From NCBI GenBank assembly GCA_003151975.1, contig PLZD01000031.1, forward strand, positions 140,488 to 204,487: a stretch of 64,000 nucleotides of DNA. Reading direction: 5' to 3'. Position numbers and translations under genes: made by a program. Position 1 is the first letter of the stretch. Every line of letters begins with the position of its first letter. This document shows, in pieces, positions 1 through 64,000 of the stretch. The notes under the pieces are model-generated. The model ran no database searches. It was not told the origin of the DNA and was given only the letters and a program-made list of their open reading frames with translations. The stretch is from Elusimicrobiota bacterium. Lineage in GTDB: Bacteria > Elusimicrobiota > Elusimicrobia > UBA1565 > UBA9628.

Positions 1-1076
1 AGAGCGAAGGCCTTGCCCGCCGCGCCGAGCTTGGCCCTGTCGGCCGGTGAATCCAACAGCCGCCGCAGCGCGCCCGCCATCGCCGAAGCATCACCCGCGG
101 GAACCAGCAGACCCGTCGCGCTCGAAACAAGTTCCGGTATGCCTCCGACATCGGTGCCCACGACGGGCAGGCCGCACGCCATGGCCTCGCCGATCGCGAG
201 TCCCATCGCCTCCATGTGCGACGGCTGGACATAAAGATCAGCCGCGGCCAGCACCGTTCTTGAGTCGGAAGAGCCGCCCACGATCATGGCCCGGTCCTTC
301 GCGCCGCCCCGTTCGAGCACGGCCTCGACCTGGTCCTGAAACGCGCGCCGCGCCGCGTCGCCGGACCACGAGCCCATGATGACGAGCTTGGCGGCCGCGC
401 CGCCGCGGATGAGCGCGCAGAAAGCCTCGGCGAGGACCTCCTGGCCCTTGATCGGGTGGAAGTTCGCGATGCAGGCGATCATTTTGTCATCCGGAGAAAG
501 CCCCAGGCGTTTGCGCGCCGCGGCGCGCTCCTCGGTGGAGACCGGCGCGAAGAAGCGCTCGTGGACGCAGTTGAAGACCATGTCCAAAGCCTTGCCCTTC
601 AGGGCGGGAAGCTCGGCCGCGGCGCGCCTGATCGCGTCGGAGACAGCGATGAGCCGCCGCATGGGGGCGGCATACCGCGAGTACTGCTCCGGGCGATCGC
701 GCACCCAATCCAAGAAAGAGAAGCTCTGTATCGAGACGACCACGGGGAGATCTCCGGCGGCGCGGCAGGCGATGAGATCGGCATCCCACGCGTGCGCGTG
801 GATGATCTGAGCTCCGAATTCCCGCGCCGCCCGTTTGACGCGTGCGATGACCAGCCGAGTTTTGATCGGCCCCGGCAGCCAGGCCGGAGCGCCAACATCG
901 TAGACTGGGACGCCGGCGGCGCGCAGCTCCGGAGCGATGCCCTGGTCGCGGCCGTAGTGGGCCAGCGCCGGTTCAAATCCGCGGCTCCGAAGACCCAAGG
1001 CCAGCAGCCTGATGTTCGAGGTAACGCCGCTCTGGCTTGGATCGGACACGACGTGGAGGACCTTCGTCGTCGGCAT
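1..1076 (-). CDS. GT4-family glycosyltransferase, C-terminus cut by window edge
   Basis: My reading of the minus strand from the ATG at 1076 is open to the window edge (358 codons, no stop). The N-terminus KVLHVVSDPSQSGVTSN is a GT-B/GT4 start. Near residue 300 lies the donor-site pattern EAMGLAIGE followed by CGLPVVGTDVGGIPELV, the E-x7-E region that binds the nucleotide-sugar diphosphate in GT4 enzymes. Only the last C-terminal helix appears to be missing. It is probably a cytoplasmic enzyme transferring a sugar from an NDP-sugar to a lipid-linked glycan; donor and acceptor cannot be read. It is divergent from the membrane glycosyltransferase at 1124. A TAGAAT box six bases before the ATG suggests a leaderless transcript. 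Confidence 0.9.
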   Translation of the reverse strand, partial: MPTTKVLHVVSDPSQSGVTSNIRLLALGLRSRGFEPALAHYGRDQGIAPELRAAGVPVYDVGAPAWLPGPIKTRLVIARVKRAAREFGAQIIHAHAWDADLIACRAAGDLPVVVSIQSFSFLDWVRDRPEQYSRYAAPMRRLIAVSDAIRRAAAELPALKGKALDMVFNCVHERFFAPVSTEERAAARKRLGLSPDDKMIACIANFHPIKGQEVLAEAFCALIRGGAAAKLVIMGSWSGDAARRAFQDQVEAVLERGGAKDRAMIVGGSSDSRTVLAAADLYVQPSHMEAMGLAIGEAMACGLPVVGTDVGGIPELVSSATGLLVPAGDASAMAGALRRLLDSPADRAKLGAAGKAFA

Positions 1077-1082
1077 GACGAC

Positions 1083-1088
1083 ATTCTA
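1083..1088 (-). promoter_or_regulatory. -10 box (TAGAAT) of the GT4 gene at 1076
   Basis: TAGAAT on the minus strand ends six bases before the ATG at 1076, and no Shine-Dalgarno sequence lies between them. Transcription would start at or next to the A of the ATG. No clear -35 element is seen. Confidence 0.55.
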
Positions 1089-1111
1089 GCACAGCCCCCG
1101 CGAGGAATCGG

Positions 1112-1117
1112 TATAAT
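1112..1117 (+). promoter_or_regulatory. -10 box (TATAAT) of the membrane glycosyltransferase at 1124
   Basis: A perfect TATAAT is followed by six bases and then the ATG at 1124. The predicted +1 coincides with the start codon, which implies a leaderless mRNA. It is divergent with the minus-strand box at 1083-1088. Confidence 0.65.
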
Positions 1118-1123
1118 CTCGCG

Positions 1124-2815
1124 ATGACGAAACGAGGCGCATTGACGATCGCGGCGTGCTTCGCGGCGTTCATCCTTGCCTCGCTGCCGGCCTGGCGCGA
1201 GCCGATCATGGGCGACGAGGTCTACATCGCGCTCGCGATGAAGGCCGTCAGCCGGCCCGAAATGATGAGCTACCTGCGGGGCCTAAACCCTCTGTTCGGA
1301 CTCTGGCACCCGCCCGCCTACGTCCATTTGGGCGCGCTCCTCGGCGGATTCTTCGGCTTCGGCGAGGCCGCGATCAGGCTCATGGGAATCGCGTCCTTCC
1401 TCGTCTCGCTCGTTCTCATTTGGCTCATCGCGGAAGGGACCTGCGAGGATCCCGCCGACGGAGGAACGGTCGCAGGGCTCGCCTGCGCCATCTTCGCATT
1501 CAATCCACTCGCGGTGCGCGGCGCTATGCTGGTCGACATCGACGGCTCGATCCTAAACGCGGCTCTCTTACTTTTCATGTACGCGATGTCCCGGACCAAG
1601 GACCTCTCGACTGGGAAGTTCGCGGGGCTCTCCGTGCTCTTCGCGCTGAGTCTTTGGACCAAGCTGACGACGCCGCCGATTCTGATCGGGGCGATGCTCC
1701 TGCGGCGGGTGATCCGGCGCGACGGCGCGGGACTTTTGCGCGTCGCCGCGGTCGCGGCCGTGGGAACCGCGGCCTTCCTGGCGACCTGGGCCTGGTACGC
1801 GCGAGCGCACGGCCTGCCCTTCGACATCATCTTCGGGCATCTGATCAACACGCTCACCGGGTTCGCGTCGCGCAAGACGTCATCGGCCAGCGCGGCCGGG
1901 CCGGCGCGCACGATTTGGACTTTGCTCGTCTGGTGCTCGCCCTCGTTCCTTCTGCTCGGAGTCGCGGCGTGCTTGAAGACCTCGTTCGAAAACACGCGGG
2001 AAGATTCTCTCTTGCCGATCCAGGATATCGCGCTCTACGGGCTCTGCGCGCTGGCCGCCTACATGGTCATCGGCGGCATCACGCACACTTTTCCGAAGTA
2101 CCACTACGCGATCTTGGCGCCGCTTGCGATCGTCATGGCGCGCTCAGCGCGGGGACTTCTCGGGACGGAAACCAAAACGATCGTGATCGCAGCGCTCATC
2201 TTCGCGGTTTACGGCGTTCTCATCGTCGGCGATCCGCTTTACGCCGTCAATTACGCGCTGAAAGAAGGGATGATCCACGGCGGGACCGCGCGCTCTCTCG
2301 CCTTCAAGGCCGGGTTGCCGACCGCTCTTCTACTGCTCGCTCCGCCCACTTGTTACGCGTTCTTCCGATTCGCCAAGACATCCGCGCCTCTGCGCGATTC
2401 TTTAGCCGCGACGATGCTCGCCGCCAATCTCGCTCTGCTCATCGTGCAGGCGCGCGCCGGCTACAACACCGTCTACTGCTACGGCGGCGCCGGAGTCAAG
2501 GAAGCGGCCGACTTCGTGCGCGCCAACACCGACCCAACCAAGCCGATCCTCGCGCCCCCTGAGATCGATTACCTCGCCAACGACGACGTCAGGACTTTTG
2601 ACATCAGCGACCGCGCCATGCTCCACGACGCGCCGACGTTCATGAAGACGGTCCGGGAGAGCGGCTCGCCCTGCGTCGTATACGGCGTGACCGGGAACAC
2701 CGTGGAGCAATATCAGAACGTCTTCAACAACCCCGAGGTCCGCGCTTTTCTGGAGAGCGGCTACACGCGCCGAGACATCGGCTCGTACTCGGTCTGGCTC
2801 AAGAAGCGCGCTTAG
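1124..2815 (+). CDS. GT39/ArnT-like integral membrane glycosyltransferase
   Basis: A 563-residue polytopic membrane protein. The N-terminal membrane segment is followed by an acidic GDE motif at residues 30-32 and a WHPPAY motif near 61-66, the first periplasmic loop signature of the PMT/ArnT (GT39/GT83) superfamily that uses polyprenyl-phosphate sugars. About ten hydrophobic segments follow, then a soluble periplasmic C-terminal domain of about 100 residues. Acceptor and sugar are unknown. It shares LWTKLTTP and a GDPLYxxNYxL pattern with the protein at 10024-11748, so the two are paralogues. Its stop overlaps that of the convergent epimerase gene by four bases (TTAG). Confidence 0.85.
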   Translation: MTKRGALTIAACFAAFILASLPAWREPIMGDEVYIALAMKAVSRPEMMSYLRGLNPLFGLWHPPAYVHLGALLGGFFGFGEAAIRLMGIASFLVSLVLIWLIAEGTCEDPADGGTVAGLACAIFAFNPLAVRGAMLVDIDGSILNAALLLFMYAMSRTKDLSTGKFAGLSVLFALSLWTKLTTPPILIGAMLLRRVIRRDGAGLLRVAAVAAVGTAAFLATWAWYARAHGLPFDIIFGHLINTLTGFASRKTSSASAAGPARTIWTLLVWCSPSFLLLGVAACLKTSFENTREDSLLPIQDIALYGLCALAAYMVIGGITHTFPKYHYAILAPLAIVMARSARGLLGTETKTIVIAALIFAVYGVLIVGDPLYAVNYALKEGMIHGGTARSLAFKAGLPTALLLLAPPTCYAFFRFAKTSAPLRDSLAATMLAANLALLIVQARAGYNTVYCYGGAGVKEAADFVRANTDPTKPILAPPEIDYLANDDVRTFDISDRAMLHDAPTFMKTVRESGSPCVVYGVTGNTVEQYQNVFNNPEVRAFLESGYTRRDIGSYSVWLKKRA

Positions 2816-3816
2816 CGCGCCTTGCTCCAGGAGGGGGGAAGATTCTTCATGATCTCGATGGCGCCGAAGGTCGAGGGCTCGTTGGGGCCGGCCTTCTTGG
2901 CCCACTCCGCCATGCGCCGCAGGCCTTCTTCCAGCGCGAGGCCCTCGGAGAGATCTCCGAAATCGCGTTTGAGCTTTTCGTGCGACGAGAACGCGTGGAC
3001 GACCTCGTTGCGCGCGGGCAGGTGCTTGATCTTGGGCGCGACTCCCATCGCCTTGGCGACGAGCTCGGCGAGCTCGTTGACGGTCGTCGCCTTATCGGCG
3101 CCGACATTGAAGACCTGGCCCCAGGTCTGAGTCCGCTCGACGGACCGCGCGATGGCCGGAGCGACTCCCGAGATGTGCGAGAAGGCGCGCGACTGCTTCC
3201 CGTCGCCGAAAATCGTCATCTCCTCGCCGCGCATGGCCTGGTTCATGAAGATGCCGATCACGTTGCGGTAGCGGTCGCCGAGGTTTTGCCGCTCGCCGTA
3301 GACGTTGTGCGGGCGGAAAATCACGTAGGGCAGGCCGAACATCGCGCGGGCGGCGGCGAGGTCCTGCTCGACGGCGAGCTTCGCGATGCCGTAGGGGTCC
3401 TCGGGATGCGGCGTCATCTCCTCGCGCATCGGCGGCTCGTTGCCGCCGTAGACCGCGATCGAGGAGGTGAAGACGAAGCACTTGACGGTCCCCGCGTTGA
3501 CCGCGGCGTCGACGAGATTGACGCTGCCGATGACGTTGTTCGAATAATTAAACCGCCGGATGAAATGGCTCAGGCCTTCGGCGGCGTAGGCCGCGAGATG
3601 ATAGACGAAGTCGAAGCGCTCGGCGGCGAAGAGTTTCTCGAGCATTTCGTGATCCAAGACGCTGCCCTTGACGAACCTCGCGCCTTTCGGGACATTCCAC
3701 TCGGCGCCCCCGCTGAGGTCGTCAACGACGACGACTGAGTGTCCCATGTTCACGAGCTCTTCGGCGACATGCGAGCCGATGAACCCCGCGCCGCCCGTCA
3801 CGAGCGATTTAGGCAT
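2812..3816 (-). CDS. NAD-dependent epimerase/dehydratase (extended SDR, UDP-sugar epimerase type)
   Basis: 334 residues, the usual length for extended SDR sugar enzymes. The Rossmann motif TGGAGFIGS is at residues 7-15. The catalytic set is Ser118/Ser119 and the YxxxK motif Y142-G-I-A-K146. RPHNVYGE (about 168-175) is the sugar-binding loop. It probably interconverts or dehydrates an NDP-sugar feeding the adjacent glycosyltransferases; the sequence alone does not separate a 4-epimerase from a dehydratase. A more canonical GalE is at 49256-50266, so this one may have another substrate. It lies one base downstream of the GT2 gene starting at 4522 and is probably co-transcribed with it. Confidence 0.88.
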   Translation of the reverse strand: MPKSLVTGGAGFIGSHVAEELVNMGHSVVVVDDLSGGAEWNVPKGARFVKGSVLDHEMLEKLFAAERFDFVYHLAAYAAEGLSHFIRRFNYSNNVIGSVNLVDAAVNAGTVKCFVFTSSIAVYGGNEPPMREEMTPHPEDPYGIAKLAVEQDLAAARAMFGLPYVIFRPHNVYGERQNLGDRYRNVIGIFMNQAMRGEEMTIFGDGKQSRAFSHISGVAPAIARSVERTQTWGQVFNVGADKATTVNELAELVAKAMGVAPKIKHLPARNEVVHAFSSHEKLKRDFGDLSEGLALEEGLRRMAEWAKKAGPNEPSTFGAIEIMKNLPPSWSKAR

Positions 3817-3817
3817 G

Positions 3818-4522
3818 TCAGCCCAGGAACCTGCGGCAGAGGATCAGCCAGATCATGCGCATGCCGAGGATGAACGCCTTCTTCGGATCGCCCGTGATCT
3901 TGGATTCGCCGATGCGCGGGCCGTAGTGCAGCGGGATCTCGACGACGCGCAGGCCGGAGCTGATGGCCGTGAGCATCATCTCGGGGGAAAAATGGCTGGC
4001 GCCCACGCGGAACTTGTCCTGGATCTTGGCCAAGGCTTCCTTGTGGATCATCCGGTAAGTGCAGCCCACGTCGGTCAGCGACGGACCGTTGAAGAGGAAT
4101 TCGAGGAGCTTGGCGACGGCCCAATTGCCCCACTTGAGGAACAGCCCCATGTTCGCGCCGCGCGTGAGAAGCTCGCGCGAGGTCCGGCTGCCCAGGACCA
4201 TGTCGAACTCGCCGATGTAGGACAGCAGCTTCGGCATGTCGTCGGCCGAGAAAGTGCCGTCGGGCTCGCAGACCGCGATGAGTTCGCCGCCGGCCTCGCG
4301 CAGGCCGCGGCGGATCGCGTTGCCGTAACCCTGTTTCGTCTCAGTGACGACGCGCGCTCCGGCCGCTCTGGCGCGCTCGGCCGTCGCGTCGGTGGAATTA
4401 TTGTCGACGACGAGCACCTCGTCGACGAGGCCAAGCGCCAGGAAATCGGCCGCGGCCTTGCCGATGTTGCCTTCCTCGTTGAACGCGGGAAGCACCACCG
4501 AGACTTTCTGGCCTTTCCACAT
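3818..4522 (-). CDS. GT2 glycosyltransferase, dolichol-phosphate-mannose-synthase-like
   Basis: 234 residues forming a single GT-A domain. The N-terminus VSVVLPAFNEEGNIGK, then EVLVVDNNSTD and the QGYGNAIRRGL segment, followed by CEPDGTF, match polyprenyl-phosphate sugar synthases of the DPM1 type. Such enzymes charge undecaprenyl phosphate with a single sugar, which would supply the GT39-type membrane enzymes nearby. There are no C-terminal membrane spans, so it is a DPM1-like soluble or peripheral form. It starts the two-gene minus-strand unit with the epimerase. A TAGCAT box six bases upstream, with an extended TG, suggests a leaderless start. Confidence 0.88.
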   Translation of the reverse strand: MWKGQKVSVVLPAFNEEGNIGKAAADFLALGLVDEVLVVDNNSTDATAERARAAGARVVTETKQGYGNAIRRGLREAGGELIAVCEPDGTFSADDMPKLLSYIGEFDMVLGSRTSRELLTRGANMGLFLKWGNWAVAKLLEFLFNGPSLTDVGCTYRMIHKEALAKIQDKFRVGASHFSPEMMLTAISSGLRVVEIPLHYGPRIGESKITGDPKKAFILGMRMIWLILCRRFLG

Positions 4523-4528
4523 GGGAGG

Positions 4529-4534
4529 ATGCTA
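4529..4534 (-). promoter_or_regulatory. Extended -10 box (TGCTAGCAT) of the GT2 gene
   Basis: TAGCAT on the minus strand is preceded by TGC, the extended -10 form, and ends six bases before the ATG at 4522. It overlaps the divergent regulatory region of the gene at 4571. Confidence 0.5.
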
Positions 4535-4557
4535 GCAAACTTTTTTGCCGAAATTAG

Positions 4558-4563
4558 TATGAT
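4558..4563 (+). promoter_or_regulatory. -10 box (TATGAT) of the TylF-like methyltransferase gene
   Basis: TATGAT is followed by seven bases and the ATG at 4571. An in-frame ATG at 4559 lies inside the box itself, so the box position favours 4571 as the real start. Confidence 0.5.
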
Positions 4564-4570
4564 CAGGCGG

Positions 4571-5365
4571 ATGATCAAGGAACTCCTCAAGAAAGGCTTC
4601 TCGTCGCTAGGCTACGAGGTCCGCCGAAAAGTTGAGCCCGGCTGGGGCTACGACCTCAGCGCCGAGGCCGTCGCTGCCGCCGGTCGCGTCGCGCCCTACA
4701 CCATGCTGTCGATGGAGCGGCTCATCACTCTTTACCAACAGGTCGCGCACTGCGAGAAGATCGGCCTCCAAGGCGCGTTCGTCGAGTGCGGCGTCTGGAA
4801 GGGCGGAGGGGTCGGCATGATGGCGCTGGCCAACCTCAAGCACGGCAAGGCGCGCCGCGACATCCATCTCTTCGACGCTTTCGACGACATCTGCGAGCCC
4901 GATCGCGCCGTCGACGGCGCGGGAGCCGCGCGCGAGGCGAGCCTTTTCAGCCCCGGCGGGCAGGCGCAAGGGCGCCTGCAGCCGCTCAAGGGATTCTACG
5001 ACCACCGAGGCGGTCACGGCACCGTCGAGGGCAACCGCGACTTGCTCGAGCGCCAACTCGGCTATGATCCGGCGCGCCTGCATTTTCACAAAGGCTGGTT
5101 CCAGGACACCTTGCCCACCGACGCCAAGGCCGTCGGCCCCATCGCCCTGTTGCGCCTCGACGGCGATTGGCACGCTTCGACGATGGTCTGCCTCGAGCAT
5201 CTTTACGATCTCGTCGTGCCGGGGGGCTTTGTCGTCATCGACGACTACGGCTGCTACGAAGGCTGCAAAAAGGCCGTCGATGAGTTCCGTTCGCGCCGCA
5301 AGATCGACAACTTCCTGAACCACATCGACGAGACCGGCCGTTACTGGATCAAGAGCGGCCGCTAG
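4571..5365 (+). CDS. TylF/macrocin-type O-methyltransferase
   Basis: 264 residues. Family signs are ECGVWKGGG (SAM site, about residue 73), LRLDGDWHAST and VIDDYGCYEGCKKAVDEF, where the Asp pair is the expected metal/sugar-hydroxyl site of TylF-like (MycE/TylF) enzymes. These methylate sugar hydroxyls, so it probably O-methylates a residue of the surface glycan. The frame is open far upstream (to 3668) but that part is antisense to two real genes. The start at 4571 is chosen because of the TATGAT box just before it; 4559 is an alternative adding four residues. The next methyltransferase gene begins directly after its stop codon. Confidence 0.85.
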   Translation: MIKELLKKGFSSLGYEVRRKVEPGWGYDLSAEAVAAAGRVAPYTMLSMERLITLYQQVAHCEKIGLQGAFVECGVWKGGGVGMMALANLKHGKARRDIHLFDAFDDICEPDRAVDGAGAAREASLFSPGGQAQGRLQPLKGFYDHRGGHGTVEGNRDLLERQLGYDPARLHFHKGWFQDTLPTDAKAVGPIALLRLDGDWHASTMVCLEHLYDLVVPGGFVVIDDYGCYEGCKKAVDEFRSRRKIDNFLNHIDETGRYWIKSGR

Positions 5366-6010
5366 ATGGACAAGTCCTACTTCGACACGCGCCTGGCCTA
5401 CGACGCCGCGCGCGAGCCGCTCTGGCGCGTTCTGTGCGGCTACCTTCAGCGCGACGTTCCTGATAACGCCAGGGTTCTCGAACTTGGGGGCGGCTACTGC
5501 CACTTCATCAACAACATCCGCGCCAAGGAGAAGCACGTCGTCGACACCTACGCGGAGTTGGCCAAGCACGCCGCCCCCGGCGTGGTCCCGCACGTGCAGT
5601 CCTGCGCGGAGCTCGGCAATTTCGAGGCCGGCTCGTTCGACGCGGTCTTCGCGAGCAACCTCTTCGAGCACCTCGACCGCGAGCAGACGGCGGCGACTTT
5701 GGCCGGCGCCCGCCGCATCCTGCGCGAGGGGGGCAAGCTGCTCATCATCCAGCCCAACTTCAAATACGCCGCGCGCGAGTATTTCGACGACTACACGCAC
5801 CGGCAAATCTTCACCGACATGAGCCTCGCTGACCTTCTGTCGGCCAGCGGATTCACTCCGGAGAAAGTCGTCGCGCGCTTTCTGCCGTTCTCCGTGAAGT
5901 CGAACGGCCCGAAATGGCCCTGGCTTCTGAAGGTCTATCTGAGTTTGCCTCCGGCCCTGCGCCCCCGCGCGGGACAGATGTACATCGTGGCCCGAAAGTC
6001 GGGGAGTTGA
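5366..6010 (+). CDS. Class I SAM-dependent methyltransferase (Methyltransf_11 type)
   Basis: 214 residues. SAM-binding motif I is VLELGGGYCHF (about 38-48), an acidic residue ends strand 2 (VVDTYAE), FDAVFASNLFEHLDRE is motif II/III, and LREGGKLLIIQPN precedes the C-terminal part. The Cys/His-free acidic active-site region and the setting suggest a small-molecule or sugar methyltransferase. Its ATG follows the stop codon of the TylF-like gene without a gap, so translation is likely coupled. The exact substrate is unknown. Confidence 0.85.
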   Translation: MDKSYFDTRLAYDAAREPLWRVLCGYLQRDVPDNARVLELGGGYCHFINNIRAKEKHVVDTYAELAKHAAPGVVPHVQSCAELGNFEAGSFDAVFASNLFEHLDREQTAATLAGARRILREGGKLLIIQPNFKYAAREYFDDYTHRQIFTDMSLADLLSASGFTPEKVVARFLPFSVKSNGPKWPWLLKVYLSLPPALRPRAGQMYIVARKSGS

Positions 6011-6014
6011 GGGA

Positions 6015-7097
6015 GTGGCCCGCGAGAGCCTGCTCGTCTTCAACGTCTCGGGCATCGGCGATTTTGTCGACTCCGTGCCGGCTCTGCGCGCCTTGCGCAA
6101 GGAGAGGCCCGGCGCCTTTATCGTGCTGGCCGCCGCCGAGAAAGTGGCGCCCCTGGCCGTCGGATGTCCCTTCGTCGACGAGGTTATCGCGCTGCCGACG
6201 GCCCGGGGCCGCGGCTTCCCCGCGCTCGGCGATCTTCCGCGCTGGCTGTCGAAGTTGCGTCCTCTGCGCGGCCGGTTTTCGACGGTCGCTTGCCTCTACG
6301 CCGTCTCGTCGCCGCTCGGCGGCTTGTGGCTGCGCGCCCTGCTTTGGTGGCTCGCGCCCGAGACGACGATTGGCCCGCGCTCGCACGGCCTCGGTAATTT
6401 TTTCTCGGAAATCGTCGACGATCCCGCACCGGGCGAGGACGCCGTCGAGGGCTACCTCAAGGTCGCCTCGCGCGTACCCGCCCCGGACCGGACGCTGGCG
6501 CTCTGGGCCTCCGACGAGGCGTTAAAGGAAACCAAGGCCTGGACCTCCGGGCTCGCAAATTGGGGCAAGCTCGACGGGCCGCTGATCCTCGTCGCCCTGG
6601 GCGGCGACCGCGCCACGCGGCACGAAAGCCCCGAGCGCGCCGCGCGCTGGCTGGGCCTGCTGCAAGCGAAGTTCGGCATTCGGCCCATTCTGTGGGGAAC
6701 GAAGACCGACCCCGGCTTGCCTTCGAATTGCGGCGTGATCTTCGAGGACGCGCGCGGCCGCTTCGGCGTCGCGCAATCCGCCGCGCTGTTCCGCTGGGCC
6801 GACGCCGTGATCACGACGCACAGCGCGCCGCAGCACTTGGCCAGCGCCTGGGGAGTCCCGACCGTCGTTCTCGTCGGCCCGGGCGACGCTGGGCTCTACC
6901 GCCCGCACCTGCCGGCCGAGAGCATGCGCATGCTGAGCCGCTCCGTGCCCTGCGCGCCCTGCTATTTCGAAAACTGTCCTCTGACCGGCGTCGACCACCA
7001 GAAATGCATGTCGCAAATCTCCCCGGAAGCGTTCGTGGAAGCGTTCGAGAGCATCCTTCCCGCCGTCCGCAAACGGACCGCCGCTCCGAAGTTCTAG
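6015..7097 (+). CDS. GT9 glycosyltransferase (heptosyltransferase family)
   Basis: 360 residues, typical for GT9. The N-terminus LLVFNVSGIGDFVDSVPAL carries the GIGD motif of ADP-heptose:LPS heptosyltransferases. The C-terminal domain has the ITTHSAPQHLASAWGVPTVVLVG segment, equivalent to the donor-binding GxxHxA region, and three cysteines in a PCAPCYFENCP motif. Its GTG start lies four bases after the preceding stop. A second GT9 is encoded at 8214. Presence of GT9 enzymes suggests an LPS-like core or heptose-containing glycan. Confidence 0.85.
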   Translation: MARESLLVFNVSGIGDFVDSVPALRALRKERPGAFIVLAAAEKVAPLAVGCPFVDEVIALPTARGRGFPALGDLPRWLSKLRPLRGRFSTVACLYAVSSPLGGLWLRALLWWLAPETTIGPRSHGLGNFFSEIVDDPAPGEDAVEGYLKVASRVPAPDRTLALWASDEALKETKAWTSGLANWGKLDGPLILVALGGDRATRHESPERAARWLGLLQAKFGIRPILWGTKTDPGLPSNCGVIFEDARGRFGVAQSAALFRWADAVITTHSAPQHLASAWGVPTVVLVGPGDAGLYRPHLPAESMRMLSRSVPCAPCYFENCPLTGVDHQKCMSQISPEAFVEAFESILPAVRKRTAAPKF

Positions 7098-7100
7098 GTA

Positions 7101-7129
7101 TGGACAATAATCCTTTCATCTATTACACT
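7101..7129 (+). promoter_or_regulatory. Sigma70-type promoter of the GT4 gene at 7138
   Basis: TGGACA (7101-7106), a 17-base spacer, then TACACT (7124-7129). The ATG follows eight bases later without a Shine-Dalgarno sequence, so the mRNA should be leaderless or have a one- to two-base leader. Confidence 0.6.
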
Positions 7130-7137
7130 TCCTCGGC

Positions 7138-8217
7138 ATGCGGATCATCCATCTCGCCGGCGATTTGGGCCTCGGAGGCATCGAGCGCGTGGTCCAGCGT
7201 TTGGCGCTCGCGCAGCGCGCCGCGGGCTGGGAAGTCGGCGTCATTTCCACCCGCGGCGGCGGCCTGGTAGCCGACGAGCTTGCCAGCCAAGGCATCCCCG
7301 TCGACAATCTGGCTTTGAGCGCCGCCGGCGGCTGGGGCGCGGTCCCTGCTTTGATCAGTCGCTTTCGCGCTCGCAAGCCGTTCCTGCTCCACGCCCACGG
7401 CGTGATCGGCCCCGCGGGGCGGCTCGCCGGACGGCTGGCCGGAGCCGACGCCATCGTCCAGCACTTGCACGGCACCGATTCCTACGGCCCCGGGCGTCGC
7501 GCCTTCGAGCGTCTTCTGCCGGCGGACATTTATCTCGCGATCTCGAAGGCGGTCGCCGACGACTTCGAGCGCCAAACGGGAATCCGCCCGGAGGTCCTTC
7601 ACAACCCGGTCGACACCAAACAATTTCAGTGGTCATCCGAATCCTCTGCCCGAGGCCGAACGCTTCTCGGAGCGTCGGAGGGCTCGCCCGTCGTGACGCT
7701 CATGGGCCGCTTCGTGCCGTCGAAGGCTCAGGGCGTTCTCGTCGAAGCGATGCCCGAGGTCCTGGCCCGCCATCCGAAAGCGCTCTTTGTCTTTATCGGC
7801 GATGGTCCCCTGAAGAAAGAGATCGAGGCGAAGGCCGAGCGCTTCGGCGGCGCGGCGCGCTTTCTGGGCGCTCAGAACGATCCCGTTCCCTACCTCAACG
7901 CTTCGACCGTCTACGTCCAGCCGTCGGTCGATCGCGAAGGCGTGTGCCTGGCCGTGCTCGAGGCGATGAGCTGTGCCCGTCCCATCGTGGCGAGCAAGGT
8001 CGAGGGCCTTCCCGAAGCGGTCGGCGACGCCGGTGAATTGATCCCGTCGAAAGACGCGGGAGCTCTTGCGGGGGCGATCAACGCGCTCTTGGACGAGCCC
8101 GCGCGCCGCGAGGATCTCGGCGCGCGCGCCAGAGAACGCGTGCAGGCGGAATTCTCCCTGTCCTCAATTTCCAAGACGCTCGACGCTCTTTACAAAAAGC
8201 TCGGAGCCGCGCGATGA
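7138..8217 (+). CDS. GT4-family glycosyltransferase
   Basis: 359 residues. The N-terminus RIIHLAGDLGLGGIERVVQ is the GT4 GGxE acceptor-domain start. LLHAHGVIGPAG is the conserved H-x-H region, and QPSVDREGVCLAVLEAMSC carries the E-x7-E donor motif. Its own promoter precedes it, and its stop overlaps the start of the GT9 gene at 8214 (ATGA), so the two are translationally coupled. It probably adds one residue to a lipid-linked glycan on the cytoplasmic face; donor unknown. Confidence 0.88.
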   Translation: MRIIHLAGDLGLGGIERVVQRLALAQRAAGWEVGVISTRGGGLVADELASQGIPVDNLALSAAGGWGAVPALISRFRARKPFLLHAHGVIGPAGRLAGRLAGADAIVQHLHGTDSYGPGRRAFERLLPADIYLAISKAVADDFERQTGIRPEVLHNPVDTKQFQWSSESSARGRTLLGASEGSPVVTLMGRFVPSKAQGVLVEAMPEVLARHPKALFVFIGDGPLKKEIEAKAERFGGAARFLGAQNDPVPYLNASTVYVQPSVDREGVCLAVLEAMSCARPIVASKVEGLPEAVGDAGELIPSKDAGALAGAINALLDEPARREDLGARARERVQAEFSLSSISKTLDALYKKLGAAR

Positions 8218-9266
8218 TCAAGCAAGCGCTGAAGGCGGCGTACTTGCGCTCGCGGGCCGCCCTCTTGAAGCCGTTCTACGTCGCGCCCGCGGCGGCGCCG
8301 GAGCCGCGCTCGCTGCGCCGCATCCTAGTCCTGCGCTTCGACCGCATCGGCGACATGGTCCAGACCACGCCGTTGTTCGAGGCGCTCAAGGAGGAATACC
8401 CTCAGGCCCGCGTTTCCGTGCTGGCCTCCACGGCGAACGCGCCGATCCTCGACAACAACCCGTTCGTCGACGACGTCTGGGTCCTTCCCAAGCGTCGTCG
8501 CGGCCGTTTCCTCAAGGAGCTGCGCGACGAGAACGAATTCGACTTGCTGATCGATCCGTTCTGGAACTATGACCTCGAATGGCCGTTGGTCGCCCGCAAA
8601 ATTCGCGCGCGGCACCGAATCGGACTCGACATTCACGGCCGCGGCGCATTCTACGACCTGCGCCTGCCGATGAACCCGCGCTCGCTGCCCGCCTCCGAGG
8701 GCGTGCTCGATCTCTGCCGGCGCGCGTTGGGACGGGAGTTTGCCTCCCGCGAGCCCAAGATCTACTTGAAGGAGTCCGAAAGAGAGGACGGGAAGAAATT
8801 GCTCGCGGCCCACGGGGTCGACTTGTCGCGCCCGCTCGTCCTGCTGCATCCGGGCGCCTACGACCGCCGCAACCGCTGGCGCGCGGAGGGCTTTGCCGAG
8901 GTAGGGGCGGCGTTGGCTCAAGACCGGGAAATTTCCGCCCTCCTCATCGGGTCCCAAGGCGACGAGCCTCTGCTGCGCCAGGCGCAGGCGCACCGTCCCG
9001 AGGTCCGCTGGCTCGTCGCGGGCTCGCTGCGCGCCTTCATGGGCGCGCTCGCGCACGCCCGCTTGTTCATCTGCAACAACTCCGGCCCCTTGCACGTCGC
9101 CTTCGCGCTCGGCGTGCCCACGCTCTCGACCGTCGGGCCCATCGACAAGACGATGTGGGCGCCCGCGGGCCCGCGCCACGCGACCGTCGAGCGAAATCCG
9201 CTCGACGCGCTCGGCTCGGACGAAGTGCTCGCGGCCGCCATGCGCCTGCTGGGAGCGCTCGCGTGA
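8214..9266 (+). CDS. GT9 glycosyltransferase (heptosyltransferase family)
   Basis: 350 residues. ILVLRFDRIGDMVQTTPLFEAL (about 40-62) is the GT9 N-terminal signature, VLLHPGAYDRRNRW begins the C-terminal donor domain, and FICNNSGPLHVAFALGVPT is the conserved donor-binding segment. It overlaps the upstream GT4 gene by four bases and the downstream methyltransferase gene by four bases (GTGA). It is related to, but clearly distinct from, the GT9 at 6015. The likely role is transfer of a heptose-like sugar to a core or repeat unit. Confidence 0.87.
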   Translation: MIKQALKAAYLRSRAALLKPFYVAPAAAPEPRSLRRILVLRFDRIGDMVQTTPLFEALKEEYPQARVSVLASTANAPILDNNPFVDDVWVLPKRRRGRFLKELRDENEFDLLIDPFWNYDLEWPLVARKIRARHRIGLDIHGRGAFYDLRLPMNPRSLPASEGVLDLCRRALGREFASREPKIYLKESEREDGKKLLAAHGVDLSRPLVLLHPGAYDRRNRWRAEGFAEVGAALAQDREISALLIGSQGDEPLLRQAQAHRPEVRWLVAGSLRAFMGALAHARLFICNNSGPLHVAFALGVPTLSTVGPIDKTMWAPAGPRHATVERNPLDALGSDEVLAAAMRLLGALA

Positions 9267-10042
9267 GGGCGCTCTTTTTCATCTGGCGCTACCTTTACGC
9301 GGCGGCCTCGTGCCTTTACCTTTTCTGCGGCGGCTTCCTTTGCGAGCGTCACCGGACCTTCCTGTACGCGATCTGCCGGCACTTCGGGCTCGGGCCCTCG
9401 GTCCCCGATATTTTGCCGAAGGCGAACCTCTGGGAGCTGATCGACGACAAAGTCCTCATCGACATCCGCGAGCCGCTCGACGACAACGGCGGCATCTCGC
9501 CGCTGCAGCTCATGACGATCGCCAAATTCATCCGCGCGCGAAAGCCCGCCGCGATCCTCGAAATCGGCACGTTCCAGGGCCGCACCACGCTCAACATGGC
9601 GGCCAACTCGGAGCCGTCCTGCAAGATCTATACCTTGGACCTGCCGAAGCGGGACCTGGACGCGACCGCCTTGCCCGTCAGCGCCGCCGACAAGACGCTC
9701 ATCGACAAGGATCGCAGCGGCTCGCGCTTTGCGAGCACCGAACTCGGCGAGAAGATCACTCAGCTCTACGGCGACTCGGCCAAGTTCGACTTCTCGCCCT
9801 ACTTCGGCAAGATCGATCTGGTCTTCGTCGACGGCGCGCACGGCTACGAGTACGTGCTCAACGACAGCCGCATCGCGCTCAAATTGCTGCGCGGCGGCAA
9901 GGGCGTCATCCTCTGGGACGATTACGGCGGCTCCTGGGAGGGGGTCACGAAAGCCATCAACGAGCTCTTCCAACGCGAGGCCGAGTTCAAGCGCCTCGTG
10001 CGCCTGAGAGAGGGCGGCTTCGTATGCTACCTCAAGGACTGA
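9263..10042 (+). CDS. Class I SAM methyltransferase (Methyltransf_24 type) with hydrophobic N-terminus
   Basis: 259 residues from the GTG at 9263, which overlaps the stop of the GT9 gene. The N-terminal 30 residues are hydrophobic (RALFFIWRYLYAAASCLYLF) and may anchor the protein to the membrane. The catalytic domain has ILEIGTFQGRTTLN (motif I), VFVDGAHGYEYV and VILWDDYGGSWEGV, matching the Methyltransf_24 group often found in polysaccharide loci. The frame is open back to 8579 but that segment is antisense-free shadow of the GT9 gene, so it is not counted. Substrate probably a sugar. Confidence 0.8.
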   Translation: MRALFFIWRYLYAAASCLYLFCGGFLCERHRTFLYAICRHFGLGPSVPDILPKANLWELIDDKVLIDIREPLDDNGGISPLQLMTIAKFIRARKPAAILEIGTFQGRTTLNMAANSEPSCKIYTLDLPKRDLDATALPVSAADKTLIDKDRSGSRFASTELGEKITQLYGDSAKFDFSPYFGKIDLVFVDGAHGYEYVLNDSRIALKLLRGGKGVILWDDYGGSWEGVTKAINELFQREAEFKRLVRLREGGFVCYLKD

Positions 10043-11748
10043 CGGAAGACGGCGGCCGCCGCGCGCGCGTGATCCTCGGCGCGCTGGCCTTGCTGTTCGT
10101 CGCGCTCTGCGTGCCCTCGCTCAACCGGCCCATCGAGAAATGGGAAAACCAGAACTTTTCGGCGGCCGAGCGGCTGGCGACGACGGGAGGCCTCGGCGAC
10201 GCCGAGCAGATCGGGGCCATCTTGATCCATCCGCCCGTCTGGTGCTACACGATGGCCGCGGCCTTCCGGCTTTTCGGGGTCGGCGACGCTCAGGCGAAAA
10301 TTCCGGGACTGCTCGTCGTGCTCGCGACCGGATTGGTTCTCTTTTCCCTGGCCAAACTCGCGCTTGGCGACGAGCGCAAGGCGCTGATCGCGGCGGGGCT
10401 TTACCTCCTGCATCCGCTCGTCATTCAAGGCGGTCTCAGCGACGACTTCACCGACGGCACCTTGCTGCCGCTGGCCTTGTTGTCGTTTTTCGTCTGCTGG
10501 TTTCGCTCATCGTCATGGCCCGAGGCCAAGCGGACCGCCCTGCTGGCCGCCGTGTTTGCCGTCTGTCTCTGGACCAAGCTGACGACGCCGCTCGGCCTCA
10601 TCCCTTGCCTCTGGCTGTTCTCGCTCGTCAAGGACCGCGGCGTGCGCTGGAATCCGATCCAAAGCGCGTCGCTGATCGCGATCGCGGGCGGCGCCGCCTT
10701 TGCTTTGACTTGGAGCGCGTACTGCCGGGCCTTAAGCGCCTCCTCCGGCGTGCCGATGAGCGAGCTCTTGCTGCGTCCGCTCAAGTTCATCACGAACTCC
10801 GGCGGGGGGACTTTCTCGGTGACCGGCGTGCCCTGGCGCGACTACGCCGTCTTGTGGGCGCGCGCTCTGCTCTGGTTCGGCCCGCTGCTGTTTTCGACGG
10901 CCGCCTGGGCGATGCTCCGCCGAGTCAAGCAGCTCGCCGGCGGCGCCGAGACCGTAGGCCGCGACATCCTGCTGATCTTCGCGCTGATCGTCATGGCCGC
11001 CTACACGGTCATGCAGGGCGGCGCCGGAGCCTTCCCGAAATATTTCATCGCGCTCGTGCCGTTCCTGGCGCTTTACGCCGCCGACGCGATCGATTTCAAT
11101 GCCGGCCTCGCGGAGATTTCTCTGCTTTTCGCGGGAGGGCTCGCCTACTATTTCTTCATCGCCGGCGACCCGCTGTACGTCCTCAACTACGGCTTGCGCG
11201 GCTGCGCGCTGAACTCGGACTGCCGCGCGCAGGCGCTGCGCTTGGCGTTGAAGCTCGCGCTCTACGCCCTGCCGGTCGTCGGCCTCGGAGCCTTCAGCGC
11301 CGCGCGCTCCGAAAAACATTTTTTCTCGTCTCGAATCTTGGTCCTGATTTTCTCCGCGCAGACGGCGATGAGCCTGCTGCAGGCGACGAGCCCCTATTTC
11401 GTCCGGTATTTCTACGGCGCGTCGATCTCGGACTTTCGGAGCGCGGTCGAGAAGATCAGTGGCCTTCCGGAGCCGCGGACCGCGCTGGCGCCCGGCACTT
11501 TTCTGTTTCTCGCGCGCGCCCATAGCGTCCGCTGCGAGAACGCGCGCGGCAACGTCTGGGAGCATCCCGATGCCATCGAGCGATGCGTGGCGGACGGCGC
11601 TCCGCAGTCTTTCGTCTACGGCCTGCCGGAAAACACGATCGGCCAGGTCATGTCGATCTCGCGCGACAAAACCCTCGACGCAATTTTGGCGAGACGCTAT
11701 CGCAAACAAGCCGTTGGAGACTGGACGGTCTGGACTCGCGATGACTGA
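10024..11748 (+). CDS. GT39/ArnT-like integral membrane glycosyltransferase
   Basis: 574 residues from the ATG at 10024, which overlaps the preceding gene by 19 bases; a GTG at 10069 is a possible later start. Ten or more hydrophobic segments are visible, an early periplasmic loop carries KWENQNF and HPPVW (the D/E and HPP elements of the PMT fold), and a C-terminal soluble domain follows. It shares LWTKLTTP and GDPLYxLNYxL with the protein at 1124-2815, so the two are paralogues that probably use related lipid-phosphate sugar donors. Confidence 0.82.
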   Translation: MLPQGLTEDGGRRARVILGALALLFVALCVPSLNRPIEKWENQNFSAAERLATTGGLGDAEQIGAILIHPPVWCYTMAAAFRLFGVGDAQAKIPGLLVVLATGLVLFSLAKLALGDERKALIAAGLYLLHPLVIQGGLSDDFTDGTLLPLALLSFFVCWFRSSSWPEAKRTALLAAVFAVCLWTKLTTPLGLIPCLWLFSLVKDRGVRWNPIQSASLIAIAGGAAFALTWSAYCRALSASSGVPMSELLLRPLKFITNSGGGTFSVTGVPWRDYAVLWARALLWFGPLLFSTAAWAMLRRVKQLAGGAETVGRDILLIFALIVMAAYTVMQGGAGAFPKYFIALVPFLALYAADAIDFNAGLAEISLLFAGGLAYYFFIAGDPLYVLNYGLRGCALNSDCRAQALRLALKLALYALPVVGLGAFSAARSEKHFFSSRILVLIFSAQTAMSLLQATSPYFVRYFYGASISDFRSAVEKISGLPEPRTALAPGTFLFLARAHSVRCENARGNVWEHPDAIERCVADGAPQSFVYGLPENTIGQVMSISRDKTLDAILARRYRKQAVGDWTVWTRDD

Positions 11749-11760
11749 GGAGATCCTCCG

Positions 11761-14700
11761 ATGTGCGGCATAGCGGGCTTCGCGGGGCTCCAAGACCGCG
11801 AGCTGCTGGAGGCGATGACGCAGACCTTGCGCCATCGCGGGCCCGACGATTCCGGCTTCTTCCACGAGCAGGGCGTGGGCCTCGGCTCGCGGCGCCTGGC
11901 CGTCATCGATCTCGAGGCCGGGCCGCAGCCCGTCAAGAGCGAGGACGGCGGCGTCGTCGTGGTCTTCAACGGCGAGATCTACAACTTCCGCGAACTTCGC
12001 ACCGAGCTTGAGAATAAGGGACACATCTTCAAGACCCGAACCGACACCGAGGTCATCGCGCACCTCTACGAGGAGGCCGGACCGAAGGCGCTCGAGCGCC
12101 TATCAGGAATGTTCGCGGTCGCTATATGGGACGCCAAGCGCGAGACGCTCATACTCGCGCGCGATCCGCTGGGCGTCAAGCCGCTGTATTACGCCGTGCG
12201 GGGTGCTTCGCTCTACTTCGGCTCGGAGTTGAAGGCGCTCCTCGCGGCTCCCGATATCCCGCGCGAGATCGACCTCACCTCTCTCGGGCAGTACCTCGAC
12301 AATCTCTACGTGGGCGCGCCGGCCACGATCTACAAGGGCATTCGCAAGCTGCGGCCCGGCGAAGCCCTCACTTGGGAAGCCGGCCGGATCTCCACCCGTG
12401 TTTTCTGGACGCCCGTCCCGAGCCTCATTTCGCCTTCTCGGAACGAGGCGCTGACCGAGCTCGACGGCCTCATGCGCAAGATCATCGACGACCAGACCGT
12501 CGCCGACGTTCCCGTCGGGCTGTTCTTGAGCGGCGGGCTCGACTCGAGCGCGCTGGCGTATTACCTCGCGCAGGGCGCCCGCCGGCCCGACGCTTTCTGC
12601 GCACACTTCTCGACGGGCGGAGATGACTACAACGAAGTCGAGAAAGCGCGCGTCGTGGCCTCGCACTTCGGCTACAAGCTCAACGAGCTGCGCATCGAAC
12701 CCGACATCGAGGGCGTCCTAGACGCCATGGTGGAAGCCTTCGACGAGCCCCTGGCGGACTCCTCCGCCCTGCCGACTTATTGGATCAGCAAGCTCGCGCG
12801 CGCCACCGTCACGGTCGCTTTGACGGGAATCGGCGGAGACGAGGTCTTCGGCGGCTACCCGCGGTATCTGGGCGCCAAGCTTCTGCCGGCCTACCAGGCG
12901 CTGCCCGCCGCCGCGCGGGCGGCGCTGGCGCGCGCGGCCGGCGCGATCCCGGATCAGATGTCGAGCCGCAATATCGGCAGCTGGCTGCGCCGCTTCATCG
13001 AGAACGGTCCCGCCGGCGCGGAGGGCGCTTATGCCGCGTGGATGGGGCACTTGAGCCCCGCCGACAAGAGCACGCTGTTCGGGAGCGAACTGCTGCAGGC
13101 GCATCGCCCGGGCGAAGCCCTCAAGCGCGCCTTCGATCTGTGCGAGGGGGATTTCCTCAAGCGCGTGCAGGCCGTCGACTTGCGGACTTACTTGCCCGAG
13201 GACTTGCTGACCTTGGCCGACCGCGCCAGCATGGCGTCATCCCTCGAGCTGCGCGTGCCGCTCTGCGACCAGCGCCTCGTCGAATTCCTCGTCGGCCTGC
13301 CCGCCGATTTCCAAGTCCGCGGCATGACGCTCAAGCCCCTGCTCAAGGACCTGCTCGCGGGCAAGCTGCCCAAGGCCATCCTCGCGCAGAAAAAGCAGGG
13401 CTTTATGATCCCGCTCGGGATCTGGTTCAAGAGCGAGCTCAAGCCCTTGGTCGAGCGCAGCATCGCGGGCCTTGAGACCCGGGGGCTCTTTCACGCGGCG
13501 GGGCTCGACAAAATCTGGCAAGAGCACTTGTCCGGCAAGCGCAACCGCACCGATGTCATCTGGTCGTGGATCTTGCTCGAGCGCTGGCTGCAGCGCTGGG
13601 CGCCGGAATTCCGCGCGGGGCACGCTCCGAGCCCGGCCGCGTCGCGCGGCGGCCCCAGGTCGCGCGTCCTGCACCTAGTGACGCGCCTCGACGTCGGCGG
13701 CTCGGCGGAAAACGTCGTGCTGTCTTCCCAAGGCTCTCAAAAGGACGGTTTCGACGCGGCCATCGCCTCCGGGCCATCGCGAGATTTGACGGAGGCCGCG
13801 CGCGGCGTCGAGGTCCTCGTCGTGCCTTCGCTTAAGCGCGCAATCTCGCCGCTCAATGATGCGAGGGCCTTCCTCGAGATTCTCTCGCTTCTGCGGGCTT
13901 GGCGGCCCGACGTCCTGCACACGCACTCCTCGAAGGCGGGTCTGCTCGGTCGCTGGGCCGCGTGGGTCCTGCGGCGGCTGGGCGGCGGCCCCAAGCTCGT
14001 CGTCCACACGCCGCACGGCCACGTCTTCTACGGCTATTTCGGGCCGCTGAAGAACACGCTGTTCCTTTGGCTCGAGAGGCTGAGCGCTCACGCTTGCGAC
14101 GGCCTCGTCGCTTTGACCGAAGGCGAGATGCGCGACCACCTCGCCCTCGGCGTCGGACGCGAGGAGCAATGGACGGTCGTACCATCCGGCGTCGCGCTGC
14201 CCGTCGACACGGCCGCCGCCGACCGCGACGGCATCCCGGGCGACGCGCTGATCATCGGCTGCGTCGCGCGCCTGGAGCCCGTCAAAGGAATCGCCGTTCT
14301 GCTCGAGGCGGCGGCGCTCTTGCTGCCCAAGGTCAAGCGGCCCGTGCGCTTGCTGATCGTCGGAGACGGCCCGGAAGCCCAGGATCTGAAAATGCTGGCC
14401 GCGCAGCTGGGCATCGGCGATCGCGTCGTCTTCGCGGGCTACCAGCCGGAGCCCCTGCGCCTGATGAAGGCGATGGACATCTACGTCCAGCCCTCGCTCA
14501 ACGAAGGCATGGGCAAGACCTTGGTCATGGCGCAAGCCCTCGGCCTGGCGGTCGCGGCCTCGCGCGTCTGCGGCATCCCGAGCGTCGTCAAGGACGGCGA
14601 GACCGGCTTGCTGACGGCGCCGGGAGACGCCAACGAGCTCGCGGAGATTCTGGGAAAACTCGTCGACGAACCAGAGCTGCGCAAGCGTCTGGGCGCCGCG

Positions 14701-16173
14701 GCCAAGCGCTGGATCGCGAGTCCCGACGAGACCGGCGCGCGCTCCTTCAGCGTGGAGTCGATGGTCCTGCGCCTGGACAAGCTTTACCGCCGCGGCCTCG
14801 CGGCGCTCGGCCTCATCATCGCGTTGTGCGTCACATCGAACGCGCTGACCTTGAGGGCGGTGGCGCACGTGCACAGCGGCATCAGCCACAGCGGCACCGA
14901 GGATCTCGCCAAAATCGCCGAAAGCGCGGCGGCCAAAGGCATCGACGTCTTCATCCCCACGGACACCTTCGTCGCGGATTGGGAATACGGTCTCTGGCCC
15001 CTGCGGGGTCTCATCAGCAAGAAGGTGACGCAAAAGTCCGTTCTGACGGCCGGCATCGGCGCTTATCTGGCGAAGATCAAGGAAGTCCGTCGGCAATTCC
15101 CGAACCTCGTGGTGATCCCGGGTGTGGAGGCCGCGGCCTATTATCGCTGGGAGGGCCTGCCGTGGCGCGGGCTCACGATCCACGACTGGAACCGCCATCT
15201 GCTCATCGTCGGACTCGAGGACGCCGGCGCGTACGCGCGGCTGCCCGCGGCGGGCAACGCCCAGGGAGGACGCTTCGATCTCTTCCTGCTTTGGCCGCTG
15301 GCGACGCTCGCGTTGGGCTGGCTGGGATGGACGGCCACGCGACGACGAAGGTTTGCGATGATCGTGGTGCTCAGCGCCGTCTTTCTCGCGGACGGCTGGC
15401 CTTATCGCAGCCCGGCCGACAGCGCTTACGCGGCGCAGACCTCCTGGGCTCCCTACCAGAATCTCATCGACTACGCGCGCGGCGCGGGGGCGCTTGTGCT
15501 CTGGGCGCATCCCGACGCGACGAATTGGAACGACGTGAACGCGGGCGGCAAAGTCAGCGTGAAAACGGACCCCTACCCTGAGTCGCTTCTGCGCACCGTC
15601 GGCTACGACGGCTTCTGCGCGCTCAACGAGGGAATGCGCGGCGCCGGCTCCGCAGGAGGAACTTGGGATCAGGCCCTGTCCCTCTACCTCAACGGCGAGC
15701 GGGAGCGGCCCGTGTGGGCGGCCGCCGAGCTCGATTACCGCAGCGCGAAAGACACGCCCATCGACCTCGATCAGATGATCATCGATACGCCGTCGCGCAG
15801 CCAGAAGGACATACTCGCCTCGCTGGCGAAGGGCCGCTTCTACTCGGTCGAGGTCGCGACCCACCGCCTCGTTCTCAAGCGCTGGAGCCTGACGACGCGC
15901 GCGGGCTCGGCGGGCAGCGGCGAGACTTTGGCGGGAGCGGGGAGCCCCAAGCTCGAGGTCGAGCTCGCCTATGACGACGGATCGACGGGCGGCGTCGACC
16001 TTCAGATCATCGAGGGCGGCCGCGTGGTCAACGACGAACAAGTCTCCGTTCCGGGCCATTGGACCTTCAACTTCGATGACGCGCCGGCCAAGACGTTTTA
16101 CCGGGCCGTCGTCAGGGGGGCGAGCAACAACATGCTCATCACTAATCCCATCTTCGCGATCAATAAATCATGA
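11761..16173 (+). CDS. Triple fusion: asparagine synthetase (AsnB-like) - GT4 glycosyltransferase - membrane PHP domain
   Basis: One uninterrupted 1470-codon frame. Residues 1-620 are a complete AsnB-type amidotransferase: Cys2 after Met as glutaminase nucleophile, FNGEIYNF, RDPLGVKPLYY, and the ATP loop LSGGLDSS at 256-263. Residues 635-1005 are a complete GT4 enzyme starting VLHLVTRLDVGGS and carrying SLNEGMGKTLVMAQALG. Residues 1012-1028 form a membrane span, followed by a PHP-type metal-dependent hydrolase domain with HVHSG (H1036, H1038) and AHPD (H1250), interrupted by two more spans near 1173-1190 and 1197-1213. In glycan loci AsnB-like enzymes amidate uronic or amino-acid residues. 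No start codon lies just before the GT4 strand, so fusion is the direct reading; an indel in the assembly is the alternative. Confidence 0.85.
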   Translation: MCGIAGFAGLQDRELLEAMTQTLRHRGPDDSGFFHEQGVGLGSRRLAVIDLEAGPQPVKSEDGGVVVVFNGEIYNFRELRTELENKGHIFKTRTDTEVIAHLYEEAGPKALERLSGMFAVAIWDAKRETLILARDPLGVKPLYYAVRGASLYFGSELKALLAAPDIPREIDLTSLGQYLDNLYVGAPATIYKGIRKLRPGEALTWEAGRISTRVFWTPVPSLISPSRNEALTELDGLMRKIIDDQTVADVPVGLFLSGGLDSSALAYYLAQGARRPDAFCAHFSTGGDDYNEVEKARVVASHFGYKLNELRIEPDIEGVLDAMVEAFDEPLADSSALPTYWISKLARATVTVALTGIGGDEVFGGYPRYLGAKLLPAYQALPAAARAALARAAGAIPDQMSSRNIGSWLRRFIENGPAGAEGAYAAWMGHLSPADKSTLFGSELLQAHRPGEALKRAFDLCEGDFLKRVQAVDLRTYLPEDLLTLADRASMASSLELRVPLCDQRLVEFLVGLPADFQVRGMTLKPLLKDLLAGKLPKAILAQKKQGFMIPLGIWFKSELKPLVERSIAGLETRGLFHAAGLDKIWQEHLSGKRNRTDVIWSWILLERWLQRWAPEFRAGHAPSPAASRGGPRSRVLHLVTRLDVGGSAENVVLSSQGSQKDGFDAAIASGPSRDLTEAARGVEVLVVPSLKRAISPLNDARAFLEILSLLRAWRPDVLHTHSSKAGLLGRWAAWVLRRLGGGPKLVVHTPHGHVFYGYFGPLKNTLFLWLERLSAHACDGLVALTEGEMRDHLALGVGREEQWTVVPSGVALPVDTAAADRDGIPGDALIIGCVARLEPVKGIAVLLEAAALLLPKVKRPVRLLIVGDGPEAQDLKMLAAQLGIGDRVVFAGYQPEPLRLMKAMDIYVQPSLNEGMGKTLVMAQALGLAVAASRVCGIPSVVKDGETGLLTAPGDANELAEILGKLVDEPELRKRLGAAAKRWIASPDETGARSFSVESMVLRLDKLYRRGLAALGLIIALCVTSNALTLRAVAHVHSGISHSGTEDLAKIAESAAAKGIDVFIPTDTFVADWEYGLWPLRGLISKKVTQKSVLTAGIGAYLAKIKEVRRQFPNLVVIPGVEAAAYYRWEGLPWRGLTIHDWNRHLLIVGLEDAGAYARLPAAGNAQGGRFDLFLLWPLATLALGWLGWTATRRRRFAMIVVLSAVFLADGWPYRSPADSAYAAQTSWAPYQNLIDYARGAGALVLWAHPDATNWNDVNAGGKVSVKTDPYPESLLRTVGYDGFCALNEGMRGAGSAGGTWDQALSLYLNGERERPVWAAAELDYRSAKDTPIDLDQMIIDTPSRSQKDILASLAKGRFYSVEVATHRLVLKRWSLTTRAGSAGSGETLAGAGSPKLEVELAYDDGSTGGVDLQIIEGGRVVNDEQVSVPGHWTFNFDDAPAKTFYRAVVRGASNNMLITNPIFAINKS

Positions 16174-16850
16174 TCCTCGCAGCCCACCAGCCGCAATTCC
16201 TTCCGTGGCTCGGCTACTTCGACAAGATGCTGCACTGCGATCTCTTCGTGCTGCTCGACGACGTGCAGTACAAGAAAAACGAGTGGCAAAATCGCAACCG
16301 CATCTGGAGCCGGGAGGGCGGGCAGTGGCTGACGGTGCCCGTCCTGCACGAGTTCCCCTGCGAAATCCGCGCCGTGAAGATCAACGACACGACGCAGTGG
16401 AAGCACAAGCACGTCGCCACCCTGACGCAAACATACTCGCACGCCAAATCCTTCTCGCGCCATTGGGAGCCCTGGAAAAAAATGTATGATGCCGACCTCG
16501 GCACTTTGCTCGAGGTCAACCTATTCACGATCAATGAGATCCGAAAATCCCTGGAGATCGCGACTCCCATGAAGCTCTCCTCCGAGATGAAGGTCGAAGG
16601 CCGCTCGACCGAGCGCCTCGTCAATCTCTGCAAGGCGGCCGGCGCCGACACTTATCTTGCCGGCGCCGGAGGGCGCGACTACATGGACATGGGCCTCTTC
16701 GAGAAAGCGGGCATCAAGGTGATCTTCCAGCAGTACGCTCATCCGGTCTATTCGCAGTTCGACGCGGGCTTCGTGCCGAGCCTTTCCGCCGTCGACTTGA
16801 TCTGGCATCACGGAGCCGACGCGCCGCGCATCATGAGGTCGAAAGCGTGA
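16170..16850 (+). CDS. WbqC-like family protein
   Basis: 226 residues, the usual length for the family. The N-terminus ILAAHQPQFLPWLGYFDK and the segment LLDDVQYKKNEWQNRNRI are the diagnostic WbqC pattern. The family occurs in O-antigen and flagellin-glycan loci near aminotransferases, but its reaction is not established. It overlaps the fusion gene by four bases (ATGA) and the DegT gene by four bases (GTGA), so the three are translationally coupled and probably act on the same sugar. Confidence 0.9.
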   Translation: MILAAHQPQFLPWLGYFDKMLHCDLFVLLDDVQYKKNEWQNRNRIWSREGGQWLTVPVLHEFPCEIRAVKINDTTQWKHKHVATLTQTYSHAKSFSRHWEPWKKMYDADLGTLLEVNLFTINEIRKSLEIATPMKLSSEMKVEGRSTERLVNLCKAAGADTYLAGAGGRDYMDMGLFEKAGIKVIFQQYAHPVYSQFDAGFVPSLSAVDLIWHHGADAPRIMRSKA

Positions 16851-17893
16851 AGAAGATCATCCCGCACTCGCGCCCGACCTTGGGACGCGCGGAGGCCGCG
16901 GCCGCGTCGCGCGTGCTGCTCTCGGGTCAAGTCGCGCAAGGTCCCGAGATCGCGTCGTTCGAACGCGAGGCGGCGGACTTCCTGGGCCTGCGCGCGGCCG
17001 CCGCGGTCTCCACCGGCACGACGGCGCTCGAGCTGTCCCTGGACGCGCTCGGCGTCGGAGCCGGCCACGAAGTATTGATTCCGGACTACTCTTGCTCGGC
17101 TCTGCTGCACGCCGTGCGCAGGACGGGCGCGGAGCCCGTCCTGGTCGACTGCGAGGACGGCGGAGACAACGCCGACATGAGAGACGCCGCGCGCAAGCGC
17201 ACGCGCAGGACCAAGGCCATCATTCTGGTTCATCTTTTCGGCGAGACCGCGGACATCGCGGGCGCGCGGGCGCTCGGAGTGCCGCTGATCGAGGACTGCG
17301 CGCAAGCCCTCGGCGGACGATTTCACGGCAAGCCGTTGGGCTCGTTCGGCGAGGCCTGCGTGCTCTCCTTTTACGCGACCAAGATGATCACGACGGGGGG
17401 CGAAGGCGGGATGGTCGTCTCCTCCCATCAAGGCTTGGTCGAGCGCATCCGCGACCTGCGCGAGTACGACGAGAAGCCCGCGAGCACGCCCCGCAGAAAC
17501 GCCAAGCTGACCGATCTCCAGGCAGCCGTCGGGCGGGTTCAATTGGGGCGGCTCGATTCGTTCTTGCGGCTGCGGGCCAAGATCGCGGCGGCTTACGACG
17601 AGGCTTTCCGGGGCCTCGATGTCTTGATCCCGCGGGACCCCGAGGAAAGCGCGCATTTCCGCTACGTCCTGCGCCTCAATGCGGGCCGCCGCGACGCCGT
17701 CGCGCGCCGCCTGCTCCGATTGGGCGTTTCGGCGCGCGTGCCGATCTTCCGGCCCTTGCACCACGACATGGGAGGCGGACGATTCCCTCAGGCCGAGCGC
17801 GCCTGGAAGGAAAGCCTCTCGATCCCGTTGTACCCGTCGCTGAGTCCCTCGGACCAGGCGAAGGTGATCGCGGCCGTGCGCTCGGCCTTGTAA
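16847..17893 (+). CDS. DegT/DnrJ/EryC1/StrS family PLP aminotransferase
   Basis: 348 residues from a GTG start overlapping the WbqC gene. PLP-binding features are STGTTALELSL (phosphate site, about 55-65), D150 in EDCAQALGG, which contacts the pyridine nitrogen, and K179 in SFYATKMITTGGEGG, the internal aldimine lysine. These enzymes transaminate NDP-ketosugars to amino sugars, so the glycan probably contains an aminodeoxysugar. The Asn/Lys pair and downstream HF/RYVLRL region are consistent with a sugar substrate. The preceding WbqC-like gene suggests a joint step. Confidence 0.9.
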   Translation: MKKIIPHSRPTLGRAEAAAASRVLLSGQVAQGPEIASFEREAADFLGLRAAAAVSTGTTALELSLDALGVGAGHEVLIPDYSCSALLHAVRRTGAEPVLVDCEDGGDNADMRDAARKRTRRTKAIILVHLFGETADIAGARALGVPLIEDCAQALGGRFHGKPLGSFGEACVLSFYATKMITTGGEGGMVVSSHQGLVERIRDLREYDEKPASTPRRNAKLTDLQAAVGRVQLGRLDSFLRLRAKIAAAYDEAFRGLDVLIPRDPEESAHFRYVLRLNAGRRDAVARRLLRLGVSARVPIFRPLHHDMGGGRFPQAERAWKESLSIPLYPSLSPSDQAKVIAAVRSAL

Positions 17894-17924
17894 CGCTTTC
17901 GTCATAAAAACATTGTAGAATTCC

Positions 17925-17930
17925 TATTAT
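17925..17930 (+). promoter_or_regulatory. -10 box (TATTAT) of the ExeA-like ATPase gene
   Basis: TATTAT is followed by eight bases and the ATG at 17939. No Shine-Dalgarno sequence is present. The 45-base gap before it is the only interruption of the plus-strand cluster between 11.8 and 20.6 kb. Confidence 0.5.
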
Positions 17931-17938
17931 CGGACACA

Positions 17939-18745
17939 ATGTATAACGAATATTGGAAGCTGACAGAGCTCCCGTTCGAGAATAATCCCGACCCGAGATT
18001 TTATTTCGAGTCGGCGGGGCACGCCGAGGCGCTCTCGCGCCTTGAGTACCTCGTCAACGAGCGTAAGCCGCTGGGCGTGCTGACCGGAGTCTACGGCTGC
18101 GGCAAGACCTTGCTGCTCCACTCGCTCGCGACCGACATGCGCTTGCAGGCCGCGGTGTTCTCGACCGTCAACAACCCGCGCGTCGACGACCTCGGGATGC
18201 TGAGGATGATCCTCCACGGCTTTAAGAAAATCGATCCGCCGACGAACAAGGCGGATGTCCTCATGGAGCTCGAGAAATGGGCCACGGACACCGCCGAGGA
18301 CGGCAAGCACTCGGTCATCGTCATCGACGAAGCTCACGCCATCGAAAATGAGAAAACCTTCGAGGAGCTCAGGCTTCTGCTCAATCTGCAGACGGACAAG
18401 CGCTCGCTGGTGACCTTGCTGTTGGTCGGCCAGCCGGAGCTGCGGCCCCGCATCGAGAGCAACAAGCAGCTCAATCAGCGCGTCAGCATGCGCTGCCACC
18501 TGGGCCCTTTCGGCGCCGAGGAGACCGCGCGCTACATCAACCACCGTCTCGAGATCGCCGGCGCGCAAACGGAGCTCTTCTCGCCCGAGCAGACGGCCCT
18601 CGTGCACAAGCTCTCCGGCGGCATCCCGCGGTGGATCAACCAGATTTGCCATCTCAGCCTCATGGTCGGCTTCAGCAAAGAGGCGCAAACCATCACGCCC
18701 GAGATCATCCGCGAAGCGGTCCACGATCTCGTGGGGGTCAAATGA
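17939..18745 (+). CDS. ExeA/GspA-like AAA ATPase
   Basis: 268 residues. YWKLTELPFENNPDPRFYF is the N-terminal signature of ExeA-type ATPases. Walker A GVYGCGKT lies at 50-57 and Walker B VIVIDEAH at 126-133. The C-terminal segment SGGIPRWINQICH is the sensor-2/winged region. Close homologues sit in exopolysaccharide loci, where they accompany Wzc-like proteins; here it lies in an operon with a PIG-L deacetylase and a PNPT transferase. It lacks the C-terminal peptidoglycan-binding domain of true ExeA. It may power or regulate glycan export or assembly. Confidence 0.85.
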   Translation: MYNEYWKLTELPFENNPDPRFYFESAGHAEALSRLEYLVNERKPLGVLTGVYGCGKTLLLHSLATDMRLQAAVFSTVNNPRVDDLGMLRMILHGFKKIDPPTNKADVLMELEKWATDTAEDGKHSVIVIDEAHAIENEKTFEELRLLLNLQTDKRSLVTLLLVGQPELRPRIESNKQLNQRVSMRCHLGPFGAEETARYINHRLEIAGAQTELFSPEQTALVHKLSGGIPRWINQICHLSLMVGFSKEAQTITPEIIREAVHDLVGVK

Positions 18746-19365
18746 ACATTCTCGCCATCGGCGCGCATCCCGACGATCTGGAGTTCGGCTGCGCCGGCAC
18801 GCTCTACCGGTTTGCCCGCGAAGGCCACAAGATCCACCTCTTGATCTTGACTTCCGGCGAGATCGGCGGCGACTCGCATGTGCGCCGACAGGAACAGGAG
18901 GCCTCGGCCAAGGTCCTCAAGGCCACGCTGTCCTGGGGCGGCTTCCGCGACACCGACATCCCTCTGACGCGCGAGCTCATCCAGGAGATCGAGAAGCCCA
19001 TCAAGAAGTTGAAGCCCGAGATCGTCTTCACGCTCTTCAACGAGGACTCGCACCAGGATCACCGCAAAGTGTCGCAGGCGACCATCACCGCCTCGCGGCA
19101 CAGCCGCAGCGTGCTGATGTACGAGTGCCCGAGCACCTCCAACTTCAATCCCGTGATCTACTGCGACATCGGCCCGGTGCTCAAGCAGAAGATGGCCGCG
19201 CTGACCGCGCACCGCTCGCAAGTCTTTCAGACCAAGGTCCGCGACCTCTCCATCGTCGAGAGCGCCAAGGCGACCGCCATCTTCCGCGGCTATCAGGATC
19301 GGGTCAAATACGCGGAAGCTTTCGCACCGGTGCGCTTCGCTCTTCGCGCCGGCCTCTGGACGTGA
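18742..19365 (+). CDS. PIG-L family N-acetyl-sugar deacetylase
   Basis: 207 residues from the ATG at 18742, which overlaps the ATPase stop (ATGA). Zinc-binding and catalytic residues are H9-P-D11-D12 and H104-Q-D-H107, exactly the LmbE/PIG-L pattern. The family removes acetyl from GlcNAc-type residues, for example in GlcNAc-PI, mycothiol or bacillithiol precursors. Directly followed by a PNPT phosphosugar transferase (GTGA overlap), so a lipid-linked HexNAc is the most economical substrate. It has no signal peptide and should act in the cytoplasm. Confidence 0.9.
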   Translation: MNILAIGAHPDDLEFGCAGTLYRFAREGHKIHLLILTSGEIGGDSHVRRQEQEASAKVLKATLSWGGFRDTDIPLTRELIQEIEKPIKKLKPEIVFTLFNEDSHQDHRKVSQATITASRHSRSVLMYECPSTSNFNPVIYCDIGPVLKQKMAALTAHRSQVFQTKVRDLSIVESAKATAIFRGYQDRVKYAEAFAPVRFALRAGLWT

Positions 19366-20570
19366 CGAACTTCGACTTCTCGATCTCCCAAAAGCTCGGC
19401 GATCAGGCGCTTTCCCGCAAACAGATCGCCTGCCTGGTTTTCCTACTGTTCGTCATCCCGCAAGGCTGGATCTCGGCCTGGGCCTGGGAGCAGGACCTGC
19501 GCGGGCTCTACCTGATCCTGATCTCTTTCTTTTTCTCAACTTTGCTCGTGCCGTTTGCGATCTACCTCGCGATCCGCTTCATGATCCTCGACATGCCCTC
19601 GGACCGAAAGATGCACACGGCGGCGACGCCGCGCCTCGGCGGCTTGGCGGTCTACGGCGCGACCATGCTGACCTTGCTGCGCAACGATCAGTGGGACTCC
19701 GAGCTCATGGCTTTGGCCGCCGGCGGGACTTTGATCTTCATGCTGGGCGTCTACGACGACGCGAAAGGGCTATCGGCACGGATTCGTCTCATCGGCCAGC
19801 TGGCCGCGGCCGCCATCGTCATCGCGGGAGGCGTCTGCGTCGACTTTTTTTCCCATATCCCCGGGAAGCACGCCCTCGACGCTGCTCTGACGGCCTTCGG
19901 GATCATCGGGATCACCAATGCAGTCAACTTTCTCGACGGCATCGACGGGCTGGCGGGCGGCATGGGGGCGCTTTGCTCGGCGCTCTTCCTGGCGATCGCC
20001 TGGCCCGTCAAGCAGAAGCACTTGGCCTACGCTTCGTCGGCTCTCTGCGGCTCATGCCTCGGCTTCCTGCCTTTCAATTGGCAGCCCGCGCGCGTGTTCC
20101 TGGGCGACGGCGGCGCGACCTTCATCGGCTTCATGCTGGCGGGCCTAGGCGTCTTATGCACGCGCTCGGACGCCCAGCTTCCCATCGTGCGCGCCGCCAC
20201 GCCCATTATCATCTTAAGCATCCCGATCTTCGACATGATCTACACCACGCTCTCGCGCATCCGCCGCGGCGCGGTCCACAATTTCCGCGAATGGATCGAG
20301 TACACCGGCAGGGACCACTTCCACCACCGGCTCATGAAATTGGGCCTCAGCGCGCCGGGCGCCGTCAAATTTATCCTGCTGCTCAACCTTTGCATCGGAC
20401 TGAACGCGGTCGCCAACCGCTTCACCTCTCGCAGGATTATCTCGGCGCTGCTGCTGTCGCAGACCGCCCTCATCTTCGCGATCGTGGTCGTGCTGATGCT
20501 GCTCGGAAGGGAATTGACGGGACAGCACGACGACGAAAGCGCTCCGCGCCGCGAAAACGCTTCGCTCTAG
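19362..20570 (+). CDS. WecA/MraY-like polyprenyl-phosphate HexNAc-1-phosphate transferase
   Basis: 402 residues from a GTG overlapping the PIG-L stop. About ten membrane spans. Catalytic signature: MHTAATPRLGG (about 84-94), D132/D133 in GVYDDAKGLS, NFLDGIDGLAGG (D192, D195) and FLGDGGATFIGF; HHRLMKLG near 318 is the cytoplasmic loop-5 histidine motif. It should transfer a phosphosugar from a UDP-sugar to undecaprenyl phosphate, the first committed step of a lipid-linked glycan. It is WecA-type rather than MraY, as it lies in a glycan locus and has the HHRL motif. Its stop shares CTAG with the convergent coiled-coil gene. Confidence 0.92.
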   Translation: MTNFDFSISQKLGDQALSRKQIACLVFLLFVIPQGWISAWAWEQDLRGLYLILISFFFSTLLVPFAIYLAIRFMILDMPSDRKMHTAATPRLGGLAVYGATMLTLLRNDQWDSELMALAAGGTLIFMLGVYDDAKGLSARIRLIGQLAAAAIVIAGGVCVDFFSHIPGKHALDAALTAFGIIGITNAVNFLDGIDGLAGGMGALCSALFLAIAWPVKQKHLAYASSALCGSCLGFLPFNWQPARVFLGDGGATFIGFMLAGLGVLCTRSDAQLPIVRAATPIIILSIPIFDMIYTTLSRIRRGAVHNFREWIEYTGRDHFHHRLMKLGLSAPGAVKFILLLNLCIGLNAVANRFTSRRIISALLLSQTALIFAIVVVLMLLGRELTGQHDDESAPRRENASL

Positions 20571-21175
20571 GCGCCGCTTCGAGAAATAAAGTCCTTCATC
20601 AGCGCGAACTCATCGGCTCCCACGCCCCGCGCCGCGGGCGCCCTTTCAGCCTTCCTCTCTTTAGGCTGGGCGGGCGCTTCATCGGCCCTCACAGCGGCGG
20701 GCACGGGTTCGGGCGCCTGCTCGGTCACTGGCGCATGTCTGGGATGCCTGGTTGCCGGCGAGCGGCGCGGGGCGCGCAGCTCGTCGCGCAGGTCGTCGCG
20801 AAGAGCCGAGATCTCGTCCTGGAGTTGATCGACCTGCGACTGCAAGGCGTGGTTCAAATCCTGCATCAGCTTTTCGCTTTCGTGCAGGGATCGCAGTTCG
20901 CGCTGGAAATGCTTGCGCAGGGCCGTCAGGTCGCGGCGCAGGTCTTCGGCTTCATGGGGTTCTTCGGCGCGAACGAGCTTGCGCTCGCGGTCATCGACGT
21001 CGGAGAGCTGCCGGCGCAGAGCGTCGCGGATTTCGCCGAGCTCGCGGCGGACGGCTGAGAGCTCTTCGATCGCCGAACTCGCTTGAGGAGGAGGGTCCTC
21101 CTTCATCCCGAGACGCGAGAGGATCCTGTCGACTTCCCGGGAATTTCTTTCCTGCCAGTCGGAGCGCATATCCAT
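20567..21175 (-). CDS. Coiled-coil protein A, shares ends with the neighbouring paralogue
   Basis: 202 residues, no signal peptide and no family recognised. The N-terminus MDMRSDWQERNSREVDRILS and C-terminus DEFALMKDFISRSG match those of the protein at 21304-22053, while the middle (about 35-130) is a long charged heptad-type coiled coil and about 135-180 is Pro/Ala-rich linker. It looks like a rod with two conserved ends that may bind partners. Minus strand, preceded by TATAAT at 21205-21210 and a short leader. Convergent with the PNPT gene, sharing the CTAG stop. Confidence 0.75.
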   Translation of the reverse strand: MDMRSDWQERNSREVDRILSRLGMKEDPPPQASSAIEELSAVRRELGEIRDALRRQLSDVDDRERKLVRAEEPHEAEDLRRDLTALRKHFQRELRSLHESEKLMQDLNHALQSQVDQLQDEISALRDDLRDELRAPRRSPATRHPRHAPVTEQAPEPVPAAVRADEAPAQPKERKAERAPAARGVGADEFALMKDFISRSGA

Positions 21176-21204
21176 GATGAGTGACCTCGATCACCTACAT
21201 GGCG

Positions 21205-21210
21205 ATTATA
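21205..21210 (-). promoter_or_regulatory. -10 box (TATAAT) upstream of coiled-coil gene A
   Basis: A perfect TATAAT on the minus strand 29 bases before the ATG at 21175. The short leader contains GAGGT about 8-10 bases before the ATG. The gap 21176-21303 also holds a small hairpin, GCGAGA/TCTCGC at 21213-21231, just upstream of this box. Confidence 0.5.
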
Positions 21211-21303
21211 ACGCGAGATCTTTTTTCTCGCAAGGGCAAAATTGTTGCCAATCGTCCTTTTTTTAGGGGGGTATCCTGGCGGACTATAGGGGAAAAGCCG
21301 AGC

Positions 21304-22053
21304 CTAGTCGCCTTGCTTTTCGAGGAAATCGCGCATGAGCGCGAACTCGTCGCGCTCGCCTCGAGCGCGAGGGGCCGGCTTCTCGGAGCGCGGCGCGGGG
21401 GGAATGATCTCGGGAGACTCTTCGGGCTGCGCGACCGGCTCGGGCGCTGGCGCGGCCTTTGCCGGCTTGCGGCGCGCCGCGCGGATTTCCTCGCGCAAGG
21501 CGCGGGCTTCCTCGGCCAGCCGCGCGGTCTCGAGCGCGATGGGATCGGGCGCGGCGGCAGGCGTCGCGGGCTCGGAGCGCCGCGAGCGCTCTTCTTTGAT
21601 CGCGCGCAGCTCCTCGGCCATCGCCTGAGACTCGGCGCGCAGCGATTGCAAGCTCAGAGCTTGAAGTTCGGCTTTGAGACGGACCGCTTCGGCGGTCGCC
21701 GACGGCTCTTGCGGGCGCCGCGCGGCGGCCTCAAGCGCCGAGCGCAGTTCGCGCCGGAAGGCCTCGATCTCCGCGGCGAAGTGGTCCTGGCCGGCCGCGA
21801 GCCGGCGGCTCTGCGCCTCGGTTTGCTCGAAACGGCGGCGGCCTTCCTCGCGCACGGCTCGCAGTTCCTGGCGAAAACCCTCGCGCATCGCGCGCAACTC
21901 GGCCGTCAGAGCCGAGAGATCGACCGAGGCGGCGCCCGCCGGTTTGGGCGAGGGGGCGTAATCGCCGCCGGGTCTCTCCTCAATGCGCAGGCGCGACAGG
22001 AGTTTCTCGACCTCCTGCTGGTTCCTCTTTTGCCAGTCAGCGGACATATCCAT
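21304..22053 (-). CDS. Coiled-coil protein B, paralogue of protein A
   Basis: 249 residues, soluble, unrecognised. N-terminus MDMSADWQKRNQQEVEKLLS and C-terminus RDEFALMRDFLEKQGD match protein A (20567-21175). The middle is a strongly charged Ala/Arg/Glu coiled coil in two segments (about 45-125 and 155-200), with a Pro-rich linker before the C-terminal motif. Divergent from the HTH gene at 22184. A TATACT box 19 bases upstream is the likely promoter. A role in cell structure or as a scaffold is possible but not shown. Confidence 0.75.
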   Translation of the reverse strand: MDMSADWQKRNQQEVEKLLSRLRIEERPGGDYAPSPKPAGAASVDLSALTAELRAMREGFRQELRAVREEGRRRFEQTEAQSRRLAAGQDHFAAEIEAFRRELRSALEAAARRPQEPSATAEAVRLKAELQALSLQSLRAESQAMAEELRAIKEERSRRSEPATPAAAPDPIALETARLAEEARALREEIRAARRKPAKAAPAPEPVAQPEESPEIIPPAPRSEKPAPRARGERDEFALMRDFLEKQGD

Positions 22054-22072
22054 AGTTGGCTTCGGTGACTAA

Positions 22073-22078
22073 AGTATA
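22073..22078 (-). promoter_or_regulatory. -10 box (TATACT) of coiled-coil gene B
   Basis: TATACT on the minus strand, 19 bases before the ATG at 22053; the leader would be about 12 bases and has no Shine-Dalgarno match. Confidence 0.45.
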
Positions 22079-22133
22079 ACAGCCGTTCCCTTGTCCCGCC
22101 ATGTCTAAATTGTGGCAACGCCGTCGGGGAATC

Positions 22134-22145
22134 CCTTATATAAGG
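22134..22145. promoter_or_regulatory. Perfect 12-base palindrome CCTTATATAAGG, candidate operator
   Basis: CCTTATATAAGG lies between the divergent coiled-coil gene B and the HTH gene, about 39 bases before the HTH start and just upstream of where its -35 would be. Such a site could be an operator for the HTH protein, controlling itself and gene B. Confidence 0.4.
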
Positions 22146-22171
22146 AAGAGGAAAAAGGGAGGAAAATTTGT

Positions 22172-22177
22172 TATGTT
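22172..22177 (+). promoter_or_regulatory. -10 box (TATGTT) of the HTH gene
   Basis: TATGTT is followed by six bases and the ATG at 22184, so this gene also appears leaderless. A purine-rich stretch (GGAAGAGGAAAAAGGGAGG) lies farther upstream, too distant to be its ribosome site. Confidence 0.45.
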
Positions 22178-22183
22178 AGCTCC

Positions 22184-23035
22184 ATGCCCAAGGACACGCA
22201 GTTCTCCCGCGTCTTGATCCGGCTGCGCCAGGACCAAGGATTCGGCACGGCCTACGCTTTCTACCAGCAGCGCGGGGGACGCCGCGTTTTCGGGCTCTCT
22301 TTCACGAACTACCTCAGTTTCGAGCGCGGACGGAGCCTGCCTCAAGGCCCGCGCGTGTCCGCCCTGATCTCGGCGCTGGGCTTGACGGCGCTCTCGCCCG
22401 GAACGCGCCAGCTCGTGTACGCGTATTTCCGCGATATTCTGGGCTCGGAAGAACTGCTCAAGGGGCTCGTCGCCTCCTCACCCGATCCGGCGCCCGCGAG
22501 CTGGCAGGTCGCCGAATCCGCCGCGCGCCAGGCGCTGAGCCAGCGCGCCATACAGCTGACCTTGGCCCAGTACGAGGCCTTGGCGGCCAACCGCACGGCT
22601 TACGCCTGCCACGTGATCATGGCCAACACGAAAGGCTGGTTCGAGAAGGCGGAGTTGTCGGCGCTCGTCGGCGAGTCGGGCAGACCCTTCGAGGCCGCGC
22701 TGAAGGCGCTCAAGGCCGTCAAGCTCGCCGAGTTGGGAGCGGGCAAGGTCCGCAGCCCGCTGGCCGGCCACTACGTCGTGCCGCCGGCCATCACGCCCGC
22801 GACCGCCGGCATCTACGCCCGCCTGCAGTCCTATCGCAACGAGTGGACCAAGAAGGCCGGCAAGGTCAATTTCTCGCGCTACCTCATGCTGCGCGCGCCC
22901 GAGAGCAAATTCAGCGGCTACCTGCCGCACCTCGCCGACGTCGTCAGCATGTCGGCGCTCTACGGCGACGTCAACCGCGGCGAGGACTCGTCGATGTTCC
23001 TCGTCGAAGGCCGCATCACGAAGCTTTTCTCTTAG
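22184..23035 (+). CDS. HTH-domain protein, probable transcriptional regulator
   Basis: 283 residues from the ATG at 22184. The first 70 residues (FSRVLIRLRQDQGF ... SFTNYLSFERGRSLP) resemble an XRE-type helix-turn-helix: scaffold helix, turn, recognition helix, and a conserved P near the end. The rest (about 100-283) is mostly helical with a segment (HVIMANTKGWFEKAELSAL) that may be a second winged helix. Family not identified. It is divergent from coiled-coil gene B across a region with a perfect palindrome, which suggests that it regulates that gene and itself. Its 3' end overlaps the convergent DUF2723 gene by 20 bases. Confidence 0.7.
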   Translation: MPKDTQFSRVLIRLRQDQGFGTAYAFYQQRGGRRVFGLSFTNYLSFERGRSLPQGPRVSALISALGLTALSPGTRQLVYAYFRDILGSEELLKGLVASSPDPAPASWQVAESAARQALSQRAIQLTLAQYEALAANRTAYACHVIMANTKGWFEKAELSALVGESGRPFEAALKALKAVKLAELGAGKVRSPLAGHYVVPPAITPATAGIYARLQSYRNEWTKKAGKVNFSRYLMLRAPESKFSGYLPHLADVVSMSALYGDVNRGEDSSMFLVEGRITKLFS

Positions 23036-25220
23036 CCCGCGCCGCGGCGAGGAATTTCGCGGTCTGCGCGTTGGCCGGCTCGAGCCGCGCGGCTTCCGAA
23101 AGCTCGCGTTCGACAAGGTTCCAGTCCTTGCCCCAAAACAAGACCGCGTAATCGTAGTGCGCCAGCGCCAGCGGATAGCGCGCGATGGCTCCCTGATAGC
23201 TCGCCTTGGCGCCCTCGATGTCTCCTAGCCGTTCTTCGACCACGCCGAGCTGCGTTCTATTCTCGGCGCTCTGGCGTCGGAAAGACTCCGCGGGACCGGG
23301 AAGCACGCGATAGGCGTCGGCCAGCTCGACGAGCTTGTCCGACAAGTCCGACGCGAGCGCGTAGAAGCGCTTGGCGCGGGCGTAATCCTTGGCCTGGTAC
23401 GCCGCAAATCCCAGGAACACCGCCGGCTCCGGATAAAGCCAGTGCATCGACCAAGCGCCGCTCAGCATGTTCAGCGCGGCCGCGGAATGCTCTCGCGAGT
23501 AGAGGTCGGCGCCCGTCGAAAAAAGCGCGCCCGAGAAATTGTCGATCAAGTCGGACGTGAAGAAATCCGGCTGGGCCTCGTAGCGGTAAGCGCCCCGCGT
23601 CGCCATCAACTCGAAGGACGGAGAAGCGTCGCCGGCGCGCGGAGTCATCGCCCAAATCAGGCCCCAAGGACGGCGCTCGAGGCCGTCCGGAAAATCCGCG
23701 TCCAAAGTGGCGAAGGCCGGGGCGTCGAGCTCCGCGAGCGTCTTCCAGTCCTCCCGCGAGCGCAGGGCCAGCAAGGAAAGCGAGGCGTCGCGCGTGCGCC
23801 AGCCGGTCTTGTACCAGGACGCGCCGGCGAGCCCCTGCGCAACGACGCGGACGTCGGGCCGCCAGCCGTGAACGGTCTGATAATGCCACAAGGTGTAGAG
23901 CTGAACGTCTTTCTTGACGACCACGGTGCCGCCGGAAGGCACGGACATCAGCACGTTCTTGGCGTAGTCGTAGGTGAAAAAGTGCTCGCGCCGCGCGCTC
24001 GCCGCCCAGCGGCCCGTAATCCACGGCACGCACAGCAGAGCGGCGGCCAGGACCGCGCGGACGGGCCGCGCGTTGAGCATGGAAAAACCTTCGGCAGCCC
24101 ACACGACGAGGATCAGGTCGGAGGCCAGGTAGTGAGGCTCGACGATCGCCGCGGCATGCGGGTTGGGGGGCATGTTCGCCATCAAAAGGAAGACCGGCCC
24201 GCTCCACCAGTACGCCGCGGCCATGCCGAGCCAACGGCGGCCGTCCCTGCGTGCGCAGGCGAGACACCCAAGCGCGGCCAAGGCCAGCCCCGCCGCGGAG
24301 AAATTGGCCCACAAATGATTACCGTAGAGGACCATGTTGTCCCCGAACAATGAGCCCTTGGCGTAGCTCTTCGACAGCAGATCGAGAGTGCCGCCGTATT
24401 TACTGCGCAGGATCGACTCCAGAAAATTCGCCGGCAGTACGGGATGGTTCCAGTCGAGCCAGGGACCGCGCGCGGAGCGCAGGGGCAGGTAGAAATAGAC
24501 CGCAAGCCCCGACAAGGCGAAGGAGACGCTCCAGGCCGACCAAGCCAACCGGCGCGGGCCGCGGTAGCGCCAAAGCGCGGTGCCGATGATGAGCGGCACG
24601 AGAAAGGCGTTCTTGTCGCTGAGCACGAGCAGAGCCGGAAAAACAAGGAAGCATAGCGACGCCCACAACGGCGAGCGCCGCTCATCCCACGAACCCAGCG
24701 CCAGCCACAGTAGGCCCGGCGACCACAGCAGAATATCGAGACGATTGGTCAGGCAAAGCCCGTAGAGCGCGCAGAAGGCGAGCCACACTCGGTTGTCGTA
24801 ACGGTCCTTAAGCCGGAGCGCCAAGGCCAGCAGCGCCGCCGCGCCGAGAATCCACAGAGTGTACATCTCCGAGACCAGCGCGACGGACCAGAAAGTCCCG
24901 TTGAGTCCCAGCAGAAGCGCGCCGCCGAGTCCCGCGAGGCGTCCCCAGCGGCGCGAGCAGAAATCATAGACGAGCGCGCAGGCCAGCGCCGCGCACAGCG
25001 CCGAGAGCAAGCCGAGACGATAGGCGGGATTGCCGAGGGGGACGGCCTCGCAGAGCCTGCCCAGCAGGATATAGAGCGGATAGCTCGTCGGATGCGAGAC
25101 GCCAAGCGTGAAGGCGCTCGTCGTCATCTCACCCGCGTCGCGGTAAGGCGCGAGCGCGGGCGGCAGCGCCGCGAGGAAGACTCCGAAAAAGCCGAAGAAC
25201 ACCGCGAGAAATCCCATCAT
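23016..25220 (-). CDS. DUF2723 (GT117-type) membrane protein with C-terminal TPR-like repeats
   Basis: 734 residues from the ATG at 25220. The N-terminal motif RDAGEMTTSAFTLGVSHPTS and PLYILLGRL is the DUF2723 hallmark (acidic DxGE in the first periplasmic loop, then H-P-x-x-YPLY). About eleven membrane spans to residue 430, a soluble domain, then helical pairs near 605-730 (YPEPAVFLGFAAYQAKDYARAK) typical of TPRs. Members are predicted lipid-linked-sugar transferases glycosylating exported proteins. It overlaps the upstream paralogue by four bases (ATGA). No RBS is visible, so it is translated by coupling. A longer frame to 25334 is not needed. Confidence 0.82.
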   Translation of the reverse strand: MMGFLAVFFGFFGVFLAALPPALAPYRDAGEMTTSAFTLGVSHPTSYPLYILLGRLCEAVPLGNPAYRLGLLSALCAALACALVYDFCSRRWGRLAGLGGALLLGLNGTFWSVALVSEMYTLWILGAAALLALALRLKDRYDNRVWLAFCALYGLCLTNRLDILLWSPGLLWLALGSWDERRSPLWASLCFLVFPALLVLSDKNAFLVPLIIGTALWRYRGPRRLAWSAWSVSFALSGLAVYFYLPLRSARGPWLDWNHPVLPANFLESILRSKYGGTLDLLSKSYAKGSLFGDNMVLYGNHLWANFSAAGLALAALGCLACARRDGRRWLGMAAAYWWSGPVFLLMANMPPNPHAAAIVEPHYLASDLILVVWAAEGFSMLNARPVRAVLAAALLCVPWITGRWAASARREHFFTYDYAKNVLMSVPSGGTVVVKKDVQLYTLWHYQTVHGWRPDVRVVAQGLAGASWYKTGWRTRDASLSLLALRSREDWKTLAELDAPAFATLDADFPDGLERRPWGLIWAMTPRAGDASPSFELMATRGAYRYEAQPDFFTSDLIDNFSGALFSTGADLYSREHSAAALNMLSGAWSMHWLYPEPAVFLGFAAYQAKDYARAKRFYALASDLSDKLVELADAYRVLPGPAESFRRQSAENRTQLGVVEERLGDIEGAKASYQGAIARYPLALAHYDYAVLFWGKDWNLVERELSEAARLEPANAQTAKFLAAARAKRKAS

Positions 25221-27274
25221 CGCATCTTGCTCCTGGCCCGACTCGCCCAATTGGCCAGCGCGCGGTCGCCCGGACTGCGCGCGAGCGCGGCGTCGAACGC
25301 GGCCGCGGCGTCGGCCCAGCGTTTCTGGCTCCAATAGAGCGCGCCGAGATTGAAGTAGGGCCGGCTCGCGTCGGGCGCGACCGTCGCGGCGTGCCGGTAG
25401 ATCGTCTCGGCATCGGCCGCGCGGCCGGTTTTCTCATAGACGACTCCGAGATTGACGGCCGAGTCGAGATCCTCGGGCCGCAACTTTTGCGCGAGGATCA
25501 GCGCGCGCTCGGCCAGGTCCCAGCGCCCGGCCTGCGAGGATTTGTAGCCGAGGATGCCGAGGATGAAGCTCGCGTTGGGCGCGAGCCAAAGCGCGTCGGG
25601 CGCCATGAGCCGGGCTTCGTGAATCCAAGACAAGCCTTCCTCGCCGCGCCCGCGCGCGGCGCTTTCGGCGCCGCGCAAAATCGGATAGAGCGCGACCAAG
25701 GCGCGGTCGCGATAATGCCAGGCGAGAGTCTCGTCGTTCCAGCGGTACGGATAAAGATTCCACAGCGCCTGCTCACCCGGCGCGCCCCTGACCGCCTTCT
25801 TGAGCAGTCCCCACGGAGCCAGCGTGTAGCCCTCGACGATCGAGTCTTTGAAGGTGCTGTAATAGAGCCGGTCCTGCGCGGCCAGCATCGATTCGACGCC
25901 TCGCCGTCGGGTCTCTTTGGCGTCGAAGTCGAGCTTGCGGAAATCCCAGCCGTACGGGTTGGCGAAGACGAGTCCGCCGCGATCGTGCAGGTCCAGATCG
26001 CGGCGCACGCCTTGCCCGAAATCGAGAAACGCGAGAGTGTAAAACGTGTCGTCGCCCCCGTCCATGAACAAAGATGAAGCGGGGGGCAGGCTGCGCATGA
26101 CGCTGCGGCCGTAATCGTAAGCGGCAAAATCCCCGCGCTCGATCCAACGCGGCCAGGACAGCGCGCCGGAGAGGGCCGCGGCCGCAGCTAAGCACAACGC
26201 GGCCGCGCGGCCGGCGCGCCCCGCCGCGGAAAGCCGCTGCAGACAAGCCGCCGCGAGCAAAACGACCCCAAGGCATGGGGCCAGCACGAAGCGCTCCAGC
26301 GCGCCCGCCGTCTGAGCGTCGAAGGGGGGATTGCCGAGACAGAGGAAAAACGGGCCCGTCAAAATGATCCATGAGACCGGAAACCAAACCGAGGCGCGCG
26401 CGCCCGAGGCGCGCCAAACCCCCAGTCCCGCCAAAGCCGCCGCCAGCGCGATCGCGCCCAAGGCCCCGCGCGACATTTCAAGAAACCGCAGCAGCTGCGC
26501 GCCCCCCGCGGCAAGCCGGCCCGAGGCGGCTTGGCCCTCCACGGTCAACGACAACGAGCCGTAATCCTTGCGCAGGAAGACATGCAGGAACCGCGGCCAA
26601 TCGACGGGATGCCCCCAGTCGAGCGGCGGCCCGTGGACCGCGCGCAGCGGCAGGCAGAGGTAGATCGCGCCGCCTATGACGAAGAAGAGCGCCGCGACCG
26701 AAAGCCCCCGTACGAGACGGCGCGACGACGCGGGGGAAGAGAGCAATCCCTCGAGCAGCGCCGCGGGCACGGCCAACGCGATCGTCTGATGGTTCGCAAG
26801 GCCCAAGCCGCAGACCAGGCCGAAGGCGGCCATCGGGCGGTCCTCCCAAAACCGTCCGGAAAATCTCACAACGACCCAGATGAGGGCCGAGAGCGCGAGG
26901 CCGTGAAGAGCGAACACTTCCGTCACGCCGCTCGTGTAGCGCCACAGCGGCGCGAAACCCAAAGCCGCGATCGCGCCCAGCCGCGCGGCGCGGCCGATGC
27001 CCGCATGGCGCAGCGCGTCGGCGAGAACCGCCAGCGCGCCCGCGCCGGCCAAGACCGAGAATAAATTCGTGCGGTACGCCCAGTTGCCCATGGGAGCCGC
27101 CGTGCCCAACGCCTTGGCAAGCGCGACGTAAAGCGGGTAGCCCGGCGCGTGCGGCAGACCCCAGACGGCGGCGCTCGCCGCGAATTCCCCCGAGTCGCCG
27201 AAGGTCACGCTCGGCGCCATCGCGGCGATGCCCAGCGCGCCAAACGCCGCGAAGACAGCGAAAAACTCAAGCAT
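25217..27274 (-). CDS. DUF2723 (GT117-type) membrane protein with C-terminal TPRs
   Basis: 685 residues. GDSGEFAASAAVWGLPHAPG then YPLYVALAKALG is the DUF2723 motif, a paralogue of the protein downstream. About ten membrane spans are followed by a soluble domain and clear TPR helices at the C-terminus (LDSAVNLGVVYEKTGRAADA, YFNLGALYWSQKRWADAAAA). It is predicted to use a polyprenyl-linked sugar and place it on secreted protein or glycan. It overlaps the VWA gene upstream by eight bases and the next DUF2723 gene by four, so all belong to one operon. Confidence 0.83.
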   Translation of the reverse strand: MLEFFAVFAAFGALGIAAMAPSVTFGDSGEFAASAAVWGLPHAPGYPLYVALAKALGTAAPMGNWAYRTNLFSVLAGAGALAVLADALRHAGIGRAARLGAIAALGFAPLWRYTSGVTEVFALHGLALSALIWVVVRFSGRFWEDRPMAAFGLVCGLGLANHQTIALAVPAALLEGLLSSPASSRRLVRGLSVAALFFVIGGAIYLCLPLRAVHGPPLDWGHPVDWPRFLHVFLRKDYGSLSLTVEGQAASGRLAAGGAQLLRFLEMSRGALGAIALAAALAGLGVWRASGARASVWFPVSWIILTGPFFLCLGNPPFDAQTAGALERFVLAPCLGVVLLAAACLQRLSAAGRAGRAAALCLAAAAALSGALSWPRWIERGDFAAYDYGRSVMRSLPPASSLFMDGGDDTFYTLAFLDFGQGVRRDLDLHDRGGLVFANPYGWDFRKLDFDAKETRRRGVESMLAAQDRLYYSTFKDSIVEGYTLAPWGLLKKAVRGAPGEQALWNLYPYRWNDETLAWHYRDRALVALYPILRGAESAARGRGEEGLSWIHEARLMAPDALWLAPNASFILGILGYKSSQAGRWDLAERALILAQKLRPEDLDSAVNLGVVYEKTGRAADAETIYRHAATVAPDASRPYFNLGALYWSQKRWADAAAAFDAALARSPGDRALANWASRARSKMR

Positions 27275-29483
27275 GGCCTTGCCACCGCCTCAAAGCCCAT
27301 TCAAGGATGAAGAGAAGTGCTGTCGCGGCAAGCCAGAAAGGGGAAGCCCAAGGATAAAGCCGCTTGCGGACCTCGGACTCGACAACGACGGGAGGCAGGC
27401 GCTCGAGCAAAGCGGCCGCATCGGCCGAAGTCAGGTCGGAGAGCGAGCCGCCGCCGGCCTCGGCGAGCTTCTTGAGCCGTCGCCGGTCCATCGGCGCCTC
27501 GGCGGCCGCGGCCTCCCACTCGAAGCGAATCTGGTCCTCGCCCCAAGCCCGGCCGCGCAGCTTCGCCGACGCCTTGAGCCGGTGCATGCCCGCGGAAAGT
27601 CCGGTCAGCTCGATCGAGAAGACTCCGGGCTCGGTCTCCTGGGCCGGCACCTCGCGCGCGGAACCTTTCGGCGGCGTCCAAAGCACCGAGACCTCGGAGG
27701 CGCCCTTCTCCGCCGGGCGGAAGGACTCGTCGAAAACGCGCAGGGAGAACGACGCGGGCTCGTGCGGAGGCAGACGATCGGGCAGCGGAGCGAACTTCAC
27801 TTTCGAGAGGTCGAGGCTGCCGGTCAGGTACTGCACGGCGCGCGTCCAAAACCGCGCGTAGAAAGTTCCCGTGCGCCAATCGGAAGCCGCGCCGAGCTTC
27901 CAGCGCCAGGTCGAATCGGAACTTGCGAGCATGACCTTGCCTCGCCCGAAGTCGCGGATCGCGAGCACGGGAAGCGGCTTGCCGTCGGCGGTCTTCTCCG
28001 TCGGATGGACGGCCAGCACGGTCGCGCCCGGCCGCACCGAACCGAAGCGCGCCCAACCATCCATCTGCGGCAAAGCCTCCCAGGCCGCCGCGGAAGCCTC
28101 GGGCGTATCGTAGAGGCGCACCAAAGGATGGGCGGGCGCCACGGGCTTGGCCGAGAAAAGTCCCGTCATGAAATCGGGAGCCGTCTGGGACAAGGTCACG
28201 GGCAGCATGTCCTCGACCGGCGTGTTGCGATAGCCGCCCAGGCCGAAGGCGTTCTCTCCGCCGATGACAAGCAGGGCGCCGCCTTGCGTGACGAAGTTGC
28301 GCAGCGATTCGAGGTAGGCCGGCGGCAGTCGAAACCGCGCGTAAGAGAAATTCTCAAGAATAAAAAGGTCGAACTGGTTGAGGTTCTGGACGAAGATCTC
28401 CTCGGCGGGAAACGGAATCAAGGAGAGCTCGTTGTCCGGCACGAAGGCCGGGTTCTCCGGATTGCGCAGGATGACGAACGAGACGAGCTCGTGGTTGGGA
28501 TCGGACTTGAGGAACTCGCGAAGGAAAGAGTACTCCGCGCTGGGCCGCCCGGCGAGGTACATGATGCGGTACTTCTGGCGGATCACCTCGACGCGGAACT
28601 CGCGCGAGTGCGAGACCTTCGAGCCTGACGCAACGGCCTCGAGACGGTAGCGCTCCGAGCCCAACGACTGGGCGACCGACGTGAATGTGGCGGCGATGGT
28701 CTCGTAGTCGCTGGCGACGCGCGCCTGGCTCTCCTGCATCGGCGTCCAGGCGCCGGTGACCTTGTCCTCGCGCAGCAAGCGCAGGTTCAGCGCCTCGCCG
28801 CTCAGGGCGGAGGCCTCGATGGCGGCCTGCACCTGGAACGCGCCGTGCAGGAACGCGAAGTCCGGCGTCTTGATGTCGACGAAGGTCAAGGACTTGCCGC
28901 GGCGAACGGGGCCTACGCCGATAACGTCGAGCGGGGCCTTGAGCGAGGCGGCCGCGGACTCCCAGCCCGGAGAGTCCTCGGCGTTGCCGTCTGAGAAAAG
29001 CCAGGCGCGCGCGGCGGGCGCGCCGCCTCCCGCGTCATCGCCCGCGTCGCGCAGGGCGTCTGCGGGGGAGAACGCCGAATCGGCGGTCTTTAGCGCGGCC
29101 AATTCGTCCCAGTCGGACAAGCGCCGGCCGCGGCCCGAGACCGAGAACAAAACCGGGTCGGCGCGCGATTCGATCGTCTTGCGCGCGCGCGCCAGCCATT
29201 CCTGGGCCGCGGCCAAGCGCGAGGACGCGCCCGCTTTGCCGCTCATCGAATGGCTCGCGTCGACGAGAATCAGCAGCTTGGGCTTCTGGCGCACGGGCTC
29301 GAGCGACGACAGGGTCGGCCTGGTGAGCGCCGCGATGAGGCCTGCGACCGCCAGCCCCCTGAGGACCAGCAGAGCGGGGCCGGCCGTACTGCGCCGCGCG
29401 TGCCAAACGAAAGCTCCGACGGCCGCGGCGGAAAAGACGAAGGACCACGGCGAGCCTGCGAACTCCAGCCCGAAGGACGGCAT
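27267..29483 (-). CDS. VWA-domain membrane protein with class I glutamine-amidotransferase-like domain
   Basis: 738 residues. Two N-terminal membrane segments (about 10-28 and 38-55), then a VWA domain with the MIDAS motif D75-A-S77-H-S79. Residues about 320-460 form a ThuA/GATase1-like fold (IMYLAGRPSAEYSFLREFL, LFILENFSYARF, GALLVIGGENAFGLGGY) but no catalytic Cys is seen where the nucleophile would be. A C-terminal span (about 715-732) anchors it. Such proteins accompany MoxR/DUF58 systems in many bacteria; the function is thought to be metal-dependent protein assembly. It overlaps DUF2723 by eight bases and the BatA-like gene by one base. Confidence 0.82.
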   Translation of the reverse strand: MPSFGLEFAGSPWSFVFSAAAVGAFVWHARRSTAGPALLVLRGLAVAGLIAALTRPTLSSLEPVRQKPKLLILVDASHSMSGKAGASSRLAAAQEWLARARKTIESRADPVLFSVSGRGRRLSDWDELAALKTADSAFSPADALRDAGDDAGGGAPAARAWLFSDGNAEDSPGWESAAASLKAPLDVIGVGPVRRGKSLTFVDIKTPDFAFLHGAFQVQAAIEASALSGEALNLRLLREDKVTGAWTPMQESQARVASDYETIAATFTSVAQSLGSERYRLEAVASGSKVSHSREFRVEVIRQKYRIMYLAGRPSAEYSFLREFLKSDPNHELVSFVILRNPENPAFVPDNELSLIPFPAEEIFVQNLNQFDLFILENFSYARFRLPPAYLESLRNFVTQGGALLVIGGENAFGLGGYRNTPVEDMLPVTLSQTAPDFMTGLFSAKPVAPAHPLVRLYDTPEASAAAWEALPQMDGWARFGSVRPGATVLAVHPTEKTADGKPLPVLAIRDFGRGKVMLASSDSTWRWKLGAASDWRTGTFYARFWTRAVQYLTGSLDLSKVKFAPLPDRLPPHEPASFSLRVFDESFRPAEKGASEVSVLWTPPKGSAREVPAQETEPGVFSIELTGLSAGMHRLKASAKLRGRAWGEDQIRFEWEAAAAEAPMDRRRLKKLAEAGGGSLSDLTSADAAALLERLPPVVVESEVRKRLYPWASPFWLAATALLFILEWALRRWQGHA

Positions 29484-32236
29484 TACGGAATCCCCGAGCG
29501 CATCTTCTGGAGCAGATACGGCTGATGCACCGCGTCGGCCTTGTAGCTGCCCGTCAGGGCGTACATGATGATGTTGAGCGTGAGCCGCTTCGCCTTAGTC
29601 CTCTGCGGCTCGCCGCCGGGAACGCAAGGATAGAGCGGCTTGCCGAGCGCGTCCTTGGCCCAGGCGCCGAGAATGTCGTTGCGCGAATAGATCACCGCGG
29701 TCCGTCCCGACCACGAGACGCCCTCGAGAGAATCCCGCGTCATGACCCGCCCCGCGGGGCCGCGCAGAAGAAAGAAGGTCTTGTAGACGACGTGATCCGG
29801 CGGCAAGGGCGTCAGCTCCGCCTCCGGCAGGACTTGGGGCAAGGTCTGCCGGACCCAGCGGTCGAAGGTGCTCGCCGGCGCGCCGGAATCGTCCTCGATC
29901 CACAGCAGCCCGCCGGCCAACAAATAGTCGCGCAGGTTGCGACGCTCCTCGTCATCGAGCGGCGGCGGGGCTTGGCGCCCGGCGAGTATGATCAGCGGCG
30001 ACGACCAGAGCGCCTTGTCTTTGAGCGTCACGACGCGGCGGGCGGGATCGGCCAGCACGCTGGTCAGCGTCGAGAGGAACTCGATGGCGTCGTTTGAGAC
30101 GCTCGGGAAGGGATCCCACTCGGGCCCGAGCTTCACCTGCGACCAGACGAAGCGGTCTCCCTGCTGCGCGACAGCCGGCGACCCAAGCAACAGAACGCCG
30201 AGCATGGCGAGAATCAGCCCGCCGGCTCGAGGCAGCGCCAAGAACATTTCGAGCAGCAGCATGGTCGCGGCCGTCGCGAGCACCGGGCCCCGCCCGTCCT
30301 CGCCGTAGACTTCAAGTTTAAAGTCCGACGCGGCTGATTCGGAGCCCAGGGTCCGCCACGGCGGGTCGTCGAGCGGCGTCAGATCGCTCTCGCCCGTGCG
30401 GCGGTCGAGGTTGACGGCGTAGACGCGATGAATATTTGCGCCCTCTTCGGTGACCGTGTAGAGACCGGGCGCAGCGGCGGCCGCGTAGTCCATGCGGCGG
30501 TCCTTGAGCCACAGCGTCGTGGTCCTGCCGTCGGGCGCGCTGACGCGCACGCTGGCGGGCGCCGGCTCGTCATTGGGCCAGACGCGGGTCAGAGGTTCGC
30601 CGACGACGGAGTCGAGGCTTTCCGAGCGGCGCGCCGACGATCCCGAGAGCTCCTCCAAAGTGGACTGCACCCACGCCGCGAACACGGGCTTGACCGCGAT
30701 GTTGCTCCAGGAATTATCCAGGGCAGAGGCCCAAACCGCCGCGCGCCCGGCGCCGTGAGGACCCGAGACCATCAGCGGATAGCCGGAGGACGACTTGAAG
30801 CCCACCGTGCTTCCGGGCCGGATCGTCAGCAGATAGTAGCGCCAAAGCGCGACCTTGCCGAGGTCGAACTCCTTCCACATCTTCGGGTCTTTCAGCGCGC
30901 CGGGCTTTACGCCCAGACCCTCGCCCGCGACCAGCGAGCCGTATTGAGCGGGCAGCCAGGAGTTCAACGCGTCGAAGCCGTCGGGCGCCGTGCGCGCGCC
31001 CGGCACGACCCACAGCCCGCCGCCGCGGCGCACGAATGATTCGAGCTGAGCCGACGCCGAGTTCGGCACTTCCTTGAAATCGGCGACGATGATGGCTCGG
31101 TAGTCCGCTAGGCGCGCCTCGCCGAGCCTGCCCAACTCCAGGAAGTCGGCGTCGTAGTCAAGCAGACCTTCCTGCGCTCCGCCCAGGAGCTCCTTGAGGA
31201 AAAAGCCCGCGTTGGGAACCTTGAAGAAGGCGGGATTGCCGTAAAGGACCAAAAGTTTAGGACGCGCCGGATGGCGCAGCGAGAAGAAGTACGAATCGTC
31301 GGCGGCCAGGGCGTCGGGCTTGAGCGAGACGGAGCCCCACCACGCCGGCTCGGCGGGATTTTTCGGAGACGGCAAAGTGAGCTGGGCAGACCGTTCCGCC
31401 GCGCCGCGCGGCAAGACGACGGATTGGGCGCGGCGGCCGTCGACCCATAGATCGAGGGCTCCGCCTTCCGATCCAACCACGCGCGCGGTGAGCCGGGGCT
31501 TTCGCGCGCTGCTGCCCTCGGCCGCGACCGCCGTCAGCACCGCCGCGTTGGCGGCCCGGGGCCAGCTCAAGCCCAGAGTCATGATCCCCGGATCGAGGAT
31601 CGGCCGCGGACCTTTGAGCCCGTGGCGCGCTCCGTCGGAAAGCACGAGAACGGCGCGCTTGCGGCGCGTCTGCGCGGAAAGGAATTCGCCCGCGGCCTTG
31701 AGCGCCGCGGCGTAGTCCGTCGTGCGATAACCCGGCGAGACGCGCTCGAGCGCGGCTACGGCCTCGGAGGGGGACTGCCACGCCAGAGTCTCGGTCTCCA
31801 TCTTATCGGAGAAGACGCCGACCGCGACGCGGTCGGAGGACTTCAAGGAACGCACGATGTCCTCGGCCTGGCCCCGCGCGAGCGCCAGGCGCGTCTTGCC
31901 GCGCTCGCGCAATCCCATCGAGTACGAGCGGTCGGCGAGGATGACGAGATCGAGGCCCTCGGAGGCCGAGGCGCCCGCTGACTGCGGGGTCTCCGAGGCG
32001 CGCAGCACGGGGCGAGCGTAGGCGAGCACCAGGCAGAACAGGATCAGGCAGCGCGCCGCGACCAGCAGCCATTGCCGCAGGCGCGTGCGCGGCAGCGCGC
32101 GCGCGTGGATTTTTTTGAGCAAGGTCAGGTCGCTGAACCGGGCGCGGGCCGCCTGCTTGCGCGAGAGAAGATGCAGCAGCAGCGGAATGCCGGCCAGCGG
32201 CAGGGCCCAGAGCATCGCGGGGGTCGCGAAGGTCAT
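29483..32236 (-). CDS. BatA/VWA/DUF4159 membrane protein
   Basis: 917 residues. BatA N-terminal motif FATPAMLWALPLAGIPLLLHLL (two spans) with RxxFSDLTLL, then a VWA domain with MIDAS D102-R-S104-Y-S106. A middle Ig/GATase-like region (VLYGNPAFFKVPNAG, GGGLWVVPGART) is followed by two spans near 645-688. Residues about 690-917 match DUF4159 (QGDRFVWSQVKLGPEWDPFP ... YLLAGGLLWIEDDSG ... VIYSRNDILGAWAKD), usually a separate gene, so this is a fusion. It overlaps the DUF58 gene by four bases. It is likely part of a MoxR-dependent envelope-assembly machine. Confidence 0.85.
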   Translation of the reverse strand: MTFATPAMLWALPLAGIPLLLHLLSRKQAARARFSDLTLLKKIHARALPRTRLRQWLLVAARCLILFCLVLAYARPVLRASETPQSAGASASEGLDLVILADRSYSMGLRERGKTRLALARGQAEDIVRSLKSSDRVAVGVFSDKMETETLAWQSPSEAVAALERVSPGYRTTDYAAALKAAGEFLSAQTRRKRAVLVLSDGARHGLKGPRPILDPGIMTLGLSWPRAANAAVLTAVAAEGSSARKPRLTARVVGSEGGALDLWVDGRRAQSVVLPRGAAERSAQLTLPSPKNPAEPAWWGSVSLKPDALAADDSYFFSLRHPARPKLLVLYGNPAFFKVPNAGFFLKELLGGAQEGLLDYDADFLELGRLGEARLADYRAIIVADFKEVPNSASAQLESFVRRGGGLWVVPGARTAPDGFDALNSWLPAQYGSLVAGEGLGVKPGALKDPKMWKEFDLGKVALWRYYLLTIRPGSTVGFKSSSGYPLMVSGPHGAGRAAVWASALDNSWSNIAVKPVFAAWVQSTLEELSGSSARRSESLDSVVGEPLTRVWPNDEPAPASVRVSAPDGRTTTLWLKDRRMDYAAAAAPGLYTVTEEGANIHRVYAVNLDRRTGESDLTPLDDPPWRTLGSESAASDFKLEVYGEDGRGPVLATAATMLLLEMFLALPRAGGLILAMLGVLLLGSPAVAQQGDRFVWSQVKLGPEWDPFPSVSNDAIEFLSTLTSVLADPARRVVTLKDKALWSSPLIILAGRQAPPPLDDEERRNLRDYLLAGGLLWIEDDSGAPASTFDRWVRQTLPQVLPEAELTPLPPDHVVYKTFFLLRGPAGRVMTRDSLEGVSWSGRTAVIYSRNDILGAWAKDALGKPLYPCVPGGEPQRTKAKRLTLNIIMYALTGSYKADAVHQPYLLQKMRSGIP

Positions 32237-33111
32237 CCGAGACGGGTGAGGAAACGCGCGAGATTAAGGTCCCACGGCAAATCGGTGAAGAACGGCGCGT
32301 AGGCGATCTCGGACCGGTGAAAGGTGGACTCGTAGGCCTTCAGAGTACGCTCGAACTCGAAGCGATAGTCCTGGCGCAGGGCGCCGGCGTCGCAGAAAAG
32401 CTCCCGCCCGTCTTCGATTCCTTCGAATACCGTCGGCCCGCTGAAATTGAAATCGCGCTCCTGCGGATCGAGGACTTGGAGGACCAGTACTTCGTGGCGC
32501 CGCGCCTGGAACGCCTTGACGACCTTCAGGATCGACTCTGGCTCGCCGAGGAGATCGGAGATCAGGATCACGAGCGAGCGGCGGCGGATCCGCGCCGCCG
32601 CGCGTTCGAGCACATGGGCGAGGTCGGTCTCTCCCTCCGGCCGGCAGGAGCTGAGCGCGGTGTCGATGAGCTCGAGGTGCGAGAACGAGGCGCGCGGGGA
32701 GAGAAACTGCCGGGGCAAGGTATCGAAGAGCGCCAGCCCTACGGCGTCGCCCTTGGCCAGGATCAGATAGGACAATGCCATCGCAAGCCGGCAGGCCTGC
32801 TCCCATTTGGGCTCCCGGCCTCCGGAACTGTAGGCCATCGAGCCCGAGGCGTCGAGCAGGACATGCGTCGTCAGGATGTTCTCGGCCTTGTACTCACGAA
32901 CGTAAAAGCGGTCCTGGCGCGCGTAGACCTTCCAGTCGATCGCGCGGATCTCGTCGCCCGGCACGTAGGCGCGGTGCTGGGCGAAATCGTGGGAGAAGCC
33001 CTTCCACAGCGAGCGGTGCCGGCCGGAAGAGTGGCCCTCGGTGGCCATGCGCGTGAGTTCCAAACGCAGGTTCTTGAGCTTGGCCAGCGCGACCGGGTCG
33101 AGGTACCTCAC
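32233..33111 (-). CDS. DUF58 domain protein (MoxR-associated VWA-like)
   Basis: 292 residues from a GTG start at 33111. The DUF58 signature RAYVPGDEIRAIDWKVYARQ lies at 48-66, followed by a MIDAS-type D87-A-S89-G-S91 motif in VLLDASGSM. DUF58 proteins are usually encoded next to MoxR and BatA-type genes; here MoxR is 2.2 kb upstream at 35297. The gene starts the minus-strand operon that runs to 23016. A GGAG sequence 15 bases upstream is the only ribosome-binding hint. Confidence 0.88.
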   Translation of the reverse strand: MRYLDPVALAKLKNLRLELTRMATEGHSSGRHRSLWKGFSHDFAQHRAYVPGDEIRAIDWKVYARQDRFYVREYKAENILTTHVLLDASGSMAYSSGGREPKWEQACRLAMALSYLILAKGDAVGLALFDTLPRQFLSPRASFSHLELIDTALSSCRPEGETDLAHVLERAAARIRRRSLVILISDLLGEPESILKVVKAFQARRHEVLVLQVLDPQERDFNFSGPTVFEGIEDGRELFCDAGALRQDYRFEFERTLKAYESTFHRSEIAYAPFFTDLPWDLNLARFLTRLG

Positions 33112-33189
33112 GGGCTGTTGTTCTCCAATGTCAATCGAGTCCCGGTCCCGCGCGTACCGCGCGCGGGGCGGACCGTCAAATTGTTAGGA

Positions 33190-33195
33190 TACAAT
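33190..33195 (+). promoter_or_regulatory. -10 box (TACAAT) of the TMTC-like gene
   Basis: TACAAT is followed by seven bases and the ATG at 33203, with no Shine-Dalgarno sequence. This is the plus-strand half of the divergent region with the DUF58 gene. Confidence 0.5.
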
Positions 33196-33202
33196 TTCCG
33201 AT

Positions 33203-35035
33203 ATGGGGGAAGAGACGAAATCCGCGAAATTCAGCCCGATTCCGTTTCTGGTCGCGTTCGCCTCAGCCCTTCCTTTTCTGCCCAGCCTGCGCAACGGCTT
33301 CGTCAATCTCGACGACGAATGGAACCTCGTCTTTAATTGGCGCTATCAAGGCCTAGGTCCGGCGCAGCTGCGGTGGATGTTCGCGGGTTCCATAGGGCAC
33401 GGGAATTATGAGCCTCTGCATTGGCTCGTGCTGGCCGTCGTGCATGCGATCGCCGGCCCCGGCCCCGCCGGCTATCACGCGGCCGCGCTCCTCCTGCATG
33501 CCGCGGTCGCCGTGCTTCTCTACTTTACCGGCGTAGAGCTGCTGGCCTTGGCGTCGGGCGGCGTCCGCTCGCGCGAGAAGATCGAGCTGTGCGCCGCCGC
33601 GGGCGCGCTGATGTTTGCGACGCATCCGCTGCGCGCGGAGGCGGTCTGCTGGGTCTCCGCCCAGCATTATCCGTTGGCGACCCTTTTCGCCCTGCTTAGC
33701 GTCCTGGCGTACCTGCGCTGGCGCTCGTCCGGCGACGGGAAATGGCGGTGGCTATCGGTCGCGGCCTTTACGGCATCACAACTTTCCCTGCCGGTCGCCT
33801 TGACCTTGCCCGTGTCTCTGGTGATCATTGACCTCTATCCTCTGCGTCGGACGCTTACGCGCGAGCTCGTGCTGGAGAAATGGCCTTACCTACTGCCGGC
33901 CTCGCTTGGAGTCGCGACCTGGTTCGCGCGAGCCGTCGTCCTGCGCATACCTTCTAATCCTCATCCGCTCGATGCGCTCGTACTGCCGTGGAGCTCGGTC
34001 TATTTTTGTCTAAAGCAGGCCTTATTGCCGATCGGACTGCGCCCGATCTATCAGCCGGCCGGCGGCATCCACGCGGGCGACCCGGGCATCCTGCTCTCCG
34101 CGGCGTTCATGCTTGCCGTCACGGCGGGGCTCGCCGCCAAGCGCCGGGAATGGACCGCGGCGCTGGCGGCCTGGTGCTCGTTTGTCGCGGCCTTGCTGCC
34201 GGTCTCGGGCGCCGTCTCGGCCGGCTTGTTCCCGTCCTATCCGGCCGACCGATACAGCTATTTGCCGAGCCTCGCGCCGGCGGTTCTCGCGGCGGGCGGG
34301 CTTTTGTTTTTGGCCGGCAGGAGCGAGCGAGCGTTCAAGGCCGGATTATTGTGCGCGGGGCTGCTCTGCCTCGGCTGGGCCACGCTGTCGTGGCACCAAA
34401 CGGGAATCTGGCGCGATTCCCTAAGTCTCTGGAGCCGCGCAGCTTCCGAAGGCGAGGACGGGCCCACCGTGAATATCGGCATGGGCTACACTTTGGTGGA
34501 GCAGGGCCGCATCGACGCGGCGATTCCGCGATTGACCAAGGCCATCGAACAAGAGCCCAGCGCGATGCTGCCTTATTATACGCTAGGCTTCGCCTTCGAC
34601 CGGCTCGGCAAGCCGCAGGAGGCATTCCGCTACTTCGGCCTCGCCCTGGAACGCGATCACGACTCGGCCGCCGCGTGGAACGCCAGCGGCAGCGAACTCG
34701 CGAGGATGGGCCGGCTCAAGGACGCGCAGACCTGCTTCGAACAGGCAATCAAGCACGATCCGCAGCATCCCGGCGCGCGCATGAACCTCGCGATGAGCTT
34801 GGCCGCGCAAGGGCAAATGAAGTCCGCGATTGAGGAGTACCTCCAAGCCCTCGAGATCAATCCCAACTTCCACGAGGCCCGCTGCAACCTCGCCCTCGAT
34901 CTGATGCGCTCGGGCCACGCCGACGAGGCCGCCGAGCAGTTCCGGGAAGTCATGCGGCGCGATCCGAACTATTTGCGCTCGCGGGGGGACTTGCGGGGCG
35001 TGCTGACGAAGCTGGGGCTGATGAGAGCCGCCTAA
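33203..35035 (+). CDS. TMTC-like membrane protein with C-terminal TPRs (predicted O-glycosyltransferase)
   Basis: 610 residues. A periplasmic NGFVNLDDEWN motif (residues 31-41, acidic DD) after the first span, then HWLVLAVVHA, YHAAALLLHAAVAVLLY and about ten spans, a SYPADRYSYLPSLAPAVL segment, and from about 415 six or more TPRs (GMGYTLVEQGRIDAAIPRL, YTLGFAFDRLGKPQEAFRYF, etc.). This layout matches TMTC/DUF1736 proteins, which are C-mannosyl/O-mannosyl-type transferases in animals and of unsettled function in bacteria. It is flanked by the VWA/MoxR genes but read on the opposite strand. Stop is seven bases from the convergent zinc-ribbon gene. Confidence 0.8.
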   Translation: MGEETKSAKFSPIPFLVAFASALPFLPSLRNGFVNLDDEWNLVFNWRYQGLGPAQLRWMFAGSIGHGNYEPLHWLVLAVVHAIAGPGPAGYHAAALLLHAAVAVLLYFTGVELLALASGGVRSREKIELCAAAGALMFATHPLRAEAVCWVSAQHYPLATLFALLSVLAYLRWRSSGDGKWRWLSVAAFTASQLSLPVALTLPVSLVIIDLYPLRRTLTRELVLEKWPYLLPASLGVATWFARAVVLRIPSNPHPLDALVLPWSSVYFCLKQALLPIGLRPIYQPAGGIHAGDPGILLSAAFMLAVTAGLAAKRREWTAALAAWCSFVAALLPVSGAVSAGLFPSYPADRYSYLPSLAPAVLAAGGLLFLAGRSERAFKAGLLCAGLLCLGWATLSWHQTGIWRDSLSLWSRAASEGEDGPTVNIGMGYTLVEQGRIDAAIPRLTKAIEQEPSAMLPYYTLGFAFDRLGKPQEAFRYFGLALERDHDSAAAWNASGSELARMGRLKDAQTCFEQAIKHDPQHPGARMNLAMSLAAQGQMKSAIEEYLQALEINPNFHEARCNLALDLMRSGHADEAAEQFREVMRRDPNYLRSRGDLRGVLTKLGLMRAA

Positions 35036-35042
35036 AGGGATT

Positions 35043-35225
35043 TCAGGCCGGAACGGCTTCGCCGAGCCAGAACAGATCGAGGGCGTAGTCGCAGCCGTCG
35101 TTGGGGCAGGTCGCCCGCACGACGCGGTCCTCATGGGGCTGGATTTCCGCCTCATGAAAGCCTTCGCCGCACTTGGGGCACTTGGCCAGCTTGAACGGCA
35201 CCTTCTCGGGAAACGGTTTCGCCAT
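35043..35225 (-). CDS. Small zinc-ribbon protein
   Basis: 60 residues. Cys16/Cys19 in CPKCGE and Cys40/Cys45 in CPNDGC form a four-cysteine zinc-ribbon, with H24 and H31 nearby. Function unknown; such short proteins often join larger complexes or regulate. A perfect TATAAT seven bases upstream indicates its own leaderless promoter, and it lies between MoxR and the convergent TMTC-like gene. Confidence 0.72.
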   Translation of the reverse strand: MAKPFPEKVPFKLAKCPKCGEGFHEAEIQPHEDRVVRATCPNDGCDYALDLFWLGEAVPA

Positions 35226-35232
35226 CGCTCAA

Positions 35233-35238
35233 ATTATA
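35233..35238 (-). promoter_or_regulatory. -10 box (TATAAT) of the zinc-ribbon gene
   Basis: A perfect TATAAT on the minus strand, seven bases before the ATG at 35225; no Shine-Dalgarno sequence between them. Confidence 0.6.
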
Positions 35239-35296
35239 AGGGATGCGCCGATGCCGCGCACGGGGCCTTTGGCCCAAGCCGCCGAGGCCATTGGAC

Positions 35297-36286
35297 CTAG
35301 CGGGCCAGGAGGCGATCGATGAGGTCGTCGGGCGAAACGCCCTCGGCCTCGGCCTGGAAGTTCAGCACGACGCGGTGCCGCAGGACGGGCTTGGCCACCG
35401 CGCGCACGTCGTCCTCGGAGGCGGCGAAGCGCCCCGACAGCACGGCGCGGGCCTTGGCGCCGAGGACCAAGGCTTGGCTCGCGCGCGGCCCCGCTCCCCA
35501 CGAGACCCACTTCTTGACGAAATCGGCCGCGACTCCGTCCTTGGGCCGAGTGCTGCGCGCCAGGCCCACCGCGAGATTGACCACGGAGTCGGCGACCGGC
35601 ACGCGGCGCACGAGGTCCTGCAGCTCGAGCACCGCCTTGGCGCCCAGGACTTTCTTGAGCGCCGGTTCGCGCGCGCCGGTCGTCTCCAGAACGATGCGGC
35701 GCTCCTCGTCGTGCGAAGGATAATCGATGGCGATCTGCAGAAAAAAGCGGTCGAGCTGGGCCTCGGGCAGGGGATAGGTGCCCTCTTGCTCGATGGGGTT
35801 CTGCGTCGCCATCACGAAAAAGGGCAGAGGCAATGAGCGCGTCTCGCCGCCGGAGGTCACCTGATACTCCTGCATCGCCTGAAGGAGGGCGGACTGGGTC
35901 TTGGGCGGCGTGCGGTTGATCTCATCGGCGAGCAGCATGTTCGCGAAGACCGGGCCCGGAACGAAGCGCAGGGCCCGCTGCCGGGTCTGCTGGTCCTCTT
36001 GAAGGATCTCGGTGCCCGTGACGTCGGAGGGCATGAGGTCCGGGGTGAATTGGATGCGGGAGAATTGCAGATCGAGGATGCGCGAGAGGCTCGAGACGAG
36101 CAAGGTCTTCGCGAGGCCCGGCACGCCCATCAGGAGGCAGTGCCCCTTGGCGAAGAGCGCGATCAATATCTCCTCGATGACCTGGTCCTGCCCGACGATC
36201 ACGGTCTTCAGCTGGCCGAGGATCTCGGCTTTGGCCGCGAGCAGCTTCTCCGCGCGCTCGACGTCGTCGTTCTGCGCCGTTTTCAT
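35297..36286 (-). CDS. MoxR-family AAA ATPase
   Basis: 329 residues. Walker A GVPGLAKT at 54-61, Walker B LLADEINRTPPKTQSALLQAMQE, and the FFLQIAIDYPS-type region match MoxR, the AAA+ partner of DUF58 and BatA proteins. It probably loads or unfolds substrate for the VWA proteins encoded at 27267-33111. A TAGGCT box seven bases before the ATG may be its promoter. The gene is 2.2 kb from DUF58, separated by the zinc ribbon and by the opposite-strand TMTC-like gene. Confidence 0.9.
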   Translation of the reverse strand: MKTAQNDDVERAEKLLAAKAEILGQLKTVIVGQDQVIEEILIALFAKGHCLLMGVPGLAKTLLVSSLSRILDLQFSRIQFTPDLMPSDVTGTEILQEDQQTRQRALRFVPGPVFANMLLADEINRTPPKTQSALLQAMQEYQVTSGGETRSLPLPFFVMATQNPIEQEGTYPLPEAQLDRFFLQIAIDYPSHDEERRIVLETTGAREPALKKVLGAKAVLELQDLVRRVPVADSVVNLAVGLARSTRPKDGVAADFVKKWVSWGAGPRASQALVLGAKARAVLSGRFAASEDDVRAVAKPVLRHRVVLNFQAEAEGVSPDDLIDRLLAR

Positions 36287-36293
36287 CGTCTAT

Positions 36294-36299
36294 AGCCTA
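36294..36299 (-). promoter_or_regulatory. -10-like box (TAGGCT) of the MoxR gene
   Basis: TAGGCT on the minus strand, seven bases before the ATG at 36286. It fits the TAnnnT pattern; TATAGA just downstream is a rival. Confidence 0.35.
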
Positions 36300-36306
36300 C
36301 CACATC

Positions 36307-37398
36307 CTACTTCGCGCCGACCACTCCTTTGCGCCGGGTCAGCGCGAGCGCCAGCAGAAGCAGCACGACGCCTGCGCCCGCGGCGGCGGCCATGCGGCGC
36401 CGCCCCGTCAACGACTTGAGCCGCAGTTCGTGCGGCAGGGGGACCTCGGGCGTCTGCTTGACGAGCTTATCCTGGGCGTCGGGCCCGAGCGCCAACGCCG
36501 TGAAGGTCTGCGTCATGAGGTCGAGCGCGCGCGGGCCTTTGGCCAGCACCGAGTAGCCCCAGTAGCACCACGGCATGTAGCCGGCGACGAATTGGCTCGC
36601 GCCGCTCGGATCCTTGAGGCGGCCCCACGCGTAGACCAAGTCCGGGCCCGCCGGCGTCTCAAACAACGCGGTATCGGCGACCGAGGGGCCTTCGACGCCG
36701 TCGACGGCCTGCACGGTGCTGTGCACGAGCACGGGCTGGTCCTTGATGGGAGTCTGGTCGTCGACGAGCTTCATGATCATGAGCTCGGAGCCCAGGCCCT
36801 GCACGGCCACGACGAAATTGAGCTTCTTCTCGCGCTCGGACAGCGTGCGCGCCGCCAGGCCCTCGGGCAAAGAGAAGGAAAGCTGGCCGTCGAGGCTTTG
36901 TGCCTGATGAGACAGCGCGGGCCGCGCGCCCGCGCCCGTGTTGTCCTTGAGCGAGCCGATGATCGACGGCAGCAGCGTGTCGGGCACGGCGGAATTCAGG
37001 GTGCCCAGGAACTTGGCGCCGTTGAGCTCGATGACGGCGAGGATCAAGCGCGGCTTGCCTTGGAGCTCGGCGCGGACGATGTGGGCCGTGGCGCCGTTGT
37101 CGTAGGAGACCTCCTCGACGCCGCCCTTGATCGCGAAACCGAGACCCGACTTATTATTTAGCTCCGTCAAAACGTCAAGCAAGAATGCGCGGATGGCGCC
37201 GCGGTTGTCCAGCGGAGTCGCGGCCACGCGCGCGAGCATGAAGGAACTCGACTCCGGCCCTTTGAGCGCCGCGACGAGGTCGGGAGAATTCTTGCTCGCC
37301 GTGACGTCGTCCCAGCCGGGGGGAGCCTCGATGGTAAATTGCGCGTTGCCCGCGGACCACGCGAGGCCGGCGCTCAAGACGCACGCAAAGAGTTGCAT
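36307..37398 (-). CDS. Exported hypothetical protein with C-terminal membrane anchor
   Basis: 363 residues. Signal peptide about 1-20 (FACVLSAGLAWSAGNAQ), a mostly beta-type soluble domain with two similar halves (FTIEAPPGWDDVTAS ... ; LSFSLPEGLAARTLSE ...), and one span near 336-355 (AAAAGAGVVLLLLALAL) followed by Arg/Lys. Family not recognised. It probably sits in the cytoplasmic membrane facing the periplasm. It lies just upstream of MoxR (20-base gap) and could be part of the same unit, but a TAGGCT box before MoxR suggests separate control. Confidence 0.7.
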   Translation of the reverse strand: MQLFACVLSAGLAWSAGNAQFTIEAPPGWDDVTASKNSPDLVAALKGPESSSFMLARVAATPLDNRGAIRAFLLDVLTELNNKSGLGFAIKGGVEEVSYDNGATAHIVRAELQGKPRLILAVIELNGAKFLGTLNSAVPDTLLPSIIGSLKDNTGAGARPALSHQAQSLDGQLSFSLPEGLAARTLSEREKKLNFVVAVQGLGSELMIMKLVDDQTPIKDQPVLVHSTVQAVDGVEGPSVADTALFETPAGPDLVYAWGRLKDPSGASQFVAGYMPWCYWGYSVLAKGPRALDLMTQTFTALALGPDAQDKLVKQTPEVPLPHELRLKSLTGRRRMAAAAGAGVVLLLLALALTRRKGVVGAK

Positions 37399-37406
37399 GG
37401 ACCTGT

Positions 37407-37412
37407 AGTTTA
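37407..37412 (-). promoter_or_regulatory. -10-like box (TAAACT) of the exported-protein gene at 37398
   Basis: TAAACT on the minus strand, eight bases before the ATG at 37398, no Shine-Dalgarno sequence. Confidence 0.4.
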
Positions 37413-37461
37413 ACAGCCTTCCTTAAGACGCGCAAGTGCGGAGGGCAAGCCCGCCTCGAAG

Positions 37462-37490
37462 TTGAATAGCCTTCGGTGATTTGACATAAT
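37462..37490 (+). promoter_or_regulatory. Sigma70-type promoter of the tolQ-like gene
   Basis: TTGAAT (37462-37467), a 17-base spacer, then CATAAT (37485-37490), with the ATG six bases later at 37497. This is the clearest two-part promoter in the Tol region and implies a leaderless mRNA. Confidence 0.6.
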
Positions 37491-37496
37491 CCCCGC

Positions 37497-38123
37497 ATGG
37501 GTTTTCAGGTCGGCTTCAAAGAGATCATCATCTCGGGCGGCGTCACCCTCTGCTTCCTCATCCTGCTTTCGATCTACTCGATCGCGCTGATCTGGGAGCG
37601 CTGGCGCTTCTACGAGCGCTCCACCTCCGGCATGGCGCCGTTCCTCGCCAAGATCCGCACGATCATCGACAAGGGCGACCTCACCGAGGCGGTCACGGCG
37701 TCCAAGGCGTATAAGGGTCTGGCCAGCGCGGTCGTCATGGCGAGCCTCGTCGGGCCCTCGAACCGCGACGAGCGCAAGCGCTCGGCCCAGCGCGCCACCG
37801 ACCGCGCGATCGCCCAGCTTCAGCTCCGGATCTCATTCCTCGGCACGGTGGCGAGCGTGGCTCCGTTCATCGGGCTCTTCGGCACCGTCGTCGGTGTCAT
37901 GCGCGCCTTCAAGGACCTCGCGTCCGCGGCCGGCGCGGGACCGGGCGTGGTGGCCATCGGCATCTCCGAGGCGCTGGTCTGCACGGCGACCGGACTTTTC
38001 GTCGCGATTCCCGCGGTGGTCGCGTACAATCATTTCAACACAAGAACGCAGCGCTTCGGCGAGGAGATGGCCTGGATCTCCGAGGAGATCCTCGAGAGCC
38101 TCTCCGAGAAGTCCCACCGCTGA
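37497..38123 (+). CDS. MotA/TolQ/ExbB proton-channel protein
   Basis: 208 residues. Three membrane segments: about 14-33, and the conserved pair about 113-140 (FLGTVASVAPFIGLFGTVVGVM) and about 157-180 (GISEALVCTATGLFVAIPAVV). The GLFGTVVG and EALxxTxxGLxVAIPAVxxY motifs are those of TolQ/ExbB. With TolR and TonB-like proteins it forms the proton-driven energy transducer of the inner membrane. Its stop codon overlaps the ATG of the next gene by one base. TolQ is favoured by its position, but ExbB cannot be excluded. Confidence 0.88.
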   Translation: MGFQVGFKEIIISGGVTLCFLILLSIYSIALIWERWRFYERSTSGMAPFLAKIRTIIDKGDLTEAVTASKAYKGLASAVVMASLVGPSNRDERKRSAQRATDRAIAQLQLRISFLGTVASVAPFIGLFGTVVGVMRAFKDLASAAGAGPGVVAIGISEALVCTATGLFVAIPAVVAYNHFNTRTQRFGEEMAWISEEILESLSEKSHR

Positions 38124-38533
38124 TGCAGGTCGAGCGGCGCCGCACCTTCGCAGAGCCCAACATGGTGCCGCTCATCGACGTCGCCTTGATTCTCGTGATC
38201 ATCTTCATGGTGCTCACTCCCATACTTGTTCAATCCCAGTTGACCGTCAAGCTCCCGAAAGCCGACTCCGGCGCGCCCGTCGAGGCGTCTACTACCGTGA
38301 CCGTCGAGATCAGCCGCGGCGGCTCGGTCACCATCGATGGGACGCCCGTGAAGTGGGCCAACATCGAGCGCGAGCTCACGCTCCATCTGCCGCGCTCCGC
38401 GCACAAGACCTTGCTCGTGCAGGCTGATCGGGCTACGGCCGTAGAAAAAGTCGTGACCGTGCTCGACGTCGCCAAGAAGCTCGGCGTCGGGAAGCTCGGC
38501 ATCGGCGTCATACCCAGCTCGGCCAGCCAGTAG
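38123..38533 (+). CDS. ExbD/TolR-family protein
   Basis: 136 residues. Single N-terminal span with MVPLIDVALILVIIFMV, D19 being the proton-relay aspartate of TolR/ExbD. The periplasmic domain ends VTVLDVAKKLGVGKLGIGVI, matching the family's C-terminal strand and helix. It is overlapped by the TolQ-like gene by one base. Confidence 0.9.
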   Translation: MQVERRRTFAEPNMVPLIDVALILVIIFMVLTPILVQSQLTVKLPKADSGAPVEASTTVTVEISRGGSVTIDGTPVKWANIERELTLHLPRSAHKTLLVQADRATAVEKVVTVLDVAKKLGVGKLGIGVIPSSASQ

Positions 38534-38544
38534 CGGAGGAACGC

Positions 38545-39282
38545 GTGGCGCGCAACGGTGTCTCACGGTTCGTGCCGCAGGAGCTCAAGCCCTATCTCAC
38601 CTATTCCTTAGGCCTCCACGCGCTCGTGGCGGTCGCCGCGATGAAGGTGATCTCGGGCGTCGCGCTCAAGAGCGAGCAGATCTACACGATCGATTTCGTC
38701 GGGCCCTCGGCGACGATCCAGAGCCAGGCGGCAGCGGAAGCCGAGAAGAGCGCGCCGGCCGCGACGAAGACCGACGCCGGCAAGCCGCCGCCGGATTCCG
38801 GGTTTGACGAGTTCGGGCGGCGAACGAAGCACGCTTTCGCGCTGCCGAGGCCGAGCCTCATGCGGGGGTTCCAGGCTCAAGACAAAGAAGAACAACAGCA
38901 AGAACAAACGGCTCCCGGGCCTAAGAATACGGCGCCTGCGGCGGGCGCCTCCACCCCCGATGGGGGTGGAGGGCCGGCGGGCACCGGTATTGCGACGGAC
39001 ATGCCGAATTTTCCTTATCCCTGGTATATTTCCCAAGTTCGGAACGCTCTTTGGAATATGTGGTCGAGCCGGATGCCGAAGGAGCAAGGCTCGTGCACCA
39101 TAGTTTTCTCCATACTGCCCAACGGCTCCGTCGTCGACTTGCGCTCGGAGGATTCCTCGGGAAGTTCCTCGTTCGATCTGACCGCGATGAGCGCCGTCCA
39201 GGACGCCGCTCCCTTCGCCCATCTTCCTCCCGATTTTCACGAGCCCTTCCTCAAAATCCACGTCACGCTCAAGAGCCAATAA
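38545..39282 (+). CDS. TonB/TolA-like periplasm-spanning protein
   Basis: 245 residues from a GTG preceded by GGAGGA, a good Shine-Dalgarno sequence. One N-terminal span (about 19-40), a Gln/Pro/Gly-rich linker (about 55-150), and a C-terminal TonB_C-type domain (FPYPWYISQVRNALWNMWSS ... GSCTIVFSILPNGSVVDLR). It completes the TolQ-TolR energy unit and would span the periplasm to an outer-membrane partner. No TolB or Pal gene lies nearby. The stop overlaps the next ATG by one base. Confidence 0.85.
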   Translation: MARNGVSRFVPQELKPYLTYSLGLHALVAVAAMKVISGVALKSEQIYTIDFVGPSATIQSQAAAEAEKSAPAATKTDAGKPPPDSGFDEFGRRTKHAFALPRPSLMRGFQAQDKEEQQQEQTAPGPKNTAPAAGASTPDGGGGPAGTGIATDMPNFPYPWYISQVRNALWNMWSSRMPKEQGSCTIVFSILPNGSVVDLRSEDSSGSSSFDLTAMSAVQDAAPFAHLPPDFHEPFLKIHVTLKSQ

Positions 39283-39665
39283 TGTTCACGCTATTTCGTC
39301 TGCTTTTTTTCACGGCTCTAGTCTACGGCGGGTTTCTCGTGGCGTTTCCGCAATGGGACGGCGTGGTCTACCACGTCGCTTCGCTCGCGGTGCTCGGCGG
39401 CGCGGCCGTGGGAGTGTGCATCATCGTCAAGGTCATCGACTTCACTTCGACGGCGGCCAAGCTCGCCTTCGAGGCCGCGTTCGTGCTGGCCGCGGCGGGC
39501 TGGTTCGCCTACACGATGCCGACGAAGTCGGGCGCGACGCCTTGGCAGCAGTGGGCGGCGGGACATCGTCCCAATCAAACCGAGGCGCGCGACGGCTTCA
39601 CGCGGCTGGGCGTCGACCCAAAATCCGGGCCGGCGTCGCTTATCGTCGGGCTTTTTCCGCGCTGA
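39282..39665 (+). CDS. Small hydrophobic membrane protein
   Basis: 127 residues from the ATG at 39282. Three hydrophobic segments (about 4-22, 30-51, 59-78) and a soluble C-terminus with WQQWAAGHRPNQ. Not recognised. It follows the TonB-like gene without a gap and may belong to the Tol unit. Its 3' end overlaps the convergent glycosyltransferase gene by 26 bases. Confidence 0.65.
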   Translation: MFTLFRLLFFTALVYGGFLVAFPQWDGVVYHVASLAVLGGAAVGVCIIVKVIDFTSTAAKLAFEAAFVLAAAGWFAYTMPTKSGATPWQQWAAGHRPNQTEARDGFTRLGVDPKSGPASLIVGLFPR

Positions 39666-41181
39666 CCGGCTTGAAGACGGGCCGCGGCGGAATGACGTCC
39701 AGCGTCCAGACCGCGCGCCCCGCGAAGTAATCCTCCAGCTTCCGGTCCTCGTCGGGCGAGACGCTCCAAGCCCAGACGACTTGGGATCCATCGATGTCCG
39801 CGCCGTTGGTCACCCAATCGTCGTGGTAGCTCGCGCCCGGTCCGTAGCGCACGAGCACGAGGTGGCGGCCGCCCATCGACTCCATCTTCTCGAGAGCCTC
39901 CGCGCGGAAGTAGCTCCACGCGGCGTGCGGGCTTTCCATTTTCTTGCCGGCAAACAGAACGGTGCGGCCGAGGCACCACGCCGCCGTGACGGCGACGCTC
40001 AGCGCACCCAGCGGCCGTCCGCGCCAGCGCCACGCCCACGCGCGGCGCATGCCGGCGATGACGAGCAGGAAAAAAAGGCCGCCGACCGGCGCCGAGTAAT
40101 GGGGAAAATAGAAAAGCAAGGTGAAGACCACGGCGGAGGCGGCGGCCCCAGCTAGGCCGAGCCAGAGGAGACTCGCTCCGCAGAGACCGAAGAAGGGCAG
40201 CGCCAGGAAGACCTTGATGGGCAACGGCTCAAGCCATGCCTCGTCGAAATCCCAAAGCTTGCCGGCCATCGCTTTGCAGAATCCCGCCGGCGTGCGGTGC
40301 CGCGTGTAGCCGTCGAGATTCCAGCCGAACCAAAGGTCGTGAATCTCGGGGATGCCGGGGTCGGGCACCTCGCGCAGGCCCGACTGCCAAATGAAGAGGG
40401 GCGACGGATTGTAGGTCTTTTCGTAGAGCATGTACGGCATGGTCAATGGATTTCCCGTCACGCGAAAATTATAGAGCGCCATCCACGCGCCGACCGGGAC
40501 GAGCACGCCCAGCAGCGCGGCCAGCGCCGCCGCGCGCGGCCGAGATTTCCAGGCAAGCCACGCCAGCAAAGGAGTCGAGAACAAGAAGCCTTCCATGGGC
40601 CGCGAGTTGGCCAGCACCGCCAGACCGACGCCGAGGAGAGCTCCGTTGCGCGCGGTCGCTGACTCGAGCAGGCGCTTCCATGCTCCGAGAAAAAGCGCCC
40701 CGCCGAGCAAAGCGACGCCTCCTCCCCAATAATTCGTAAGCCACAAAATCAACAGCGGATGCGTTCCGGCCAGCAGCCCTCCGAAAAGAGCCCAGCCCGC
40801 CGGAAGAAATGCGAGCAGCATCCAGTAGATCGCGGCGGCGGCCAGCGCGACGCAGATGATGGCGCCAATGAGCGGACGGCCAGTCAGGATTTGGCCGAGC
40901 GCGAGGAAGAGCCCCTGGCCGGGCGGATACTTCGACATGTAGGTCGGCTGCACGAGCTCATTGACGTTTTGGAACTGCCGCGAGAACGCGTGGGGGGGAT
41001 TGGTCAGTCGGCCGTGAGCGAAGGTGTCGGCGGCGAGGAGATTGCTGAATTCGTCGTGCACGATCGGCTGAGGCGTGCCGTGCACCGCGAGATAGCCGAG
41101 GCCGATGGAAAACGGGAGCAGGGCGACGACCAGGGCGCTCGCCCACGGACGGCTCGCCAAAGCCTCGAAGCCCCTGCGCAT
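39640..41181 (-). CDS. GT39-type integral membrane glycosyltransferase
   Basis: 513 residues. N-terminal span, then VHDEFSNLLAADTFAHGRLT and PTYMSKYPPGQGLFLALG, the acidic-then-PP loop typical of polyprenyl-phosphate sugar transferases. About ten spans, no large soluble C-terminal domain beyond roughly 110 residues. It is a different subfamily from the proteins at 1124 and 10024, lacking LWTKLTTP. Acceptor unknown. A TAAGCT box seven bases upstream of the ATG is the likely promoter; it is divergent with the exported protein gene at 41237. Confidence 0.8.
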   Translation of the reverse strand: MRRGFEALASRPWASALVVALLPFSIGLGYLAVHGTPQPIVHDEFSNLLAADTFAHGRLTNPPHAFSRQFQNVNELVQPTYMSKYPPGQGLFLALGQILTGRPLIGAIICVALAAAAIYWMLLAFLPAGWALFGGLLAGTHPLLILWLTNYWGGGVALLGGALFLGAWKRLLESATARNGALLGVGLAVLANSRPMEGFLFSTPLLAWLAWKSRPRAAALAALLGVLVPVGAWMALYNFRVTGNPLTMPYMLYEKTYNPSPLFIWQSGLREVPDPGIPEIHDLWFGWNLDGYTRHRTPAGFCKAMAGKLWDFDEAWLEPLPIKVFLALPFFGLCGASLLWLGLAGAAASAVVFTLLFYFPHYSAPVGGLFFLLVIAGMRRAWAWRWRGRPLGALSVAVTAAWCLGRTVLFAGKKMESPHAAWSYFRAEALEKMESMGGRHLVLVRYGPGASYHDDWVTNGADIDGSQVVWAWSVSPDEDRKLEDYFAGRAVWTLDVIPPRPVFKPVSAEKARR

Positions 41182-41188
41182 CGGCGAG

Positions 41189-41194
41189 AGCTTA
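41189..41194 (-). promoter_or_regulatory. -10-like box (TAAGCT) of the membrane glycosyltransferase at 41181
   Basis: TAAGCT on the minus strand, seven bases before the ATG; no Shine-Dalgarno sequence. Confidence 0.4.
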
Positions 41195-41222
41195 CCTTAA
41201 TGCCGCCTCACGGGCAAGTTGC

Positions 41223-41228
41223 TATAAT
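41223..41228 (+). promoter_or_regulatory. -10 box (TATAAT) of the exported protein at 41237
   Basis: A perfect TATAAT is followed by eight bases (AGGAAGCG) and the ATG. AGGA in the spacer could be a weak ribosome site, but a start at +1 is more likely. Confidence 0.55.
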
Positions 41229-41236
41229 AGGAAGCG

Positions 41237-41593
41237 ATGCGAGCTTTTGGACGGATCGTTTTGGTGTGCGCCTTGCTCTGCCAAGCCGGAGCTCACTTGG
41301 CTTTGGCGCAGACTTACGCTTGGACGCGCATGGCTCTGAATGGCTCGACGCTCGCGGGCGCCGTCGAAGGCAGCCATCCCTGCGGCGTCTGCATCAAGGT
41401 GCAGCGCGACGCCCAATCGCGCAAGAACGCCGAGTCGCGCGCGCCCGAAAGGACGCTCGATCTCACGACGACGTCCAATCCCTCCTGCCTCAGCCGGCTC
41501 GCCCCGATCTGGACGCTGTCGACTCAAACCGTCGCTCAGACGCGACGGACCGACGCCATCGACCTCCCGCCGCCCCGCCTCCTCCAAGACTAG
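41237..41593 (+). CDS. Small exported protein with CGVC motif
   Basis: 118 residues. Signal peptide about 1-25 (VLVCALLCQAGAHLALAQ). After the cleavage site come SHPCGVCIKVQRD, a CxxC pair that could bind a metal or be a disulfide, and a second cysteine (NPSCLSRL). It is followed 36 bases later by an outer-membrane-type protein with a CxCxC start. Family not recognised; a role in metal delivery or sensing for that partner is a guess. Confidence 0.65.
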   Translation: MRAFGRIVLVCALLCQAGAHLALAQTYAWTRMALNGSTLAGAVEGSHPCGVCIKVQRDAQSRKNAESRAPERTLDLTTTSNPSCLSRLAPIWTLSTQTVAQTRRTDAIDLPPPRLLQD

Positions 41594-41629
41594 CCGTCGC
41601 CCGCAAACTAGAATTTCTTGGAGGCGTAC

Positions 41630-42577
41630 ATGCATCGTTTTCTCATTTGGTCGTCGTTCATTCTTTTTTTCCTGACCCTTCTTTCTCCCGCGCCGGCGCG
41701 AGGCTGCGCCTGCGGCTGCGGCATGTTCGATGTGCAGGAGCCGATGGAGCTTCCCGCGCAGACCGCGGCCCAGCTGCCCGCGAGGCCCGGAGGCATGGTC
41801 GCTCTTGAATACGATTTCATCAATCAGAACCGCGACTGGAACGGAGCCTCGCGCGGCTCGGACGGCAATAACGGCGACAAGATCCTGCGCACGCACTTCG
41901 TGACGGCGGAGGCGCAGTACATGGTCAGCCGCCAATGGGGATTTTCCGGCGAGGTCCCGGTCTGGAACCGCTACTTCCTGACCAGCGACAACAACGGAAA
42001 CCTCGTCTCGTACAACCACACGGCCCTCGGCGACATCCGCCTGCGCGCGATCTACACCGGCATCAGCGACGACATGTCGAGCGGCCTGACTTTCGGGACC
42101 AAACTTCCGACGGGCGACTACACGAGCCCCGGTTACGACCGCGACAGCGAGATCGGCACCGGCAGCACCGACCTGCTGGTCGGAGCGTTTCACAGAGGAG
42201 CCGTCTCGGACGACCAGGATTGGCAGTGGTTCGTCAACGCCGTCTGGGACCAGCCGGTGCTCATGGCGGCGCAGTACCGCCCCGGAGCGGAATTCAACGG
42301 ATTGGCCGGCGCCTCTTACGGCGGCCTGAAATTCTCCGGAATGACTCTGACTCCGCTCGCGCAGCTCGTCGAGTCGATCCGCATGCGCGACAGCGGGACT
42401 TTCGCCAGCGCGCCGGCAAGCGGCTACGCTCGCCTGCTCGGCGTGCCGGGACTGGTGCTCGACGCATCAAAGCTTCGGTTCACCGCGAGCGTCGGCTTGC
42501 CGATCGCGCAGTTCTTCAACGGCGACCAGCTCGTCGCGGGGGAATACTTCAAGTTCAGCGTCGGCTGCGGCTTCTAG
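41630..42577 (+). CDS. Exported outer-membrane beta-barrel-type protein with N-terminal CxCxC
   Basis: 315 residues from the ATG at 41630, chosen because TGGAGG lies five bases upstream; a longer TTG start at 41618 is less likely. Signal peptide about 1-23, then GCACGCGMFDV, a Cys-rich start. The rest alternates hydrophobic and polar residues with many Tyr/Gly, ending in Phe (FKFSVGCGF), as for outer-membrane barrels; LRAIYTGISDDMSSGLTFGTKLPTGD resembles transporter-type barrels. It may be a metal or small-molecule porin. Partner of the preceding CGVC protein. Confidence 0.7.
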   Translation: MHRFLIWSSFILFFLTLLSPAPARGCACGCGMFDVQEPMELPAQTAAQLPARPGGMVALEYDFINQNRDWNGASRGSDGNNGDKILRTHFVTAEAQYMVSRQWGFSGEVPVWNRYFLTSDNNGNLVSYNHTALGDIRLRAIYTGISDDMSSGLTFGTKLPTGDYTSPGYDRDSEIGTGSTDLLVGAFHRGAVSDDQDWQWFVNAVWDQPVLMAAQYRPGAEFNGLAGASYGGLKFSGMTLTPLAQLVESIRMRDSGTFASAPASGYARLLGVPGLVLDASKLRFTASVGLPIAQFFNGDQLVAGEYFKFSVGCGF

Positions 42578-42582
42578 CATCC

Positions 42583-42598
42583 TAGGACTAAAGTCCTA
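42583..42598. promoter_or_regulatory. Palindrome TAGGACT-AA-AGTCCTA with DosR-like core GGACTAAAGTCC
   Basis: The 12-base core GGACTAAAGTCC matches the centre of the DosR/DevR consensus (GGGACTWWAGTCCC). It lies 144 bases upstream of the Gly/His-rich gene and about 55 bases before a possible -10 box, where an activator could sit. A NarL/LuxR-type response regulator is a possible binder, but none is encoded in this window. Confidence 0.4.
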
Positions 42599-42636
42599 AT
42601 TTAGAAGTAGGTCCAAGGACTCATGCGCGAAGGCAA

Positions 42637-42648
42637 TTAGGCGCCTAA
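42637..42648. promoter_or_regulatory. Perfect palindrome TTAGGCGCCTAA
   Basis: Twelve-base perfect palindrome just upstream of TATATA at 42652-42657. It may be an operator or part of a leader hairpin. Confidence 0.3.
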
Positions 42649-42651
42649 GCT

Positions 42652-42657
42652 TATATA
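42652..42657 (+). promoter_or_regulatory. Possible -10 (TATATA) of the Gly/His-rich protein gene
   Basis: TATATA, with the gene start 69 bases downstream, gives a leader of about 60 bases. The leader contains a perfect 14-base palindrome (TGAATAATTATTCA, 42666-42679) and CGGAGGAG, an adequate but distant Shine-Dalgarno sequence. This leader is longer than others here. Confidence 0.35.
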
Positions 42658-42665
42658 CGAACCGC

Positions 42666-42679
42666 TGAATAATTATTCA
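42666..42679. promoter_or_regulatory. Perfect palindrome TGAATAATTATTCA
   Basis: Fourteen-base AT-rich perfect palindrome in the expected 5' leader of the Gly/His-rich gene; an operator site is more likely than an RNA hairpin because it has no loop. Confidence 0.3.
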
Positions 42680-42726
42680 AAGGCTCGCCCGGACTGGGAC
42701 CCGGGAGTCGGAGGAGAGAAAGAGAA

Positions 42727-43560
42727 ATGCAGAACCGCAAATCGTGGCTCACGGCCGCCACCGTCGCAACCGTCGCTTTGGCCGCCGGCGTGCTTGGCGC
42801 TCAAACGTTCGACGACAGCGTCAACCAAGCCTTCAGCAAGGACAGCGCGTTGTTCACCCAGACCTCGGCGCTCAAAGCGAGCGTCACCGCGCATGCGGCC
42901 GAGACGAAGCAGATGTTGGCCGAGGATCAGGCCGCCTTCGGCGGCGGCGGCGGGGGACATCCCGGCGGCGGTTTCGGCGGTGGAGGCCATCCCGGCGGCG
43001 GATTCCCGGGCGGCGCTCCTGGCGGTCATCCCGGCGGCAATCCCGGCGGCAACCCGGGCGGTCATCCCGGCGGCAACCCGGGCGGTCATCCCGGCGGCAA
43101 CCCGGGCGGCAATCCCGGCGGTCATCCCGGCGGTAATCCCGGCGACGGACCTCACGGCGGGCCCGGACACGATCCGCATCCTGGGGGAGGTTGGCACCCG
43201 AATCCTGGTCCCGGACATTGGGACGGCTGGGGTCATCCCGGCTGGGGCCGCGACGGCTGGGGCTGGCGCGACGGTCGCTGGCTCTGGTCGGGCTGGGCTC
43301 CGTGGGCCGTGGGCTCGGGTCTCGCCTGCGACTCTTACTTCGCCAACGCCTATCAGCAATGCTCGGACGCCGCGTGGTCCAACAACGATGCCTGCAAGAG
43401 CGCCTGCGATCAGGCCGGAACTCCCGATGGCTGTTACGACCAGTGCGACAGCGAGACGAGCAACGCCGTCAATTCCTGCGAGCTTTCGTACAACTCGAAT
43501 TGGAACTGCGGCTTCGCGCCCGTCTGGCCGCCGGTCGGAGTCGTGATCCGCATCCCGTAA
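42727..43560 (+). CDS. Secreted Gly/His-repeat protein with cysteine-rich C-terminus
   Basis: 277 residues. Signal peptide about 1-25 (VATVALAAGVLGAQ), a helical segment (about 27-70), then PGGH/PGGN four-residue repeats (about 95-140), a His/Trp/Gly stretch (HPGGGWHPN, WDGWGHPGW) and a C-terminal domain with eight cysteines (about 199-265), enough for four disulfides. PGGH and HPGGGW motifs recall metal-binding repeats, including prion octarepeats; metal binding is inferred. Shine-Dalgarno GGAGGAG lies 12-18 bases before the ATG. A strong terminator follows the gene. No homologous family recognised. Confidence 0.8.
   Translation: MQNRKSWLTAATVATVALAAGVLGAQTFDDSVNQAFSKDSALFTQTSALKASVTAHAAETKQMLAEDQAAFGGGGGGHPGGGFGGGGHPGGGFPGGAPGGHPGGNPGGNPGGHPGGNPGGHPGGNPGGNPGGHPGGNPGDGPHGGPGHDPHPGGGWHPNPGPGHWDGWGHPGWGRDGWGWRDGRWLWSGWAPWAVGSGLACDSYFANAYQQCSDAAWSNNDACKSACDQAGTPDGCYDQCDSETSNAVNSCELSYNSNWNCGFAPVWPPVGVVIRIP
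43021..43143 (+). repeat. Tandem 12-base repeats arranged as two 60-base blocks
   Basis: Codes for PGGH or PGGN units in the order H-N-N-H-N, given twice: the second block 43081-43140 is a near-exact copy of 43021-43080. Base differences are mostly at third codon positions, so the protein order is better conserved than the DNA. Confidence 0.85.
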
Positions 43561-43580
43561 CCGACGAGAAAGTCTAGAAA

Positions 43581-43619
43581 AGACCCCCGCGCGGGAAACC
43601 GCGCGGGGGTCTTCGTTTT
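43581..43619 (+). terminator. Strong intrinsic terminator, bidirectional
   Basis: AGACCCCCGCGCGG/CCGCGCGGGGGTCT, a perfect 14-base-pair stem with a GAAA tetraloop at 43581-43612, followed by TCGTTTTC. Upstream AAAA would serve the minus strand, so it can also end the dioxygenase transcript. It is the only clear intrinsic terminator in the window. Confidence 0.88.
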
Positions 43620-43625
43620 CAGACT

Positions 43626-44411
43626 CTAGTTTCTTCCGAAGCTCGCGCCGCGCATCGAGATGGCGGCGTTCTCGATGCCTTCGTACTCCCAGCGGACTTT
43701 GTCGCCGTCCGCGGCGCCCATAGCGACGAGATACGGATACCAATGCTCGGGGGTGGGGATGCTTTCGCTTCCGCCGGGCATGCCGTCGGGCGAGCCCGAA
43801 AGCGCTCCGGCGTCGCCGTCCTCCGTTTTGCGCTTCACGAAGGAATCGAACGCGACGGCCCAATCGACCGGCGCCGCTTTCTTTGACCAGTCCATCTCCG
43901 CGAGATTGTGAACGACGTTGCCGCTGCCGATGATGAGGACTCCTTCATCGCGCAGCGGCGCGAGCTTGCGGCCCACCTCGAGCTGGCGATCCCCAGAGGC
44001 CGCGACATCGACGCTGAGCTGGACGACGGGGACGTCGACGTCGGGATACATATGCCTCAGCACGGACCACGCGCCGTGGTCCAGGCCCCAATCATCGTCG
44101 TCGAGCTCGACGCCCGTCTCGCCGAGCGTCTTGCGCACGAGTTCGGCGATCTTCGGGCTTCCGGGAGCCGCATAGCGCACGGCGAAGAGCTCCTCTGGGA
44201 AGCCGGAGAAGTCGTGGATCGTCTTGGGGCGGCTCATGTGCGTGACGCGCAGCGCGCCCGGCGTCGTCCAATGCGCCGAGACGCAAACGATCGCCTTCGG
44301 CTTGCCGAGCTCGCGGCCCAGCTTGCCGAGCGTCCGGCTGAAGGCGTCGTCGGCCAAGGCGTGCATCGGATTGCCGTGTCCGAGAAAAACGACGGGTTGG
44401 CGTTTTCTCAT
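43626..44411 (-). CDS. ygiD: 4,5-DOPA dioxygenase/LigB-type extradiol dioxygenase family protein
   Basis: 261 residues, typical of YgiD. The N-terminal GHGNPM (H12), VSAHWTT (H47), LDHGAWS (H112) and VVHNL (H168) supply the Zn/Fe ligands and catalytic histidines of the family. PTPEHWYPYLVAMGA near the C-terminus is the conserved end motif. E. coli YgiD opens the ring of L-DOPA in vitro; the natural substrate is unknown. Divergent from the flavin reductase gene at 44481, with a 69-base shared region; the two may act together on an aromatic or quinoid compound. Confidence 0.9.
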   Translation of the reverse strand: MRKRQPVVFLGHGNPMHALADDAFSRTLGKLGRELGKPKAIVCVSAHWTTPGALRVTHMSRPKTIHDFSGFPEELFAVRYAAPGSPKIAELVRKTLGETGVELDDDDWGLDHGAWSVLRHMYPDVDVPVVQLSVDVAASGDRQLEVGRKLAPLRDEGVLIIGSGNVVHNLAEMDWSKKAAPVDWAVAFDSFVKRKTEDGDAGALSGSPDGMPGGSESIPTPEHWYPYLVAMGAADGDKVRWEYEGIENAAISMRGASFGRN

Positions 44412-44464
44412 ATCATCTGCCTATCGCTCCGCGTTATGGTAACAGTTTGAAAGCGCGATTTTGA

Positions 44465-44470
44465 TAGGAT
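44465..44470 (+). promoter_or_regulatory. -10-like box (TAGGAT) of the flavin oxidoreductase gene
   Basis: TAGGAT is followed by ten bases and the ATG at 44481. The upstream in-frame ATG at 44469 lies inside the box, so 44481 is preferred. Confidence 0.4.
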
Positions 44471-44480
44471 GGGCTCACGT

Positions 44481-45554
44481 ATGAGCGCGCTTCTCGACCC
44501 CATGACCTTCCGCGGCGGCGCTTCCTCGCGCAACCGCATCGTCCTGGCGGCGATGACCAACGGCCAAAGCAACGACGACGGCACCCTCGGCGAGGACGAA
44601 CTGCGCTGGCTCGACATGCGCGCCGCGGGCGGTTTTGGCATCGTCACCACCTGCGCGGCCCACGTTTCCAAAGACGGTCAAGGCTGGGCCGGCGAGCTGG
44701 GTATTTACGATGACCGCCACGTCCCCGGGCTCAAGCGCCTCGCCGACTTGATGCACAAGCGCGGCGCGCTCGTCTTCGCGCAGATCTTTCACGGCGGCCT
44801 GCGGGCCGACAAGAATCTCATCGGAGGGCTGCCTTGGTCCGCCAGCGCCGCCGAGGGGATATGCCGCGCGAGCGACGAGCAAGACATCCGACGCGTCATC
44901 GCCGATTTCGCGGCCGCGGCGCGGCGCGCGCGCGAGGCCGGCATGGACGGCGTCGAGATCCACGGCGCGCATGGCTATCTGATCACGCAATTTTTAAGCA
45001 CGGTCGAAAATAGGCGGACCGACGGTTGGGGAGGCGCGCTCGAGGGTCGCGCGCGCTTGGCGCGAGAGGTCCTGCGGGCCGCGCGCGACGCGGCGCCCGC
45101 GCCTTTCGTCGTCGGCATGCGCCTGTCGCCCGAGGATTTCGGCAACGCCAAAGGGCTCGATCTCGACGAGAATCTTCAGGTCGCGCGCTGGCTCTGCGAG
45201 GACGGCGCGGACTTCCTGCACCTCTCGATCTGGGAGGCCTTAAAAAACACCGCCAAGCGTCCCGACGAGCACGCCCTGACCGCCTTTCGCCGCGCGGTGC
45301 CCGATGGCGTCCGGCTTTTCGCGGCGGGCAAGATCTGGACGCGCTCCGAGGGGGAGAAAGCGCTGGCCCTCGGTGCCGACGCCGTCGCCTTAGGCCGTTC
45401 GGCGATCGCCAATCCCGACTGGCCGCTGCAAGTCAAGGACCCGCGCTGGAGCCCGCGCCTGCCGCCGCTGACCAAAGAGGAACTAGTGGCCCGAGGACTG
45501 AGTCCGCTCTTCGTCGAGTACATGCGCCGCTGGAAGGGCTTCGTGGCCGGCTGA
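44481..45554 (+). CDS. Old-yellow-enzyme family NADH:flavin oxidoreductase
   Basis: 357 residues from 44481 (361 from 44469). A TIM-barrel OYE: LDPMTFRGGASSRNRIVLAAMT is the FMN-phosphate-proximal N-terminus, QIFHGGLRA the substrate-side loop, GMDGVEIHGAHGYLITQFLS the H-x-x-H/substrate pair, and AAGKIWTRSEGEKALALGAD the phosphate-binding end. It reduces activated C=C bonds with FMN and NAD(P)H. It is divergent from the dioxygenase gene and precedes the MORN gene on the same strand. Physiological substrate unknown. Confidence 0.92.
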   Translation: MSALLDPMTFRGGASSRNRIVLAAMTNGQSNDDGTLGEDELRWLDMRAAGGFGIVTTCAAHVSKDGQGWAGELGIYDDRHVPGLKRLADLMHKRGALVFAQIFHGGLRADKNLIGGLPWSASAAEGICRASDEQDIRRVIADFAAAARRAREAGMDGVEIHGAHGYLITQFLSTVENRRTDGWGGALEGRARLAREVLRAARDAAPAPFVVGMRLSPEDFGNAKGLDLDENLQVARWLCEDGADFLHLSIWEALKNTAKRPDEHALTAFRRAVPDGVRLFAAGKIWTRSEGEKALALGADAVALGRSAIANPDWPLQVKDPRWSPRLPPLTKEELVARGLSPLFVEYMRRWKGFVAG

Positions 45555-45574
45555 GCTCTAGCGTCGACCGACCA

Positions 45575-45580
45575 TATGAT
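45575..45580 (+). promoter_or_regulatory. -10 box (TATGAT) of the MORN-repeat gene
   Basis: TATGAT, then a leader of about 18 bases with AGAGAGGA, a real Shine-Dalgarno sequence, before the ATG at 45605. Unlike most promoters here, this one appears leadered. Confidence 0.45.
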
Positions 45581-45604
45581 ACGATGTCCAGAGAGGATTA
45601 CCCC

Positions 45605-46006
45605 ATGAAAGGAAAAAACGCGAAATCGAAGTCCAAGATCGTCAAGGAACTCTTCCCGAGCGGGAAGGTCTCAGCCGAGGTCCCCTACGAGGACGGCGTG
45701 CGCGCCGGCTCGGGCAAGATGTTCTACGAGAACGGCGAGCTCTACGCCAAGGAGACTTACAAAGGCGACAAGTTGAACGGCCCGACGGTCACGTACTATA
45801 AGGACGGCACCATCCAGGCCGAGCTGAACTACAAGGACGGCCTATTGAACGGCGCGTGCAAGCAGTACTATCCGAGCGGGAAGGTCGAGTCGGAGACCTC
45901 CTACGCGGCAGGCAAGAAAGATGGCGCGCACATCGTCTACGATGAGTCCGGAAAAGTCGTGACGAAGGAAAACTACAGCGCCGACAAGATCGTCGCCAAC
46001 GCCTGA
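45605..46006 (+). CDS. MORN-repeat (YwqK-type) protein
   Basis: 133 residues. Five or so copies of a 23-residue pattern such as LFPSGKVSAEVPYEDGVRAG, FYENGELYAKETYKGDKLNG, YYKDGTIQAELNYKDGLLNG and YYPSGKVESETSYAAGKKDG, a MORN_2 variant. These beta-hairpin repeats usually mediate binding; NCBI labels such proteins 'toxin-antitoxin YwqK antitoxin' but no partner toxin is seen nearby. An in-frame ATG at 45584 adds seven residues but lies too close to the -10 box. It is followed by tRNA-Ser. Confidence 0.85.
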   Translation: MKGKNAKSKSKIVKELFPSGKVSAEVPYEDGVRAGSGKMFYENGELYAKETYKGDKLNGPTVTYYKDGTIQAELNYKDGLLNGACKQYYPSGKVESETSYAAGKKDGAHIVYDESGKVVTKENYSADKIVANA

Positions 46007-46007
46007 A

Positions 46008-46037
46008 TTGTCTTTCTGGCCGGAAAAAAGCTACGAT
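46008..46037 (+). promoter_or_regulatory. Sigma70-type promoter of tRNA-Ser
   Basis: TTGTCT (46008-46013), an 18-base spacer, TACGAT (46032-46037). Transcription would start near 46044, about 20 bases before the mature tRNA. Confidence 0.5.
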
Positions 46038-46063
46038 GTCGCAAGCAGTTTTTCACCAATTTT

Positions 46064-46154
46064 GGAGAGGTGGGTGAGCGGCTGAAACCGACGGTTTGCT
46101 AAACCGTTGTACTGGTTTACTCCGGTACCGAGGGTTCGAATCCCTCCCTCTCCG
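46064..46154 (+). tRNA. tRNA-Ser (anticodon GCU)
   Basis: 91 bases. Acceptor stem GGAGAGG pairs with CCTCTCC (46147-46153), discriminator G at 46154. Anticodon stem ACGGT/ACCGT with loop TTGCTAA gives anticodon GCT, which reads AGC/AGU. A long variable arm, typical of serine tRNA, and the T-loop GGTTCGAATCC are present. CCA is not encoded, so it must be added. Confidence 0.96.
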
Positions 46155-46220
46155 TCGCTCTTAGTTCACATCATCCGTTTGGCGACGGGTCTCCCGACGG
46201 ACTATCTTACGGGGTGACTC

Positions 46221-46255
46221 GACGCCGTACTCGAGACCAGACTCGGCGTCTTATT
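46221..46255 (+). terminator. Possible weak terminator after tRNA-Ser
   Basis: GACGCCG (46221-46227) and CGGCGTC (46244-46250) could form a seven-base stem with a 16-base loop, followed by TTATTA. The loop is long and the U-run short, so this is a tentative call. Confidence 0.3.
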
Positions 46256-47183
46256 AGGGCTGGCTGGGCGCGGGCACGGGCGTCCACTCGCTGACGGGGT
46301 AGGCGTCCACCATGCGGCCGGCGGACTTGAAGGGAAATTCCTTGGCGAGCGGTTCGACGATTTCCGTCGGCGCGGCGATTGCGTTGACGGAACCGTACTT
46401 CTGCATGTGGCCCGCGACGTCGATCACGCGGTCGCTCATCTCCTCCATCGGCGTCTTTTCGTCGAAAAGCACGGGACCGGCGTTGACGCCGACGCGGATT
46501 TTGAAGTCGCCGCGCATGTTCTTGATCTTGGCGTTGAATTCGGAGAGCGACGCGATCGTGTCGCGCCCGGCGCGGATGGCAGAAGCCGCGTCGTCGAAGC
46601 AGGCCATGACGCCGTCCGGCGTCCAGGTCGACTTGAGCACTCCGGAGGCGGCGAGACACTTCTCGACGACCTGCTTGTAGCGGCGGAAATCATTCTCGGC
46701 CACGCTGGAGTCCTCGCCCTTCTTGAGCCCCGTCGAGTCGACGACGTCCATCGAAAGAAACGCCACCGTCCGCTTGAGTTGATCGAGCTGGGTCTTGGCC
46801 TTCGAGTACATCTCGAGAAGCTGGGCGCGATCGACGACGCCCTCGGCCTCCTCCTCTTCCTTCAGCCGCACCGAGGCGACCTTGAGCTTGGCCGCCGCGC
46901 GGCGCATGCCCATCGCGCCGAAGTAGAAAACGAGCCCGGTCATGAAAATCGAGATGTCGCGGCCGCCGATGTGGGTCGGCATGATTGTCCGCAGGGTCGT
47001 CTCGATGGGCTTCTCGCACGAAGCCTCGAACTTCAGGAAGCCGACGATGTCGGGGAAGCGCTGGACGTCCTGGAACAGCCCGAGCACGCGCGCGACGATC
47101 ATCGCGATCACGCAGCCCACGACCGGATAGGACAGTACGATCAGAAGGACGGCCGCGATCTTCGCACCAACGCTCTTTTTCAC
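46254..47183 (-). CDS. Membrane-bound adenylate/guanylate-cyclase-like protein, catalytic site degenerate
   Basis: 309 residues from a GTG at 47183. Two N-terminal spans (about 9-36, 75-97), a helical linker (100-135), then a class III cyclase-type domain: FLSMDVVDSTG (D146), TPDGVMACFDDAASAI (D190), RVGVNAGPVLFD. The segment DRVIDVAGHMQ (250-260) stands where active enzymes have V-N-x-A-x-R; Asn is replaced by Asp255 and the transition-state Arg by His259, so catalysis may be lost or altered. A TATAAT box at 47208-47213 and GGGGGA precede the start. Confidence 0.75.
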   Translation of the reverse strand: MKKSVGAKIAAVLLIVLSYPVVGCVIAMIVARVLGLFQDVQRFPDIVGFLKFEASCEKPIETTLRTIMPTHIGGRDISIFMTGLVFYFGAMGMRRAAAKLKVASVRLKEEEEAEGVVDRAQLLEMYSKAKTQLDQLKRTVAFLSMDVVDSTGLKKGEDSSVAENDFRRYKQVVEKCLAASGVLKSTWTPDGVMACFDDAASAIRAGRDTIASLSEFNAKIKNMRGDFKIRVGVNAGPVLFDEKTPMEEMSDRVIDVAGHMQKYGSVNAIAAPTEIVEPLAKEFPFKSAGRMVDAYPVSEWTPVPAPSQP

Positions 47184-47207
47184 TTATCTAATCCCCCAGC
47201 GGCGCTT

Positions 47208-47213
47208 ATTATA
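47208..47213 (-). promoter_or_regulatory. -10 box (TATAAT) of the cyclase-like gene
   Basis: A perfect TATAAT on the minus strand, 24 bases before the GTG start. The leader of about 18 bases carries GGGGGA eight to nine bases upstream, so this start looks Shine-Dalgarno-dependent. Confidence 0.5.
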
Positions 47214-47238
47214 TCATTGCCGAAACGCGCGAGCTTCG

Positions 47239-48207
47239 TCAAAAAAGCGGGTCGATCACGTAGCCTCTCCCCGACTCGAAGAGGAGCTTGGTATCGTCTC
47301 CAAGGTAGCCGGGAGGAAGCCACGCGGGCCCCGCGGCCTCGATGAGAACATACTTATCCCCGTTGTAGGCGATGTACGACTCGCCATTGGCGGGCGGCCG
47401 CTCGTAGCCGAGCAGAAAGTGGTCGGGAAGCTCGATGATGATCATCTTAAATCCCGGCCAGTTCGCCATGATCGCGGCCAAGAGCGCCACTTTGGTGTCG
47501 CAATCGCCCCAGCCGCCGACGAGGGTCTTCGCGGGCGTCCAGACCCCGCCCGTATGCACGCTGTCGACCAGCGGAGGAACTTCCTTGTAGTCCACGGCGG
47601 TCTGAACGAGGGAAGTCGCGGCGGCAATCAGCCACTCCCGGCCGCGGCCCTTGGCGCTCTTCTCCAACTCGCGCGCGAGCCCGGACAGCTTCGGCGCGCT
47701 GCGCCGGGCCAGACCCGCAAGATTGACCTTCGTCACGCCTCCGGGCTCCACGATGAAGCCTCGAGCGGTGAAGTACTCCTTGAATTTTCGCCTGTAGACT
47801 TCCTGGAGCATCGTCAGGTCCGAATCGAGCTTCTCCTGAGTGTCGTGCCGCATTGATGCGGCCTCGTAGGCTTCTTGGCGCGCGGCGTCGCGCCAGCTCC
47901 GCAGCCCCGCGATGTCCGAGTCGCGGTAGCCCCAACCCTCGTCCTCGGCGTCGTAGGTGCTCTTGTTGATCTCAAAGACGGCCGACAGCGCCTCGTTGTC
48001 GAAGGATCGGAACTTGAACTCGACGGCATAGGCGCCGTCGCGCGGCAGCTTGCGCCGCGAGGTCGCGGGCGCGACAGGCGCATAGGGGACTCCGCGATCA
48101 AGGACGAGCTCGGCGTGGTCGGCGCCGCGGCAGCCCGAGAGGAAGGCGAGCGCGAACGCTCCGACGGGCAATAGGATGCGGCTCCACATTCTAGACGGGC
48201 TTGGCAT
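47239..48207 (-). CDS. Transglutaminase-like lipoprotein
   Basis: 322 residues. Signal peptide ending in LSGC, with Cys26 as the likely lipid-attachment site. After a helical region (about 75-190) the cysteine-protease-like core has GGWGDCDTK (C236), LPDHFLLGY (H263) and YVLIEAAGPAWLPPG (E290), the Cys-His-acid arrangement of transglutaminase-like proteins. It probably acts at the envelope on peptide or glycan links; the substrate is unknown. It lies nine bases after a paralogue that lacks the lipobox, and the two are likely one operon. Confidence 0.8.
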   Translation of the reverse strand: MPSPSRMWSRILLPVGAFALAFLSGCRGADHAELVLDRGVPYAPVAPATSRRKLPRDGAYAVEFKFRSFDNEALSAVFEINKSTYDAEDEGWGYRDSDIAGLRSWRDAARQEAYEAASMRHDTQEKLDSDLTMLQEVYRRKFKEYFTARGFIVEPGGVTKVNLAGLARRSAPKLSGLARELEKSAKGRGREWLIAAATSLVQTAVDYKEVPPLVDSVHTGGVWTPAKTLVGGWGDCDTKVALLAAIMANWPGFKMIIIELPDHFLLGYERPPANGESYIAYNGDKYVLIEAAGPAWLPPGYLGDDTKLLFESGRGYVIDPLF

Positions 48208-48216
48208 CAGGGGGGA

Positions 48217-49212
48217 TCAGAAGACGTCGACTTTGTAGCCTTCCTTGCTTTCAAGGAGGCGTTGAGTGCCTTCGCTGATCGCGCCGGGCGGCAGCCACGC
48301 GGGGCCCGCGGCTTCGATGAGCACGTAGGGCTGGCCCTCGAACTCGACGAACACGTCGCCCTTCACCGGAATGCGCCTGACGCCCATGGCGTAATGATCG
48401 GGCAGGCTCAGGCCGATTGTCTTGATGCCCGGGAAGTTGGCGAGGATCGATGCGAGCAGGCCGGTCTTCGTGTCGCAGTCGCCCCAACCCTTGACCAAAG
48501 TCTCCTCCGGAGGCCACAGGCCTCCGGTATGGACTCCGTCGACGACGTTCGGGGGGACCTTGTACATGACTGCGGTCTGCACCATCGACGTGACCGCGCC
48601 GATGGTGTCGCCGCCTCCGTACTTGCGGGCGATGGAAATCTCGTCGAAAAGCTTGGACAGCGCGACGACGCGAGAGGCGTGCTTGCGGATGAGCTCGGGC
48701 ATGTCGACCTCGACGACGCCGTCGGCGAGCAGCCGAAAGCCGCGAGCGGAGAGATACTCCTTTTTGTTCTTTTCGTATTGCGTCTTGAGCATGGCCAGCG
48801 CGTCGTTGAGCTGCTGCTGGGTCTTGCCTTTCTTCATCGCGTCGGCGAGCGCCTGCTTGCGCGCCGCCTCGTGCGCGGCCTTCAGCGCGACGAGGTCGGA
48901 CTCTTTATAACCCCACTCCGCCTCGTAGCCGGAGTAGAGGTCTTTGGCGATCTCGAAGCGGGTGGTGAGCTGGTCGTCGTTGAAGTTCCGGAAACCGTAC
49001 TCGGCGACATAGCCGGAGTCGCTCTTCTTGATCTTCTGCGTCGCGTCCCGGCCCTGAAGCGCGCCTTCCTCGGAGTCCTGCGCGTAGACGAGCATGCCGT
49101 CCTGGGGCATGACCACGAGCTTCTCCTGCCAACGCGCGCCGAGCACCGCGGCCGCGGCGGCGGCAATAAAGCCCAAAGCGAGCAGGCGGAAAAAGGGGAG
49201 ATTTGTTCTCAT
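48217..49212 (-). CDS. Transglutaminase-like exported protein, paralogue of the lipoprotein
   Basis: 331 residues. One N-terminal hydrophobic segment (about 8-25) without a lipobox Cys, so membrane-anchored or secreted. The core repeats the pattern of its neighbour: KGWGDCDTK (C246), LPDHYAMGV (H273), YVLIEAAGPAWLPPG (E300), and the shared VDGVHTGGLWPPEETLV. A tandem duplication of an ancestral gene is likely, with divergence of the N-terminus (one anchored by lipid, one by a signal anchor). Confidence 0.78.
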   Translation of the reverse strand: MRTNLPFFRLLALGFIAAAAAAVLGARWQEKLVVMPQDGMLVYAQDSEEGALQGRDATQKIKKSDSGYVAEYGFRNFNDDQLTTRFEIAKDLYSGYEAEWGYKESDLVALKAAHEAARKQALADAMKKGKTQQQLNDALAMLKTQYEKNKKEYLSARGFRLLADGVVEVDMPELIRKHASRVVALSKLFDEISIARKYGGGDTIGAVTSMVQTAVMYKVPPNVVDGVHTGGLWPPEETLVKGWGDCDTKTGLLASILANFPGIKTIGLSLPDHYAMGVRRIPVKGDVFVEFEGQPYVLIEAAGPAWLPPGAISEGTQRLLESKEGYKVDVF

Positions 49213-49255
49213 TGGAGGACGAATGTCTATTTTACCAAATGGCGGACTGATTCGC

Positions 49256-50266
49256 TCAGGCGCCGTAGCCGTCGGGGTTGGCGCGCTGCCAGCGCCAATG
49301 GTCGGCGCACATCTCTTCGAGCCCGCGGCGCGTGGCCCAGCCGAGCTTCTTCTTCGCGAGAGCCGGGTCGGCCCAGATCGCGGCGCTATCTCCCGGGCGG
49401 CGGGGACAAATCTCGTAGGGGATTTTCTTGCCGGCGGCCTTCGAGGCCGCCGCGATGACCTCGAGCACCGAGTAGCCGCGGCCCGCGCCGAGGTTGACCG
49501 CCTCGGCTCCGGCGAAGTCGTCTATTTTGTTCAGCGCCGCGAGGTGGCCCAGCGCGAGGTCGACGACATGGATGTAGTCGCGCACGCCGGTGCCGTCGGG
49601 AGTAGGATAGTCGCTGCCCCAAACGCGGACCGCCGCATGGCGGCCGACCGCGGTCTGCATGACGTATGGCATCAGATTGTTCGGCGTGCCGCGCGGGTCC
49701 TCGCCGATGCGGCCGCTCGCATCGGCGCCGACCGGATTGAAATACCGCAGCAAGGCGATGTGCCAGCCTTGCTCGGCCCGGGCGAGCGCGAAGCACATGT
49801 CCTCGACGGCGAGCTTCGTGCCGCCGTAAGGATTGACCGCGGAGCGCGGGTGACTTTCGTCGACGGGACTCTTTTTAACTTCGCCGTAAACCGTGCACGA
49901 CGACGAGAATATCAGGCGCCGGCAGCCGGCCTCCTTCATCGCGGCGATGAGATTGGCCGTGCCCTCGACGTTGTTTTTTCTGTAGAGCTCCGGCTTCTCG
50001 ACTGATTCGCCGACGGCCTTCAAGCCCGCGAAATGGATGACGGCGTCGAAGCCTTCCTTGAGAAGTCGGTTCAGGCCCGCCTTGTCGAGGAGGTCGAGCT
50101 TCTCGAAGCGCAGCGGCTTGCCGGAGAGTTCGCGCACGCGCGTGATCGAAACCTCGGAGGAGTTCGACAGATTGTCGAAGCCGACGACCTCGAACCCCGC
50201 CTTGAGAAGCTCGAGACAGGTCTGGCTTCCTATATACCCCGAGGCTCCCGTCACCAGAACGCGCAT
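49256..50266 (-). CDS. galE: UDP-glucose 4-epimerase
   Basis: 336 residues. GalE signature throughout: VTGASGYIGSQTCLELL (NAD site, 5-21), FDNLSNSS, IHFAGLKAVGES, catalytic Ser in SSSCTVYG and YGGTK (Y146/K150 by count), LLRYFNPVGAD, GVRDYIHVVDLA and NLGAGRGYSVLEV. YGGTK replaces the more common Y-G-R/K-S/T-K. It interconverts UDP-glucose and UDP-galactose (or the N-acetyl forms), supplying sugar for the surface glycans. It is divergent from the Wza-like gene at 50363. Confidence 0.94.
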   Translation of the reverse strand: MRVLVTGASGYIGSQTCLELLKAGFEVVGFDNLSNSSEVSITRVRELSGKPLRFEKLDLLDKAGLNRLLKEGFDAVIHFAGLKAVGESVEKPELYRKNNVEGTANLIAAMKEAGCRRLIFSSSCTVYGEVKKSPVDESHPRSAVNPYGGTKLAVEDMCFALARAEQGWHIALLRYFNPVGADASGRIGEDPRGTPNNLMPYVMQTAVGRHAAVRVWGSDYPTPDGTGVRDYIHVVDLALGHLAALNKIDDFAGAEAVNLGAGRGYSVLEVIAAASKAAGKKIPYEICPRRPGDSAAIWADPALAKKKLGWATRRGLEEMCADHWRWQRANPDGYGA

Positions 50267-50349
50267 GGCTTAATCTCCATTTTATTCCATACGATATTCG
50301 CATTTTGCGCCGACCGGGTCCAGCCCTGGCGCGATTTGAGCAAAACCGC

Positions 50350-50355
50350 TATAAT
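50350..50355 (+). promoter_or_regulatory. -10 box (TATAAT) of the Wza-like gene
   Basis: A perfect TATAAT is followed by seven bases and the ATG at 50363. It starts the polysaccharide-export unit 50363-55247 and implies a leaderless mRNA. Confidence 0.6.
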
Positions 50356-50362
50356 AGCGCCG

Positions 50363-51061
50363 ATGCCTCGTATTTATTCCTTCTTTGCGCTGTTCGCGAC
50401 GATGCTTCTGGCGAACGGCTGCTTCTTCCCGCACCCCGACGAATCCGCGAACCATGCCGATGTCAAAGGACCCGCCTCCGCGGGGGCCAAGGACCCCAGC
50501 GTGACCGACAAAGAAGCCGCCGCGATCGCGGCCGCGATGCAGCAAGTCGCGCACTCCAAGACGGATTACCGCTTGGCGCCGCAGGATCTCGTCGATGTCA
50601 CCGTTTATCAGGATCCGGACATGAGCCGCAAAGTCCGCGTCAACACCAACGGCACGATCTCCTTGCCTCTGATCGGTGCGGTCAAGATCGGCGGCAAAAC
50701 GCTTCTCGAGGCGCAATCCATCGTCGAAACCAGTCTCGCGCAATACGTGGTCCGGCCCCAAGTCTCTCTCTTTATCGAAGAGTATGGAAACAAGACCATC
50801 TTCGTGATGGGGGAGGTGGGCCACCCTGGTTCTTGCCCGATCCCAACTGAACAGCGCATGACGCTGCTCGAGGCGATCAGCACGGCCGGGGGCTTCACGC
50901 CGATCGCCGCTCAGGACCGCGTGCGCGTTCTGCGCAACGTCAATGGTGCCAGCGTCTCCTACACGATCAACACCAAGGAGATCACTCAGCAGGGCCAAAA
51001 AGAGAAGGACATGGTCCTCGAGCCCAACGACATCATCTACGTCCCGCAGAGCTTCTTCTAA
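50363..51061 (+). CDS. Wza-like polysaccharide export lipoprotein (Poly_export, SLBB)
   Basis: 232 residues, shorter than E. coli Wza and typical of the EpsD/OtnA-type group. Signal peptide with a lipobox-like LLANGC (Cys20), then a Poly_export domain (YRLAPQDLVDVTVYQDPDM ... VNTNGTISLPLIGAVKIGG) and one SLBB-type domain (KTIFVMGEVGHPG). It should form or join the outer-membrane channel for export. The frame is open upstream to 50033 but the TATAAT at 50350 fixes the start. Followed four bases later by the Wzc-like gene. Confidence 0.9.
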   Translation: MPRIYSFFALFATMLLANGCFFPHPDESANHADVKGPASAGAKDPSVTDKEAAAIAAAMQQVAHSKTDYRLAPQDLVDVTVYQDPDMSRKVRVNTNGTISLPLIGAVKIGGKTLLEAQSIVETSLAQYVVRPQVSLFIEEYGNKTIFVMGEVGHPGSCPIPTEQRMTLLEAISTAGGFTPIAAQDRVRVLRNVNGASVSYTINTKEITQQGQKEKDMVLEPNDIIYVPQSFF

Positions 51062-51064
51062 GCG

Positions 51065-52783
51065 ATGGCCGATACCGAACAAGGAATCGAGGCCGAAATC
51101 TCCCAGTACTTGGAGATTCTTCTTCGGCGACGGTGGGTCATCCTCGCCTGCGCCCTCGTTGTCTTCGCCGCAGCCGCTGCCTACGCTTTCCTGACGCGCC
51201 CCGTCTTCCGGGCGACCACCGTGCTCATGGTGGAGAAAGACACTCGCAACGTCGTCAATATCAATAGCCTCGCCGAAGGAGAGGACGAACAGTATTTCAA
51301 CACGCAGTTCCAACTGCTCGTGAGCGCTTCCGCGCTTAAACGCGTCTATGACGACCTGAAATTGGGCGGGACGAGGGACTTCGCTGGGGGGGTGGACCCG
51401 ATGCGGAGCGCGATCAAGGTTGAATCCGTGTCCGGCACGCGGCTTTGCAATGTCAACGTCGACAGCACCGACCCCCAACTTGCGATGAAGCTCTCCGCCA
51501 CCTTGGCCCAGAATTTCGTCGATGATAATTTGGCCAACAAGCTCTCCATGTCGAAGGACGTCCTGGACGCCTTGCAATCGAGTATGAATGGGCAGGACCC
51601 CGAAGCGGTTGCCATGTCCCTGCCGTCCGTGGTCAACAACGCTCTGATTCAGTCGATCAAAGGGCAGATCATCACCGCCGAAGCGCAGCTCGCGGAACAG
51701 CGGATGCATTACACGGACAGCCACCCGGTCATTATCTCTTTGAAATCAAGGCTGGCCTCGATGCACAAGGTCCTCAACAAAGAGGTCGGCAACATCGTCC
51801 AAAGCCTAAAGACCGAGCTCTCCGGCCAGCTCCGCGCCAACAATGTCCGCATCATTGACATGCCGCAGTTACCTAAGAGTCCGATAAAACCCCGGAAGGC
51901 TCTGGCCTTGGGCTTCGGCCTCGTGGGCGGGCTTGCCTTTGGCGTATTTGCCGCGCTGATCCTCGAAATGCTCGATCAGACGGTGAGGACCCACGTCGAC
52001 GTTGAGAAGCGGCTTGGCTTGCCGTTCCTCGCGCTCATCCCCTTTTCACGCCACAAGAAGGGAGAGCGCATCTACGCGCCCCTGCTGTCCGATGAGGTCT
52101 CGCTGGCCAGCGAGTCTTTTCGGAATCTTCGCACGATGATCGGCTTCAATGCGCCCGCCCACGGGGAGCCGTTCCTGCTGGTGACCAGCACGGTCCAGGA
52201 AGAGGGGAAGAGCTTCGTGGCGACCAATCTGGCCGTCGTCCTCACGCAGCTAGGACAGAAGGTGCTGATCGTGGATGGGGATCTGCGGCGACCGCGGCTC
52301 CATCGCAATCTGCACCTGTCGGACGAGAAGGGGTTGAGCGACTTCCTATCCGGCGGCGCGACGCATCCCCCGAGCATCGTGCAGAAATCCGAGATACCCC
52401 ACCTCGATGTAGTGGCGTGCGGTCCTCGACCGTCGAATCCCGCCGAGCTGTTAAATACGCCCCGCCTTGGGGAATTTCTCGAATGGGCACGCGGCCACTA
52501 CACCAGGGTGATCATCGACTGCCCGCCGGTCTTCCCAATCAGCGACATACTGCTTTGGGGCCATCACGTGAAGCCGGTGATCTTCGTAGCGCGCTTCGGG
52601 CGCACGCGCGTACCGCTCATCCGCACAGCGCTGGCGCGCCTGAAAGTCAATGGATCTAGAGTCGTGGGCGGCGTGATCAACGGCGGCAGGCTTGGGACGA
52701 TGACGTACGCCGACGGCCGCTACTACGAGCAATACTACCGCGACTACGACGATTCGGAGAAACCGAAGAAACGTCACGCATGA
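51065..52783 (+). CDS. Wzc/GumC-type polysaccharide copolymerase with tyrosine kinase domain
   Basis: 572 residues. N-terminal span (about 24-42) with a Wzz-type periplasmic domain (LRRRWVILACAL, PVFRATTVLMVEKD), a coiled-coil region (about 150-270), the PxxP-type SPIKPRKALALG before the second span (about 280-300), then a BY-kinase domain: Walker A TSTVQEEGKSF (374-384), Walker A' VLIVDGDLRRP (400-410) and Walker B VIIDCPPVFP. The C-terminal tail YADGRYYEQYYRDY is the Tyr cluster that such kinases autophosphorylate. The Walker A glutamate before Glu-Gly-Lys replaces the usual Gly. Controls polymer length and export with Wza. Confidence 0.93.
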   Translation: MADTEQGIEAEISQYLEILLRRRWVILACALVVFAAAAAYAFLTRPVFRATTVLMVEKDTRNVVNINSLAEGEDEQYFNTQFQLLVSASALKRVYDDLKLGGTRDFAGGVDPMRSAIKVESVSGTRLCNVNVDSTDPQLAMKLSATLAQNFVDDNLANKLSMSKDVLDALQSSMNGQDPEAVAMSLPSVVNNALIQSIKGQIITAEAQLAEQRMHYTDSHPVIISLKSRLASMHKVLNKEVGNIVQSLKTELSGQLRANNVRIIDMPQLPKSPIKPRKALALGFGLVGGLAFGVFAALILEMLDQTVRTHVDVEKRLGLPFLALIPFSRHKKGERIYAPLLSDEVSLASESFRNLRTMIGFNAPAHGEPFLLVTSTVQEEGKSFVATNLAVVLTQLGQKVLIVDGDLRRPRLHRNLHLSDEKGLSDFLSGGATHPPSIVQKSEIPHLDVVACGPRPSNPAELLNTPRLGEFLEWARGHYTRVIIDCPPVFPISDILLWGHHVKPVIFVARFGRTRVPLIRTALARLKVNGSRVVGGVINGGRLGTMTYADGRYYEQYYRDYDDSEKPKKRHA

Positions 52784-54591
52784 AACCCCGTGTCTCCTCC
52801 CGCTTCCTGGAGGGGCTGTTGTACGCGCTCACCGCTTTCGGCATCCTCGCCTTCGGCAGCGTGGAATACTGGTCGCGCTCCTTGCTCGAGATTCTGGCCT
52901 TCCTCCTAGCGCTTTCTTGCTTTCTGCGCGGTCGTCAGGCGGTCTCGCCGATGGCGTCTGCGTTTTGGCTTTTCCCGACGTTCTTCGCCGCCCTGGGGGC
53001 GCTCCAGCTTCAGACTCTCGCAGCGCCTGACGGCCCTCGGCCTTGGCTGCCGTTCACGAGCGCGCCCCATGCCACGGAGACCGAGGTCGTGCTGTGGGCC
53101 GCTTATGCGGCTATCCTGTGGAGCGTTCCACGGATCATGACGACGCATGAGGCGGCCCGCCGCTACACCCGCTTTCTCTTCGGGCTAGGTCTCTTCCTCG
53201 CATTGTGGGGGATACTGCAAAAGGCGACCGCCGGGCATAAGCTCTACTGGATCCGTGAAACCGCCGGCGCCGGCGACTTCGGACCCTACTACGATCGCGA
53301 CCACGCGGCGAACTTCCTGCTGATGACCATGTCCCTCGGCATCGGCATTTTATTCTCGCGGATCCGGCGAGAGCCAGGAGCGAACGGGCCGCTCATAGAA
53401 AACATTAGGTCGCAAGGTCTGATCGCGGGCGGGGTCCTGTTCCTCCTACTGGGCATCCTCGCCACTGGCTCTCGGGGCGCAGTGCTCGCCATGCCGTTGA
53501 CTGGCGCCGCGCTCACCATCTTCGGCGCCGATTTCGCTCAAGGCGCCCGTCGGCGCCGTCTTCGCATCGCGACAGCGATGGCGGGCGCCGCGGCCGCCGT
53601 CTTCCTCGCCTACCGATTCGTGATAGCCCCCGCCGAGGCGGGTACTCTCGTGGATATATCCGTAATGGGACGATTGTCCATCTACGCCGATGCGTGCCGC
53701 TGGCTGCGAGACACGCCCCTGTTCGGCACGGGCTTGGGCAGCTTTGAAACGGTCTACCCCTCCTACCAGGATGGGTCTCTGCGGGAGATCATTTTCCACG
53801 CGCATAGCGACTGGCTAGAGACAGCTCTGGAATCGGGGATCCTCGGCGTTCTGACAACATTGACCGCCGCGTCGCTGGCCGCCTTCGCCGCCGTTCGGGC
53901 ATGGCACGCGGCACGCTCGACGGAGATGCGCGCCCTGATCGGCGGGGGCTTGGCCGCGGCAACCGCCTTCTCGTTGCATTCACTCTTCGAATTCAACTTT
54001 CAGATCCCCGCCAACGCGGTTGTGGTCCTTGGGATCGTCGGCTTTCTTCTTTCCGCGCCCGCCTGGGCGGATAAATCCGGCGGCCGCCCCCGCTCTCAGC
54101 CTCCGCCCGTGTCGTCGTCTCTGGCGGCGACGGCGTGCTTCGTCATCCTGACTCTGGCCGCGCTGCGTCCCGCCGTCGCGACTTGGCTGGCCAAAGCCCC
54201 GGGCGATCTCGACGAGAGGACGGCCGCCGTGACGCGAGGACTCTCCTACGACTGGGATCCATACTACTTGAAGGGTCTGGCATCCATCTCGTATGAGAGG
54301 GCCGGCCGAGGCACTGGGAGCGACATCAATGCGCTTCGCGCCGCTCTCGCCTATTCCCTGGCCACGATCGAACTGCGCCCCTTCGATGCCGACGCACTTT
54401 ACTTCGCGGGGGCAAGCCTCTGGCGCCTGGAACGCCCGGCCGACGCGCGGGTGCTGCTTGACGAGGCCCAGACGGTTCGCTTCACGCCTATCGACCGAAT
54501 TAGAACCGATGAGGACTACGAGCATGCGCAGGACAAGCTCCGGACCCTTCGCTCCTTGGGCCTCTTCCCTCCGAAAGCGGCCAGCCCATGA
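52780..54591 (+). CDS. O-antigen-ligase/polymerase-like membrane protein (Wzy_C)
   Basis: 603 residues. About eleven to twelve spans. The central GPYYDRDHAANFLLM (about 165-180) and LGILATGSRGAVLAMPL match the O-antigen ligase/Wzy_C pattern, including the essential loop Arg and His. The C-terminal part (about 470-600) is soluble, with helical pairs (TIELRPFDADALYFAGASL, LDEAQTVRF) that may be TPR-like. It joins polymer to an acceptor or polymerises repeat units. It overlaps the Wzc-like gene by four bases and the lipoprotein gene by four. Confidence 0.85.
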   Translation: MKPRVSSRFLEGLLYALTAFGILAFGSVEYWSRSLLEILAFLLALSCFLRGRQAVSPMASAFWLFPTFFAALGALQLQTLAAPDGPRPWLPFTSAPHATETEVVLWAAYAAILWSVPRIMTTHEAARRYTRFLFGLGLFLALWGILQKATAGHKLYWIRETAGAGDFGPYYDRDHAANFLLMTMSLGIGILFSRIRREPGANGPLIENIRSQGLIAGGVLFLLLGILATGSRGAVLAMPLTGAALTIFGADFAQGARRRRLRIATAMAGAAAAVFLAYRFVIAPAEAGTLVDISVMGRLSIYADACRWLRDTPLFGTGLGSFETVYPSYQDGSLREIIFHAHSDWLETALESGILGVLTTLTAASLAAFAAVRAWHAARSTEMRALIGGGLAAATAFSLHSLFEFNFQIPANAVVVLGIVGFLLSAPAWADKSGGRPRSQPPPVSSSLAATACFVILTLAALRPAVATWLAKAPGDLDERTAAVTRGLSYDWDPYYLKGLASISYERAGRGTGSDINALRAALAYSLATIELRPFDADALYFAGASLWRLERPADARVLLDEAQTVRFTPIDRIRTDEDYEHAQDKLRTLRSLGLFPPKAASP

Positions 54592-55247
54592 GGGGTCTCC
54601 TGGTGGCTGTGGTCTTGGCGGCCGCGGCGTGCTCTCAGCGCCCCCGCAATGTCTTCACCGTGGGACTGCTCGGCCCCGTATCGCTTCGCATGACCGCCGA
54701 GGCCGGCCGTTTGGGGCTTACCATCGCTGACCATGCTCCGCAGGGCACCGCGGTGGTGCTCGCGGCCACCCCTTTAAAAAACGGCTCGGGAGAGGTCATG
54801 TCTGATTGCGCAACACTGCGCTTCCTGACGGCCCGCGCGATTGCGGAGGGCTCCGAGGGAGTCTTCCTGCGGCTGCCTCCCACCTCGGCCGATAACGACC
54901 TGCTTGATTATACCGAGGAATGGCAGGCGGCGACTCGCGTCGTTCGAGAGCTCACATCCATGCGTCCGATCCTGGAAGGCGGCGACCTCGCCGCGGTGCC
55001 CTTCGCCGTTCCCGAAGGCATCGAGCACCGCGCCTGGACCTTCCACGGACGCCGGTACCTCCTGCTCGTAAATGCTTCCGACGCTCCTTTGCCGTTAGAC
55101 GAGATGGATCTCACGCCATATCGGGCTCTCTTCGCGGTGCGTTCCGACGCGCGACAACTCCTCGGCACCTGCGGGAGCGCTCGTTGCCTTGCGCCTGCCG
55201 GGGTACTTTGGCTTGAGGGGCGCCTTTTGCCCGAAATCCTGCCCTGA
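54588..55247 (+). CDS. Lipoprotein of unknown function in the export operon
   Basis: 219 residues. Lipobox AAAC with Cys15 after a 14-residue signal peptide, so a lipoprotein. Mixed beta-rich body (VFTVGLLGPVSLRMTAEA, TAVVLAATPLKNG, RRYLLLVNASDAPLP) that resembles a C-terminal carbohydrate-active-enzyme beta-domain, but no family is recognised. Translationally coupled to the ligase-like gene (ATGA). A role in glycan retention or processing is possible. The last gene before the convergent GNAT gene. Confidence 0.65.
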   Translation: MRGLLVAVVLAAAACSQRPRNVFTVGLLGPVSLRMTAEAGRLGLTIADHAPQGTAVVLAATPLKNGSGEVMSDCATLRFLTARAIAEGSEGVFLRLPPTSADNDLLDYTEEWQAATRVVRELTSMRPILEGGDLAAVPFAVPEGIEHRAWTFHGRRYLLLVNASDAPLPLDEMDLTPYRALFAVRSDARQLLGTCGSARCLAPAGVLWLEGRLLPEILP

Positions 55248-55255
55248 TCTGCCTG

Positions 55256-56389
55256 TCAGACTGGGGGGGAAGGCGCCGCGGGTGTTTTTCTGAGTGCCGC
55301 CTTCACGCGCCTCAAGCCAGCGCTCAGATTATCCTTCGCACGGCAGAAGGAACCACGCGGCGTCGGGGCGTAGGCCTTCAGCCAATACTGACAGCGAACG
55401 GTGTCGGTCCAAAGGAACTTATAGCGTTCATCACCCTTGAGCATATCGTATTCCGAAAGCCCGTTTGCGAACGCCTCTCGCAGCTCCAGATAAAGGGCTA
55501 TCGCTCCCACACTGAAGTTCTTGTACGCCATGTTGAGACCCTGCTGATACTGGAAAAGCTTATTTCCGTACCGGAAGGAATAGTGGGCGTCGACGGGGAT
55601 GCCACCGTCATATAAGAGGCGCAATTCGACCTGCCCCGATTTCAGGCAGAGGGCGCCCAACTTGTGATGGAATCGCTGCACGTCAAGAGACGCGAAATTC
55701 GTCCGCAGACCCACATGGTCCTTTCTGAGCTTGTGTAGAAAAAAAAGATCATCAAGTCCCTTCTTGAAACTCTCCAAGTCCCCCACGAGGACGTAACGCA
55801 CCGTCTCTTTCTGGAACAGCTTCCTCAACTTCTTCTCTATCTTGAACTCACGAAGGGGAGGCCGCGCTTTCAGGTGCTCCTCGACCGTGCCCTTGATGGC
55901 GAGATAAGGACAAGCCAACGAATCTCCCTGTTGATAAGGGAGGTCCTCACGATTCAAATTGGCAAGAAGGATGGAATTCGCGAGCAGGTTATCGAGAGCT
56001 ATGACGTCCCAGACAGCGGCACGCCCTATGATGAAACTGATGACGTCCCGCACGACGGGCCTCTCCAGGCCCTTTTCCACGATGACGTCCATATAATCGG
56101 GGTTGAGTTCATCCGAGCAGAAGCGCAGCCGCCGCTCGCCAAGAAGGGAGGCCGGTTCGACATAAAATGGGGCGATGCCGACGAGACGGCCCGCTTTTCG
56201 GACCGTGAGAACAAGCAGCACGCGCTCCTGTCGGAAGATCTCCCACCATGTGTGAATCCACTCCCAGCGCAAGAAAAAGTTGTCCGATGCGCTGCGGGAC
56301 AGAAGATCGTTCCAGTCGTCCCTCAACGCATGGAACTCGTCTTCCGTCGCGATTTGAACGGACAATCCGCCCTCAGGGAGACTAGTCAC
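55256..56389 (-). CDS. GNAT-like acyltransferase (FemAB/BcsL-CelD type)
   Basis: 377 residues. The segments DFHALRDDWNDLLSRS-like N-terminus (EFHALRDDWNDLLSRSASDN) and FFLRWEWIHTWWEIF, then VGIAPFYVEP, and a C-terminal GNAT fold with DLFFLHKLRKDHVG, LLYDGGIPVDAHYSFRYGNK and SVGAIALYLELREAFANG match the CelD/BcsL acetyltransferase_6 family in polysaccharide loci. Its likely job is to acylate a sugar of the exported glycan. It overlaps the upstream GT4 gene by four bases (ATGA). Confidence 0.82.
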   Translation of the reverse strand: MTSLPEGGLSVQIATEDEFHALRDDWNDLLSRSASDNFFLRWEWIHTWWEIFRQERVLLVLTVRKAGRLVGIAPFYVEPASLLGERRLRFCSDELNPDYMDVIVEKGLERPVVRDVISFIIGRAAVWDVIALDNLLANSILLANLNREDLPYQQGDSLACPYLAIKGTVEEHLKARPPLREFKIEKKLRKLFQKETVRYVLVGDLESFKKGLDDLFFLHKLRKDHVGLRTNFASLDVQRFHHKLGALCLKSGQVELRLLYDGGIPVDAHYSFRYGNKLFQYQQGLNMAYKNFSVGAIALYLELREAFANGLSEYDMLKGDERYKFLWTDTVRCQYWLKAYAPTPRGSFCRAKDNLSAGLRRVKAALRKTPAAPSPPV

Positions 56390-57522
56390 GCGATCCCATG
56401 GCGCTCTTTCACCCGAAGAAGATCGAGATAGATTCCGCCCAGTTTCCGCCCCGCCGTCTTTATGTCGAATCTGCTAATCACGCTCTGCCGCGATCGCTCC
56501 CCGATCGATCTGCCCAGGTCGGGGAGCGCTAGAAGCTCCGCTATCTCCGCGGCGAAAGCCTCCGGCACAAGCGGATCGACCAGGCGCCCGATTTCCGGCG
56601 AAGAGACGATCTCGGGGATGCCCCCCACTTTGCTCACGACGACGGGAAGACCGGCGCCCATGGCCTCAATCACGACGAGCCCGAAGGGCTCGGCCCGCGT
56701 CGGCAAAACAAATATATCGAGGCTGGCCAGAAAATCCGGGATATCAGAACGCGACCCGAGGAACCGGACTCGGCTCCGCAGATCTGATTCCTCCGCCGCC
56801 TTATGCACATGGCGCGAGTATTCTTCGTGACCGGGCATGGTCGGGCCTGCGATCAGAAAGACCAGGTCGTCCCTTTGACGCAGGAGCTGGCGCGCGGCTC
56901 CGATCAGAATATCCACTCCCTTGCGGTGAATGATCTGGCCTACCATGCCGATCGCGATCTCTTTCGTGGCCAGGCCCAACTGGTCGCGGATCGATTTCCC
57001 GGCGCCCAACCGTGCGGTGTCGATCGCGTTGTAAAGGATTTCCGTCCTTCCCGCCAGCCGTTCCACGTTCCCGCAGTTCGCCATTTCCGAACGGGAACAG
57101 AAAAGAACCTTGCGCGCCGCGAACCGGTCGAGATTCTGAAACCCGACTGTTTCCGGATTGTGGACATGGAGCACTACAGGAATGCGCAGCAGACCGGCAG
57201 CCAGGACTAGGTCCGTATTCCAGAAAAATCCATTCACATGAAGAAGATCGATCTTCCATCGCTTCAATCGGGTGATCTGCCGCATGATGGAAGCTAGCCC
57301 GTCAAACGGGTGCCGATAGCCGACGCTCCCCGCTTCTCCGGGAACAATTTCCACGCCCAGCGCGCGCAATGCCTGCGGGAGCGGGCCATCCCCGGCAGCG
57401 CAGTAAACCGGCTGGAATACTTGCCTATCCAGGCTCTCTATAAAAGAGGCCATGGCACGGGGTGACCCGGTATCAAAGTTAAGGGAGGGATAGTAATACA
57501 GTATTCGAAACTTGCCGGTCAT
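56386..57522 (-). CDS. GT4-family glycosyltransferase
   Basis: 378 residues. N-terminus ILYYYPSLNFDTGSPRAMAS, HVNGFFWNTDLVLAAGLLRIP, VVLHVHNPE, and donor-site LPTRAEPFGLVVIEAMGAG (E-x7-E) with GLPVVVSKVGGIPEIV show a GT-B GT4 enzyme. It is the first gene of a two-gene minus unit with the GNAT acyltransferase. The 174-base gap to the divergent gene at 57697 contains a TAGGCT sequence far upstream and a small CTGTC/GACAG hairpin, but no convincing promoter. Confidence 0.88.
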   Translation of the reverse strand: MTGKFRILYYYPSLNFDTGSPRAMASFIESLDRQVFQPVYCAAGDGPLPQALRALGVEIVPGEAGSVGYRHPFDGLASIMRQITRLKRWKIDLLHVNGFFWNTDLVLAAGLLRIPVVLHVHNPETVGFQNLDRFAARKVLFCSRSEMANCGNVERLAGRTEILYNAIDTARLGAGKSIRDQLGLATKEIAIGMVGQIIHRKGVDILIGAARQLLRQRDDLVFLIAGPTMPGHEEYSRHVHKAAEESDLRSRVRFLGSRSDIPDFLASLDIFVLPTRAEPFGLVVIEAMGAGLPVVVSKVGGIPEIVSSPEIGRLVDPLVPEAFAAEIAELLALPDLGRSIGERSRQSVISRFDIKTAGRKLGGIYLDLLRVKERHGIA

Positions 57523-57679
57523 GCGAACTTGTCAGGGGGCTGAGGCTGGCAGCCTATCACGAGGGACCTTTCGTTTTCATACTGTCTTCGACAGAAATCA
57601 TATCAAAAGTCGGTGCGGCGAGCCCTAGGCGATCCCCATACGAGCGCAGCAGCAAGAGGGTCTCCCATTCTCGCTTTGC

Positions 57680-57690
57680 TATACTATCTT
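57680..57690 (+). promoter_or_regulatory. Overlapping -10 candidates (TATACT, TATCTT) of the methyltransferase-kinase fusion
   Basis: TATACT (57680-57685) and TATCTT (57685-57690) lie 11 and six bases before the ATG at 57697. Either would give a leaderless or nearly leaderless mRNA. Confidence 0.4.
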
Positions 57691-57696
57691 GCGCGC

Positions 57697-59616
57697 ATGC
57701 TCTCGCTGCCTTCGGTCCAGCCGTTTCCCTTCGCGCTCGTTTGCCCGTCCTGCGGCGCACCGTTGGCGGCGGACAAGGCGTGCCCCTGCCCCTCGGCGAC
57801 GCGTCTCGAGATGTGGAACGGGATTCCCCGGCTGCTCTTTGGCCAGCGCTACGGCGGCGAGTGCTCCGCAGAAATGATGGCCGAGATCCTGCGCCGCATG
57901 GATTCGGCACCGTGGAGACAAGTCCTCGACGCAGTGGTGCCAAACGATCCCGTTCACGCGATCCTGACCAGCCTCATCGGTCCGGATTTCGTGTACGCGA
58001 TGCCCTGGGACGATATCAAGACGGTACTCGATGTCGGCTCCGGAATGGGTCTCATGACAGCCCTGCTCGCGGAGCGCGCGAAGACCGTCATCTCCCTCGA
58101 GGGGGTCCCGGAACGCGCCCTATTCCAGCGCAAGAGGGCAGTCCAGGACGGCTTCACCAATTGGCATCCGATCATCGCCGCCCCCACCGCGCTTCCGTTC
58201 GCGCCGGAAACGTTCGACCTCATCACGCTCAACGGCGTATTCGCGCATCTCGGGATTTGGGGGGAGGGAGATCCAGAGCAGGTCCAGCGGAGATTCCTGG
58301 AAAGCGCCCTGCGCCTGCTCAAGCCCAACGGCTATCTCTACGCGGGCATCGAGACGCGCTTCAATTTGGGCCGCCTCCTTAGGCGCGCCCCTGGACCTTG
58401 CGGGGGCGCGCGTCCCGCGGATGGGCGCAGGATTTGCACCTATACGCCGAATCAGTACAGACGCATGTTCTCCAAGGCCGGCTTCGGTGATGTGGAGGTC
58501 TACGGCCTCTTCGAGGGATACAACCGGCAACAGGCCATATACCCGCTGAAGGATGCCGGTGCGAGGCGCGCGATCCGGGACCTTGTGAACCCGCCCGCTT
58601 CGTGGAAGGGATGGGCGATCCGCAAGGTCGAGACCGCCGGCCTTCTGGGCGCGGCGATCGAAAAAGAAGTCGTGATGTTCGCTCGAAAGACAGGCAAAGC
58701 CGGAGCGCTGGCGTGGGCGGGCCTGCCGCGCGAGGGCACGCTGACGCAGTTTAGCTCGGGTGACAAGGTCTTCGTGCTTTGCTTCAAGGATGGTGGCCCT
58801 AAATCGGTCTTCAAAGGCCCCAAAACGAACGTGGCCGTCGCGTGGCTGGCGAAGGAATACGAATTCCTTCAAGCCGCATCGCATCATCACGGCGCCGCAG
58901 CGGACTCGTGGCCTTTGCGCTGGCCGAAACCGCTGGGCACGCACGAAGTTCATGGCCGAAGGTTCTACCGATATGAATTCTTCAACGGGCGGCTGTTGAA
59001 CCTGGAACTCCTACCCATCTCGTTCGATCTCGGGCGTTTTAGAACGCTTTTCTCAAGGCTCGTTGAGAACTACATCGGCCTCTGCGACAGACTGACAGCC
59101 GTGCCGGCCGGTCCCACCGAGGGCTCTTGCACGCAGCTGCTCGACAGCCTTGCCGCAGTGCAGATTCCCGACGAGGCCTGTTCGAAGGCGGTCGCTCGGG
59201 CGTGCGTCCGAATGCGCTCCGGGAAATGGGAGACGCGACTGACGCACGGCGATCTGTCGCTGAGCAACACCTTGCTCCTCCGCGACCAGACCATGGTGCT
59301 GCTGGATTGGGAGAGCGCCGCCCATGAGGGGCTTGTCGCGATCGATTTGATTCGCCTGCTGTATGACGTCCTCTACGAATCGGGGCATCTAAAGCCGGGA
59401 GAGCGCCGGGCCGTCATGGAGTGCGCCAAGCGGACCGTCCGCGAAGCCCTCTCGCGCATCGGCGTCGCGCCCGATAAGTTCGATGATTTCGAGGCGCTTT
59501 TTGTCGCGCATCAGCTCCGCTTCTGGTGCTTGCGGGAACCTCTATCCGGGGCCTCGGCGAAGGCGCGGGAACTCATCCGCAAATATCACAGCCGGGAAGC
59601 CTCGCCGGCCGACTGA
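57697..59616 (+). CDS. Fusion: zinc-ribbon SAM methyltransferase plus APH-type kinase
   Basis: 639 residues from the ATG at 57697. N-terminal zinc ribbon (C16-P-S-C19, C29-P-C31), a methyltransferase domain with TVLDVGSGMGLMTALLAE (about 109-125) and FDLITLNGVFAHLGIWGEG, then a C-terminal domain (about 345-600) with T516-H-G-D519-LSLSNTLLL and LLD537-WE539-SA, the catalytic loop and metal site of APH/choline-kinase-type enzymes. The two activities could methylate and phosphorylate the same sugar or glycan. An upstream open stretch to 57613 is ignored because of the -10 boxes. No partner gene follows it. Confidence 0.85.
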   Translation: MLSLPSVQPFPFALVCPSCGAPLAADKACPCPSATRLEMWNGIPRLLFGQRYGGECSAEMMAEILRRMDSAPWRQVLDAVVPNDPVHAILTSLIGPDFVYAMPWDDIKTVLDVGSGMGLMTALLAERAKTVISLEGVPERALFQRKRAVQDGFTNWHPIIAAPTALPFAPETFDLITLNGVFAHLGIWGEGDPEQVQRRFLESALRLLKPNGYLYAGIETRFNLGRLLRRAPGPCGGARPADGRRICTYTPNQYRRMFSKAGFGDVEVYGLFEGYNRQQAIYPLKDAGARRAIRDLVNPPASWKGWAIRKVETAGLLGAAIEKEVVMFARKTGKAGALAWAGLPREGTLTQFSSGDKVFVLCFKDGGPKSVFKGPKTNVAVAWLAKEYEFLQAASHHHGAAADSWPLRWPKPLGTHEVHGRRFYRYEFFNGRLLNLELLPISFDLGRFRTLFSRLVENYIGLCDRLTAVPAGPTEGSCTQLLDSLAAVQIPDEACSKAVARACVRMRSGKWETRLTHGDLSLSNTLLLRDQTMVLLDWESAAHEGLVAIDLIRLLYDVLYESGHLKPGERRAVMECAKRTVREALSRIGVAPDKFDDFEALFVAHQLRFWCLREPLSGASAKARELIRKYHSREASPAD

Positions 59617-59715
59617 CCGGCGCTACGCCTTCGTGCCCTTCGGCGTTCCGGACGGCGTCGAGTCCATTCGTTCCAACCCAGCCAAATCAGGCTTCGAAGC
59701 GCAATAAAGGAGTGG

Positions 59716-60489
59716 TCAGGCGGAGCGCCTTGCCAGGCAATTTCCTCTCGATAAATACATGTTTTCTCCCTGACTCCATTCACTATCAAAACCATTCGAC
59801 CCGCGATAAAAGCTGCGATTACACCCTGGCTTAAAGCGTTCATGAAGTTCAATGATGACTGCATCAACCTTTCCAATCCACGACGAAGTGTCACTAAACA
59901 CCTCTTTCTCCGCTCCTTCGATATCTATTTTTAGGATATCTATTTTGGTCAGGCTGTAATCCTGCATTATCTTGTCAATGGTCGTGCCCATGACTGTGTG
60001 GCAAGTCTTACTAGGAATTTTTTTTGAGGGCTGCTTCATTTCAGTCATAAATCCCCACTTCCCAGACCCTGGATCAATCAGGTTGATTTCTTCATTCTTA
60101 TTCCACAATGCAGCTTGAATAGGGACAACATGAGGGTATGGAGCCACGTTTTCTTTAAGAAGCTCAAAATTGCTTTGCTCTGGTTCTATAGCGATAATCT
60201 TTGCGTCCGGGTATTTGCTCGCGAAATATATCGAGGCAAGCCCTATGTTTGCTCCAGCATCGATTATGACTTTTGGTTGTGTTTCTACCAAGAAATCATA
60301 TTCTTGTTCGATAAACACCTGATGATATGTAGGGACGTCCGATGAAGGGATTCGCAACCGAAACGGAAACTTGCAATCTTGTCTATTTATTTTGAAATAC
60401 AGTGTGGAGTTCGTAACTTTGGCTTTTATCGCACACAGGAGACCACTAAACCCTAGAGTCCTGAGATACCATCTTATGCTGCGAATCAT
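59716..60489 (-). CDS. FkbM-family methyltransferase, AT-rich
   Basis: 257 residues. VIIDAGANIGLASIYFASKY (motif I, about 73-92), IAIEPEQSNFELLKENV and DILKIDIEGAEKEVF are the FkbM signature. It methylates a sugar hydroxyl or similar. The gene is visibly AT-rich compared with its neighbours (many TTT/AAA/ATA codons), while its last six codons (LARRSA, then stop) are back in GC-rich sequence, which suggests recent transfer with recombination at the 3' end. No clear promoter; the 194-base gap before the next gene is AT-rich. Confidence 0.85.
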   Translation of the reverse strand: MIRSIRWYLRTLGFSGLLCAIKAKVTNSTLYFKINRQDCKFPFRLRIPSSDVPTYHQVFIEQEYDFLVETQPKVIIDAGANIGLASIYFASKYPDAKIIAIEPEQSNFELLKENVAPYPHVVPIQAALWNKNEEINLIDPGSGKWGFMTEMKQPSKKIPSKTCHTVMGTTIDKIMQDYSLTKIDILKIDIEGAEKEVFSDTSSWIGKVDAVIIELHERFKPGCNRSFYRGSNGFDSEWSQGENMYLSRGNCLARRSA

Positions 60490-60638
60490 ACGTGTCTCTG
60501 CATCGGGATTACCTGCCTTTCGTACTCAGAGGGGATTACGTCATGAGGCGTTGAATGAGCCCCGGTGCGATTATAATATATTCGCACAGATACAAAGATT
60601 CTTCTTTTTGCTTCGGCACGGCTCCTATTCGTCCGATC

Positions 60639-60667
60639 TTGACACGCTCTTTGAACCCGCCTATACT
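60639..60667 (+). promoter_or_regulatory. Consensus-like sigma70 promoter of the GT2 gene at 60684
   Basis: TTGACA (60639-60644), a 17-base spacer, TATACT (60662-60667). Transcription would start near 60674, ten bases before the ATG. This is the closest match to the sigma70 consensus in the window. Confidence 0.7.
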
Positions 60668-60683
60668 ATGCTGCCCCGCGACA

Positions 60684-61622
60684 ATGAATAGGACGCTCGA
60701 CGTCGTCGTTTGCACCTACAACCGGTGCGAGCAGCTTGCCAAAACAATTCGCAGCCTGCTCGAGGCCCCGCATCCGCCGGAACTGTCGATCACCGTGATC
60801 GTCGTGGACAACAACTGCACCGACGGCACCGCGGAGATGGTGCGTCAAATCGAGTCCCGCGGCGGAATTCGGTTGCGCTATGTGCAAGAGAAGCGCCAGG
60901 GACTCTCGAATGCCCGCAATGGCGGCATCGCCGCAGGATCGGCGGAACTAATCGGCTTCATCGATGATGACGAACAGGTGGATCCCTCCTGGTACAATGC
61001 AATCGCCCGCGAATTCAAAGATCCCTCCGTCGAATTCATCGGCGGCCCCTATCTCCCGCTTTGGGGCGCCGCAGCGCCTCGATGGCTGCCCCCGGACTCT
61101 CCGGGGGTCATCGGGATCAGCCGGCCCGAACCCTATAGCGAGTTCAACGAGAAGTTCTCGTCGATACTCAAGGGCGGCAACGCGGTCATCAAGAGATCCG
61201 TTTTTGATCGCGTAGGGATTTATTCCACGCAGCTCGGCAGAACGGACAAAGGCCTTTTATCGATGGAAGACGAGGAGTTCTACTTGCGATTGCTAAGAAA
61301 CGGAATCCGCGGCGTCTACGTCCCGGACCTCGTCATTCACCACTACATCCCTCCCGAGCGGCTCACCAAGACTTACCACCGCCGATGGTTTTTTTGGCAT
61401 GCCGTTTCCCAAGGCGTCTTCGACAGGTCTCAGCGGCCGGATGTGGCCCATTTCGCGGGAATTCCGCGCTACCTGATCGGAAACGTCGTTCGGGGTTTTT
61501 TGTCGATTCCTCGAAATCTCCTGGCGGGAAAACCGGCCGAAGCTTTCCAGGGGGAGTTGCCTTTGTGGACTTTAATGGGGAACATTTACGGGAAATATTG
61601 GTTCAACTCCAAAACGCGCTGA
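60684..61622 (+). CDS. GT2-family glycosyltransferase
   Basis: 312 residues from the ATG at 60684. LDVVVCTYNRCEQLAKTIRSLL (GT-A start), VIVVDNNCTDGTAEMV, AELIGFIDDDEQVDPSWY (the metal-binding D-x-D-type motif) and SMEDEEFYLRLLRNGIRGV (the E/D base motif). It is a soluble inverting or retaining transferase; the acceptor is unknown. A shorter upstream ORF of seven codons (60668-60691) would not be transcribed from the promoter at 60639 and is ignored. The body is GC-rich again after the AT-rich promoter region. Confidence 0.87.
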   Translation: MNRTLDVVVCTYNRCEQLAKTIRSLLEAPHPPELSITVIVVDNNCTDGTAEMVRQIESRGGIRLRYVQEKRQGLSNARNGGIAAGSAELIGFIDDDEQVDPSWYNAIAREFKDPSVEFIGGPYLPLWGAAAPRWLPPDSPGVIGISRPEPYSEFNEKFSSILKGGNAVIKRSVFDRVGIYSTQLGRTDKGLLSMEDEEFYLRLLRNGIRGVYVPDLVIHHYIPPERLTKTYHRRWFFWHAVSQGVFDRSQRPDVAHFAGIPRYLIGNVVRGFLSIPRNLLAGKPAEAFQGELPLWTLMGNIYGKYWFNSKTR

Positions 61623-61704
61623 GAAGAAAAACACTGTCGCCGATAAAGAAGGACTTTCAGCTTGGCCGACCGGCGCTGCCTGTAGTTTAAGCGTCCTTTC
61701 TTGT

Positions 61705-61710
61705 TAGAAT
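61705..61710 (+). promoter_or_regulatory. -10-like box (TAGAAT) of the membrane methyltransferase gene
   Basis: TAGAAT lies 59 bases before the ATG at 61770, inside a 147-base gap. An in-frame TTG at 61701 overlaps the box and would lie before the transcription start, so it is not used. Confidence 0.35.
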
Positions 61711-61769
61711 CTCCTGCGGGGTTTTATTCGCCCACTTCGGATTCTTTCATTTCCAAGCCCCTCACTCCT

Positions 61770-62606
61770 ATGAAATTGGCTTCTCACGAACAGAAACTGG
61801 CCTTCGTTTTCTTGGCGTTCGCAATCGCGGCATCGCTTGGGGGATGGTTCTGGCAACAATCGGCCGTGATCCCAGTTCTCATTGGCATGTTGGGAATCCT
61901 CATTGCTATCCAGCTCAAACAGATCAATCTTGTTCATTATCTGCGCGCGGAGGTCGAGAAAGAGGCCTTGTTGAACTACCGAGAATTAGAGGCTCTCATT
62001 TCGTTGTACAAGACGGTTCCAGTTCGCAAACCGCTTCCCGCTATGCGGGGCTGGGCGGCCTCGCCTGATTTCTGCTGTCTCTTGGCGTCAACAATAAATG
62101 AGCATCACCCGCGGGTCATCGTGGAAACCGGGAGTGGTGTGTCGACCTTGATTTCCGCATACTGTTTTCAGCAGTTCAAGGGTGGACATATCTATTCATT
62201 GGACCATGAGGAGGAATATGCTGAAAACACTCGGCATCAGATTGCGCTCCATCAATTGGAAGAATTCGCAACTGTTTTTCACTCCCCACTTCAGAAAACA
62301 GATTTGGAGAACGGAAATTGGCAATACTATGACCTTTCCTGTTTATCTGCCATCGGTTCGATTGACATGCTTGTAGTGGATGGGCCTCCCAATTCCCTGC
62401 AGCCGCTTTCCCGATATCCTCTGCTGCCGCTGCTTGCCGGAAAACTCAGTCCGAATGTAGTCATTTTGATGGACGACACTATTCGTCCGGATGAGAAACG
62501 AATCGCGACGCTCTGGGCCAAAGCATTTGACCTATCGTTACAGGAGTTCCCTCTCGAAAAGGGCGCCATCCTTCTCCGAAGGCAAGCACGCTCTGCTGTC
62601 AGCTAG
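61770..62606 (+). CDS. Membrane-anchored class I SAM methyltransferase (Methyltransf_24 type)
   Basis: 278 residues from the ATG at 61770. Two N-terminal spans (about 11-28, 32-48; FVFLAFAIAASLGGWFW, VIPVLIGMLGILIAIQL), then a Rossmann-type domain: VIVETGSGVSTLISAYCF (motif I), IYSLDHEEEY, SIDMLVVDGPPNSL and VVILMDDTIRPDEKR. A membrane anchor would put it near lipid-linked glycan. Sequence is slightly AT-richer than the left part of the window. It ends in an eight-base overlap with the convergent GT2 gene. Confidence 0.78.
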   Translation: MKLASHEQKLAFVFLAFAIAASLGGWFWQQSAVIPVLIGMLGILIAIQLKQINLVHYLRAEVEKEALLNYRELEALISLYKTVPVRKPLPAMRGWAASPDFCCLLASTINEHHPRVIVETGSGVSTLISAYCFQQFKGGHIYSLDHEEEYAENTRHQIALHQLEEFATVFHSPLQKTDLENGNWQYYDLSCLSAIGSIDMLVVDGPPNSLQPLSRYPLLPLLAGKLSPNVVILMDDTIRPDEKRIATLWAKAFDLSLQEFPLEKGAILLRRQARSAVS

Positions 62607-63762
62607 GCCGCTCTGTTTCCCACGTCGCCATCCTGTCGCCCCTCAAGTACATCATAATGCCCAGGAAGAGTGCGTAATTGGAAAGACAGAAGAAGTGGAT
62701 CATGTTCACCACGCGCGGTCTCCGCTGGTGAACAAAGCCGCCGAGGTATCCCAATGCGTAAAATCCCGCCTGCGCGCAAAGAAGCAGCTTAAAAAAGCTC
62801 GATGAGCCCGACAAAAAGATATTGAGTATCACTAGGGCCGCCAACAGCAGGGGGGAAAGTATCCGCAGGACTTTGTGCGATATCAGCAGGACGGAAAAGA
62901 GCCCGTGAGTGAAGACGTTCAGCAGGTCCCTACCGTACACCAGCCCCCGGATGTTCTGAACCGTGATCCGCGCCCGTTTGCGGACCTCCTGCGTCTCCGC
63001 GTGAACCGATACTTCGCGACAGATGGCCTCCGACTCGAGGACCGTTCTATACCCCTGCCGCACGACGACCAACGGCACGATCAAATCTTCCGCGAGATCG
63101 TTCGGCATATCGTTAGGAAATAACTCCTTCCGAACGGCGAAGAAGGTCCCGGATACCGAGGTCAAAGACGCCAGCCGGCTCTCGGCCTCTTTAATCAATA
63201 TGTTGTAGCTCCAATACGCTTCCTCGCCCTTGCCGATGCCGCCGTCCTTCTGCGCCACGAAAAACAGACGCCCTGTGACCGCTCCAACGGAGGAATCCGA
63301 GAAATTCCGAAGAATTGTTTTGATGCTGTCCCTTTCCAGTTGGCTCGTCGCATCGGAGAAGATCAGGATCTCTCCTGAGGCGCGCTGGATGGCGTTCTTA
63401 TAGGCTGCCACCTTGCCTCCGCGTTTGTCCGCTCTGAAGAGCTTGACGCCCGCCCCAGCGAACTCCCGCACGATATCGTCAGTTCTATCCGTCGACGCGT
63501 CCGAAGCGACGATGATCTCTAGAGACCCTTTTGGATAATCCAGCCGTAGGACGTTCTCCAGCTTGGAGCGAATGTCCGCCTCCTCATTGTACGCAGGGAT
63601 GATGAGGGACGCCGAATATGTCTTGCCTTCGGGTCCAGCGGCGGCCTGTTTCGCGGCCGTCCGCGGTGGGCAGAAAGCCACGGCGAGGCGCAACAGAAGC
63701 GGGTAGCCGAAATATGTATACATCAGCAGCAGGACAATTAGACAGAATAGGATGCTAGTCAT
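62599..63762 (-). CDS. GT2-family membrane glycosyltransferase
   Basis: 387 residues. One N-terminal span (about 3-20), then the GT-A domain: SLIIPAYNEEADIRSKLENV, EIIVASDASTDRTDDIV, RGGKVAAYKNAIQ, ILIFSDATSQLE, and the QxxRW-like QEVRKRARITVQ; three C-terminal spans (about 285-375). This is the processive/Wca-type GT2 layout, as for polysaccharide synthases. It overlaps the upstream gene by four bases (ATGA). It would elongate or modify a polymer at the membrane. Confidence 0.88.
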   Translation of the reverse strand: MTSILFCLIVLLLMYTYFGYPLLLRLAVAFCPPRTAAKQAAAGPEGKTYSASLIIPAYNEEADIRSKLENVLRLDYPKGSLEIIVASDASTDRTDDIVREFAGAGVKLFRADKRGGKVAAYKNAIQRASGEILIFSDATSQLERDSIKTILRNFSDSSVGAVTGRLFFVAQKDGGIGKGEEAYWSYNILIKEAESRLASLTSVSGTFFAVRKELFPNDMPNDLAEDLIVPLVVVRQGYRTVLESEAICREVSVHAETQEVRKRARITVQNIRGLVYGRDLLNVFTHGLFSVLLISHKVLRILSPLLLAALVILNIFLSGSSSFFKLLLCAQAGFYALGYLGGFVHQRRPRVVNMIHFFCLSNYALFLGIMMYLRGDRMATWETERPS

Positions 63763-64000
63763 CTATTTCGAAGGCGACGAGCAAGGGATCTCCTTAGATC
63801 GAGAACCCACTCCGGAAGGAATGCCGCCCAGTACTTCCTTGTTTCACGGTCGAATCCGAGGGCCCTCAACTGCTCCCTAACCGCTTGCAGCCGCCTGGTG
63901 CCGATCAGCTCCGGTAGGTACTCGATGCGCAAGCGCCGCTTCCGGCGCTCCACGGTTTGCCTATCAAGCTTTGCTAGTGTTGATATCTTGTCAATGTTCA
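63759..64000 (-). CDS. C-terminal end of an unidentified protein, cut by window edge
   Basis: The frame ends at the stop 63759-63761 and is open to the window edge for at least 80 codons. It is basic and helical, with RRKRRLRIEYLPELIGTRRL and KYWAAFLPEWVLDLRRSLAR. A GTG at 63953 could start a separate 64-residue protein, but the 15 codons before it are also open, so the fragment may belong to a longer gene outside. It is coupled to the GT2 gene by an ATGA overlap. Function unknown. Confidence 0.5.
   Translation of the reverse strand, partial: NIDKISTLAKLDRQTVERRKRRLRIEYLPELIGTRRLQAVREQLRALGFDRETRKYWAAFLPEWVLDLRRSLARRLRNR

Follow-up and report, generated by a model that had tools for sequence, protein, structure and literature searches.

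A Single 1470-Codon Frame Joins AsnB, GT4 and PHP-Like Domains in an Elusimicrobiota Exopolysaccharide Operon: A Probable Gene Fusion

Gene Content of the Locus

The window, a stretch of 64,000 nucleotides from an Elusimicrobiota bacterium (contig PLZD01000031.1), holds at 11761-16173 (+) a single ATG-started frame of 1470 aa, with a terminal stop only and no internal stop (Table 1). A sequence-only reading of this DNA had described one 1470-codon frame with three domains, and both claims hold: the frame runs without a stop from the first AsnB codon through the third domain, and its parts are recognized by Pfam (AsnB, GT4) and by NCBIfam and fold (PHP/CehA-like). Long stop-free 5' extensions are frequent in this GC-rich DNA (e.g., 9310-11748), so that upstream openness alone is no proof of fusion.

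Table 1. Coordinates of the fused frame, its parts and its downstream neighbors in the window.
Feature	Coordinates	Strand	Basis
AsnB-GT4-PHP fusion, one 1470-codon frame	11761..16173	+	ORF reading, Pfam, NCBIfam, structure
AsnB-type amidotransferase, aa 1-611: class II glutaminase (Cys2) and asparagine-synthase domain	11761..13593	+	Pfam PF13537, PF00733
AsnB-GT4 linker, aa 612-634, Ala/Pro/Ser/Gly/Arg-rich, no in-frame start or stop	13594..13662	+	
GT4 glycosyltransferase, aa 635-1010	13663..14790	+	Pfam; alignment with 13 relatives
In-frame ATG, codon of Met1001 (conserved across the GT4 family); candidate internal start giving the hydrolase a signal-peptide-like N-terminus	14761..14763	+	
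TM segment (aa 1013-1031), formerly a signal peptide; signal peptidase may cut after TSNA (inferred)	14797..14853	+	Hydropathy 2.08
PHP/CehA-like metallohydrolase; TM hairpin (~aa 1174-1212) inside the PHP fold, C-terminal strand-rich region (~aa 1337-1467)	14860..16170	+	
WbqC-like gene, its start codon (ATG) overlapping the fused frame's stop; conserved downstream neighbor in relatives	16170..16850	+	Name by inspection
DegT-type aminotransferase; neighbor also in several relatives	16847..17893	+	NCBIfam TIGR03588 below cut-off
ATPase akin to XrtA/PEP-CTERM-associated ATPase; conserved neighbor	17939..18745	+	TIGR03015, 232 bits (below cut-off of 324.5)
PIG-L/BshB-type deacetylase; conserved neighbor	18736..19365	+	NCBIfam TIGR04001 below cut-off

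The order AsnB, other glycosyltransferases, GT4, hydrolase, WbqC-like gene, (DegT), TIGR03015-like ATPase and PIG-L is kept in most loci across the phylum. The relative of XrtA-type ATPases (TIGR03015) at 17939-18745 is encoded in a genome without a detected exosortase: EpsH (PF09721) was found in 0 of 8 genomes, this genome (G000) included, and the locus is therefore not classed as a PEP-CTERM system, despite its three XrtA-like proteins. Elsewhere in the window, the listed ORFs at 3668-5365 and 9310-11748 (+) look like real genes lengthened at the 5' end by stop-free sequence, and call for caution over fusions read from frames. Adjacent similar proteins starting MDMRSDWQERNSREVDRILSRL and MDMSADWQKRNQQEVEKLLSRL are encoded at 20567-21175 and 21304-22053 (-), an apparent tandem duplication, and the genes at 59716-62606 have a third-position GC of 0.44-0.69, against ~0.85 elsewhere in the window, which may mark acquired DNA.

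The Three Enzyme Domains

The AsnB part belongs to the class II glutamine amidotransferases / asparagine synthases (PF13537 + PF00733), with a Cys after Met, the glutaminase and SGGxDS, and with matches to GATase_7 (aa 44-162, E 7e-47) and Asn_synthase (aa 234-611, E 7e-80) that lie far above the Pfam cut-offs. Inspection located the MCGIAG start, Cys2, FNGEIYN (69), TDTEVI (94), LSGGLDSS (256) and GIGGDE (356), in agreement with the earlier statement that the N-terminal Cys and the glutaminase and ATP motifs are intact. The top NCBIfam model is TIGR03108 (XrtA/PEP-CTERM amidotransferase), at 512.7 bits, which is below the curated cut-off of 816.9. The nearest AsnB relative (G028) matches at 62-63% over aa 1-363 and is cut by a contig end; a search of that genome for the continuation found none.

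The glycosyltransferase part has both Rossmann halves above cut-off (PF13439/PF13579 + PF00534), with the GT4 N-domain at aa 630-810 (E 7e-20) and Glycos_transf_1 at aa 823-984 (E 1e-39), and is 41-49% identical to the 13 aligned relatives. An alignment of this part proved an effective search query, and its top-matching named records are Elusimicrobiota, with the genome of the window sitting among them. Searching genome contigs with the GT4-PHP protein matched no relative, and the hydrolase sequences diverge too far for their alignment to serve as a query.

The third part of the fused protein has no match to Pfam PHP (PF02811), for which one hydrolase relative scores 25.7 bits against a cut-off of 26.4. 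It is matched by NF038032 (CehA/McbA metallohydrolase) with an E of 7e-13 and 48.6 bits, below the 80-bit cut-off, and the same model matches all 19 members of the hydrolase family (E up to 0.001). An AlphaFold2 model built with the 19 members (mean pLDDT 91) has the PHP protein 3e38 as its top PDB match (E 1.6e-8), with modest TM-scores of 0.37/0.49, and the RNase AM PHP protein is also among the top matches; as modeled, the fold places the hydrolase in the PHP superfamily. Its metal site keeps H1036, H1038, D1068, E1123, H1146, H1250 and D1325 (HxH, D, E, H, H, D). The PHP part had been said to retain its histidines, and this is true of the HxH pair, H1146 and H1250, but the His of TDH is replaced by Thr1069, and that of the canonical D-x-H by Arg1327. 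The former position is Thr or Asp in 6/19 family members. Across Elusimicrobiota, the family represented at 14860-16170 conserves the hairpin in the PHP fold and the strand-rich C-terminus, and none of the Pfam models recognizes it above cut-off.

The C-terminal helix of GT4 leads directly into the hydrophobic segment at aa 1013-1031, which corresponds to the signal peptide or anchor of unfused hydrolases; relatives of the latter kind start at the matching position with signal-peptide-like N-termini. The hydrolase hairpin carries RRRR at its turn. Hydropathy and charge thus lend support to the topology put forward earlier, in which AsnB and GT4 would be cytoplasmic and the hydrolase would lie on the other face of the membrane.

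The Two Junctions

Ahead of GT4, no in-frame ATG, GTG or TTG occurs between 13573 and 13678, as expected from the sequence-only reading, which saw no usable start before the first GT4 strand; GTG 13678 itself falls within that strand. Separate GT4 genes of relatives begin a few residues ahead of the first strand, with ATG or GTG. When single-base indels were scanned at this junction, nearly all resulting starts were 26-38 codons too far upstream and entailed gene overlaps, and the few closer ones were inserted bases themselves creating GTG. Second-position GC in the linker is 0.89 vs 0.45, a value that fits an Ala/Pro/Gly/Arg linker and also former non-coding DNA. In the nearest relatives a GT9 gene separates AsnB from GT4, so a larger deletion, be it evolutionary or an assembly fault, could explain the junction. 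The GT9 at 6015-7097 in the window is ~29-33% identical to this GT9 of the relatives (the GT9 at 8214 only 25-27%), a resemblance consistent with gene rearrangement.

At the second junction, coding-type codon-position GC continues from GT4 into the hydrolase (0.61/0.45/0.94), and the single-base indel scan yielded no variant that gives the hydrolase a start. Taken together, the two scans indicate that a simple one-base error fails to explain the fusion. In most loci the GT4 and hydrolase genes are direct neighbors; four relatives show an overlap of 4-8 nt, and wherever the two genes adjoin in relatives their frames differ, so that in the course of evolution a small indel could have joined them.

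Distribution and Other Fusions in Related Loci

The hydrolase family occurs in 26/295 genomes of a phylum sample, and full-length matches occur in 11/235 genomes of the class, this genome being included in both counts. In every other genome that has it, the hydrolase is a separate frame of 357-579 aa, and neither the phylum (295) nor the class (235) sample yielded a second AsnB-GT4-PHP fusion; among the genomes searched, G000 alone has it. Separate genes in relatives and a fusion in this assembly only is the pattern that the sequence-only reading had named as telling against it; the samples show that pattern in form, but since the relatives compared are ~30-50% identical and all from other genera, it does not refute the fusion.

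The loci collected were also scanned for frames that carry two enzyme domains with no stop between them, with Pfam checks afterwards. AsnB is fused to GT9 in two congeneric species (G163 and G121) and in an Omnitrophota record, and to GT4 in G077 and an Aminicenantes record (all Pfam). A GT4 matching that of the window is fused to a methyltransferase in G102 and G153 (Pfam), and also in G227 and G071 (frame scan). In G017 and G189, the closest relatives having the operon, glycosyltransferases are fused to each other (Pfam): G017, the nearest relative, has a GT4-GT4-GT9 frame of 1072 aa (L031; contig C10, 11565-14780, -) immediately ahead of AsnB, and G189 has GT4-GT9 at that place. GT4-GT4 frames whose second half corresponds to the window's GT4 are present in a series of Nitrospira/Nitrospirota records (L119, L125, L131, L137, L139, L140, L144, L151, L156), two of which were checked with Pfam. 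G227, G071 and the Nitrospira series have a possible internal ATG or GTG near the GT4 strand, and separate initiation is possible in these frames; G102 and G153 have none close. AsnB frames of 782-1261 aa in several relatives (L084-L088) were rejected as fusions, as they look like stop-free 5' extensions. Enzyme fusion is a recurrent property of such loci, which makes the AsnB-GT4-PHP fusion likelier to be real.

Fusion, Artefact or Separate Products

We consider the AsnB-GT4-PHP frame, as seen in one assembly, to be a genuine, lineage-specific fusion of three neighboring exopolysaccharide-operon genes, with a probability of roughly 0.68. As the ends of AsnB and GT4 are without stop codons, read-through is forced, and since two real gene ends have lost their stops, we reject a chance joining of frames. 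The catalytic motifs of all domains are largely intact, and the frame is therefore not in decay. An artefact of assembly or sequencing, in which separate genes were joined by errors or by a collapsed stretch (e.g., loss of a GT9 between AsnB and GT4), is suggested by the fragmentation of the draft assembly (68 contigs), by the single occurrence of this fusion, and by the separate genes and intervening GT9 of the nearest relatives. Such an origin is nonetheless unlikely: it needs independent errors at two junctions, single-base changes restore no hydrolase start and almost no normal GT4 start, the flanking gene order agrees with that of relatives on both sides, and further fusions occur in this operon elsewhere. 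Very improbable is a separate translation of GT4 from the non-standard start CTG 13669, which has an AGG ~8 nt upstream, or from GTG 13678, with read-through from AsnB being incidental. Every ribosome that starts at 11761 would make the fusion, as no stop lies between AsnB and GT4; GTG 13678 would delete part of the first GT4 strand; and relatives use an ATG or GTG a few residues ahead of that strand.

Not far short of an even chance, in our estimation, is that the frame is real while its working products are separate, the hydrolase being freed by signal peptidase and/or initiated at ATG 14761, such that only AsnB and GT4 are fused. The segment MVLRLDKLYRRGLAALGLIIALCVTSNA is built like a signal peptide, as are the N-termini of the unfused relatives, and ATG 14761 has a GGAG 3 nt ahead of it. 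This spacing is short, however, and conservation of Met1001 in the GT4 family means that the ATG needs no start role. Separate products are compatible with a fused gene, and are not opposed to the fusion that we favor.

Proposed Function

If the fusion is genuine, then the AsnB domain may amidate a sugar, by analogy with the uronamides formed by WbpS and WbqG, and the tethered GT4 may add this sugar, or the one after it, to a lipid-linked glycan on the inner leaflet. The TM segment after GT4, formerly the signal peptide of the hydrolase, would put the PHP/CehA-like metallohydrolase on the outer face, where its substrate might, at a guess from the CehA and PHP families, be a glycan ester, amide or phosphoester. 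Fusion would fix the stoichiometry and membrane position of the enzymes. Cleavage behind the former signal peptide is possible, which would leave AsnB-GT4 anchored in the membrane and the hydrolase separate, and the hydrolase may possibly be made in addition from the internal ATG 14761. We tentatively propose, with more doubt than conviction, a single membrane-spanning chain of 1470 aa, combining cytoplasmic amidation and glycosyl transfer with a metallohydrolase on the opposite face: a two-sided glycan machine from a fusion-prone operon.

Read as a Rosetta stone, the fusion predicts joint action of the AsnB amidotransferase, its partner GT4 and the PHP-like membrane hydrolase, and we infer that their activities are functionally coupled. 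Taken with the other fusions, it marks this GT4 as a recurrent fusion partner. A testable grouping of steps in exopolysaccharide assembly results, which covers Elusimicrobiota and the similar loci of Nitrospira, Omnitrophota and Aminicenantes.

Comparison with Known Systems

Among the papers searched, none describes an AsnB-GT4-PHP fusion; domain fusion as such is known from polysaccharide loci. The hydrolase resembles CehA/McbA (NF038032) in sequence over its C-terminal half, and 3e38 in fold, and keeps most metal ligands; unlike these, it scores below the family cut-off, has a hairpin within the PHP fold and has lost two canonical His positions, and, unlike CehA/McbA, it is fused to GT4, in this genome only. 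The locus as a whole resembles XrtA/PEP-CTERM exopolysaccharide loci in its several glycosyltransferases and in the top NCBIfam models of its AsnB (TIGR03108), GT4 (TIGR03088) and ATPase (TIGR03015), although all three models score below their curated cut-offs and the enzymes here are fused. WbpS and WbqG, of the TIGR03108 group, convert uronic-acid sugars to uronamides (PMC7468200). These amidotransferases of the eps_aminotran_1 family are likewise AsnB-like enzymes of surface-polysaccharide loci with the same top NCBIfam model (PMC7468200), but they are described as separate genes, whereas the AsnB here is fused. The AsnB-GT9 proteins of G163 and G121 and the AsnB-GT4 protein of G077, likewise from Elusimicrobiota, differ from the present case in their glycosyltransferase and in a hydrolase that remains a separate gene, but share with it the same operon and an N-terminal AsnB in frame with a downstream glycosyltransferase.
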